44,238 bases of DNA, from NCBI RefSeq assembly GCF_002735925.1, contig NZ_PEDL01000022.1:1-44238 (forward strand). Direction: 5' to 3'. Position numbers and translations under genes: made by a program. Below, in pieces: positions 1 through 44,238 of the stretch (its first letter is position 1; every line of letters starts with the position of its first letter). This DNA is from Sporanaerobium hydrogeniformans. GTDB lineage: Bacteria; Bacillota; Clostridia; Lachnospirales; Cellulosilyticaceae. The notes beneath the pieces were generated by a model that made no database searches, was not told where the DNA came from, and worked only from the letters and a program-made list of their open reading frames with translations.

Positions 1-3000
1 AGGGAGTGTTCCTCCACCGGATGATGAGCTACCGCTTGAGCCTGAACCACCTCCGCCTGAAGAAGTAGCTTTAACTGTTACTTCCGTCCTAGCACGAAGT
101 GTTGTCCCTTCTACTGTTCCTTCTACAATGAATGTACCTGCTTGTGCATATTTTTCTGCTAAAATAGTATCCCATACTACATTTACCATGGCTTTTGTGG
201 TATCGCTATAGGTTGCTTCAACTTGCAGCGGTAATTGAGGTTTTGTACCCACTACTGTAGTTACTTGCACATTTTTTAGTTCTGTAATTGTAGGCGTTAT
301 AACAGATCCTGCACTTACAGTAATGGTAGCTGTTACCGTTCTTACCTCTCCTTGTGTATTTCCCTTTGGAATGCCTAGATAGGGTCTACCATTTGTATCC
401 CAATAGATTTTTTGTGCATAGGCATGTCTACCTGAATCATAAAGGGGTTCATAACTACCACTAACTAATTTCTTCTCTGGACGTCCATGATAGATTAAGA
501 TATCTTCTGTACCATCTTCTGATACAGTAAAGCTACTGTGTCCTGGTCCGTAAATTCCCGTATCTGGATTACTTATTAATACTGGATAACGTGTCTTTTC
601 CCATGAATTAGCATCCAATAAATTACTGTCTTCTGATGCTGTCAAAAATCCTACTGCATAGTTAGCATCTGTAGCACTTGCTGAATAAGAAACATATATA
701 TTGCCATTTCGCTTGATAACAGATGGCCCTTCATTAACACGATAGCCTTTAATCTCCCAACTATATGTAGGCACTGCAATACATACTGCTGAAGTTTTAA
801 GTGTATAAGGATTTTCCATCTCTGCAATATATAGATTAGAGTTAGGATTGTTTTGTGCCCAAATTAAATAACTTCTACCATTATGTTCAAAATAAGTATG
901 ATCTAATGAAAAACCACTAAAAGCTAATGTATCTCCAGCTGCTGCTTTAACACGTTCAGGGTTTTTCCATCCATCTGTCATAGGATCTTGTCCTTCACAC
1001 TCTATAACATGAGGACGTATTGCCCACTGATCTGTTGAAGAAATTGTTTGAGTATAATAGATATACCATTTTCCATTAATATAGTGAATTTCTGGTGCCC
1101 AAATATGTGGACTCCTTGTTCCTTGTAATGGCTCCATACTATAAACTACTTTTTCTTCAGCTGTATTTAATCCTTCTATTGTCTTAGCTCTTCTTAAAAC
1201 CAGCTTAATATATTGATACTTACCATCGTTATTATGGATAGAATCTGTATAAGAGGCTGTGAAATAATAATAGCCATCTGTATGTTTGTATACCCAAGGA
1301 TCTGCACGATCTGGAATCTTCACATTTTGATACTCATGGGTATTCACTGTACCTTTTACCTCAAAAGTTCCTTCTTTAGCATATTTTGAAGCATCTACTT
1401 GCTCCCATTTCACATTCATCTTATCTTTCATGCCCATGCTATAAGTCACATCTACTTTGTTAGGTAAAATAGGTGCTTGCCCTACTTGAGTACTAATACT
1501 TACTTTATCTTGTAAGCTTTGAATCGTTACTGCTTCTGGCTCATGTAAATATGTCTTAATACCGTCTTTGATTTCTTTTTGTGTTAAGGCTCTTTCTTGA
1601 ATACTAAATTCATCAACTGCTCCTTTAAAATAAGGATCGGGATATTTTGACTTTCCAATATAATTCATAGAATGACTTAATTGACTAGGTGTTACACGCA
1701 TATTCTCATTTCTTGCTATTTCCTCACCATTCATATAAATAATACAAGTTGTTCCTTCAAAGGTAATAGCAAGGTGTGCCCAATCACCTAATGGTAGTCT
1801 AAAGTTATCTACTGCATAAACAGTATCTTCTACACTTCCCACTACAAGGTGAAGCCCTATAGAATTCTTTTTACCACCAGGTGAACCATAGGAAGTGAAA
1901 AACATATTATCTCCAGCACCTGTGCCAAAATCAAAGATTCTTGCCCACCTATTATCTGCATCTGGTTTTACCCACATTTGAATAGTCATATTCGTCATAT
2001 CTTGAATAATATTATCAGGTAATACAATATAACCATCACTTCCATTTAAGTAAGCTGCACCTTCCTTGATACCCTGTGTCCAAGTTACTCCGCCTTTTAA
2101 CTGTGCATCTGCTTTATTTTCTAAGGTATCTTGTGCAGTTATTCCATGTGTCTCATCTAATTTATAAAGTGCTTCATTACCTGCTAAAACAACTTCTACA
2201 TTACAAACTGCTGTTTTTCCTTCATTTAAAGTCGTTACAACAATTTGTGTAGTTCCTATACCTACCCCATGTACTATTCCATTCTCATCTACTTTAGCCA
2301 CATTAGGATCTAATGATTCCCATTTAACTGCTTTTAAAGTTGCATTAGTAGGTTCTACTGTAGCTACTAATGTCCTTTCTTTCCCTACTTTTAATTCTAG
2401 TTGTGTTGTATTAAGCGTAACATTGGTAACCGGTACAGATACGTTGGTTGCTGGATTTACGGTAACCTTACAGGTAGCCATATAGCCCCCATCTTTTGTT
2501 TTTACTGTAATAGTTGCTTGTCCTTCTTTTAGACAAGATAACTTACCATTTTCTACTGTTACTATTGTAGCATCACTTGATTCCCAATTAACTTCTTGAT
2601 TATCCGCTGTTTCTGGCATAACTGTAGCTTCTAATTCTGTAACCTGCCCTACTTGTACACTTAAAGATGCCGGCAAGTTAACACCTGTTACTAACTCAAC
2701 CCTCTCAGGTGATTCTACTGGAATATGAGCTTGTAATCTTGCATATTCAGAAGCTGTTAGTGGTAAGATCGTACCATGTCGTGGTGCGGGTGAAGGCATC
2801 TTTTTATCCGTACTTGGTACTTCGATCCATTCACCTGTACCTAAATCCGTTGTATAGAAAGGTATATACCCTCTACCACCAAACTCATCTACAAACAAAT
2901 ACCACTTATCTTCTAAATTATCTTTAAAGGTCAAAGGTCCTTCAACCCATTTCACACCTTTTTTGACAAAGTCATTTGGAGTTCGTGTAAAGTCATTTGC

Positions 3001-6000
3001 AAAGATAGAACTTCCTACCTCTTGGAAAATCATTTTTCCTTCTTTAGATTGGCCTGGATTTGTCCCATTATCTCTCTCATCTTTTGTAAAGCGATATACC
3101 TTACCATTATTTTTAATCATAACCGTATCAATAACAGAATACCCTGGATTAAAGTATTCTTTCGCAGGTGAAAAGGTATAAAAATCTCTTGTTGTTGTAT
3201 ACATAATGCGGTGATGAGGGCTACCTGACTTACTTTCATCTGCATAGATTTTGGATGCCCAATACACCACATACTCCCCTTTATCATCATCATAGATGAT
3301 TTCAGGTGCCCAGGTACAACCTGCAAGCTCTGGAGAAACTTCCATTAATCTTTGTTTAGACCAGTTCACTAAATCACTAGATTCCCAGACAAAGATACTT
3401 CTACTACCATTTGTTTGAGCTGCTCCCCATCCTTTTCCTGCTGCAATTTGTAAGTCCGTAGCAATAAGATAGAATTTATCACCCTCTGGAGAACGTACAA
3501 TAACTGGGTCACGTAATCCTTCTTCTCCTAACTTTGCTGTCAAAACAGGCTTCGCATCATTCATTGCTTGCCATTTCAAAGGTGTATTCCCTTCACTTAA
3601 AGCAAAAAACATTTGCTCCTGCCCTTTTCCATCTCCAATGAAATAAGTAAATAAATAGCCTTCTAAATCTTCTTGTTTTGGAAGTTCCCTTACAATCACT
3701 GAAAATTCACGGGTATCCGTAATTGCTTCATGTTTAATGGTGGCTGTTAATGTAACCGTTTTGTCCCCATCTCCATGGTTCGGTCTTGTTACCTCTCCTG
3801 TAGGTGTAATAAGACTGGGTGAAGATTCCCAAGTAATGGTTGAACCATTTTCACCTATTGTAGGTAATGTCATATTTCCTCTTAAGTCATCTAAATTGTA
3901 TAAAGTAATAGCTTCTTTATCTAAAGCAACTATTTGTGTACTGCTAGGTGCCTTTATAACCTTTACTATAAATTGCTTTGTCGCTGTTTTTTCACCATCC
4001 GTAATCGTTGCTGTTAAAACTACTTCTGCGTCTGCTGCATTACTAGCAGGTCTCATTACTTTACCATCGTTTCCAATAACAGCTATATTACTAGATGCCC
4101 AAGTAATTGTAGTGCCATATTCTCCTTGAGTAGGAAGTTTAAGGTCTGCTTTAACAGCACTTATATCTCCTAAAGATAAGCTATCTACATCCTTTTGGAA
4201 ACCAAGTGCTTTATTAGCTGCACTGATTTTCTGAAGCTCTGCATCTGTTAATGTACGATTATAAACGGTAAAGTCACTTACTTTCCCTTTAACGTAATTA
4301 TCTGATACATAAGGAGCTCTACCAATAAAGTTCTTTGTATTAATAATGTCGCTTGCTAAATAACCTACGTCTGCAGTTTCTCCTAGTTTAACACCATCAA
4401 TATATATTCTGCCCACTTTGCCTTCTTGAGAGTAAGCAATTGTTTTCCAGATACCCCTTGGAAGAGGAGAACTTGCAGTGGTGTTTTTTTCACCACTCCA
4501 ACGTGTTTTTGTAACGGCTACTCTATAATTACCGCTTCCATCTTGAAGGAAGCCTAAGTAATTGGCGTTGCCATCGCTGTTAGGGTCTGTAGAAGAACCA
4601 AAGTTAAAAATCCAAAATGGATTTTTACTCTCTGGACTTATATAGACATGTGCTGTTATAGTTACATTATTTAAACCGTTTAAAATATTTTGTGGTAACT
4701 CTATGTAGTCATCTTTCCCATCTAGGACAACACCACCTCCTGGTAACCATTGTGCTCCATTTTTAAGAATAGCATTTCCAAGACTACCTGCTGAACTACT
4801 TGCCTCTGTTCCAGTTCCTTCATCAAAGGTATAATGTACAACCCTATCGTTGGCTACTGTAACATTCACTTCATAGTCTTTGCCATCATAAGTCACCTTA
4901 ATCTTAGTACTACCTAATGCAACTGCAGTGACTACACCTTCAGCATTAACTGTAGCTACACTTTCATCTAATGAAGAATAGGTTGCTTCACTTGTTACAT
5001 CTATCGTAGATGTATCTTCATTTTCTCTAGTTACTTTAGTAGCATGTGTTTTTCCTGTGTTTAGTGTATAGGCTGTCTCATCTAATCTAATCGCATAGCT
5101 TGTCTCTGAAGGAATGACTCTTAATGATGAACTATATTGAGATTCCTCTTCGTTTGTATACGTCATCTTATAGTAATAAGGCGTTCCTTGTGTTACATTT
5201 GTATCTTCATAGTTAGATGCTGCTCCGTTATAAACCTCTTTATAATCGCTATCATTATTTTCGGCTCGATATAATGTATAGCTTGTAGCACCTGTTATAT
5301 CTGACCAGTCTAAAGTAACAGAAGACGCTGTTTTTGCTGTACAACTCAAAGCTTCAGTATTTACTGGAATACTCTTTGCCCTATATTCACTAACATACAT
5401 ACTTCCCCAGTTACTTCTTAAACCTACTTTCCCAGAAGTATAAGTACTATTGACTACATTAATAATCTTCTCACCGTCTAGATAGCAATTAATTGTACTG
5501 CCATTAAAAGCTATTTTAAATGTATACCATTGATTGGCGTTTAATTGTTTTGAATAAGATTTCAATGTTGTTGTTCCACTTGCTGTTACTACTTCTAACC
5601 CGATAGTTTTTGTACCAGGATTATAAGTCATTTGATAATATTTACTACTATCTGCTTGCACACGCCCTCTTAGGTTAATCCATGAATCACCTGTAGGCAT
5701 GTATACTTTTGTTTCAATTGTATAATCTGACCAGGCTGTATCTCCTACCGTTAAATAGCCCTCGCTCGCTTTACGTTCATAAAAAAGTGCATCTTTCTCC
5801 GTTTCTGTAGGATTTTTCTTTAAACTCCATTCTGCATCCCAAGTTCCTGCATTAATAGACCATGCTTGGCTAGTGGTTTGAGGATTTTGGAATGTATCTT
5901 CAAAGAGTAAGATAGACGAACTTGCCCATACATTAACTGGCGTCAATCCTAAAAATGTACTCATTAGTACAGTTAAAGATAATAAAAGCGAAAGTGATTT

Positions 6001-6018
6001 CTTCCTTATATTTTTCAT
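1..6018 (-). CDS. Secreted multidomain arabinan-active enzyme with two GH43 domains (C-terminus outside window)
   Basis: The frame is open from an ATG at 6018 (AAGGAGGTAA just upstream) to base 1, 2,006 codons with no stop, so the C-terminus is missing. A signal peptide covers about residues 1-32. Then come a concanavalin-like (DUF1080/LamG-type) domain (about 32-210), fibronectin type III (212-303), Big_2 (305-390), a LamG domain (393-597), two Ig-like repeats (607-777), GH43 domain 1 (780-1100), two Big_2-like domains, a second LamG, an Ig-like domain, GH43 domain 2 (about 1565-1890), another Ig-like domain and a Gly/Ser linker at the edge. Each GH43 keeps the three expected acidic residues: D837, D964, E1026 (EGP motif) and D1573 (ADPW), D1706, E1763 (EGP). 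GH43 enzymes include arabinofuranosidases, arabinanases and xylosidases. Domain 2 looks like an exo-arabinofuranosidase, but the exact subfamily of either domain is inferred. A surface anchor may follow the linker outside the window. Confidence 0.9.
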   Translation of the reverse strand, partial: MKNIRKKSLSLLLSLTVLMSTFLGLTPVNVWASSSILLFEDTFQNPQTTSQAWSINAGTWDAEWSLKKNPTETEKDALFYERKASEGYLTVGDTAWSDYTIETKVYMPTGDSWINLRGRVQADSSKYYQMTYNPGTKTIGLEVVTASGTTTLKSYSKQLNANQWYTFKIAFNGSTINCYLDGEKIINVVNSTYTSGKVGLRSNWGSMYVSEYRAKSIPVNTEALSCTAKTASSVTLDWSDITGATSYTLYRAENNDSDYKEVYNGAASNYEDTNVTQGTPYYYKMTYTNEEESQYSSSLRVIPSETSYAIRLDETAYTLNTGKTHATKVTRENEDTSTIDVTSEATYSSLDESVATVNAEGVVTAVALGSTKIKVTYDGKDYEVNVTVANDRVVHYTFDEGTGTEASSSAGSLGNAILKNGAQWLPGGGVVLDGKDDYIELPQNILNGLNNVTITAHVYISPESKNPFWIFNFGSSTDPNSDGNANYLGFLQDGSGNYRVAVTKTRWSGEKNTTASSPLPRGIWKTIAYSQEGKVGRIYIDGVKLGETADVGYLASDIINTKNFIGRAPYVSDNYVKGKVSDFTVYNRTLTDAELQKISAANKALGFQKDVDSLSLGDISAVKADLKLPTQGEYGTTITWASSNIAVIGNDGKVMRPASNAADAEVVLTATITDGEKTATKQFIVKVIKAPSSTQIVALDKEAITLYNLDDLRGNMTLPTIGENGSTITWESSPSLITPTGEVTRPNHGDGDKTVTLTATIKHEAITDTREFSVIVRELPKQEDLEGYLFTYFIGDGKGQEQMFFALSEGNTPLKWQAMNDAKPVLTAKLGEEGLRDPVIVRSPEGDKFYLIATDLQIAAGKGWGAAQTNGSRSIFVWESSDLVNWSKQRLMEVSPELAGCTWAPEIIYDDDKGEYVVYWASKIYADESKSGSPHHRIMYTTTRDFYTFSPAKEYFNPGYSVIDTVMIKNNGKVYRFTKDERDNGTNPGQSKEGKMIFQEVGSSIFANDFTRTPNDFVKKGVKWVEGPLTFKDNLEDKWYLFVDEFGGRGYIPFYTTDLGTGEWIEVPSTDKKMPSPAPRHGTILPLTASEYARLQAHIPVESPERVELVTGVNLPASLSVQVGQVTELEATVMPETADNQEVNWESSDATIVTVENGKLSCLKEGQATITVKTKDGGYMATCKVTVNPATNVSVPVTNVTLNTTQLELKVGKERTLVATVEPTNATLKAVKWESLDPNVAKVDENGIVHGVGIGTTQIVVTTLNEGKTAVCNVEVVLAGNEALYKLDETHGITAQDTLENKADAQLKGGVTWTQGIKEGAAYLNGSDGYIVLPDNIIQDMTNMTIQMWVKPDADNRWARIFDFGTGAGDNMFFTSYGSPGGKKNSIGLHLVVGSVEDTVYAVDNFRLPLGDWAHLAITFEGTTCIIYMNGEEIARNENMRVTPSQLSHSMNYIGKSKYPDPYFKGAVDEFSIQERALTQKEIKDGIKTYLHEPEAVTIQSLQDKVSISTQVGQAPILPNKVDVTYSMGMKDKMNVKWEQVDASKYAKEGTFEVKGTVNTHEYQNVKIPDRADPWVYKHTDGYYYFTASYTDSIHNNDGKYQYIKLVLRRAKTIEGLNTAEEKVVYSMEPLQGTRSPHIWAPEIHYINGKWYIYYTQTISSTDQWAIRPHVIECEGQDPMTDGWKNPERVKAAAGDTLAFSGFSLDHTYFEHNGRSYLIWAQNNPNSNLYIAEMENPYTLKTSAVCIAVPTYSWEIKGYRVNEGPSVIKRNGNIYVSYSASATDANYAVGFLTASEDSNLLDANSWEKTRYPVLISNPDTGIYGPGHSSFTVSEDGTEDILIYHGRPEKKLVSGSYEPLYDSGRHAYAQKIYWDTNGRPYLGIPKGNTQGEVRTVTATITVSAGSVITPTITELKNVQVTTVVGTKPQLPLQVEATYSDTTKAMVNVVWDTILAEKYAQAGTFIVEGTVEGTTLRARTEVTVKATSSGGGGSGSSGSSSSGGGTLP

Positions 6019-6085
6019 CTTTACCTCCTTATAAACTAGTTTTTATATTGCTCTCACTTTTTTAAAATTATTAACATAAGGAAAA

Positions 6086-6125
6086 TGCGAACCGTGAAAC
6101 CTTATGGATGGTTCCGTGGTTCGCA
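6086..6125 (-). terminator. Hairpin between sugar-binding lipoprotein and GH43 gene
   Basis: Arms at 6086-6101 and 6110-6125 pair with few mismatches (TGCGAACC core against GGTTCGCA). On the minus strand the hairpin is followed by TTTTCC. It lies 3' of the binding-protein gene and 67 bp upstream of the GH43 start, so it probably terminates or attenuates transcription between them. I see no clear separate promoter for the GH43 gene, so partial read-through is possible. Confidence 0.6.
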
Positions 6126-6159
6126 CTTTTTATGTTCTAAACCTATTTATATATTATTT

Positions 6160-7224
6160 TTAATATTGACGTTGTGGCATAATTTCTGCTGCTGTTTCTG
6201 CTGGATATACGCCTTCTTCTACATATTGAATTTTTTCTACTGTTTTGCCTTCCATAATAGCTTTTGCAAGCTCTGCAACGCGTGGACCATGAAGTGGGTT
6301 ACACTCTACAGATACGTTCATATCGCCAGCAATCATTGATTCAAAAGCTGCTTTAACTGCATCAAAAGATACGATAATAACATCTTTAGCTGGAACTTTA
6401 CCTACCGCTTTAAGAGCATCGATTGCACCAAAAGCCATGTTATCATTTTGAGCGATTAAGATATCAATTTTTTCTCCTGATTTAAGGAAAGATTCCATAA
6501 CCTCTTGACCTTTAGCTTGTGTAAATTCACCAGTTTGTTCAAGAACAATTTTGTAATTGCTATATTTAGATAATTCGTCTCTTACACCTTTTGTACGACC
6601 AATTTCAGCTGAAGAACCGATAGTTCCTTGAAGTACTGCTACATTAAGATTTTCACTACCTCTTCCAAGACCATTCATGTATTCTGTTAACCATTTTACA
6701 GCATCTACACCTTCTTGATAGAAGTCAGATCCTACCCAGCAAGTATAAAGAGATTGGTCTGTTACATTAATCATACGGTCTACGATAATAACTGGGATAC
6801 CTGCATCTTTTGCTTCACCAAGCACTGTTTCCCAACCTGTTTCTGTAACAGGAGCGATAACAATCACATCTACTTCTTGAGAGATGAAGTCACGTACTGC
6901 TTTAATTTGATTTTCTTGTTTTTGTTGTGCATCTGCAAAGATAAGTTTAAAGCCATTTGCTTCTGAAAGTGTTTCCTTCATAGAGTTCGTATTGGCTACA
7001 CGCCAGTCAGATTCTGCACCTACTTGAGAGAAACCAACTGTAATTAAATCATTCGCTGGTGCTTCTTCTTTTGCTTCTTCCTGTGCTGGTGTCTCTGCTG
7101 GTTTTGCTGCTTCAGTTTGTGCAGGTGCTGCTGATTCTTTAGGAGCACTAGCTCCTCCACCACACCCTACTAACATGGTGCCTAACATTGCTGCCCCTAA
7201 TAAAATACTAAATAACTTTTTCAT
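6160..7224 (-). CDS. YtfQ-like sugar-binding lipoprotein (Peripla_BP_4), probably a sensor component
   Basis: A 354-residue lipoprotein with a lipobox LVGC near residues 18-21 and an Ala/Pro/Glu-rich linker to about residue 58. The mature part closely follows the galactofuranose-binding protein YtfQ of E. coli: VGFSQVG, the DAQQKQENQIKAVR segment, IAPVTETGW and the QGTIGSS stretch. The start is supported by AAGGGGGT seven bases upstream of the ATG. No ATPase or permease of the YtfRT/YjfF type is present. Instead it is the last gene after a response regulator and a histidine kinase on the same strand. In Geobacillus stearothermophilus a similar trio (AraP-AraS-AraT) senses L-arabinose extracellularly. 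A sensing role is therefore inferred; a binding protein for transporter genes elsewhere is the alternative. Confidence 0.85.
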   Translation of the reverse strand: MKKLFSILLGAAMLGTMLVGCGGGASAPKESAAPAQTEAAKPAETPAQEEAKEEAPANDLITVGFSQVGAESDWRVANTNSMKETLSEANGFKLIFADAQQKQENQIKAVRDFISQEVDVIVIAPVTETGWETVLGEAKDAGIPVIIVDRMINVTDQSLYTCWVGSDFYQEGVDAVKWLTEYMNGLGRGSENLNVAVLQGTIGSSAEIGRTKGVRDELSKYSNYKIVLEQTGEFTQAKGQEVMESFLKSGEKIDILIAQNDNMAFGAIDALKAVGKVPAKDVIIVSFDAVKAAFESMIAGDMNVSVECNPLHGPRVAELAKAIMEGKTVEKIQYVEEGVYPAETAAEIMPQRQY

Positions 7225-7400
7225 TTTTTTACCCCCTTAATGATTTTTAATAGCTGAGTAAGTATTGTTTATACTGTTATTATAGAAAAGTTTATCTTAA
7301 CTTAATACAGACTATATTTTGAATAATTTTGAATTATTTATTGAGTTATCTATTTATTGTGGTTATATTGTCCAAAAAGTTTGTTTTTTTATTATAAAAG

Positions 7401-8879
7401 TTATATTATTTTAGAGCTTATCTTTTTTTCTTCCAAATCCTTTTCTAAAGGTTTCATAGGAAGATGGACAACAACCGTCGTCCCCACATTGTACTCGCTT
7501 TCAATCCTAAGTCCATACTCTTTACCATAATTTAGACGTATCCTTTCATTGACATTAGCTAATCCAAAACCTGTATCTAACGTTACAGGTCCTTCCTTTT
7601 TTATACTTTTTCTAATTTTATCTAAGGTTTCCTGCGTCATACCAATGCCATTATCTTTTACCGTCAGTAAAATGGCTTGATTGCTATATTCGCCTTCTAC
7701 ACTAATTTTACCTTTTCCTCTTTTTTGTTTAATGCCATGATAAAGAGCATTTTCTACAATAGGTTGCAAAGTAAGCTTAAGTATTGGAAATTCACTTAAC
7801 TCTTGTGGAATATTGATTTCATATTCTAAAATATCTGCATATCTAAACTGCTGAATTTGTAAATAGCTTCTTATATGACTTTCCTCTTCTTTTAAGGTAA
7901 TGTAATCCCGTCCCTTACTTAAACTTACTCTAAAAAACTCTGATAATGCAGAAACCAAATCAACAACTTCTTCACTTTGCCCATCTTCTGCCATCCAACT
8001 AATGGCATCTAAGGTATTGTAGAGGAAATGAGGGTTAATCTGAGCTTGTAAAAGCTTTAATTCTGCTAGCCTTAGAGTATTTTGTTTACTTTTAATGTTG
8101 TCTACTAACTTATTAATCTTAACAAGCATATTATTAAAACTACTTTCTAAGGTAGCAATTTCATCCCCTCCCCCCTTAATTTTCTGCATGGTAAAATCTC
8201 CAGTTCCTACTTGCTTTGTAATTTCACATAAATGCCTAATTGGTTTTGAAATACTATCAGAGATCACAATAACTAACGCCCATGTTACCCCTAATACCAC
8301 CATCAAAATACAGAAAACCACCTTGAGCGTCGTATGAATATCTGTCTCAACAGCTTTTCTTACCTTTTCAAGTTCTAAGGCTTCATAATACATATATTCC
8401 CGAATTTCTTCTGTAATTAATTTGGTTAAAACATAAATATCATTATCTAAGATAGACATATTTTCATCATAGTGCCCTGTTTCTTTACAATTATTGATCA
8501 ATTTGTAAATACTCTTTTCAAGAATTACTAGATTACGTTGAGCCATCCTTACTTGCTTTTTATTACTTTCTAAGGCAGTACCTTCCTTGAGCTGTTCCAG
8601 ATAGTCATCCATTTCCTGTAAAATTTGCTCTATGTTAGAGTTTTCGTATTCATCTGAACCAATAGCAATACGATACATCGTATAATCAATTTGCTCTTTA
8701 AACCGCATATCAAACTCACTAGCAATCATGACATCATTAACAATGGGCGTATATTTATCCGTATAAGTGCTTAGCTTGATAATAAGATAAATGACCATAC
8801 ACATCATAGGTATCAGCATAAAAAACATAAACAGTTTTAACTTAGTTCGTAAGGATATGTTAGTAAACTTCTCCTTCAT
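7401..8879 (-). CDS. YesM/LytS-type sensor histidine kinase
   Basis: A 492-residue membrane kinase. TM1 is at residues 16-36, an extracytoplasmic helical region of about 150 residues follows, TM2 is at about 187-208 and a HAMP domain at about 210-262. The phosphoacceptor region has the His_kinase signature QAQINPHFLYNTLD (PF06580). The ATPase shows the N-box ENALYHG, DNGIGM and GFGLANV. AAGGGGGACATT precedes the ATG. It lies 19 bp after the response regulator gene and 176 bp before the sugar-binding lipoprotein gene, and probably forms one transcript with them. The extracellular part has no obvious sugar-binding fold, which suits signalling through the lipoprotein as in AraPST. That link is an inference from gene order. 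Confidence 0.9.
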   Translation of the reverse strand: MKEKFTNISLRTKLKLFMFFMLIPMMCMVIYLIIKLSTYTDKYTPIVNDVMIASEFDMRFKEQIDYTMYRIAIGSDEYENSNIEQILQEMDDYLEQLKEGTALESNKKQVRMAQRNLVILEKSIYKLINNCKETGHYDENMSILDNDIYVLTKLITEEIREYMYYEALELEKVRKAVETDIHTTLKVVFCILMVVLGVTWALVIVISDSISKPIRHLCEITKQVGTGDFTMQKIKGGGDEIATLESSFNNMLVKINKLVDNIKSKQNTLRLAELKLLQAQINPHFLYNTLDAISWMAEDGQSEEVVDLVSALSEFFRVSLSKGRDYITLKEEESHIRSYLQIQQFRYADILEYEINIPQELSEFPILKLTLQPIVENALYHGIKQKRGKGKISVEGEYSNQAILLTVKDNGIGMTQETLDKIRKSIKKEGPVTLDTGFGLANVNERIRLNYGKEYGLRIESEYNVGTTVVVHLPMKPLEKDLEEKKISSKII

Positions 8880-8898
8880 AATGTCCCCCTTTATTTTT

Positions 8899-10524
8899 CT
8901 ACTCTTTTCTATTTACCTTGCGATATTCCTTAGGCGTACATTGCTGCGTTTTTTTAAAAAGGTAGCTAAAATAGTGGGGATCCTTATACCCTACAGCATA
9001 ACCTATCTCAAGTGTTTTCATATTGGAACATCTTAATAGTTCTTTCGCCTTTTCCATCCTGATTTCTGTCAAATAAGAAATAAAGGTTTGTCCCGTTTCT
9101 TGGCTAAAAATGGTACTAAAATGACTAGGGCTAACATTTACATATTCTGCTACTGAATTAAGGGAAATCGTCTCCTCACTATATTTTTCACGAATATATT
9201 CCTTTGCTTCATCTAAAAGTAAATTATATTTATTGGTAGATACCCTATCTCTAAATTGTAAGGCTTGATTTAAGATGTTCTCTAATGCCTCCTTTGTATC
9301 TTCCTTATTTTGAATGACTGTCGTTACCTCTTTAAAATCACCACACACTTCCACAATATATTCTTCACTATAACCAAGTTGCTTAATAAAAGTAATAACA
9401 CTAAAGTAGATATTCATCATAATATACTGTCGAAACATTAAAGAATCTACTCCGGTCCCCATTTCTTTAAAATAGCTTTGACTAAAAAGAGGAACTTCAC
9501 TTCTTAATCCGTTTCTTAAAAAACTTTCTATAGGCTTTTTATCAAACTTAGTGACATCTATATTTTTTATGCTAATAGACTCATCTTCCCTCATGGGCCT
9601 ATACTCCCCTAACTGCTCATGATAAATAACCTTTTTATCTGGCATAATATAGCTACAGGCTATCGCCTTACTAGCTGCCTCAAAGCTTCTAATAAGTTCA
9701 CTTAGCCTATTCACCTCTTGTCCAACACCTATACAATAAGATAAATTCTCTTCTTTTTTTAAGATATCTTCTACAAGGGTAATACCTTTCTTTTCTAAAA
9801 GCTTTATGCTACCACTTCCACCTTTTATAAGAACAACCCAGCCTTCTTCTTCTCGATCAAATAATATGTATTCTTGTGACTGCTGCAATTTGTCTTCTAA
9901 TTGTCTGCCTATACCTAAACTACTTTCCCAGTAGCCATTTACCTCTTTATCTTTAATAAAAGTTTTTATAAGTAATATATTATACTTAGGTGAATTAAGC
10001 TCAATAGAAAGCTCTTTCCCTCTTTTAATAAGTTCAGATACTGAAAGCTTTAAAATCATTAAGTCATTAAAAAACTGTTTTTTTTCCTGTTTTTCATTTT
10101 CATATGTATCTAATTTATACTTATCATAAAATCTTTGTTGCTCTTTTTGTTTATTAATAATCGTCGCTACATGCTTCATAGATTCTAAAAGCTTTTTGGC
10201 GGGTATAGGCTTGAGTAGGTATTCAATAACCCCTATACTAATGGCTTCCTTAGCATATTCAAACTCATCATAACCACTGAGTATAATAATCTTCGTTTGA
10301 GGCATGGTCTCCCTAATCAATCTACTCAGTTCTAAACCATCCATAAAAGGCATCTTAATATCTGTAATAATAATATCTGGCTGCGTTTCCTGAATCATCG
10401 GATAAGCCATCTCACCATCTCCGGCTTCCCCTACTAAAAGAAATCCATTATCCTCCCAATTAATATTCTTTTTCATTCTATCCCGTACTGCAAATTCATC
10501 TTCCACCAAAAATACCTTGATCAT
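8899..10524 (-). CDS. YesN-type response regulator (REC plus AraC HTH)
   Basis: A cytoplasmic response regulator of 541 residues. The receiver domain has acidic pocket residues E8-D9-E10, phosphoacceptor D55 (TDIKMP) and a Lys-Pro near residue 105. A long variable middle region follows, and the C-terminus holds two AraC-type helix-turn-helix motifs (about 435-535, ending GYKDPHYFSYLFKK...TPKEYR). I chose the ATG at 10524 because the receiver begins there and GTGAGAGGG lies just upstream; a TTG six codons earlier is in frame but less likely. It is the partner of the kinase 19 bp downstream. Likely targets are the divergent transporter operon and the arabinan genes, judging from position and from the repeated A+T-rich boxes in the 587-bp intergenic region. 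Confidence 0.9.
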   Translation of the reverse strand: MIKVFLVEDEFAVRDRMKKNINWEDNGFLLVGEAGDGEMAYPMIQETQPDIIITDIKMPFMDGLELSRLIRETMPQTKIIILSGYDEFEYAKEAISIGVIEYLLKPIPAKKLLESMKHVATIINKQKEQQRFYDKYKLDTYENEKQEKKQFFNDLMILKLSVSELIKRGKELSIELNSPKYNILLIKTFIKDKEVNGYWESSLGIGRQLEDKLQQSQEYILFDREEEGWVVLIKGGSGSIKLLEKKGITLVEDILKKEENLSYCIGVGQEVNRLSELIRSFEAASKAIACSYIMPDKKVIYHEQLGEYRPMREDESISIKNIDVTKFDKKPIESFLRNGLRSEVPLFSQSYFKEMGTGVDSLMFRQYIMMNIYFSVITFIKQLGYSEEYIVEVCGDFKEVTTVIQNKEDTKEALENILNQALQFRDRVSTNKYNLLLDEAKEYIREKYSEETISLNSVAEYVNVSPSHFSTIFSQETGQTFISYLTEIRMEKAKELLRCSNMKTLEIGYAVGYKDPHYFSYLFKKTQQCTPKEYRKVNRKE

Positions 10525-10873
10525 ATGCCCTCTCACCCTCAACTCACTGAAATTTTACCAACACCTTAATCAGCACTATAACCATTTATACTTTAATAAT
10601 AATAAATTTGACTATATAAGTATACTATATTTAAACCAACAAAATTTCAACTATTTCAATTATTTTTTATCTTTTTTTGCATTATATGACATTTTTTTAT
10701 CTTTTTCCCCTTTCTTTTTTATCCTTACATTATTTATCATCCACTTTTTATCCTTTAGTAAATGATATTTAATTTTTTTATTTATTTTAAAATTATAAAA
10801 TATTATTCATAAAAGACAGATTGTTTTATATATGTTGTGTAAATTTTATATGATTTTTTAAAATAACTCTAAA

Positions 10874-10919
10874 TACAAATGTCTTAAATGGATTTTAAAA
10901 CTTATTTAAGTCGTTTGTA
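10874..10919. promoter_or_regulatory. Long imperfect dyad in divergent intergenic region, candidate regulator site
   Basis: TACAAATGTCTTAAAT (10874-10889) and ATTTAAGTCGTTTGTA (10904-10919) form an inverted repeat matching at 13 of 16 positions. Related ATTTGTAT/ATACAAAT boxes recur nearby (about 10916-10924, 10932-10943, 10961-10969 and 10984-10990). The whole 10525-11111 gap is A+T-rich and has no credible gene. The site lies upstream of the promoter of the plus-strand operon. Binding by the adjacent AraC-type regulator is inference. Confidence 0.45.
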
Positions 10920-11048
10920 TTTGAAATAAATTACAAATATTTGTTTATTATAACCACCACCATTTGTATTAATTGTACTAAAAATATTTGTTTTTCTATT
11001 TTTTATAAGTAGTTTTTTCTATTTTATCCTACTTGTTTTTTTATTAAT

Positions 11049-11077
11049 TTGTTATAGTTACTTTATACTTATATAAG
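11049..11077 (+). promoter_or_regulatory. Candidate sigma-A promoter of the ABC/GH36 operon
   Basis: TTGTTA at 11049-11054 and TATAAG at 11072-11077 are separated by 17 bp. They lie 35 bp upstream of the start codon of the solute-binding protein gene, and that gene's ribosome binding site (AAGGGAGG) follows. Confidence 0.45.
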
Positions 11078-11111
11078 TCATTATTTTTAATACTATTAAG
11101 GGAGGATTTAT

Positions 11112-12437
11112 ATGAATTTCAAAAAAATATGTTCATTCACGATGGTTGGTATCATGGGGGCTACTACACTTGTTGGGTGTGGTGGAAAAACAAGTTCGGA
11201 AGGTGCTATTACAACTCCAGCTTCCGTAGAGAAAAAAGATGAAGCTGCCCCAGCTTCTAGTAACGAAAAAGTTACATTACGTGTCTTAGCTGGTCAGTCT
11301 ACCACAGATGCAGGAATAGAAGATATGATTGATGAAGCCCTTGCAAAAAAATATCCCGAAATCACTTTAGAATGGGAATGTATTGACTGGGGAAAAGATT
11401 TTCAACCTAAAATGCAACAATATATGCAATCTGGTCTTCCTGATATTATGATTGGTAAGGCTCAAGATATTGCTACATATGGAGCTCAAGGCTTGCTTGG
11501 TGATTTAACTGGTAAATCTTATATGGATAACGTCCTTGGCGAGGCTCTTCCTGGTGTAACAATTGATGGTAAAGTGTATGGTTTAGTTTATAATGCCCTG
11601 TATCAAGGTGTTTACTACAATAAAAAAATTTTTACAGATAATAATATTGCTATTCCAACCACTCAAGAAGAATTAAAAGCTGTAATTGATAAGCTTAATA
11701 GTTTAGGTATTACTCCTTTTGCAACACACCATGCAGACACCTGGAGTATTGGTAATATTACTATGCAATTTGCTATTAATGATGTTTTTAATAAATTCCC
11801 TACTTGGGGTGATGATTTAAGAGCTGATAAAGTAAGCTTTATTGATTCTCCTGAATATCGTTCAGCTTACGAATACAATAAACTCATCTTTGATAACACT
11901 TGGAAAGATGAAACCTTTTCTCTTGAACAAACAGAATGTGATGCAAGACTTGTACAAGGCAAAGCTGCTATGAAAGTTTCTGGTTCTTGGTCTATTCAAA
12001 ACTTCCTTGATATCGATGAAAATTTTGAATTTGGAATCTTCCCATTTCCTAATCAAACAGGTGATGCAAAACTCATCTTCGAACCAAACATTACGCTTAT
12101 GAAGAGTGCGGAATCTCCATATCAAGAGGCTATTGACAAAGTATTTGAAGTAATGACCACTGATAAAGAACTTGCCCTTGAAATTTATAACTATACAAAG
12201 ACTGCCTCTATGTTAAAAGACGTAAGCCCTACCTTCCCAAATCCAAGTCAGGTAGATATCGACAAATATGCTGCTTCTGGTCAAATTGTAGATGCTAATA
12301 CAGGAAATAACCAACTACAATGGGGTGGCTTCCAAGAAGAAAATGCAAAAGATATCGCTGAATGGCTTCAAGGTAATGCCTCTCTAGATGATGCTCTTAA
12401 AGCTGCTGATGCTAGAAAAGCTAATAGCAAACCTTGA
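11112..12437 (+). CDS. ABC sugar transporter solute-binding lipoprotein (family 1)
   Basis: A 441-residue extracellular lipoprotein: signal peptide with lipobox LVGC at about residues 20-23, then a Ser/Ala/Glu-rich linker. The fold is that of family 1 solute-binding proteins (MalE/UgpB type), with YNALYQGVYYNKKIF, KVSGSWSIQNF and a C-terminal helix rich in Ala and Lys. AAGGGAGG precedes the ATG. It heads a plus-strand operon with two permeases and a GH36 enzyme. This suggests an oligosaccharide ligand, possibly galactose-containing, but sequence alone does not fix specificity. No ATPase gene is present. Confidence 0.9.
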   Translation: MNFKKICSFTMVGIMGATTLVGCGGKTSSEGAITTPASVEKKDEAAPASSNEKVTLRVLAGQSTTDAGIEDMIDEALAKKYPEITLEWECIDWGKDFQPKMQQYMQSGLPDIMIGKAQDIATYGAQGLLGDLTGKSYMDNVLGEALPGVTIDGKVYGLVYNALYQGVYYNKKIFTDNNIAIPTTQEELKAVIDKLNSLGITPFATHHADTWSIGNITMQFAINDVFNKFPTWGDDLRADKVSFIDSPEYRSAYEYNKLIFDNTWKDETFSLEQTECDARLVQGKAAMKVSGSWSIQNFLDIDENFEFGIFPFPNQTGDAKLIFEPNITLMKSAESPYQEAIDKVFEVMTTDKELALEIYNYTKTASMLKDVSPTFPNPSQVDIDKYAASGQIVDANTGNNQLQWGGFQEENAKDIAEWLQGNASLDDALKAADARKANSKP

Positions 12438-12469
12438 TATTAGCCTCTAAATAACACACAAATTTTTAG

Positions 12470-12507
12470 AGCTGAGAAGTAAGTAATGTGCTTATTTCTC
12501 AGCTTTT
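12470..12507 (+). terminator. Intra-operon hairpin after the solute-binding protein gene
   Basis: Arms 12470-12483 and 12491-12504 (AGCTGAGAAGTAAG against CTTATTTCTCAGCT, one G-T position) with a 7-nt loop and a short T run (12504-12507). It lies between the binding-protein and permease genes of one operon. It probably works as a leaky terminator or 3' stabiliser that keeps binding protein in excess. Confidence 0.6.
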
Positions 12508-12534
12508 ATCACTTTTATTAAAGGAGTTGATATC

Positions 12535-13416
12535 GTGCAAAAAAATTCACTTGAACGTAAAGAAACTTTACAACATATGACACTCATACTTCCCGGTATG
12601 CTTATTTTTACAATAGGGCTCATTATTCCTCTCTTTTTAGCTTTTCGTTATTCTTTTACAAATTGGGATGGTATGACTATTGATAAACCTTTTATTGGCA
12701 TTCAGAATTATATTAAACTTTTTTCTGATGTGTATGTCAAAGATGCTTGGCTATTCACAATTAAATTTACACTTTGGAATACAATACTTCAAAATATATT
12801 TGCACTATTATTTGCTGTTGCCCTAGATAGTTCCATCAAAGGCAAAAAAATCTATAGGACTATCCTTTTTCTTCCTTGTTTAATTAGTGCACTTGTCACA
12901 GGTTTTTTATGGCTCAAAATGTTTTCTAATGTTTTACCTGCTTTAAATGACTTATTAGGCACAAATATTAACTTTTTATTATTAGGAAATAAGGATACTG
13001 TCTTATCCGGTTTATTAATTGCTAATAATTGGCAATGGGTTGGGTATTGGATGCTTATTTATCTCGCTGCCTTGCAGTCTATTCCAAGTGATCTTTATGA
13101 AGCTGCCAAAGTAGATGGTGCCTCTAAAATTAGGCAATTCATTCATATCACTATTCCCATGTTAGCTCCTGCTTTTACAATTTGTATCGTAGGTATTACA
13201 ACAGGCTCTTTAAAGGTTTATGATCTTCTTGTGTCTGCTACAGGCGGTGGCCCTGGACGTGCTTCTACTTCTATTATTCAGCTCATTTATACGACAGCCA
13301 TTAGTGGTCGTCAATATGGCTACGGTTGTGCTCTTTCTATCTCACTTGTAGCTATTTTACTTATTGTGGCTTTAATCCAAGTTAAAGTTCTCCGCAAAAA
13401 GGAGGTTCAAGCATAA
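12535..13416 (+). CDS. ABC sugar transporter permease, MalF/UgpA type
   Basis: A 293-residue inner membrane protein with six predicted transmembrane segments, beginning LILPGMLIFTIGLIIPLFLAF. The cytoplasmic EAA loop reads EAAKVDGASKIRQF...ITIPML (about residues 190-215), the docking site for an ABC ATPase. The start codon is GTG at 12535, placed by AAGGAG eight bases upstream. The stop overlaps the next start (TAATG), implying translational coupling with the second permease. Confidence 0.92.
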   Translation: MQKNSLERKETLQHMTLILPGMLIFTIGLIIPLFLAFRYSFTNWDGMTIDKPFIGIQNYIKLFSDVYVKDAWLFTIKFTLWNTILQNIFALLFAVALDSSIKGKKIYRTILFLPCLISALVTGFLWLKMFSNVLPALNDLLGTNINFLLLGNKDTVLSGLLIANNWQWVGYWMLIYLAALQSIPSDLYEAAKVDGASKIRQFIHITIPMLAPAFTICIVGITTGSLKVYDLLVSATGGGPGRASTSIIQLIYTTAISGRQYGYGCALSISLVAILLIVALIQVKVLRKKEVQA

Positions 13417-14327
13417 TGCAAAAGATCACAGAATTTATTAAATCCCAAAGAATCTACTCTAAATCAAAAAAGCAAGAAGAAAAGGAAACAATCAAAGAAG
13501 AAAAATATACATCAAGTACATTCTTACTCCAAGTATTCATGACCTTAGCTGCTTTATTTTTCTTAACTCCTATCTTAATTATCTTTAACTATTCTATGAA
13601 AACAAAAAAAGAACTCTATATAGGTAACCCTCTTGCATTACCTGAAACTTTCAATCTAAGTAATTTCGAAGCAGCTTTTAATAAATTAAATTTAGTTGTC
13701 AGTTTTACTAACACTTTATTGTATACTGCCATTTCCGTTGCCATCCTCGTTATATTGTGTGGAGCCGCTGCATGGGCTATTGCTAGAGCTAAAGGTAATT
13801 TTTTCAAATTTGCCTATGTGTATTTCGTTATAGGTATTCTTATTCCTTATCAAGCTTTATTCTTACCTATATATATTATTGGTTATAAGCTTTCTTTAAC
13901 CAATACACGACTAGGTATTATCCTCATGTATATTGCAACAGGCATATCATTCGGTGTCTTTATTATGACAAGCTTTATGTCTACCGTACCTATAGAACTA
14001 GAGGAGGCTGCCAAAATCGATGGTTGTTCTATTTATAGAACTTACTTTTCTATTGTGCTACCTCTACTCAAACCTGCTATGGCTACTCTTACTATTATGC
14101 TATCCTTCCAAATCTGGAATGATTATTTAATGGCAAGCCTATTCGTAAGCAGTAAAAAACTAAAAACACTTACCGTAGCCATGCAATCACTTTTTTCTCA
14201 ACAAGCTAGTGACTATTCTACAGCTTTTGCTGCCATCGTTATTTCCGTTTTACCTATTGCTATTTTATTTATGTGTTTACAAAAATACTTTATCAAAGGT
14301 ATGACAGTAGGTGCTGTTAAAGGTTAA
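13416..14327 (+). CDS. ABC sugar transporter permease, MalG type
   Basis: A 303-residue membrane protein with a charged N-terminal tail of about 35 residues (Lys/Glu-rich), then six membrane helices. The EAA motif is EEAAKIDGCSIYRTYFSIVLPLL, and the C-terminus YFIKGMTVGAVKG is typical of MalG-family permeases. The ATG overlaps the stop of the preceding permease gene and GGAGG lies about 10 bases upstream. It partners the MalF-type protein; the pair probably uses a shared MsmK/MsiK-type ATPase encoded elsewhere (inference). Confidence 0.92.
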   Translation: MQKITEFIKSQRIYSKSKKQEEKETIKEEKYTSSTFLLQVFMTLAALFFLTPILIIFNYSMKTKKELYIGNPLALPETFNLSNFEAAFNKLNLVVSFTNTLLYTAISVAILVILCGAAAWAIARAKGNFFKFAYVYFVIGILIPYQALFLPIYIIGYKLSLTNTRLGIILMYIATGISFGVFIMTSFMSTVPIELEEAAKIDGCSIYRTYFSIVLPLLKPAMATLTIMLSFQIWNDYLMASLFVSSKKLKTLTVAMQSLFSQQASDYSTAFAAIVISVLPIAILFMCLQKYFIKGMTVGAVKG

Positions 14328-14343
14328 ACTATTGGAGGTTATT

Positions 14344-16434
14344 ATGAATATCAATATTTTTGAAAATGGAATTTATATTAATATACACATTACAGAAGAT
14401 GGAGATGTGTATCTTTTACATATAGGATCTCATCCTCAACCTTCTCAAGAAATAGATGAAAACTTTAAAAAGTTTTACCGTCTAGTAGAAGTTCATGAAA
14501 CTGGTATGAATCAAAATATTCATCATGGAAGCAAACATACTGGAACTTGTCCTGGTTATTTATTGCGTTATCAAAACCATATAGATTATTTCAATGAATA
14601 TGGAAGGAAATTAGAAATTGTTCAATCTTATAACGATTTAACAGTCACTAGTCATATACAGTTTTATCATCATATATCTGTCATCAAGTGTTGGACTTCG
14701 CTTCAAAATAATTCAAATGTGATAAGACCTATTGAATATATCTCTTCTTTTGCATTAACCGGACTTTCCAGAGCAAGTTCCTTGCCTCGCGATAAAGGTA
14801 GTAAAGTATATATTCCTCATAGCACTTGGTATGGAGAAGCTCAGTGGAAGTCTTATACACTCAACGAGTTAGGTTATGATATTGTAAATGATCGTGAATG
14901 TTTTTCCGTTAAACCTATTGCCCTTTCTAATACAGGATCATGGGCATCTTGCGAATATTTACCCATGGGTAGCTTTGAACATAGTGAACTCAATCAGACC
15001 ATTACTTGGCAAATTGAAACAAGTTCTTCTTGGCATTGGGAAATCAGTGATAGTGGAAATGAACTTTATCTACAGCTATCTGGCCCTACTTATACAGATA
15101 ATCATTTTATAAAAAATCTAAGACCTAACGAAAGCTTTATAAGCGTAGCTTGTGCTCTTAGCTTTGTAGCTGGTGACTTTGAGTGCTCTATTCAAGAACT
15201 TACTAAATATCGCCGTGCGATTAGACGCCCTAATAAAGATAATGAAAATCCTGCTGTTATCTTTAATGATTATATGAACTGTTTAATGGGCGATCCTACT
15301 ACTGAAAAACTTATTCCTCTTATTGATGCTGCCCATCTTGCAGGTTGTGATTATTTTTGTATCGACTGTGGTTGGTATGCCCCTGGTTATTGGTGGGATG
15401 GTGTAGGAGAATGGCTCCCTTCTTTAGAACGCTTCCCTAATGGTATTGAAGAACCACTTAATTATATTCGTTCTAAAGGTATGATTCCTGGTCTATGGTT
15501 AGAACTTGAAGTAATGGGTATTAACTGTCCTATGGTAGATAGGGTTCCTAAAGACTGGTTCTTCCAAAGAAATGGCATTCCACTTATTGATGAAGGTCGT
15601 TATCAATTAGACTATCGCAACAAAGAAGTTCGTGCTTATGCCGACTCAGTTATTAAGCGTTTAGTAGAAGACTATAATGTTGGCTATATTAAAATGGATT
15701 ATAATATTGATATCGGTCCAGGTACAGATAAGGATGCTGATAGCGCAGGAGAAGGATTGCTAGCACATACACGCGCCTACCTTTCTTGGTTAGATGCTAT
15801 TTTTGAGAAATATCCTAATCTTATTATAGAAAACTGTAGTAGTGGTGGGATGCGTATGGACTACTCTATGCTTTGTCGTCATAGTATCCAATCTGTTACA
15901 GATCAAACTAACTACATTAAAATGGCTGCTATAGCTGCAAACTGCATGACAGCTGTCACACCAGAACAAGCTGCAATCTGGTCCTACCCATTAAGAGAAG
16001 GTACTTTAGAAGAGGTTGTCTTTAATATGGTTAATAGCATGTTGTTTAGAATTCATCAAAGTGGTCACTTAGGTGAAATTACGCCAGATCGTCTAGCTAT
16101 CGTCAAAGAAGGTATTCGTTATCATAAAGAAATTAATAACTTACTAAAGGATGGTTTGCCTTTCTGGCCTTTAGGTTTAGCTTCTTTTTCTGATGAGTTC
16201 TTAGCCGTAGGTATAGACTGTGGGACTAAAGCCTTTTTAGCAGTATGGCATACTAAAGATACTACCGCTAGCGTAGATATCCCTCTCCAAAAACTTAAAC
16301 ATGCCTTAATAAATATTGAATGTAGTTTTCCAACACAACTTTCTACTACTTTTAATTTTGATAATTCATGTCATATTTTACATGTAAGCTTACCACCTTA
16401 TAGTGCACGTATATTTGAAATAAGTTTTAACTAA
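14344..16434 (+). CDS. GH36 alpha-galactosidase-like glycosidase
   Basis: A protein of 696 residues without a signal peptide, hence probably intracellular. It has an N-terminal beta-sandwich (to about 300) and a TIM barrel with the GH36 signatures: [16 protein letters not shown] with the nucleophile D452, ENCSSGG, and SVTDQTN with the acid/base D520. The 68-residue spacing is normal for GH36. The nucleophile motif is KMDYN instead of the classical KWDMN, marking a divergent subgroup. I start it at the ATG at 14344 (GGAGGTT upstream), not at an in-frame codon 33 bp earlier that overlaps the permease gene. It would act on imported alpha-galactosides or related pyranosides such as beta-L-arabinopyranosides; the last is speculative. 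Confidence 0.88.
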
Positions 16435-16450
16435 AATAGAGGTGTGGACT

Positions 16451-18238
16451 ATGTATACCCCAAATTTCTCCAATAGAAAGTCTAAAAAACTTAAAAGCTC
16501 TCGTTTTAAATTCATAACATCTATTAAAAAATTTAAAATAGGTACAAAAATATTATTAAGCTTCTCTTTTATTCTAATAAGTATTCTAATCATATGTTTA
16601 AATAATATTTTTTCCTTAAAAAGAGTAACCGATTCTTCTACGACTATTACCTCTATCTATTTACCTAGCATTGTGCAAATGCAACAAATGCAAAGTGATT
16701 TTAAGGATTTACAATATTATAGTCATCAGCATTTTATTGCTCCTGATCAAGCTACCAAAAATGCCGTAACAGAAAAAATTACACTTACTAAAGCCTCTAT
16801 CCAAAATCATTTAAACTCCTTACAAAGCAACTCACATTATGAAGAAGAGATAATTTCCAGCTTTGATAACCTTTATCAATCTTACATTATATTATTTGAT
16901 AAAAGTATTGAGCAATCTAGTGAAGGAAAAGCTTTTGCAGCAAGACGTACAGCTTGGGGAGATATGAGTAATTTAGCCGAAGAGCTTAATCTCCTTATTA
17001 CTCAAATAATCCAGACTGAAATTATAGGCTCTCAAAAAGAACAGCAAAATACTCAAGCTACTTATACACAAGCTATCAGTCAAGCCTATCTTAGCCTTTT
17101 TATAATTCTACTTATCATGCTAAGTAGTCTTTATCTTCTTCATCGTACTACCGTTTTCCCTATCCAAAAAGCAGCACAAAATGTTAATTTGCTTATAGAA
17201 GGAATACAAAAAGGTAACGTTAATTTAAAACAAAAAATGAATATTTCATATGAAGATGAAGTAGGAAAACTTCTTTATGCATTTAATCTTTTTATAAATC
17301 ATTTAGAAAATATTATCGCATCTATCGTAACAACAAATACACAAATTAAAGATTTTGCCCAAAGTAGTCTTACTAATATCGCTCATACCAATCAAAATAT
17401 AGAAAAAACATCCTTTTCCTTAGAAGCCTTATCCGCTGGTCTACAAGAAAGTGCCTCTACCATTCAAGAGCTTAATGCCTCTACCGATGAAATCGATAAT
17501 ATGATGAACAGTATTATCACACATGCTCAAGAAGGTTCCTTCACAGCTAATGAAATCTCTGAAAGAGCCCTGTCCTTAAAAAACAAAGCTCTAATTTCTC
17601 AAAATAAGGCCTTAAGTGTTATTTCTAAGGTAGAAAAACAACTCGTAGTTGCTATAGAAGAGAGTACTTCGGTTAATAAAATTCAGCAACTGGCTGATGC
17701 TATCTTGGATATTACATCTCAGACTAACCTTTTAGCTCTTAATGCAAGTATAGAAGCAGCTAGAGCTGGTGAAGCCGGACGAGGCTTTTCTGTGGTAGCA
17801 GAAGAAATCCGTAACTTGGCTGAACATTCTAAAAAAACTGTATCAGAAATTCAAAACATTGCTACTACAGTTATTAGAGCAGTAAATACTTTGTCCGATA
17901 CTTCTCAGTCTATTACTACTTTTATTAATGAAACTGTCCTATCCGATTATATTTTTTTAGTTAATACAAGTGAACAATATAATATAGATGCTACGAAAGT
18001 AGGAGACCTTATGCTTCATTTTAATCAGATTACTTCAGTGATGGATACACATCTTACTTCTACCATCGAAGCTATTAAGCAAATTACAACTATTATTAAC
18101 GACAATGCTACTAATATAGAAAGTATCTCTCAAAAAACCTCTAATATCGTTACTGATATGAATATAATTCACCAGGATATGAACAGTAGTATAGATTCAA
18201 TTAATGCACTAAATAGTGTTATTAAGGTTTTTAGCTAA
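16451..18238 (+). CDS. Methyl-accepting chemotaxis protein
   Basis: A chemoreceptor of about 595 residues. TM1 lies near residues 30-52, a four-helix-bundle-like extracellular domain follows to about 205, TM2 is [19 protein letters not shown], and then a HAMP domain and a long coiled coil. The conserved hairpin tip is [20 protein letters not shown] followed by [18 protein letters not shown], at about residues 420-455. No C-terminal CheR-docking pentapeptide is seen. The ATG at 16451 is preferred to a GTG three codons upstream because GAGGTG then sits six bases before the start. It follows the GH36 gene by 16 bp and is the last gene before a strong terminator, so it is probably co-transcribed with the sugar importer. 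Confidence 0.9.
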
Positions 18239-18273
18239 TTTCTATTTAAAAATGTGCTTTTGCTAACTAAAAG

Positions 18274-18325
18274 AACCGTTCAAGCCTTTGCTTTATTAAG
18301 CAACTAGACTTGAACGGTTTTTCTT
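18274..18325. terminator. Terminator between convergent operons
   Basis: AACCGTTCAAG (18274-18284) pairs perfectly with CTTGAACGGTT (18309-18319), with an inner TTGCTT/AAGCAA stem, and TTTCTT follows on the plus strand. It ends the chemoreceptor operon. CTTTT on the minus strand suggests that it may also serve the convergent S-layer enzyme gene. Confidence 0.8.
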
Positions 18326-18348
18326 AACCTAATCTATTTCTTTAGTTA

Positions 18349-21300
18349 TTACTTATCTTTTTCTTTAACTACTAATAAATTATCTAATCTTTCCAAAACT
18401 GACATAAGTTCTGCCCTGGTAAGTCCTCTCTTAGGTTCCATAGTTCCATCTGGTAAACCCGCTATTAATCCTGTTTGTTGGCAATAGTCTACTGCTTCTT
18501 TATACAAAATAGACTCATTATCTTTAAATGTCATACTAGGTTTTACTTTTTCTAACTTACCATTTGTAATCTCAAATAAAACTTGTGCGAGAAGTTCACG
18601 TGTAATGTTGCTTTCCATAGTAGAGCTAATTTGTTTTAATAATTTTTCTTCTAACTTAGAACTAATAGAAGCTGTGCTATAGAAAGACCAAGAATCTTTA
18701 TTTGTAATATACTTCTCTACAGTGCTCCTTGGAAGTTTCATGTCTATACTATTATTGCTAACCAATACCCTATCAAGAAATACAAAAGCTTCTGTTAAAG
18801 ATAGTGGTGATTCCGGCTTAAAACTACCATCTTCATAGCCATAAACTATCCCCTTTTTCATCAGTCTATCTATAGACCCTTTTGCCCAATGTGTTGGTTT
18901 CAAATCTGTAAAACCTCTTACTCCTTGCTGTTTTATGGCTATAGTAGCTACATTAGCTTGTAGTCTTATGTTTAGTTTATCAAGTACAGAAATATCTTTA
19001 TTAATAAGGGCTAATTCTTCTTTACCTAATTTTTCAGACTGGATAGTTGTTATCTTCATTCCTTCTGGAAGAGTATAAGGCACATTATCTAATACAACCG
19101 TTTTAAACTGCTTTTTTTCTTTTTCACTTCTGTTTTGAACCTGCGCGATAAATTGTTCTAAAGTTATAGGCGAAGTAGATTTTTGTGGTATTGATGAACT
19201 ACCAGAAGAGTTACTTGATGAGCCACCTGAAGAATCATTTACCTTTAAGACTAAGCTGTTTTTAGCTTGTAATAGTTTTTGATGAGTTATATCTATTTCA
19301 TTTTGTGAAGCTTTTTCTCTATCTAATACTAACTGAGCTTCTTGTAAAACCTCCTGCATACTTATCCAAGATTTTTCTGTATATTTCTCTTGCTCCAACA
19401 TTCTAACTTGTTCTATAAGTTCTAGGAGTAGTGTTTTGTCTACAGGATTATCTATCTTTGCTTTGGCAATTTCAAACTTATCAAAGTTAGGTGCATATTG
19501 AGTAACATTACTAAACTTATATGAATTGTCGTTATAGAAAGTGATAATGTTATCTCCTTCCTCTAATACAATATCTACTACTATATTACGTGTAGAGTCC
19601 CATGATAATGTATTGATGAAATATACTGTTTGAGGCGTATCTCCATTTACACTAATCTGTGCATAACGCTCTACTAAGTCAGTATTATACGGGTGGATGT
19701 AGCCATTAGGGTGCTCTGACGTTACAATCGGTGGAGCTGGCTCATTGTTGATGTAGTCAATAGATAGCTTATAATCACCTGCTTCTTTTACATTCACATT
19801 AATGCTCATGCCATTTTCCCTATTAGCACCAATTTCTCCTACTAATTGACCATTTGAAACATTTTCATTAGCCATAATTTTTGCTGTCCCAAATAAGTTA
19901 CCGTCCTCTGCTTCAATAACTATAATTTGTGTTTTGTTAGCTGTTTTAGCATAGTTAACTTGTATACCATCTAAATCAATATTTTGTATGCTATTTAACT
20001 TAAGAAGATTGATACCTGCTGTCAAATAAACTTTAAGAGGTTTGCTTTCTACTAAGCTACTAGAAGCTGTGAGTGAATAGTTGTCTAGTACATTCCACTT
20101 TGTATTTATAGCAGATTCTTTTTTTGCATCAGGTGCATAGGTTACTACTTTTTTAGAGAGAGTAGGTGTGGCACTTGTTTGAGCTGCATATTCTAGAATT
20201 ACATCATAATAACCATTTTCCTTCACTACAACTGGGAAAATTATTTCTCCCGTTCCATGCAAATAACCTGCTGAATGATAACCTGACTTTGTATTATGAA
20301 GTGTGAAGCTACTACTATATTGTGCTTCTTCTGCTTCAAATCGATAATTATAGGTTTCCTCTTCTCCTATTTGACCTTCATAGGTTAATTGAATTTTATC
20401 AAGTGTTGCATCTACACCACTGTGTTTACTTAGTTCCAGATTATGATTGCCTGCTGTTAAATCTATATAAACTGTATCGCAGCCGAAATAATGAGATTTA
20501 ATAGTGGATGCATATGTGCGAATACTATGTGTTTCTCCATCTACTTTAAGGAGTTGTTTTGCAAGTTTACCTTGCGCTCTATTTTGTGGTGCTTTTCCTT
20601 CCACAACTTGAGTAAGAGGTGCTTCATTACCATAGTAAATTTCTAATTTATACTTACCATCTTGTGGTACATTCACATTAAAGGTTACCTTACTTGAAGG
20701 TGAAGATAAACCTTTTACATAATAGCCATTTGACGTATTTTCTCCTTGTATCTGCTGCGTTGTACAGCCTACTAAATTAGCTGCTTCTGCTTCATATGTT
20801 TTCGTCCATATCTTTTCATAGCTAGAAGCTTTACCTGTGGCTGGAGAAATAATTGCATAATAAGCATCTAATTTATCTGCATCAGGTATTGTTAAGTTAA
20901 GAGTCCCATTTGTAATTGGAACATCTCCATCAAACTCTACATACGGTTTATCAAAATGGCCATAGAAACCTGTAAATTTAGTACTATATAATTTTAAATG
21001 AGCTGTACTCTCCCCACCAAAAGTCCTTGTTTCATTTAATCCTGTTAAGACTATGGAAGATGCACCTTCTTCACCCCCAAATAATACATAGGCTCTTTCC
21101 TTATCATCATCTATTGAGGCTAAACCATATAGATTATCACCCTCTGTATTATAAATCTCTGTAGGAACTGTATTCCCTGACATATCAGCATACCATTTAT
21201 AAAGCCACCATGCTCCATTAGGTTTATTTGCATCTGCCGCTAGTTCATTTAATGAGTTAGCTAAATACCAATAAGGAAGGCATGCATATACTTTACTATT

Positions 21301-21660
21301 TTCAAAGCGTGCAATCCATTGTATAAGATGCCCTGGCGTTCCATTATCATGAAATTTAGCATATTCATTAATAACAATCTTAAGTGGGCCTATATTATAC
21401 TTTTCTTCTAGGCGTTTATAATCTGCCAAATGCTTTTCCCATGTATACATGAAGTCTCCATCACTTTGATAAAGTTCATGCCATGTCATAATATCAGGCA
21501 CACAATTGTTCTCAGAAACAAATTTCATAAAGGTATCCATTTCCCAATAATTATAGTCCGCTAGATTTGGTCCTGCTACTCGAGCACTAGGGTCAATATC
21601 CTTTACTAAGTCATAGACTTCTTTCCAAGCTTGGCAAAATTCACCATTTCCTGTTCCCAT
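18349..21660 (-). CDS. S-layer-anchored GH39-like enzyme, C-terminal part (split from the upstream reading frame by a frameshift)
   Basis: This frame continues the catalytic domain begun in the gene part ending at 21606. Residues 1-285 are the second half of a TIM barrel, with the likely nucleophile E99 in INEYAKF, WHEL, and an aromatic-rich LPYWYLANS segment. Three beta-sandwich, CBM6/35-like domains follow (about 288-425, 438-575, 580-730), each opening with an EAE or EAED motif. Then come a FIVAR-like helical repeat (735-805), a Ser/Gly linker and SLH repeats at about 914-965 and 1040-1095, with a weaker one between, for binding secondary cell-wall polymer. The ATG at 21660 has no convincing ribosome binding site, and starting there would omit the catalytic acid. 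Adding one base near 21665-21669 joins both parts into a 1,939-residue protein. Confidence 0.8.
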   Translation of the reverse strand: MGTGNGEFCQAWKEVYDLVKDIDPSARVAGPNLADYNYWEMDTFMKFVSENNCVPDIMTWHELYQSDGDFMYTWEKHLADYKRLEEKYNIGPLKIVINEYAKFHDNGTPGHLIQWIARFENSKVYACLPYWYLANSLNELAADANKPNGAWWLYKWYADMSGNTVPTEIYNTEGDNLYGLASIDDDKERAYVLFGGEEGASSIVLTGLNETRTFGGESTAHLKLYSTKFTGFYGHFDKPYVEFDGDVPITNGTLNLTIPDADKLDAYYAIISPATGKASSYEKIWTKTYEAEAANLVGCTTQQIQGENTSNGYYVKGLSSPSSKVTFNVNVPQDGKYKLEIYYGNEAPLTQVVEGKAPQNRAQGKLAKQLLKVDGETHSIRTYASTIKSHYFGCDTVYIDLTAGNHNLELSKHSGVDATLDKIQLTYEGQIGEEETYNYRFEAEEAQYSSSFTLHNTKSGYHSAGYLHGTGEIIFPVVVKENGYYDVILEYAAQTSATPTLSKKVVTYAPDAKKESAINTKWNVLDNYSLTASSSLVESKPLKVYLTAGINLLKLNSIQNIDLDGIQVNYAKTANKTQIIVIEAEDGNLFGTAKIMANENVSNGQLVGEIGANRENGMSINVNVKEAGDYKLSIDYINNEPAPPIVTSEHPNGYIHPYNTDLVERYAQISVNGDTPQTVYFINTLSWDSTRNIVVDIVLEEGDNIITFYNDNSYKFSNVTQYAPNFDKFEIAKAKIDNPVDKTLLLELIEQVRMLEQEKYTEKSWISMQEVLQEAQLVLDREKASQNEIDITHQKLLQAKNSLVLKVNDSSGGSSSNSSGSSSIPQKSTSPITLEQFIAQVQNRSEKEKKQFKTVVLDNVPYTLPEGMKITTIQSEKLGKEELALINKDISVLDKLNIRLQANVATIAIKQQGVRGFTDLKPTHWAKGSIDRLMKKGIVYGYEDGSFKPESPLSLTEAFVFLDRVLVSNNSIDMKLPRSTVEKYITNKDSWSFYSTASISSKLEEKLLKQISSTMESNITRELLAQVLFEITNGKLEKVKPSMTFKDNESILYKEAVDYCQQTGLIAGLPDGTMEPKRGLTRAELMSVLERLDNLLVVKEKDK

Positions 21661-24167
21661 TTTACCCCCAAACCAAATTTGTCAGGCTCATTGAATAGTA
21701 CATAAACATACTTATCTTTATTTTTATCCTGCTTAGCCTTTTCAAGAACACTTCTTACTACACTTTTGTAGTCCTCTAATCCTTTATATTCATAAGGCCA
21801 TTGATAATAAGTGTCTTGCACATAAATCTCTATGTGGTCGATATTAGGATTTGCTTCAAGTATAGTATCTGCTGTTCGTGTGCCATCCCCTGATGGATGT
21901 TGCAGACCGTCTGGCGCCTTTTGAACCATAACTTGTGGTTTAAGTTGACCTAAAAGATCAACAGTTGGAATATTGGGTTCACTCATCCCATAGAGGAAAC
22001 CTGTTGCACCATATTGAATAGGCCCTGTCGGCTTACTCATATCAAAAATAGCTAAAGGTCCCATAGTGCTATCTGCGAAATCAATATAATAATTTGTAGT
22101 TGATTTACCATTTGGTGATGTTACCTTGATGCAATAGGTAAAACTATCTACCTTTTCTATTTCATATATGGCATTGCTATTTCCTAGAATAATATCTTTA
22201 GGTGTTTCTACCTCTTCTAGACTGCTCACAGGATGCTTATAATGGGTTGTTCCTTCTGGCATGGTAATTATTTCTCCATCAATAGTAAAACTTATTAAAG
22301 ATGTATTATATTCCTCACCAACCAAATCCATAACCTCTTCCCTCGTTAAGAACTTATTAAAAAACCTAAAATTATCAATTTTTCCTGTAAAGTTTTTATC
22401 AGAAGTATATAAACCTTGTCCTAATGAATTGTACACTAAAGAATTTAAGTTTTCTTGTTTAAAGAATTCACTAAGGCCCTCTGATACAGTTGTAGCTGAT
22501 AAACGTTTTACAACAGGGCTATCTAGTCCCGCTATTTCACTACCATCTATGTATGCTGCAAAAGTATCTCCTTTCATTGTAATGATGATGGTTTGCCATT
22601 CATTTGCTACCATTTCTTTCTCAAATTTAATATCCAAACCATCCTTAGCTATACCTGCACCATTTCTGCCACTTAACAATCTTATATTATAATCACCACC
22701 ACCACGTGTAATAGCAAATTCCGGATCTACCCAGTTTCCATTATGCCCATTATAATTGCCCCCTAGTGGATAGGAACTTGTACAGAATAAACGAGTATAT
22801 TGAGTGTTATTGATTTCCGCTGGATTAACCTCCATTGCAATAGTTAAACCTTCTTCAGCTTCAATATTACTAAATAAAGTATCAGGTAGAGTTAACCAAC
22901 TTCCAGAATTAGCATCACCACCCATTAGATTTAGTACTTTACTTCCCTTTTCTTCATCATCCACAATTTGTGCAGTAACCCCTAATGTAGCATCAGCTAT
23001 ATTGGTAATACTATTAACTACCTTATTATCCTCTATTGCTTCAAAGTTATACTCAAAGGCTATACCATTATTAGTTAATGTCTTTTCTTTTAAACCATCA
23101 ATAGCTACTTGTAGTTTCTCTACAGCTTCTTCTAACTGTCCCTCACAAGGTTTAATAGTTAAGAAGTCCTCCATTTTAACGATACTGACCTGTAAATAGT
23201 TATAAGAACTTGTAGTATAATTACCTTTTTCTATAGCTTTTGCAGTATTTATAAGCTGAATCAGCTCTGTTGGATTGCCAGGTCCTTCTATCTTAGCAAT
23301 ATCTACTTCTCCTAAAAAAGAATTATAAAACCTAAACTCATCCACTTGACCTGCAAAATTCTCATCTGAGGTATAAAGAGACTGCCCAATAGCACAATGA
23401 ATAAGTTTATCTATATAAGAAGGTTCAAAAAACCTTTTTAAAGCTTCGGTGATATCTGTTTCATTAAAGCGTTTTTTGATACTTGAATCTAAATCACCTA
23501 CTTTCCTTCCATTTAAATATACAGCATAATCATCCTCTTTCATAGTAACAATAAGGCGCTGCCATGTATCAGTTTCAAGCCCCTTTGTAAAATAAGTATC
23601 TACACCATATTGTGCTTTACCATCCGATTGAGTTCCACTAAACATTCTTAAGTTATAGTCCCAACCGCTTCCACCTCCACTACCTCCACGCAAAATAGCA
23701 AATTCGGGGTCTAGCCAATCCCATCCTCCATTTTGACCACGTTCCGTTCCTCCAAGAACATTAGGACTTGCACTAAAAATACGCGAGAATGAATGTCCGT
23801 TTACTGCAGATGGTTTAACTTCCATAGAAATAGCAAAGCCATCTTCACCGCTCACCTGAGAAAATAAATCATTAGGTAAAGTAAGCCAGCTCCCTGTTGT
23901 TGCTGGCCCTCCTGGAAGATTAAGTACCAAAGAGCCTTTTTCATCATCTCTTACTACAGTTGCTGAATCTCCAAGTTGAGCGCTTGAACCTCCTGAAATA
24001 TCGTTTTTGACTTCTTGCCCTACTACATCTTCAAAAGAATACCGATAAGCAAGACTTGGTACTTCATTTTGCAAACTATTTGCTACTATACCATTCGCTG
24101 GGAAACAAACCATGGTCATAGCCATACTTAATATAAATGCTATCGTTCGTTTTCTCCAATTATTCAT
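21606..24167 (-). CDS. S-layer-anchored GH39-like enzyme, N-terminal part (frameshifted)
   Basis: An 853-residue frame starting at an ATG at 24167 with GGGAGG upstream. It has a signal peptide (1-30), a LamG domain (about 40-290), a FIVAR-like helical segment (about 297-360), a second LamG domain (375-615), a small beta domain and the first half of a TIM-barrel catalytic domain (about 695 on), including YVYVLFNEPD with the likely acid/base E827. The frame then leaves homology after GLG and stops at 21606. The barrel resembles GH39-like clan A enzymes of Firmicutes, a family that includes galactosyl-arabinofuranosidases acting on arabinogalactan proteins; family and substrate are inferred. Without frame restoration this product lacks the nucleophile, the carbohydrate-binding domains and the SLH anchor. 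Confidence 0.8.
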   Translation of the reverse strand: MNNWRKRTIAFILSMAMTMVCFPANGIVANSLQNEVPSLAYRYSFEDVVGQEVKNDISGGSSAQLGDSATVVRDDEKGSLVLNLPGGPATTGSWLTLPNDLFSQVSGEDGFAISMEVKPSAVNGHSFSRIFSASPNVLGGTERGQNGGWDWLDPEFAILRGGSGGGSGWDYNLRMFSGTQSDGKAQYGVDTYFTKGLETDTWQRLIVTMKEDDYAVYLNGRKVGDLDSSIKKRFNETDITEALKRFFEPSYIDKLIHCAIGQSLYTSDENFAGQVDEFRFYNSFLGEVDIAKIEGPGNPTELIQLINTAKAIEKGNYTTSSYNYLQVSIVKMEDFLTIKPCEGQLEEAVEKLQVAIDGLKEKTLTNNGIAFEYNFEAIEDNKVVNSITNIADATLGVTAQIVDDEEKGSKVLNLMGGDANSGSWLTLPDTLFSNIEAEEGLTIAMEVNPAEINNTQYTRLFCTSSYPLGGNYNGHNGNWVDPEFAITRGGGDYNIRLLSGRNGAGIAKDGLDIKFEKEMVANEWQTIIITMKGDTFAAYIDGSEIAGLDSPVVKRLSATTVSEGLSEFFKQENLNSLVYNSLGQGLYTSDKNFTGKIDNFRFFNKFLTREEVMDLVGEEYNTSLISFTIDGEIITMPEGTTHYKHPVSSLEEVETPKDIILGNSNAIYEIEKVDSFTYCIKVTSPNGKSTTNYYIDFADSTMGPLAIFDMSKPTGPIQYGATGFLYGMSEPNIPTVDLLGQLKPQVMVQKAPDGLQHPSGDGTRTADTILEANPNIDHIEIYVQDTYYQWPYEYKGLEDYKSVVRSVLEKAKQDKNKDKYVYVLFNEPDKFGLGVKWEQEMVNFAKLGKKSMT

Positions 24168-24364
24168 AAAAGCCTCCCTCTTAAAACATATATTTTATAT
24201 CTTCTTCAATATAACATTTAATTTCTGAATATAATTAGGATTAAATAGTATAATTTACTTATAAAATATTGAAATTAGATTATTTTTTATTAAAAATATC
24301 CAATTTTATTTTTATATTATCTAAATATATTTTAAAATTTTTATATTTTATCTACATACAAAAA

Positions 24365-24396
24365 ACAACGCTCTTATTTTCATAAAAAAGCGTTGT
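24365..24396 (-). terminator. Terminator of the second YesM/YesN pair
   Basis: ACAACGCT (24365-24372) pairs with AGCGTTGT (24389-24396), and on the minus strand a run of T follows. It lies 12 bp beyond the stop of the response regulator gene. The remaining gap to 24168 is A+T-rich and should hold the promoter of the S-layer enzyme gene, but I could not single out a convincing -35/-10 pair. Confidence 0.75.
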
Positions 24397-24408
24397 CTTT
24401 TTACTATA

Positions 24409-26022
24409 CTAAACCTTTAGCATCTCATATTGAGACTTATATTCTCTAGGACTCTTACCTATAACTTTGCGAAATACTCTATTAAAATAAGCATAATCCT
24501 CATATCCTACTAAAAATGAAATCTCTGTAAGGCTTAAATTGTTGTCTCTAATTAATTCTGTAGCTTTTTCTATACGTCTTCTAGCAATATACAACATCAA
24601 ATTTTCCCCTGTCTCTTGTTTAAATGCCTTGGAGAGATATGATTTTTCTACAAAAAAAACTTCGGAAAGGATTGTCAAAGAAAGGTTCTCGAAATATTTT
24701 TCATCAATATATTTTTTCACTAAACAAATGGTATCTCTTATAGTTTTATTATGATCTCCCTGTTCCTTAGTAGGTAGAGCCTCATCTAATATTTGATCTA
24801 ATACCTCTATAACTTCTTTTATCTCAAAAGTGTTTAGAGCTTCTTCTCCCCATTCACTAAAACTTTCTAACAATAATTGTTTTTCTTTTGTATTAGCATC
24901 TATATTATTCTCTATAATCCAAATAATCCTATAAAGAGTTTGCTTAAGCTCTATAAATAACCATTGTTTACACTGCTCAGTAATTATCCCCTTATTTCCT
25001 AAAAGTAGTTGTTTAATAATTTTCTTATTTTTATTCTGTAAAGCTACAATAAGTTGCTTTTCTTGTTCTTGAACCATTCTCTTTCTGAGAGGGATTTTTT
25101 TCACATCTTGTGCCCATAGAGTAATACTCTGCTCATAATAAGGTATAAATCCAAAAGTCCCTACTGCCTCTTGATAGGCATTCTTTATCTCTTTAAAGTT
25201 CCACTGTTCTTGACTTATGCCTATATGGAGCTTTGCAGATAAGACCTCCTCTAAATAGATTATCAATAACTCACTAAGAGACTTTATATCTTCTTTGTTT
25301 CTATTTAAAATGAGTATGTATTCATTTATAGAAAATATATTATTAAAGAGTATCGTTTCTTCACTACTTATCAAATCGATAATCTTTTGTTTAACTTTAT
25401 AACTTCCACCCTGCTCTTGATTTTGTAATCGTGCTGTACTATGTTTATAATTCACTCTAATAACCATTACATAGAATTTCTTAAATTCCATAAATTTATT
25501 GGGTCCTTGACTCACTATTTGATCGAGCTCTAAATCCTCTCCTGCAATGTACATACTAAATTCTCTATCTTGCATAAGAGATGCTGCTATTTTAAGTTTA
25601 TCCCTAATCACTACTTGTTCTTTAGCCAGCCGCTCGTTCTTATCCAATCTATTTAATGCATTTGTTAATACGTTGATAAGTTCTAGTTGTTCTACAGGTT
25701 TTAATAGATAATCCATTGTTTCTAAAAGCATTGCTTGTCTCACAAACTCAAAATCATTGTACCCACTCAATATAATAGTGATAATCTTAGGAAACCTCTT
25801 TTTGATTATAGTTAGTAATTCTATCCCATCTAAGAACGGCATATTAATATCTGTAATTAAAATATCTGGACAGTCTTCTTCAATCTTTCTTAATGCATCC
25901 TCTCCATCAATAGCTGGTTCCATAAATATAAACGAATACTTTTCCCAATCTAAAATAGTCCTTAGATTTTCACGTATCCAATATTCATCATCTGCAATAA
26001 GCACCTTATATTGAGTTCTCAT
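24409..26022 (-). CDS. YesN-type response regulator (REC plus AraC HTH)
   Basis: A cytoplasmic regulator of 537 residues. The receiver has the acidic residues D11-D12-E13, phosphoacceptor D58 (TDINMP) and LLKPVEQ. A poorly conserved linker follows, and the C-terminal AraC-type double HTH ends GYEDYAYFNRVFRK...SPREYK. I start it at the ATG at 26022, preceded by AGGAGGA; longer in-frame starts reach further into the kinase gene and add no domain. It overlaps the 3' end of the kinase gene by 17 bp, indicating coupling. The adjacent S-layer enzyme gene, transcribed in the same direction after a terminator, is the most obvious candidate target. Confidence 0.9.
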   Translation of the reverse strand: MRTQYKVLIADDEYWIRENLRTILDWEKYSFIFMEPAIDGEDALRKIEEDCPDILITDINMPFLDGIELLTIIKKRFPKIITIILSGYNDFEFVRQAMLLETMDYLLKPVEQLELINVLTNALNRLDKNERLAKEQVVIRDKLKIAASLMQDREFSMYIAGEDLELDQIVSQGPNKFMEFKKFYVMVIRVNYKHSTARLQNQEQGGSYKVKQKIIDLISSEETILFNNIFSINEYILILNRNKEDIKSLSELLIIYLEEVLSAKLHIGISQEQWNFKEIKNAYQEAVGTFGFIPYYEQSITLWAQDVKKIPLRKRMVQEQEKQLIVALQNKNKKIIKQLLLGNKGIITEQCKQWLFIELKQTLYRIIWIIENNIDANTKEKQLLLESFSEWGEEALNTFEIKEVIEVLDQILDEALPTKEQGDHNKTIRDTICLVKKYIDEKYFENLSLTILSEVFFVEKSYLSKAFKQETGENLMLYIARRRIEKATELIRDNNLSLTEISFLVGYEDYAYFNRVFRKVIGKSPREYKSQYEMLKV

Positions 26023-27820
26023 TTTTACATTCCTCCTCATATATAGAGGGTATATACAAAAATGCTGTACAACCCTCACCCTCTTTACTTTCAATTGTTA
26101 TTCCGTAATCATCACCGAATAACAATTTGATTCTAGCATCAATATTTGCAATGCCAATAGAAGCATCTCTTTCTAGTGAAGCTAATTTTGCTGTATTTAA
26201 TTGCTTATTGATAGTATCTGCTTGCATTCCTATACCATTATCTCTTACAGCGATACTCATATCCTTTTCTAATCGTTTTACTTCTATCCAAATCTTTTTA
26301 TCTCCTCTTTTATTCTTAAGTCCATGAGAAACTGAATTTTCTACCAAAGGCTGTATAGATAATCTAGGTATTCTCTCATCTAATAAACTATTGTCTACAT
26401 CCATAATAATTTCAATACTATTTTGTGTACGTACATTAATAATGTACATATAGTTTTCTAAATGAAGTAATTCTTCCCGAATACTTGCTGTAGGTTCTTT
26501 CATTCCTAAACTATATCTAAATATATGTGATAAAGCACTACTTAGCTCACTAACCTGCTGACAGTTTTGAACGGCTGCAATACTACTCATTGTATTCAAT
26601 GTATTATACAAAAAATGGGGATTAACTTGAGCTTGTAACGCTTTATATTGAGCATCATTAAGTAGTAATTTAGCTTCATATTCATCTCTAATAAGCTGTT
26701 CTATCCTATCTAACATCTCATTAAAACTTTCTCCTAACTTCCCAAATTCATCTGATTTTAAATGACTCACACGCAAGGATGTATTTCCCTTTCTGATTTG
26801 GCTCATGGTATTAACCATATTAGTAAGGGAAGTCGTAAGATTCTTTGAGATAAGTGTAGAAACTATCCCAAAAATAAAAACAATAGCTATCGCTGTAATA
26901 CATAACGTTTCAGTTAAAGCCTTATAATTCTGTTCTAATAAGGATTGAGGCGTTAAAGAAAATGCTCTTAGATTATATCTCTGCTGAGGTATTTCAAAGA
27001 AAACACTTCTATTTTTCTTTAAATCATCACTCTCAGCTAAATCATTATGCTCTACCTTTTCTGTAACTTGTTTATAATAGACTGCATCTTGTCCCTCTAG
27101 CCTACCTGTCTGTACAACCGGTCTATCACCTATAGGTTGCAACCATATAATTTGCTCCTGTGAATCATTATATTTCTTAATAATTTTAAGAAGACTTTTC
27201 TGATCAGCATCACATACAATGTATCCTATTTTACGTTGCCCTTTATCTGCATAGATTTTAACAGCAAAACGAATCATATTTGCTTGCCTATTCTCATTAT
27301 AATAACTAGATATCAAAAGATTTTTATTAGTTCCATTTGTATACTCCAAAACAATATCTGCATTAGTATATTCCTTATCCACATAAATATCCTCTGGGTA
27401 AGAATATTTGGGTGTCATGGCATGACGATAAAAACTGATAAGTTGATGGTTACTATCATATATATATATCGCATTAATATTTTGCTGGGATGCAAAAGAA
27501 TCAAGGGCTATATTATAAGCTAAGTTAGCATATTTAGATTTCATTAACATGAGATTTTCTCCAGTCCCTAAATCCTCCATGAACTCCTTCCTATCATAGA
27601 TTTTCAAAATATTGTTCTCAATATTTCTTATGAAATTATAAATATCTCCCTGCATATTAGTTAATGTATTGTAGCTGTATTCTTCTGCTTGTGTATAGAT
27701 AACTTGAGAAGATGACAAATAAAACAAGAAAGTTTGCAAACCTAAAGCAAATAATGTTCCACAGATAAAACATAATGCAAGTTTGGCACGAAAGGTAAGA
27801 AACCTAACTTCTTTTTTCAT
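26006..27820 (-). CDS. YesM-type sensor histidine kinase with large extracellular domain
   Basis: A 604-residue kinase. TM1 lies at about 12-35, an extracellular Cache-like region of about 270 residues follows, TM2 is LCITAIAIVFIFGIVSTLI, then a HAMP domain, the His_kinase signature LQAQVNPHFLYNTLN, the N-box ENSVSHG, DNGIGM and IGIANID. AAGGAGTG precedes the ATG at 27820. The extracellular domain is much larger than in the kinase at 7401-8879 and may bind a ligand directly. No binding-protein gene accompanies this pair. Confidence 0.9.
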   Translation of the reverse strand: MKKEVRFLTFRAKLALCFICGTLFALGLQTFLFYLSSSQVIYTQAEEYSYNTLTNMQGDIYNFIRNIENNILKIYDRKEFMEDLGTGENLMLMKSKYANLAYNIALDSFASQQNINAIYIYDSNHQLISFYRHAMTPKYSYPEDIYVDKEYTNADIVLEYTNGTNKNLLISSYYNENRQANMIRFAVKIYADKGQRKIGYIVCDADQKSLLKIIKKYNDSQEQIIWLQPIGDRPVVQTGRLEGQDAVYYKQVTEKVEHNDLAESDDLKKNRSVFFEIPQQRYNLRAFSLTPQSLLEQNYKALTETLCITAIAIVFIFGIVSTLISKNLTTSLTNMVNTMSQIRKGNTSLRVSHLKSDEFGKLGESFNEMLDRIEQLIRDEYEAKLLLNDAQYKALQAQVNPHFLYNTLNTMSSIAAVQNCQQVSELSSALSHIFRYSLGMKEPTASIREELLHLENYMYIINVRTQNSIEIIMDVDNSLLDERIPRLSIQPLVENSVSHGLKNKRGDKKIWIEVKRLEKDMSIAVRDNGIGMQADTINKQLNTAKLASLERDASIGIANIDARIKLLFGDDYGITIESKEGEGCTAFLYIPSIYEEECKNENSI

Positions 27821-27885
27821 ACTTCACTCCTTAAGGTTTAATAATTAAAAAATTATATAATTATTAAAATTTATTACTTACTTAT

Positions 27886-27913
27886 ATTATATTTTAAACT
27901 ACTTTTATGTAAA
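27886..27913 (-). promoter_or_regulatory. Candidate promoter of the second kinase/regulator operon
   Basis: On the minus strand TTTACA (27913-27908) and TATAAT (27891-27886) are separated by 16 bp, about 65 bp upstream of the kinase start. Confidence 0.5.
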
Positions 27914-27976
27914 ATTATATACTCTTTAATATCTTCAATAGATAGTAAAAGCAACTTCCCATTTTTGTTTGTTTAA

Positions 27977-28018
27977 AAAAGAGAACTACTTGCTACTTAT
28001 AGCGTGTAGTTCTCTTTT
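27977..28018 (-). terminator. Terminator of the araABD operon
   Basis: AAAAGAGAACTAC (27977-27989) pairs perfectly with GTAGTTCTCTTTT (28006-28018), giving a 13-bp stem with a 16-nt loop. A T run follows on the minus strand, 20 bp beyond the araD stop. Confidence 0.85.
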
Positions 28019-28038
28019 AGTCAAAGCTACATATCTAA

Positions 28039-28731
28039 TTAGTTTTGCCCATAATAAGCATTTGCACCATGTTTTCTTAAATAATGTTTATCTAATAATG
28101 CCTTTTGCATTGCAGCGGTGCCTGTTTGCATCAGTAAGTTCGTGTTAAATGCCATCTTACATACTTCTTCAAGGACAACTGCATGATAAACTGCATCGGC
28201 TGCATCTTTTCCCCAGGTAAAAGGACCATGCTCTTTTACAAGTACTGCAGGTATAGACATAGGGTCTATTTCTTTAAAGCTCTCTGCAATAACCTTACCT
28301 GTTTCTTTTTCATATTCCCCTTCTATTTCTTCTTTTCTCAAGGCTCTCGTACAAGGAACAGTTCCATAAAAATAGTCTGCATGGGTTGTACCTAATGCGC
28401 TTACGCCTCTACCTGCTTGAGCAAAGCTTGTTGCCATATTCGAATGCGTATGCACAATGCCCCCTATTTCTTTAAAAGTATTATAGAGATACACATGAGT
28501 CGGTGTATCAGAAGAAGGTTTATATTTCCCCTCTACTACATTTCCTTGTAAATCAATAACAACCATATCCTCTATTGTCATCTCTTCATATTCTACACCG
28601 CTTGGTTTAATCACAATAAGTCCTTTTTCTCTATCAATACCACTTACATTTCCCCAAGTATAAACAACCAAGCCTCTCTTAGGTAACTCCATATTTGCTT
28701 CAAAAACTTGTTTCTTTAGCGCTTCTAACAC
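28039..28731 (-). CDS. araD: L-ribulose-5-phosphate 4-epimerase
   Basis: A 230-residue class II aldolase-fold enzyme that converts L-ribulose 5-phosphate to D-xylulose 5-phosphate, the last step of bacterial L-arabinose catabolism. Signatures are [15 protein letters not shown], the zinc ligands in [19 protein letters not shown], and a third His in the helix HAVVLEEV. Length is normal for AraD. The start is GTG, placed by AAGGAGG upstream. The gene follows araB by 12 bp and is the last of the operon. Confidence 0.97.
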
Positions 28732-28743
28732 GTGGTTTCCTCC

Positions 28744-30351
28744 TTATTTCAGTGCTTCTACTGCCATCTTTTCAATAGCTAAGCCCTCAGTATAACGTTC
28801 TATAAACGTTGCAAATCCAGCTACATCCCTTGGGTCTGGCTCTATTTTTGTACTTTGCTCTTTACAGAATATCTTATCATTTAAATACTTATCTAATGTT
28901 TCACCCTGTGCTTTATTTTTCATATAAGCTGCTAAAATAGCAATGCCCCATGCACCACCTTCACTTGCTGTTTCCATAACTGAAATAGGTGCATTCATAG
29001 CTGCTGCTAGTATTTTTTGACCTACACCTTTGGTTTTAAATAAACCACCATGGCCTAGAACCTCATCCACCTTTACATTTTCTTGTTTCATTAGAATATC
29101 TAAGCCTACCTTAAGTGCTCCTAATGCTGTAAACAAATGTACACGCATAAAGTTAGCTAAATTAAACTGACTATTAGGTGTTCTTACAAAAAGAGGTCTT
29201 CCTTCTTGTAAATGTGTGATATGTTCACCTGAGAAATAGTTATAAGCTAATAACCCACCACAATCTGCATCACCTTCTAAAGCCTTATTGTAAAGGACAG
29301 AAAAAAGTTTATTTTTATCGATAGCCATTCCTAGACTATCCGTAAATTCTTTAAATAAATCAATCCATGCATTTAAATCTGAAGTACAGTTGTTACAATG
29401 TACCATCGCTACAGGATGTCCTGTAGGTGTGGTCACTAAGTCAATTTCTTCATAAGCTTTAGAGAGCTGCTTTTCTAATACAAGCATAGCAAACACAGAA
29501 GTTCCTGCTGATACATTACCTGTTCTCTCAGCAATACTGTTGGTTGCTACCATACCTGTTCCTGCATCACCTTCTGGTGGACATAATAGACTTCCTGCTT
29601 TTAAGTGTCCTGTCACATCTAGGAGCTTTGCCCCCTCTTCAGTTAGTATACCTGCTTCTTCTCCTGCTACTAACACTTTAGGTAAAATATCTTCTATTTT
29701 CCATTTAAAGTTTTTAGGAGCTACTTTTTCATTAAATTGTTTAATCATTTTAGAATCATAATCATTAACAGTAGAATCAATAGGAAACATCCCTGAAGCT
29801 TCCCCAATACCAAGTACCCTTTGCCCTGTTAACTGCCAATGAATGTAGCCAGACAAGGTTGTCATATAAGCAATATCTTTTACATGCTCTTCACCCTTTA
29901 ATATTGCTTCATAGAGATGGGCAATACTCCATCTTTGTGGAATATGGAAGTTAAATAATGCAGAAAGCTCATCAGATGCTCTTTGTGTAATGGTATTTCG
30001 CCAAGTTCTAAAAGGAACAAGTAACTGGCCTTTATCATCAAATGGCATATAACCATGCATCATTCCACTAAAACCGATACTTCCTATTGTTTCAAGTGTG
30101 ACATCATATTTTTCCTTAACTTCCTCAGCAAGTGCGGCATAGCTACCTTGCAACCCCTTCCAAATAGCTTCTAAACTATAAGTCCAGATATTGTTCTCTA
30201 ACTTATTCTCCCATTCATGACTTCCTGAAGCAATAGGCTGATGCTCTTCATCCACCAAAACAGCCTTGATACGAGTTGAACCAAGTTCAATGCCCAGGCT
30301 CGTTTTCCCTTGTGTAATAGCTTCTTTTAGTATTTGATTTACTAGTGTCAT
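28744..30351 (-). CDS. araB: Ribulokinase, FGGY family
   Basis: A 535-residue FGGY carbohydrate kinase, expected to phosphorylate L-ribulose to L-ribulose 5-phosphate with ATP. The first phosphate-binding loop is [12 protein letters not shown] at about residues 19-30, after a short N-terminal extension. [29 protein letters not shown] and [12 protein letters not shown] mark the substrate and ATP sites. GGAGGAG precedes the ATG. It differs from the enterobacterial AraB type and looks like the FGGY form found between araA and araD in many Clostridia; the context makes ribulokinase the clear choice over xylulokinase. Confidence 0.92.
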
Positions 30352-30430
30352 TTTGACTCCTCCTGGCTACTCTAATTTATTTAAGCTTCTACAGCCTTTC
30401 CTCTATTCTACTTTAATTTTAAGTGGTATT

Positions 30431-31912
30431 CTACCTTAATTTCCAAAGTATTTCACTTAATTGAAGCTCTTTTTTAAATTGGGCAATTTTAGTATCTTTA
30501 TTAATGTGTACATACTCTATATCCATCATTTCTGCCCAATCTATTAAGTCTTCAGGGGTTACTTCGTAAGAAAAGACAGTATGATGTGCACCTCCTGCGT
30601 AAATCCAAGCTTCTGCACCTTCTGTCATAGAAGGTTGTGGAATCCAGTAGGCTCTTGCCACTGGTAATTGAGGTAAATGATGAGGTAATGGGGTTGCCTC
30701 TACATCTGCAATAATAAGACGCATCCTGCCTCCCATATCTATAAGTGAAACACATACTGCTTTACCGGGTTTACTATCAAATACAAGTCTAGCAGGTGCT
30801 TCTTTGCCACCTATGCCTAATGGGTGTACTTCTATCCGAGGCTTAGAAGCTGCTATAGCAGGAGACACCTCTAGCATATGTGCTCCCAAAATCCCTTCCT
30901 GACCAGGTACAAGATTATACGTATAATCCTCCATGAGAGAAGTTCCTTTATTATCAGCAATCCTATTCATCACCTTTGTCATGGCTGCGATTTTCCAGTC
31001 TCCTTCTGGACCAAAGCCATAACCATCTGCCATTAAATTTTGAATAGCTAAACCTGGGAGTTGCTTTAAACCATGAAGGTCTTGGAAGGTATCCACTATA
31101 GCATTGTATCCACCTTCTTCTAACATAGCTCTTAAAGCCACCTCAAGCTGTGCCTGATATCTCACTGCTGCATACTTGGCTTCATCTTTGAGCACCTCTT
31201 CTGCAAACTCATATTTTTCTTTATAGGCTGCCATCATCTCGTCAATAGCTACATCTGTTACTTGCTCCATACGTTCCACAAGGTCACCTACACCATAGTA
31301 ATCAACAGACCAGCCTAGTTTAATCTCTGCTTCTACCTTATCTCCTTCTGTTACAGCTACATCCCTCATGTTATCACCAAGACGCATTACCTTAATTTCG
31401 TCACCTAAGTAAGCTACAGCAGCAACTCTTAACCACCTTGCCATGCGTTTAATCACTGTTTCATTTTTGTAGTGCCCAGCGATTACTTTTCTAGCAATTC
31501 CCATACGTGTAAAGATGAAACCATGCTCCCTGTCACCGTGAGCAGATTGATTGGTATTCATAAAATCCATATCCATGGTATCCCAAGGAATTTCTTCATT
31601 AAACTGGGTGTGTAAATGTAAAATAGGCTTTTTAAAATTTTTTAGCCCATTAATCCACATTTTAGAAGGTGAAAAGGTATGCATCCAAGTAATGACACCT
31701 GCACAAGTGGCATCTCCGCTTGCAGCTTTAAATAAATCTGTAATCTCACCTTGTGTCTTTACTATAGGTTTCCAAATAATTTCATATTGAATTTCTTCCT
31801 TCTTATTGAAGTAGTTCACCATTTCTTTTGAGTGCTCCGCTACTTCCTTAAGGGTTTCTTCTCCATAAAGATGTTGACTTCCTGTTACAAACCAAAATAC
31901 ACATTTTTTCAT
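30431..31912 (-). CDS. araA: L-arabinose isomerase
   Basis: A 493-residue enzyme that interconverts L-arabinose and L-ribulose using a divalent metal, of the usual AraA length. It begins FWFVTGSQHLYGEETL, and contains the TWMHTFSPSKMWI segment, the metal-site region EDYTYNLVPGQEGILGAHMLEV, and the late GGAHHTVFS with the C-terminal metal-binding His. It is the first gene of araA-araB-araD, with GGGGGTAAAC upstream of the ATG and a promoter at about 31972-32000. Confidence 0.98.
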   Translation of the reverse strand: MKKCVFWFVTGSQHLYGEETLKEVAEHSKEMVNYFNKKEEIQYEIIWKPIVKTQGEITDLFKAASGDATCAGVITWMHTFSPSKMWINGLKNFKKPILHLHTQFNEEIPWDTMDMDFMNTNQSAHGDREHGFIFTRMGIARKVIAGHYKNETVIKRMARWLRVAAVAYLGDEIKVMRLGDNMRDVAVTEGDKVEAEIKLGWSVDYYGVGDLVERMEQVTDVAIDEMMAAYKEKYEFAEEVLKDEAKYAAVRYQAQLEVALRAMLEEGGYNAIVDTFQDLHGLKQLPGLAIQNLMADGYGFGPEGDWKIAAMTKVMNRIADNKGTSLMEDYTYNLVPGQEGILGAHMLEVSPAIAASKPRIEVHPLGIGGKEAPARLVFDSKPGKAVCVSLIDMGGRMRLIIADVEATPLPHHLPQLPVARAYWIPQPSMTEGAEAWIYAGGAHHTVFSYEVTPEDLIDWAEMMDIEYVHINKDTKIAQFKKELQLSEILWKLR

Positions 31913-31971
31913 ATCGTTTACCCCCTATTTATATTATTTAAATAAATAAAACTATTCAGCTATTTACTATT

Positions 31972-32000
31972 ATTATACATTTTGTTTACTTAACATTCAA
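31972..32000 (-). promoter_or_regulatory. araABD promoter with overlapping operator candidate
   Basis: On the minus strand TTGAAT (32000-31995) and TATAAT (31977-31972) are 17 bp apart. The near-palindrome TGTTTACTTAACA (31983-31995) fills the spacer, so a repressor bound there would block RNA polymerase. The leader before araA is about 50 nt. Confidence 0.6.
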
Positions 32001-32024
32001 TAGTGTTTAGTAAATATTTTGTAT

Positions 32025-32053
32025 TTGTTTACTACTCTATTCTCTGCTATAAT
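32025..32053 (+). promoter_or_regulatory. Promoter of the divergent LacI-family gene
   Basis: TTGTTT (32025-32030) and TATAAT (32048-32053) are 17 bp apart, 40 bp upstream of the regulator start. The -35 region carries the same TTGTTTACT word as the araA promoter, which suggests shared control by one repressor. Confidence 0.55.
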
Positions 32054-32092
32054 ATATGGTATACTAATAAAAAAATTAAAGGTGAAAGTCAC

Positions 32093-33097
32093 ATGGCAAC
32101 CATAAGAGATATTGCAAAATTAGCTGAGGTGTCTCCCTCAACAGTATCTAGAGTATTAAATCACGATGAAACGATTAATGTTTCCCTAGAAACACGAAAA
32201 AGAATATTTGAAGTAGCCGAAAACTTATCTTATCAAAAAACACCTCGTCACCCTAAAGTCCCTTCTGACACAACTACTATAGGTCTTATCCATTGGTATA
32301 GTGAACTTCAGGAAATTAATGACCCTTATTTTCTTTCCATTCGTATGGGGATTGAAATGGAATGTAAACTAAATAATATAAACCTCCTAAAAATATATCG
32401 AGAGGAAGATACAACCTGGCAGCTAGGGGAACAAAAAGTGGATGGGTTTATTTTGCTTGGACAGTTTGATAAAAATCAAATAGAATACTTTAAAAACCAA
32501 TCTGAGAATATCGTACTTATTCATACAGCTACACCTGGTTTCGATTTTATCACTATACAAGTAGACTTTGTTTTACTTACTCGTAATGTTTTAGATTATC
32601 TCATTAACAAAGGACATCAACATATTGCTTATATCGGAGGACGAGAACATATCGTAGGAAGCACTCAACTTCCTATAGATCCTAGGGAGGAAGAGTTTAT
32701 TAATTATCTCTCTAAGTTAAACCTTTATAAAGAAAGCTATGTAAGAGTAGGAAATTATGACTTTAAGGATGGCTATGAGCTTATGCATAGTTTAATTAAA
32801 GAAAATAAAACTCAAATCCCCTCTGCGGTTTTTATTGCTAGTGATACTTTAGCTATCGGAGCCATGCGTGCACTCAACGAACTAGGTCTTTCTGTTCCTG
32901 ATGATATCGCTATTATCAGTTGTAATGATATTCCAACTTCACAGTATACTTCACCTCCTCTTTCTACTGTTAAGATTCATACAGAAGATATGGGGCAATA
33001 CGGAGTTAAATTTTTACTTGAGCAAATTAAAGGAACCCTAAAGGAAAACTTTAAAGTCATCGTCCCCCATGAACTTATTATCCGTGAAAGCTGCTAA
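32093..33097 (+). CDS. LacI-family transcriptional regulator, probable repressor of araABD
   Basis: A 334-residue LacI/GalR regulator. Residues 1-50 are the DNA-binding domain (ATIRDIAKLAEVSPSTVSRV, then the hinge). The remainder is a periplasmic-binding-like effector domain with YIGGREH, SAVFIASDTLAIGAM and IISCNDIPTSQYTSPPLSTV. The ATG at 32093 is chosen because the HTH begins there and AAAGGTG lies upstream; an in-frame codon 90 bp earlier would add an unrelated tail overlapping the promoter. It is transcribed away from araABD, and the intergenic region carries repeated TTTACT words. L-arabinose or a derivative is the likely effector (inference). Most described Firmicute AraR regulators instead have a GntR HTH on a LacI-type ligand domain. 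Confidence 0.9.
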   Translation: MATIRDIAKLAEVSPSTVSRVLNHDETINVSLETRKRIFEVAENLSYQKTPRHPKVPSDTTTIGLIHWYSELQEINDPYFLSIRMGIEMECKLNNINLLKIYREEDTTWQLGEQKVDGFILLGQFDKNQIEYFKNQSENIVLIHTATPGFDFITIQVDFVLLTRNVLDYLINKGHQHIAYIGGREHIVGSTQLPIDPREEEFINYLSKLNLYKESYVRVGNYDFKDGYELMHSLIKENKTQIPSAVFIASDTLAIGAMRALNELGLSVPDDIAIISCNDIPTSQYTSPPLSTVKIHTEDMGQYGVKFLLEQIKGTLKENFKVIVPHELIIRESC

Positions 33098-33106
33098 TAC
33101 ATTCAA

Positions 33107-33156
33107 AAAAGCCACTAGACATTAAATATTTTTCTATTTAATGTCTAGCGGCTTTT
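33107..33156. terminator. Bidirectional terminator between LacI gene and GH127 gene
   Basis: A 22-bp stem with one mismatch (33107-33128 with 33135-33156) and a 6-nt loop, flanked by A and T runs. It can terminate both the plus-strand regulator gene and the convergent minus-strand GH127 operon. Confidence 0.85.
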
Positions 33157-33179
33157 CTTTATCTCTTATATGCTCTAGC

Positions 33180-35126
33180 TTATTCCATCTCTTTCATCCA
33201 AACGAGCATTTCACCTTTTCCCCTATTATTCCAACTACAGTAAGGAATAGCTTTAAAAGTCTGTTCAATATATTGGGGTTTTCCTTCATCATATAGCACA
33301 GGCTTTACTTCTGAATAATCTATTTTTTTCCCTTTAAGCTTTGCACATAATAACCCATTTAATAGAGAGGGGTCATATTCTTCTTCTATTTCCTTTGATG
33401 TATCTACTACTATTGAAGAAAGGTACTCTCCATTGTCTACTTCCTCTAAACAATAGACCCAAGGTCCTCTCATCACACATACTTTTCCAATATTATCTCT
33501 CACCTTTGGATTACAATGCACATATCTAAAAGCTACATCTAACGAGATAGTTATCTCATCCTTATCTTCCCATTCTCTTTCTATATAAATATAACCTTTG
33601 TCACAAATAAATGAAGCTACTTGCCCATTGACTTTGACTAACACTTTATTAGAAAAGCCGGGTTTTCTAATAGCTACTGTAAATTTATTTTTACTTTTTT
33701 CTAAAGAAATGGCTACCTTTATTTCCCCATCAACCGGATAATTAGCTTGCATCTCTAACTCTACACAATCCCCCCCTAATTGTGCCGTTACTTTACTGGC
33801 CACAAATAGATTGACGTAAATTATATTTTCATCTAGTGAATAAATATAATTTCCTAATGAAGCCAATGTTCTTGCAATATTAGGTGGACAGCATGCTACA
33901 CCAAACCACAATTGCCTAGTGGTTATTATATGACGCATAGTAGGATTCTTCTCGGCTATCTCTGGGACAACCTCTAAGGGATTTACATAGAAAAAATGCC
34001 TTCCATCCATAGAAATTCCTGCAAGAATCGTATTATACAATGCATTCTCTACAACATCCATGTACTTTCCATCTCTTGTTATTTGAAACATTCTGCTGGA
34101 AAACATAGCTAACCCGATACTCGCACACGACTCTGAATAATTCGTATTATTAGGAAGATCATAATCCGTAGTAAAACGCTCCCCATAAGAAGCAGAACCA
34201 ATGCTCCCCGTTACATAAAGCTTCTTTCCCACAATATTATTCCAAATTTTCTCGCACTGAAGGAATAAATCTTGATCCTGATACTCATAGGCTAAATCAG
34301 CCATTGCACTATATAAATAAACTGCTCTAACGGCATGTCCTTCGGCAGTTGTTTGCTCCATTAAAGGCATATGTGCCTGACAATAATCTAAATCAAAATC
34401 TTCAAATTCTGCAAAATGATAGTTTTTGTTTTTAATGCAGTCTTCACTTAAAAAATAACAAGGTTTCTCTCCTCTCGTACGGATAAAATAATTGGCTAAT
34501 TCGAGATATTCCTTTTTACCAGTCCTGCGATATAACTTAACCAAAGCAAGTTCAATTTCTGGGTGCCCTGGATATCCATGTATCTTATTTTCTTCCTTTC
34601 CAAATACTTCACATAAGTAATCTGCAAAGCGGCACGCTACTTCCATAATTTTTGCTTTACCCGTTGCTTCATAATAGGCTACAGCTGCTTCTATTAGATG
34701 GCCTGCAGTATACAGTTCATGCCCTTCAAATAAATTTTTCCATCTCTCTTTTCCCTTAATGGTATAGTATGTGTTTAAATAACCATCTTCACATTGTGCA
34801 TGAGCTATTAACTCTATTGCTTCATCCGCCATTTTTTCAATCTTTGGATTTCTTTTTTTTGCAAGAGAGTAAGCCACTGCTTCTAACCATTTAGATACAT
34901 CTGTATCTTGAAAAATAGATCCTTGATGCTCTCCTTGCTCCTTCCCACTAGCTATTTTAAAATTTTGGATACAATGACTCTTTTTTGCTCCCTCTACATT
35001 ATCATTAATTAACTCCCACAAAAAAGGAATAATTATTTCATCTACTAAATCAATATACCTATTCCAAAAGGAATCCTTTATTGAAATCTCACTTAATGCA
35101 ATACTCTTTAATTTTATTTTTTTCAT
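33180..35126 (-). CDS. GH127 beta-L-arabinofuranosidase
   Basis: A 648-residue enzyme of the former DUF1680 family. The characterised member HypBA1 of Bifidobacterium longum releases L-arabinose from beta-1,2-linked arabinofuranosides. The Zn/thiol catalytic site of HypBA1 is fully conserved with the same spacing: E316 (acid/base, GERF), E332 and C334 (SESC), and C412-C413 (ACCPPN), where C412 matches the Cys nucleophile. No signal peptide is seen, so it probably acts in the cytosol on imported oligosaccharides. GAGGATGG precedes the ATG. It is the last gene of the operon with GH51 and an ABC importer, 56 bp after the second permease gene. Confidence 0.93.
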   Translation of the reverse strand: MKKIKLKSIALSEISIKDSFWNRYIDLVDEIIIPFLWELINDNVEGAKKSHCIQNFKIASGKEQGEHQGSIFQDTDVSKWLEAVAYSLAKKRNPKIEKMADEAIELIAHAQCEDGYLNTYYTIKGKERWKNLFEGHELYTAGHLIEAAVAYYEATGKAKIMEVACRFADYLCEVFGKEENKIHGYPGHPEIELALVKLYRRTGKKEYLELANYFIRTRGEKPCYFLSEDCIKNKNYHFAEFEDFDLDYCQAHMPLMEQTTAEGHAVRAVYLYSAMADLAYEYQDQDLFLQCEKIWNNIVGKKLYVTGSIGSASYGERFTTDYDLPNNTNYSESCASIGLAMFSSRMFQITRDGKYMDVVENALYNTILAGISMDGRHFFYVNPLEVVPEIAEKNPTMRHIITTRQLWFGVACCPPNIARTLASLGNYIYSLDENIIYVNLFVASKVTAQLGGDCVELEMQANYPVDGEIKVAISLEKSKNKFTVAIRKPGFSNKVLVKVNGQVASFICDKGYIYIEREWEDKDEITISLDVAFRYVHCNPKVRDNIGKVCVMRGPWVYCLEEVDNGEYLSSIVVDTSKEIEEEYDPSLLNGLLCAKLKGKKIDYSEVKPVLYDEGKPQYIEQTFKAIPYCSWNNRGKGEMLVWMKEME

Positions 35127-35182
35127 CTATCCATCCTCGCTATCTATCACAAATGTGTTTATTTCTTGTAACTTTTTAGCTC

Positions 35183-36070
35183 CTAATTTTTCATCCCTGT
35201 CATAACAATACCTTCAACAAAGTACTTTTGCCCAAATAAATAAATGACAACACCAGGCAAGAATGAAAGACAAGTCGCGCACATAATTTTTGCCCAATCT
35301 GCTTTTAATCCACTCTTGAACATTGATAGACCAATGGCAATAGTAAATTTATCTGGAGAATTAATATAGACAGTTTGCTGCAATAAGTCATTCCAAAGAG
35401 TAATAAATAAAAAGAGAGCTACAACAATCATTGCGGGCTTAATAGCTGGTATAATAATTTGAAATAAAATCTGCATCCTCCCTGCACCATCAATAGTAGC
35501 TGCCTCATCTAATTCACGAGGAATAGAGCTAATGAACTGGCGAATCAAAAAAATATTAAAAGCTCCTCCTCCACAAAAGTACGGTAATACCAGTGGCCAA
35601 TATGTATTTCCTAAACCAAAACCTTGTGTCCACATCATATAAAGTGGGATCAATGTAACCATATTAGGTAATAGCATCGAGCCTACACATAAAGAGAAAA
35701 GCAATTTTTTACCTCTAAATCTAAGTCTTGCAAAAGCATATCCACATAAAGTAGCTGTGAAAGTTCCTGCAACCACAGACGGTACAATAATTTTCATTGT
35801 ATTTGAAAAATATAACCAAAACTTAAAGGTCTCTAATGTTTCTTTGTAATTTGAAAAAAGCCATTTATTAGGAAGGAAAGCAGGTGGCCAAGCATATAAC
35901 TCTGCATTGGTCATGAGACTAGAACGAAAAATCCACCAAATAGGTAACATCACTAGTGCTGCAATCATTATCAAAAAAGCAAAACATATTAAATTCCCTA
36001 TCTTCTCTATTTTATTACTATTTTTACGAACTATCATTTGGGTTGTGGATGATACGGTAGCATTTTGCAT
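35183..36070 (-). CDS. ABC sugar transporter permease, MalG type
   Basis: A 295-residue membrane protein with six membrane helices, the first at about residues 28-50. The EAA loop is DEAATIDGAGRMQILFQIIIPAI and the C-terminus YFVEGIVMTGMKN is typical of MalG-family permeases. It follows the MalF-type gene by 6 bp, with AAGGAG upstream of its ATG inside that gene's 3' end. It forms the channel with the preceding permease. The substrate is probably an arabinose-containing oligosaccharide, judging from the GH51 and GH127 genes in the same operon. Confidence 0.92.
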   Translation of the reverse strand: MQNATVSSTTQMIVRKNSNKIEKIGNLICFAFLIMIAALVMLPIWWIFRSSLMTNAELYAWPPAFLPNKWLFSNYKETLETFKFWLYFSNTMKIIVPSVVAGTFTATLCGYAFARLRFRGKKLLFSLCVGSMLLPNMVTLIPLYMMWTQGFGLGNTYWPLVLPYFCGGGAFNIFLIRQFISSIPRELDEAATIDGAGRMQILFQIIIPAIKPAMIVVALFLFITLWNDLLQQTVYINSPDKFTIAIGLSMFKSGLKADWAKIMCATCLSFLPGVVIYLFGQKYFVEGIVMTGMKN

Positions 36071-36076
36071 CTCTTA

Positions 36077-36991
36077 TCACTCTCCTTCATAAAAAATCCA
36101 ACTTTTACTTGTCTTAAATAAAATTCCTGTAAAAATAGCAATAATAATAAAAAAGACAAATGAAATAGCACATGCATAACCCATTTGGTTACTTTTAAAT
36201 GCATATTTGTACATCAAATATGTCATAAACATAGAAGAATTACCCGGTCCACCGTTTGTTAGTGCCAAAGCTGGCGTAACAACTTGCATATTGGTTATCA
36301 AACTCATTAACAAATTATAGAATATAATAGGAGACATACAAGGAATTGTAATGTTACAAAACCTTTGCCAACTGTTAGCTCCATCAATTTGTGCAGCTTC
36401 ATGATAAACACGAGGAACATTTTGTAATCCTGCTAAAAATATAACGATTAGGTTTCCTGAAAGCCATACAGCAATCAAGGCTAATGATGGAATGACTGCC
36501 ACAGAATCATTTAAAAACATAATATTCTTTATTCCTATTGCTTTTAAAATATAATTAAATAAACCAAAGTTAGTTTCATAGAGCCATGACCACCCGATAT
36601 AAACTGCAGCAGCTGGTAAGATATAGGGAAGGTAAAAAAGAACTCTAAACATGCCCCTTGCAGGGATCTTTCGATTCAAAAGCATTGCTATAACTAATGA
36701 ATAAATCATGCTTCCTATAACTGCAATAATAGAAAATATAACTGTAACTTTAATAGAGTCCTTGAAATAAGGATCTACTGCAAACAAACGAATATAGTTA
36801 TTGATCCCATTAAATACAGGTGCACTTATCCCCTTCCACTTAAATAAGCTAAGAACAAGAACAGCGAATAATGGTACATACGTAAGGAATATTAGCCCCA
36901 CAAAAGCTGGAATAAGACATAAGTATGCTGTTCTTTCTTCCTGCCTCATTACCGGAGTTCCCCTTTTTTTCATACACTCTTTTTTTTGCAT
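36077..36991 (-). CDS. ABC sugar transporter permease, MalF/UgpA type
   Basis: A 304-residue membrane protein with six helices, starting LCLIPAFVGLIFLTYVPLFAVL. The EAA motif is HEAAQIDGANSWQRFCNITIPCM, followed by LTNGGPGNSSMFMTYLMY, the conserved loop of UgpA-type proteins. GGAGG precedes the ATG at 36991. It lies 74 bp after the solute-binding protein gene, from which it is separated by a strong hairpin. No ATPase gene is in the operon. Confidence 0.92.
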   Translation of the reverse strand: MQKKECMKKRGTPVMRQEERTAYLCLIPAFVGLIFLTYVPLFAVLVLSLFKWKGISAPVFNGINNYIRLFAVDPYFKDSIKVTVIFSIIAVIGSMIYSLVIAMLLNRKIPARGMFRVLFYLPYILPAAAVYIGWSWLYETNFGLFNYILKAIGIKNIMFLNDSVAVIPSLALIAVWLSGNLIVIFLAGLQNVPRVYHEAAQIDGANSWQRFCNITIPCMSPIIFYNLLMSLITNMQVVTPALALTNGGPGNSSMFMTYLMYKYAFKSNQMGYACAISFVFFIIIAIFTGILFKTSKSWIFYEGE

Positions 36992-37009
36992 TACTCATAC
37001 CTCCAGTTA

Positions 37010-37057
37010 TATAAGTAGACGCCCATCTCCTAAATATGTAGTAGGCGCCTACTTATA
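37010..37057 (-). other. Intra-operon hairpin between binding protein and permease
   Basis: TATAAGTAGACGCC (37010-37023) pairs with GGCGCCTACTTATA (37044-37057), 14 bp with one mismatch. No T run follows on the minus strand, so mRNA stabilisation or processing is more likely than termination. It occupies the same place as the hairpin at 12470-12507 in the other importer operon. Confidence 0.6.
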
Positions 37058-37065
37058 AGTAATGA

Positions 37066-38472
37066 TTAGTTATTTCCTGCGTGTGCTTCTTCTAGTGCTA
37101 CAAAGCAATCATTAATTGCTTTCTCTGCTGTAATCTTACCTGTCCAAACATCTCCAAGTACAGAAGATAATAAACTATTGAAATCTGTGGTGTTGTTTAC
37201 ATAATACCAAGATGCAGGTTTCGCATATTCCATTGCATAGTCTACCAATACCCCTTTAGCTTCTTCATATTCAGGATATGCTGGATTTTCAAGCCACTTA
37301 CGCGTTAAGGTTTCATCTTTATAATAGGAATCTAAGGTTGGCATCCAAATACCTGTTGCAATTAAAGCATCCCAGTTGTTTTCTTCTAATGCATACCATT
37401 TTAAAAATTCCATAGCTTCTTCTGGGTGTTTTGTCTGTGAAAATACAACATTAGGACCACCTGTATTAATCGTTACTTTTTCTTTCATGTAAGGAAGTAC
37501 ACCTACACCATAATTTAAGCCTTCTTCTCTCGCTGCTGCTAAGCAAGTTCCTATATTCCAAGCACCATTCGTTGTCATCGCACATGTTCCTGCAATAAGT
37601 GAACGTTGTACACCATCATCTGTTAAACCAGAAGATAAGGGTGCAACATGTTCAACTAAATATAAGTCAGCAATTTTTTGAAGAGCTTCAATAGCTGCTG
37701 GGTCATTAATGATAACTTTGCTTCCATCTTCACTATAAAAACCACTTCCATTTGATAAACACCATACCTCAAGCTGCCAAGTTAAATTTTCAATCATACA
37801 TCCATATTGAACGATGTTATCCTTATCAAACCCTGGATCATTAGGTGTCTTACCATTTTTATCTAACGTTAACTTTTTAGCAACCTCTACAAACTCATCC
37901 CACGTCCATGCTTCATCTGCATTAGCTGATGGATAAGGGATACCTGCTTTATCAAACATATCTTTATTGTAATAAAGTAAGAGAGATTCAAAAGCAGTAG
38001 AATAAGCTACGGGTTTCCCTTGATACGTAAATGCTAAACTATCAAGTGGCCTAGCTTCACTTCCATCATACATTTTACTAATATCATATAGCATTCCTTG
38101 TTCTGCCCATTGAATAACACCGGCTTCGCTCATAATAGCACAATCTGGTAACTGACCAGCCGCTGCCATAGTATTAAGTTTTTCCATATAAGTTTCCCAT
38201 GGGATAGGCATACATTCCACTTCTATGCGATCTTGTGACGCATTAAACTTATCAATTGTTTTTTGTGTATTTTTAGCCTCATCTTCCCCTCCCCATAATG
38301 CATAAGTAAGATGAACTTTTTCTCCTGCTGTAGAGTCCTTAGTTTCTGCAGTAGCTGATTTCTGCGTCGCCGGTGTAGCTGATTCGGCTGGTTCAGTCTT
38401 TGATGACCCACAAGCTACAACGCCAAAAGGCAATGTGATAACCATTAAAAGTGTAAGCAGTTTCTTTTTCAT
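37066..38472 (-). CDS. ABC sugar transporter solute-binding lipoprotein (family 1)
   Basis: A 468-residue lipoprotein with signal peptide and lipobox GVVAC at residues 17-21, followed by a Thr/Ala/Glu linker. The mature part is a family 1 solute-binding fold: LTYALWGGEDEAKNTQ, PDCAIMSEAGVIQW, LLLYYNKDMFDKAGIPYP, MTTNGAWNIGT. AGGGG stands 10 or so bases before the ATG. It lies 97 bp after the GH51 gene and before the two permease genes. An arabino-oligosaccharide ligand is inferred from the operon, and the protein is only distantly similar to the one at 11112-12437. Confidence 0.92.
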   Translation of the reverse strand: MKKKLLTLLMVITLPFGVVACGSSKTEPAESATPATQKSATAETKDSTAGEKVHLTYALWGGEDEAKNTQKTIDKFNASQDRIEVECMPIPWETYMEKLNTMAAAGQLPDCAIMSEAGVIQWAEQGMLYDISKMYDGSEARPLDSLAFTYQGKPVAYSTAFESLLLYYNKDMFDKAGIPYPSANADEAWTWDEFVEVAKKLTLDKNGKTPNDPGFDKDNIVQYGCMIENLTWQLEVWCLSNGSGFYSEDGSKVIINDPAAIEALQKIADLYLVEHVAPLSSGLTDDGVQRSLIAGTCAMTTNGAWNIGTCLAAAREEGLNYGVGVLPYMKEKVTINTGGPNVVFSQTKHPEEAMEFLKWYALEENNWDALIATGIWMPTLDSYYKDETLTRKWLENPAYPEYEEAKGVLVDYAMEYAKPASWYYVNNTTDFNSLLSSVLGDVWTGKITAEKAINDCFVALEEAHAGNN

Positions 38473-38569
38473 TATTAATTACCCCTTTTCTTTTTATTCT
38501 ACAGTAGCTCTTGCTACATGTAATCTTGTATTCATACTACTAACTCAAGCTTCTTCTCCTATTTCTTAT

Positions 38570-40119
<1,550 letters not shown>

Positions 40120-40125
40120 TCATAG

Positions 40126-40145
40126 TTACCTAATCGATTAGGTAA
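40126..40145. promoter_or_regulatory. LacI-family operator O1 (perfect 20-bp palindrome)
   Basis: TTACCTAATCGATTAGGTAA is a perfect palindrome with the central CG typical of LacI/GalR operators. It lies 28 bp upstream of the GH51 start, in the leader, where a bound repressor would block transcription. The LacI-family gene at 40324-41370 is the obvious partner. Confidence 0.8.
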
Positions 40146-40155
40146 ACTGTATTTT

Positions 40156-40185
40156 TTATACGAAGCAAACTCTCGCTTCGTATAA
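40156..40185. promoter_or_regulatory. Perfect inverted repeat of unknown role upstream of the GH51 operon
   Basis: TTATACGAAGC (40156-40166 approx.) and GCTTCGTATAA are separated by the 8-nt AAACTCTC. A T run follows only on the plus strand, where no gene precedes it, so it is unlikely to be the terminator of the minus-strand LacI gene. It may be a protein-binding site or a leader hairpin. Confidence 0.5.
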
Positions 40186-40228
40186 TTTTTACCTACATTT
40201 TTTATATATTCAGTTTATTTATATTTGT

Positions 40229-40258
40229 ATCTTAGCACATTTATACTAATTAATTCAA
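40229..40258 (-). promoter_or_regulatory. Candidate promoter of the GH51-ABC-GH127 operon
   Basis: On the minus strand TTGAAT (40258-40253) and TAAGAT (40234-40229) are 18 bp apart. The promoter is flanked by the two operator-like palindromes at 40126-40145 and 40293-40312. Confidence 0.4.
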
Positions 40259-40292
40259 GTTATATTTTAAAATTTATTATTTTTTTGAAAAT

Positions 40293-40312
40293 TAACTGAA
40301 TCGATTAGGTTA
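40293..40312. promoter_or_regulatory. LacI-family operator O2 (imperfect palindrome)
   Basis: TAACTGAATCGATTAGGTTA shares the AATCGATTAGGT core of O1 and is symmetric at 8 of 10 half-site positions. Its centre is 167 bp from that of O1. It lies just 3' of the LacI gene. Confidence 0.65.
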
Positions 40313-40323
40313 CTTTTATTTAC

Positions 40324-41370
40324 CTATAATAGACTTGTAATAGAGGCACGTTCATAAATTTCACAATTTAACAGAATGGGTTTACACTCTGCCATGCTAG
40401 GCATTTTTTGCTGTTTAATTTGTGTAAAAACTAATTCTGCACTTTTGCGTCCCATTTCATTAAGAGGAGGAGCCACACTAGAAAGTGGAGGTGTATAACC
40501 TTCACACCAATCAATGTTATCATATCCGAATAATGAAACATCTTTTCCAATAGTGATACCTTTTTCTAAACAGCGTTTATACACTCCACCAGCTATCCTA
40601 TCACTAAATGCAAATATAGCTGTCACTCCTGCATCAATTAATTCATCTGTATGCCTATAACCATTCTCCCTATCCCATTCTCCATAGCAAACGATCATCT
40701 CATTATAAGGGATATTCTGTTCATGAAGTGCACGTTGATATCCTCTTAATCGCCATTGTGCTGTTATATTAAGTCGTGGACCAGAAATAACCCCTATCTT
40801 TTTATGTTTTTTTTTCAATAGCAATTTAGTTACTTTATAGGCGGCTACCTCATCGTTAAATAATACTGAAGAGTAGATTTGTTCTTTAGGATAACAATAA
40901 GCATATACGAACGGCACATTAATGCGAGAGGGTAAATAAGTAACCTCTCGAGAATGATATCCTACATAAATAATGCCTTCTACCTGCTTTGCTGCCATAT
41001 TACTAATCATCATATTAAACAATTGTTGATGTTTAGGCGTATCTGTAAAGTCATTATTATACCTTTTAAAAAGACGCATATTCGCCAATATAATCTCATA
41101 GTTATTTTCCTCACAGTATTCATCAATCCCATCAACAATCTCTGGTGTGTTGAAAACTGTTAAATCTTCTGTTATAACACCTATACTATTAGTCTTTTGT
41201 TGCTTTAAACTTTTTGCCAAGCTATTAGGACGATAGTGTAAGCTCTCTGCTACCTCAAATATCTCTCGTGTCTTAGCTGGACCTGCAGCCCCTATCCTAC
41301 CATTAAGCACATTTGACACTGTAGCTGTTGATACCCCCACAATTTTAGCTATATCTTTAACTGTAGCCAT
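40324..41370 (-). CDS. LacI-family transcriptional regulator of the GH51/GH127 operon
   Basis: A 348-residue LacI/GalR regulator. The N-terminal HTH reads ATVKDIAKIVGVSTATVSNVLNG, followed by the hinge helix (YRPNSLAKSLK) and a ligand-binding domain with IGVISGPR, AIFAFSDRIAGG and LFGYDNIDWCEGYTPPLSSV. AAGGAG precedes the ATG. It is transcribed in the same direction as the GH51-importer-GH127 genes, and two palindromes with a central CG lie between it and them, so repression of that operon relieved by an arabinose-derived sugar is likely. The HTH recognition residues differ from those of the regulator at 32093-33097, as do the candidate sites. Confidence 0.92.
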   Translation of the reverse strand: MATVKDIAKIVGVSTATVSNVLNGRIGAAGPAKTREIFEVAESLHYRPNSLAKSLKQQKTNSIGVITEDLTVFNTPEIVDGIDEYCEENNYEIILANMRLFKRYNNDFTDTPKHQQLFNMMISNMAAKQVEGIIYVGYHSREVTYLPSRINVPFVYAYCYPKEQIYSSVLFNDEVAAYKVTKLLLKKKHKKIGVISGPRLNITAQWRLRGYQRALHEQNIPYNEMIVCYGEWDRENGYRHTDELIDAGVTAIFAFSDRIAGGVYKRCLEKGITIGKDVSLFGYDNIDWCEGYTPPLSSVAPPLNEMGRKSAELVFTQIKQQKMPSMAECKPILLNCEIYERASITSLL

Positions 41371-41425
41371 ATCTATACTCCTTTTAATCTATTGTATCCA
41401 TCGCAAAAACTACTGATTATGCATC

Positions 41426-41454
41426 ATTATACTACTTTATTTTTAAAATTTACA
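41426..41454 (-). promoter_or_regulatory. Candidate promoter of the second LacI-family gene
   Basis: On the minus strand TGTAAA (41454-41449) and TATAAT (41431-41426) are 17 bp apart, about 56 bp upstream of the regulator start. The -35 is weak. The rest of the 322-bp gap to 41692 holds only the terminator at 41598-41635. Confidence 0.35.
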
Positions 41455-41597
41455 GACTTTAAGTCATTCTCCTCCCTTTTAATTTCCTACTCCCTGCAAG
41501 TAGCCTTTTTATATAACTTGTTACCCCTTCAATAAAGTTAGGCTATCCTAGGCTAATATGCCTCTTCTAATGATTAAATCTATTGTAACATAAACAA

Positions 41598-41635
41598 AAA
41601 AGGTAGAGACTTTTTTTATTTAATCTCTACCTTTT
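41598..41635 (-). terminator. Terminator of the cotJ operon
   Basis: AAAAGGTAGAGA (41598-41609) pairs with TCTCTACCTTTT (41624-41635); on the minus strand a T run follows. It lies 58 bp beyond the cotJC stop. Confidence 0.8.
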
Positions 41636-41692
41636 GAGGTATATTTTCTCTTTAGTTTTGATATAGCTTTCTTAATAGAATGAACTATGGAT

Positions 41693-42289
41693 CTATTTGT
41701 CAAAGGAAGGATTAAAAGCATAGAAATTCTTTTTATTTAAATCATCTTGGAGCATACGTAAACTTTCTCCAAAACGTTGATAGTGTGTAACTTCCCTTGC
41801 CCTTAGGAACTTAATAGGAGCACATACATCAGGATCTTTTATAACGCGCAAAAGATTATCATACGTTGTACGGGCTTTTTGCTCTGCAGCCATGTCTTCA
41901 TGCATATCTGTAATGGGATCTCCTTTAGATTGGAAAGTCATTACACTATAAGGTACGCCACTTGCTGCAACAGGGTATAAACCGGTAGTATGGTCAATAT
42001 AATAAGGAGCAAATCCAGATTTTTCAATTTCATCCATAGATAAATTTCTAGTTAATTGATAAACAATAGCACAAACCATTTCCATATGAGCAAGCTCTTC
42101 AGTTCCTATATCGGTTAATACGCCAATGACATTTTTATTACTCATGGAATAGCGTTGAGATAAATAGCGCATGGATGCACCTAATTCCCCATCTGGTCCT
42201 CCAAATTGACTAATAATAAGCTGAGCCATTTTTGCATCAGGATTGGCGATATTTACTGGAAACTGTAATCTTTTTTCATAATGCCACAT
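41693..42289 (-). CDS. cotJC: Spore coat protein CotJC (manganese catalase-like)
   Basis: A 198-residue protein of the CotJC/Mn-catalase family, found in the inner spore coat of Bacilli and Clostridia. The ferritin-like four-helix bundle carries likely metal ligands in GTEELAHMEMV (Glu and His) and in AAEQKARTTYDNL and REVTHYQRFGE. The start MWHYEKRLQFPVNI is the standard CotJC N-terminus. It follows cotJB by 3 bp. The presence of cotJABC is good evidence for a spore-former. Confidence 0.97.
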   Translation of the reverse strand: MWHYEKRLQFPVNIANPDAKMAQLIISQFGGPDGELGASMRYLSQRYSMSNKNVIGVLTDIGTEELAHMEMVCAIVYQLTRNLSMDEIEKSGFAPYYIDHTTGLYPVAASGVPYSVMTFQSKGDPITDMHEDMAAEQKARTTYDNLLRVIKDPDVCAPIKFLRAREVTHYQRFGESLRMLQDDLNKKNFYAFNPSFDK

Positions 42290-42292
42290 AAC

Positions 42293-42553
42293 TTAATCCT
42301 CCATTTCCCATGGCCAAGGTGAATTAACCCAGGTCCATTCATTACTTTCTTGAACGTCATCTGAAGTAAGTGGTCCAAAATAACGTACATATTCATTTAC
42401 AGCCTGCTTGCTCAATTTTAAGTATTGATTATAAAAGGCTAATGCGTTTTGATCCGTTGGATGTGTATCTAAAAAAAGAACGGTATCAAATAACGCAAAA
42501 TTAATACTACTAATTAAATCTAATAGTTCACTTTGCTGATTTCTTATTGACAT
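42293..42553 (-). CDS. cotJB: Spore coat protein CotJB
   Basis: An 86-residue protein with the CotJB features: an N-terminal helix LLDLISSINFALFDTVLFLDTHP and the C-terminal aromatic stretch WTWVNSPWPWEME. Its start overlaps the 3' end of cotJA by 10 bp, and cotJC follows, as in other spore-formers. Biochemical role is unknown; in Bacillus subtilis the CotJ proteins are assembled together in the coat. Confidence 0.95.
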   Translation of the reverse strand: MSIRNQQSELLDLISSINFALFDTVLFLDTHPTDQNALAFYNQYLKLSKQAVNEYVRYFGPLTSDDVQESNEWTWVNSPWPWEMED

Positions 42554-42798
42554 GCTTTCGTCCCCTTTCCACCATAGAAAGGAAGATCCAATTGTTTAAA
42601 TAGTGTCCCCCTCTTAAAAGCCTCTTTGGGTTCATAAAGGTCTTTCCATTGTTGCCAAGGTACATAAGCCATAGCGATAGGAAGTTCTTGTATTTCTTCG
42701 TTAGCATAGTTGTTACTATATGATGAAGGCATTATATTCATACCCATATTCTCATTAGGAGTTGGGCGATTATAATAAGATTGTCTTCTATTAATCAT
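42544..42798 (-). CDS. cotJA: Spore coat associated protein CotJA
   Basis: An 84-residue protein. The C-terminal half has the CotJA motif MAYVPWQQWKDLYEPKEAFKRGTLFKQLDLPF. The N-terminal 40 residues are Asn/Tyr/Ser-rich and low in complexity. AAAGGAGAA precedes the ATG. First gene of cotJABC, with a sigma-E-like promoter upstream. Confidence 0.95.
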   Translation of the reverse strand: MINRRQSYYNRPTPNENMGMNIMPSSYSNNYANEEIQELPIAMAYVPWQQWKDLYEPKEAFKRGTLFKQLDLPFYGGKGTKACQ

Positions 42799-42865
42799 CT
42801 TTATTCTCCTTTCCTACTTGCTAAAAAATGATAGATTTCATTTTTCTACTGCTTAACACATTAAC

Positions 42866-42894
42866 AATATATGACAATTTTATATAAATGATAC
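42866..42894 (-). promoter_or_regulatory. Candidate sigma-E (mother-cell) promoter of cotJABC
   Basis: On the minus strand GTATCAT (42894-42888) and CATATATT (42873-42866) are 14 bp apart, resembling the sigma-E consensus. Known cotJ operons are sigma-E dependent. The rest of the gap to 43006 shows nothing more that I can name. Confidence 0.4.
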
Positions 42895-43006
42895 TATTTT
42901 TTCATTTTTTGCTAAATTTATTTTGCTTATCTAGTTCGTAAAATAGACATGATTCTCGCCCTTTGAGAAGATTAAATAGTTCCTCAAAACTTATTACATT
43001 GAAGAC

Positions 43007-43045
43007 AAAAGGGTTATGGAATGCCTCTCATTCCATAACCCTTTT
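43007..43045 (-). terminator. Terminator of the rhodanese lipoprotein gene
   Basis: A perfect 17-bp stem (43007-43023 with 43029-43045) with a 5-nt loop, bounded by A and T runs. It lies 23 bp beyond the stop of the rhodanese gene. Confidence 0.85.
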
Positions 43046-43068
43046 AATCGTTTAATAAATCTATTTCT

Positions 43069-43452
43069 TTATTCTTTTACAGTAGCATAAGGCCAATCAA
43101 TAATTCCCCCAAAATCATAAACATGGGTATAGCCCAAATCTACTAGCTTATTTGCCGCATTATTACTTCTTCGCCCACTACGACAATAGATTAAGATACG
43201 TGCATCTTTGTCTGAGATGACCTCTTCTATCTTGGATTCGATCTCATAATCTGGTAGAAGGATGGCATGCTCTATATGCCCTTCATTGTATTCTTCAATT
43301 GTACGTACATCCAAAATAACATCATATTCTTCATCATCTATTATGGCTTTAGCCTCTTGAGCTGTTAATACTTGAAGCTCTTCTGATTGCTTATTGCTAC
43401 AGCCTATAAGCATTACCAGGCTTAAGCCAAGAACTATTATCATTTTTTTCAT
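43069..43452 (-). CDS. Rhodanese-like domain lipoprotein
   Basis: A 127-residue lipoprotein: hydrophobic signal with lipobox LIGC at residues 15-18, then a single rhodanese domain. The DVILDVRTIEEYNEGHI motif and the catalytic loop CRSGRRSNNAA, with the active-site Cys, are intact, followed by YDFGGIIDWPY. The ATG at 43452 is used, with AGGAG eight bases upstream; a GTG three codons earlier is in frame. It may transfer sulfur or handle thiols outside the membrane; no neighbour specifies its substrate. It appears to be a single-gene transcript. Confidence 0.88.
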   Translation of the reverse strand: MKKMIIVLGLSLVMLIGCSNKQSEELQVLTAQEAKAIIDDEEYDVILDVRTIEEYNEGHIEHAILLPDYEIESKIEEVISDKDARILIYCRSGRRSNNAANKLVDLGYTHVYDFGGIIDWPYATVKE

Positions 43453-43525
43453 AACCCCCACTCCTTCTCCTTTGATTTTTATTTAATAAGTATAGACTAT
43501 TTTTTACTTATTATCTGTAATTAAG

Positions 43526-43798
43526 TCACATAGCCATTCTTTTAGAAAAAATCATTCTAAAACTTGTACCTTGTCCCTCTTTACTTTCTACCTTTAATTC
43601 TATATCATGTCTTATAGCAATTTGATAAGCAATGGCTAGACCTAACCCTGTTCCTGTTTTATTACTTTCTATATGTGACTTATAAAACTTTTCAAAGATA
43701 TAAGGAAGCTCCTTATTATGAATGACTTCTTGAGGATAGTGTAAGAAATCTTTGTGGCAAATTTGTGTCTTTTTTAGGTTCTTTCTCTTGCATTTCAA
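43526..43798 (-). pseudogene. 3' remnant of a sensor histidine kinase gene
   Basis: Only the end of an HATPase_c domain is recognisable: ELPYIFEKFYKS, then GTGLGLAIAYQIA (the G2 box) and a terminal VESKEGQGTSFRMIF. These match the last 60 or so residues of HisKA-type kinases. The preceding 25 residues do not resemble a kinase, and the phosphoacceptor, N-box and G1 box are absent. The remnant lies between the rhodanese gene and the rRNA operon, and the break point is near 43715. It is probably the scar of a deletion or rearrangement. I see no ribosome binding site to suggest that it is translated. Confidence 0.75.
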
Positions 43799-43871
43799 AA
43801 AAACAATAACTCATACTAGCTCATCACCCTGTAACTCTATAGAATACGCAGGAATGATCCCATACAAAAAA

Positions 43872-43887
43872 ACACCCTTTCGGGTGT
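43872..43887 (-). terminator. rRNA operon terminator
   Basis: ACACCC (43872-43877) and GGGTGT (43882-43887) enclose a 4-nt loop that reads GAAA on the minus strand, followed there by seven T. It lies about 55 bp beyond the 23S 3' end. Confidence 0.85.
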
Positions 43888-43940
43888 CCTTCTCCTTATA
43901 CTCTCAAAAACAAATACTACAACTTTAACCTTTTATTGTT

Positions 43941-44238
43941 AGGTCAAACCCTCGAACCGTTAGTACTTAGTACCTACATGCATTACTGCACTTACAGCCT
44001 AAGCCTATCTACCTCATAGTCTCTAAGGGGTCTTACTCCATTTCTGGATGGGAAGTCTTATCTTGAGGGGGGCTTCACGCTTAGATGCCTTCAGCGTTTA
44101 TCCCTTCCAGACTTGGCTTCTCTGCTATGCCTTTGGCAAGACAACAGATGCACCAGTGGTCCGTTCATCCCGGTCCTCTCGTACTAAGGACAACTCCTCT
44201 CAAACTTCCTGCGCCCACGACGGATAGGGACCGAACTG
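43941..44238 (-). rRNA. 23S ribosomal RNA, 3' end (partial)
   Basis: The minus strand carries the conserved 3' part of 23S rRNA, including the sarcin-ricin loop AGTACGAGAGGACC (about 44172-44185) and the GGTTCGAGGGTTTGACC 3' end near 43941. The gene continues past the right edge. No 5S gene lies between its end and the terminator. Confidence 0.95.

Follow-up and report, generated by a model that had tools for sequence, protein, structure and literature searches.

A Gaf-like sugar-binding lipoprotein next to a YesM/YesN pair in Sporanaerobium hydrogeniformans: probable use of one protein for furanose uptake and sensing

Genes at the locus and a transporter elsewhere in the genome

The window, by which we mean the whole 44,238-nucleotide stretch of DNA that was analysed, is the entire contig C14 of the Sporanaerobium hydrogeniformans genome (3.74 Mb in 64 contigs, 99.66% complete). 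Towards its left end a response regulator, a sensor kinase and a sugar-binding lipoprotein follow one another on the minus strand, in the order and at the positions given in the initial annotation, as the reading frames and the Pfam and NCBIfam matches confirm. The features of this region are as follows.

1–6018, minus strand: GH43-type secreted enzyme, the first of two, read over 2006 aa and open at the window edge (PF04616, Laminin_G_3 and Big domains)
6082–6129, minus strand: hairpin after gafA (-23.9 kcal/mol, z -6.8)
6160–7224, minus strand: gafA-like (YtfQ-like) sugar-binding lipoprotein, 354 aa (Pfam PF13407, 159.2 bits)
7243–7391, minus strand: conserved gafA promoter region found by alignment, with a AAAACAAACTTTTT box and TCTGTAT-20-TATAAT; putative site for the regulator
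7401–8879, minus strand: short YesM-type sensor kinase, 492 aa, with no dCache match (PF06580, PF02518, PF00672)
8322–8777, minus strand: extracellular part of the kinase (about residues 35–186), modelled as a four-helix domain; proposed place of GafA docking
8899–10524, minus strand: YesN-type response regulator with an AraC-family DNA-binding domain (PF00072, PF12833, PF17853)

The lipoprotein, whose sequence reads as having Cys21 within a lipobox, belongs to the Pfam family Peripla_BP_4. Its description as 'YtfQ-like' holds, in that YtfQ is its best NCBIfam family, though the score of 298.6 bits lies below the cut-off of 510, and its nearest solved relatives (PDB 6hyh, 6hbd, 5ocp and 2vk2) are YtfQ-type proteins. 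The kinase (HAMP, His_kinase and HATPase_c in Pfam) and the regulator (a receiver, a GGDEF-like and an AraC-type domain) form a YesM/YesN pair, the former carrying PF06580 and the latter Response_reg together with HTH_18, the AraC-type HTH. The regulator starts at the ATG at 10524, the TTG at 10542 being a mechanical start only.

Divergent from the trio are genes for a CUT1-type binding protein, two permeases, a Melibiase-family protein (sole NCBIfam match beta-L-arabinopyranosidase, 475.7 bits against a cut-off of 1100) and a chemoreceptor. The window also holds, further along, araA and araD, which each score above the NCBIfam cut-off, a LacI-type regulator and an FGGY sugar kinase, which is called araB by position only. 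No CUT2 permease is present within the window, and no ABC ATPase was found in a Pfam scan of 24 of its 28 listed frames. The lipoprotein had been placed in an operon with no ATPase or permease, and within the scope of these scans this holds for the window.

It does not hold for the genome. A genome without a Gaf-type transporter was ruled out by a search with the permeases and DNA of the nearest relative, which found gafB, gafC and gafD at C17:494–4103, at the start of contig C17 of the same genome. The search for YtfRT/YjfF-type transporter genes that the initial annotation had proposed has thus been answered, and its term 'orphan' has to be given up: gafBCD is apparently the split-off rest of the same operon, and the lipoprotein of the window is the only match at E <= 1e-40 in a GafA search of its own genome. 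The best NCBIfam families of the three C17 proteins are YtfR (690.2 bits), YtfT (298.3 bits) and YjfF (349.0 bits), so that the GafABCD/YtfQRT-YjfF family is the top NCBIfam match of all four subunits. Because all four score below the equivalog cut-offs (510, 850, 535 and 363 for YtfQ, YtfR, YtfT and YjfF, respectively), we call them 'Gaf-like' and not equivalogs. None of the genome's 34 PF13407 matches lies on C17, and gafD is followed there by a chemoreceptor gene. What had been named as evidence against a sensor, namely a YtfRT/YjfF-type transporter without a binding protein of its own that requires this lipoprotein, with no effect of its loss on regulation, is therefore in part present, since a YtfRT/YjfF-like transporter without an adjoining binding-protein gene exists on C17. 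Two double-permease loci on contig C3 were considered as GafA partners and rejected; their adjoining binding proteins are RhaS/LsrB-like.

Linkage and fold of the kinase extracellular domain

In G001, the nearest relative (one contig of 4,714,237 bases), the genes for a LacI-type regulator, araA, an FGGY kinase, araD, the regulator, the kinase, gafA, gafB, gafC and gafD form a single run, with protein identities to the window of 84% for the regulator, 85% for the kinase and 87% for GafA (blastp; 91% in the family-genome search). The GafA search, run over 24 genomes from the family, gave a match at E <= 1e-40 in ten, its own genome included. Operon order was then compared over 96 loci, comprising the best 80 of a larger number from a scan of named genomes and 16 further stretches, annotated by phmmer with seeds from the window and its genome. 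Since these loci were picked for GafA, its presence in them is no finding, and it is its position that is informative. They contain 53 kinases above 100 bits, 42 with a short extracellular part (149–172 aa) and 11 with a long one (234–262 aa). In the short-kinase set, 41 of the 42 loci have a GafA-like gene no more than 600 bases from the kinase, downstream of it in 33 and upstream in eight; at the remaining locus (L107) it is upstream and overlaps a mechanically extended kinase frame. A CUT2-type ATPase is likewise present in 41 of the 42, the exception (L195) being a contig of 4.1 kb. The order among relatives is regulator, short kinase, GafA, ATPase, permease, permease.

The linkage can also be approached from the kinase extracellular domain alone, although the query, an alignment of 35 rows (A1), was built from GafA-linked kinases and the test is for this reason not fully independent. 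With up to nine candidates scored per genome, this query matched at least 5 of 398 genomes in the phylum and at least 75 of 392 sampled genomes in the order, the latter at 76 places; both counts include the window's own genome. Sixty-nine places were fetched, 67 of the 76 from the order search and two from the phylum search, the other nine of the 76 being the window and loci already in the set. They hold 66 kinases and three chemoreceptors. For 61 of the 66 kinases a GafA-like binding protein (SBP; above 100 bits to that of the window) is encoded on the same strand within 700 bases, and 61 of the 66 also have a CUT2-type ATPase on the same strand. Of the kinases without a near SBP, two are at contig ends (L259, L289), one has its SBP 4.4 kb downstream (L263), one has it on the other strand near the regulator (L310), and one has none (L295). 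As a control, 28 other YesM kinases of the window's own genome were considered, of which four have a PF13407 match within 1.6 kb and six within 3 kb, distances that were taken between domain matches on either strand and so differ in measure from the 61 of 66. The kinase extracellular domain thus predicts a Gaf-type binding protein next door, which makes SBP-coupled sensing of furanoses testable.

Kinase, regulator and such a binding protein recur as a unit, so that binding-protein-dependent sensing is likely. To this extent the 'three-component sensor' of the initial annotation stands; the separate sensor protein that the term implied is not supported. The three chemoreceptors with the same domain, found at 3 of the 69 fetched places, lie beside CUT2 transporters. 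The chemoreceptors of the window (16442–18238) and of C17 were set aside as further GafA partners, neither being among the matches of the kinase-domain model at E <= 1.

Both sets together, with identical kinases counted once, give 107 distinct kinase loci. A single SBP precedes the ATPase in 45 of them, two or more SBPs are encoded in 52, and 10 are arranged otherwise. Sensing and transport may thus often be divided between two SBPs, two GafA-like proteins being present in 52 of the 107 loci, and this speaks against a shared protein. Of these 52 loci, 33 have the SBP that adjoins the kinase elsewhere than directly before the ATPase and 19 have it there, so that specialised sensor copies seem to exist in some loci. 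Such a separate sensor copy may occur in many loci, the spirochaete ones among them. In a tree of the SBPs the three kinds are not scattered (16 changes, against a lowest value of 58 in 200 shuffles), and the ten SBPs nearest that of the window all come from single-SBP loci.

It had been remarked that the kinase extracellular part has no visible sugar-binding fold, and this is right: AlphaFold2 predicts a plain four-helix bundle for residues 30–190 (mean pLDDT 90.3). In structural comparison it comes closest to chemoreceptor ligand-binding domains (6its, Z 15.7). LytSN of XylFII-LytSN (5xsj_L) comes eighth, with a Z of 14.2 and an rmsd of 1.9 over 121 residues, behind chemoreceptor domains and a designed bundle, and TorS (with TorT) comes 31st, with a Z of 12.2; for helical bundles a Z below about 13 says little. 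Foldseek gave nothing for the kinase domain at E <= 0.001, and a sequence search of the PDB gave only unrelated or designed proteins among the best 60 of 131 matches (best E 0.0013). A four-helix extracellular domain of the XylFII-LytS type is thus predicted, by fold only. Since four-helix bundles match each other easily, the predicted fold agrees with docking of GafA without proving it.

One binding protein for uptake and sensing

Seven residues of the lipoprotein (W74, R75, D149, R150, N260, D261 and D288) are identical in all 175 aligned sequences, that of the window included. By counting on an alignment with 2vk2 and 5ocp, R75 and D149 correspond to Arg38 and Asp111, which are given as sugar-site residues of the Escherichia coli protein in PMC10191376, and the Trp (W74) is kept too. 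The Shewanella protein is thought to be restricted to L-arabinofuranose by Phe40, according to the same source; in contrast to this arabinose-only protein, that of the window has Asn78 at the Phe40 position, as does the Mycobacterium smegmatis protein an Asn. L-Arabinofuranose is the likely ligand, since araA and araD adjoin the operon in G001, and to judge from the residues at the site D-galactofuranose may possibly be bound as well.

We propose, with a probability of roughly 0.7, that one GafA serves both a Gaf-like furanose transporter and the kinase, and that it is encoded in an operon split by two GH43-type genes. GafA would be the binding protein of an uptake system like GafABCD/YtfQRT-YjfF and would dock, in a sugar-dependent manner, on the short YesM kinase at the latter's four-helix extracellular domain. 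The kinase would pass the signal, presumably by phosphorelay, to the YesN regulator, which would act at the gafA and gafB promoters and perhaps at arabinan genes. The ligand, the docking, the signalling, the regulon and the double role of a single protein are the parts of this scheme that we infer. The trio would then probably belong to a Gaf-like uptake operon, the single binding protein of which also informs the kinase; the arrangement is largely ordinary, with one twist. Literature searches at the level of titles and abstracts found no paper in which GafA is coupled to a kinase. Tentatively, a Gaf-type lipoprotein shared by transporter and kinase through such a docking domain might even be common in Lachnospirales, the domain also occurring on chemoreceptors. 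If so, one protein could signal import, gene induction and swimming towards freshly released sugar before it takes the pyranose form.

A plain transport operon, with GafA dedicated to GafBCD and a kinase that senses something directly by means of its four-helix domain, would account for the position of GafA within the transporter operon in relatives, and in structure the kinase domain does most resemble chemoreceptor domains solved with small ligands. We consider it unlikely, however, in view of the linkage to GafA of 61 of the 66 kinases that have this domain, and because an SBP that adjoins the kinase without standing before the ATPase, as in 33 of the 52 two-SBP loci, points to its use by the kinase. 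Far less probable is a lipoprotein that acts solely as a sensor and takes no part in transport, similar to those of AraPST or XylFII. The lipoprotein does adjoin the kinase and regulator, and in its own genome it lies apart from gafBCD, but with gafBCD intact it is the sole GafA match at E <= 1e-40, and the closest relatives use a single such protein in a complete operon.

A shared GafA can be set beside several known systems. AraPST is an arabinose-related set of binding lipoprotein, kinase and regulator, the regulator of the XylFII-LytS system is YesN-type, and ChvE and the maltose and ribose proteins belong to systems in which an SBP is shared. In the account of PMC10384115, the Geobacillus system uses one binding protein for sensing and a second for transport; for Geobacillus stearothermophilus the partner transporter is given as araEGH (PMC4194401). 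The likeness to AraPST drawn in the initial annotation extends to the adjacency of binding protein, kinase and regulator and is otherwise loose, with two binding proteins there and a single one here, a Gaf-type transporter here and a different gene order, all of this being compared by description only. A sensor protein separate from the transport protein, as in AraPST, was not found here, where there is one GafA match and an intact gafBCD. The XylFII-LytS system of Clostridium beijerinckii, as presented in PMC10384115, also has a sugar-binding protein that works with a kinase and a regulator and that is separate from the transport protein. The kinase extracellular part aligns to LytSN (5xsj), but the separate sensing protein of that system contrasts with the one protein here. 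In CuaDSR of Ruminiclostridium cellulolyticum a lipoprotein, a kinase and an AraC-type regulator control an ABC importer, and it differs in its dedicated cellobiose sensor, separate from the transport protein CuaA (both as described in PMC10384115). In GltB-GtrS-GltR of Pseudomonas aeruginosa, by contrast, a sugar-binding protein is reported to be needed to activate a kinase-regulator pair that is linked with glucose transport (PMC7927077), though the sugar, organism and kinase are other than here and the comparison is by description only.

The closest comparison is with GafABCD/YtfQRT-YjfF as described in PMC10191376, which is the best family for the four subunits, the Trp, Arg and Asp of the sugar site being kept; the araA and araD genes that accompany the operon of the nearest relative are a further likeness. 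The system here differs in its scores below the cut-offs, in its coupling to YesM/YesN and in the separation of gafA from gafBCD by two GH43 genes. By analogy, the GafA system probably works more like the systems with a shared SBP (GltB-GtrS, ChvE, maltose, ribose) than like AraPST.

The split operon

The evidence for a split comes from the contig ends and from comparison with G001. The DNA of G001 from the gafA-gafB gap through gafD matches C17:418–4098 at 83%, and the GafC and GafD proteins of C17 are each 91% identical to those of G001; the window is matched instead by the end of gafA in G001 together with the beginning of the gap. The left end of the window lies inside the gene for the GH43-type secreted protein. 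A second GH43-type protein, 56% identical to that of the window over the first ~1,000 residues, is carried by C39, a whole contig of 6,107 bases whose opening bases are those of C17 and whose final linker is shared with the window. The left end of the window (reversed) and the right end of C39 have exactly 99 bases in common; another match of exactly 99 bases connects C39 and C17 at their left ends. Searches found no third copy of either shared end. Such equal contig-end overlaps are typical of short-read assemblers at a collapsed repeat. C17 opens with the last 37 codons of an apparent SLH domain (17.7 bits against a cut-off of 20.8), and the two tandem GH43-type genes seem to end in SLH domains.

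Since two contigs enter the repeat and two leave it, we infer that the left end of the window leads to C17, via C39 or directly, unless the assembly misses a contig end. The likely order is regulator, kinase, gafA, GH43A, GH43B and gafBCD on one strand, joined through a repeat that is itself unseen; the distance from gafA to gafB would be about 12.5 kb plus two copies of this repeat. The transporter would then be just outside the window because the two GH43-type genes separate gafA from gafBCD. There is very little chance that this gap is an assembly error and that the GH43 genes belong elsewhere: the link does run through an unassembled repeat in an assembly of 64 contigs, but gafA, the hairpin and the GH43 gene are joined inside one contig, and ahead of gafB C17 carries a copy of the promoter that would be needless in an uninterrupted operon. 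An apparent orphan sensor can thus arise from a contig edge, and exact contig-end overlaps recovered the missing transporter.

The promoter copy on C17 (C17:274–422, ahead of gafB) is 75% identical to the gafA promoter region. Two conserved boxes, AAAACaaACtTTTT and TCTGTAT, the latter 20 bases ahead of TATAAT in the window's own genome, lie in the DNA that separates the kinase gene from gafA, and these are common, in part or whole, to G001, G003 and G021; among 65 kinase-SBP gaps, some show recognisable boxes and others do not. Within the window, TCTGTAT-N14-24-TATAAT occurs once, at gafA (0.14 expected), and AAAACAAACTTTTT with two mismatches gives four matches, near chance (2.8). With box copies either single or near chance, these searches could demonstrate no regulon among the arabinan genes of the window.

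The genes gafA and gafBCD would appear to stay under common control. The hairpin after gafA has counterparts in the gafA-gafB gap of two relatives, G001 and G021 (loci L180 and L182), and also in C39 and C17. The hairpin and its four counterparts all fold more stably than any of 200 shuffles, that of C17 weakly (z -3.0).

The kinase extracellular domain in other proteins

The predicted extracellular four-helix domain of the short YesM-type sensor kinase is also carried by chemoreceptors, three instances of which were recovered in a search with the kinase-domain profile (built from 35 extracellular domains of kinases linked to GafA, the YtfQ-like sugar-binding lipoprotein):

L297, 3878-5608 (+): chemoreceptor with four-helix domain, 101.8 bits
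L311, 6873-8603 (-): chemoreceptor with four-helix domain, 74.3 bits
L309, 3914-5602 (+): chemoreceptor with four-helix domain, 33.5 bits

Each is adjoined by a CUT2 transporter set, and in L297 and L311 the permeases of a Gaf-like set lie immediately beside the chemoreceptor.

One further frame matches both the kinase extracellular domain and the YesN-type regulator:

L141, 1689-4451 (+): 920-aa frame, kinase extracellular domain 115.7 bits, regulator 238 bits

This frame, which is flanked on both sides by GafA-like genes, is apparently a fusion of kinase and regulator.

Placement and duplication of the binding protein

The kinase and GafA-like genes are also split in L263 (genome G751), where the kinase lies at 7116-8639 (-) and the GafA-like gene 4.4 kb downstream, not adjoining it. 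Within the S. hydrogeniformans genome, L057, L062, L064 and L054 repeat the pattern: each combines a regulator and a kinase with a binding protein of PF13407 type, and each set is accompanied by a single-permease CUT2 transporter.

Clusters with a long kinase (L189, L158, L185 and L187) contain proteins of 621-635 aa, of which the L189 protein was scanned for domains:

L189, 10302-12209 (-): two PF13407 stretches

The stretches stand in tandem, making this a double binding protein within a Gaf cluster.

Possibly divided enzyme genes in the window

Two pairs of frames in the window overlap:

38570-40119 (-): frames of 307 and 209 aa, 4-base overlap
18349-24167 (-): frames of 1103 and 853 aa, 55-base overlap

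In the shorter pair, the first frame (307 aa) has an alpha-L-arabinofuranosidase C-terminal domain and the second (209 aa) gave no match in the scan; this is perhaps a single enzyme gene carrying a frameshift or sequencing error. The larger pair, one frame with SLH and CBM35 and the other with Laminin_G_3, is possibly one SLH-type enzyme read as two frames.
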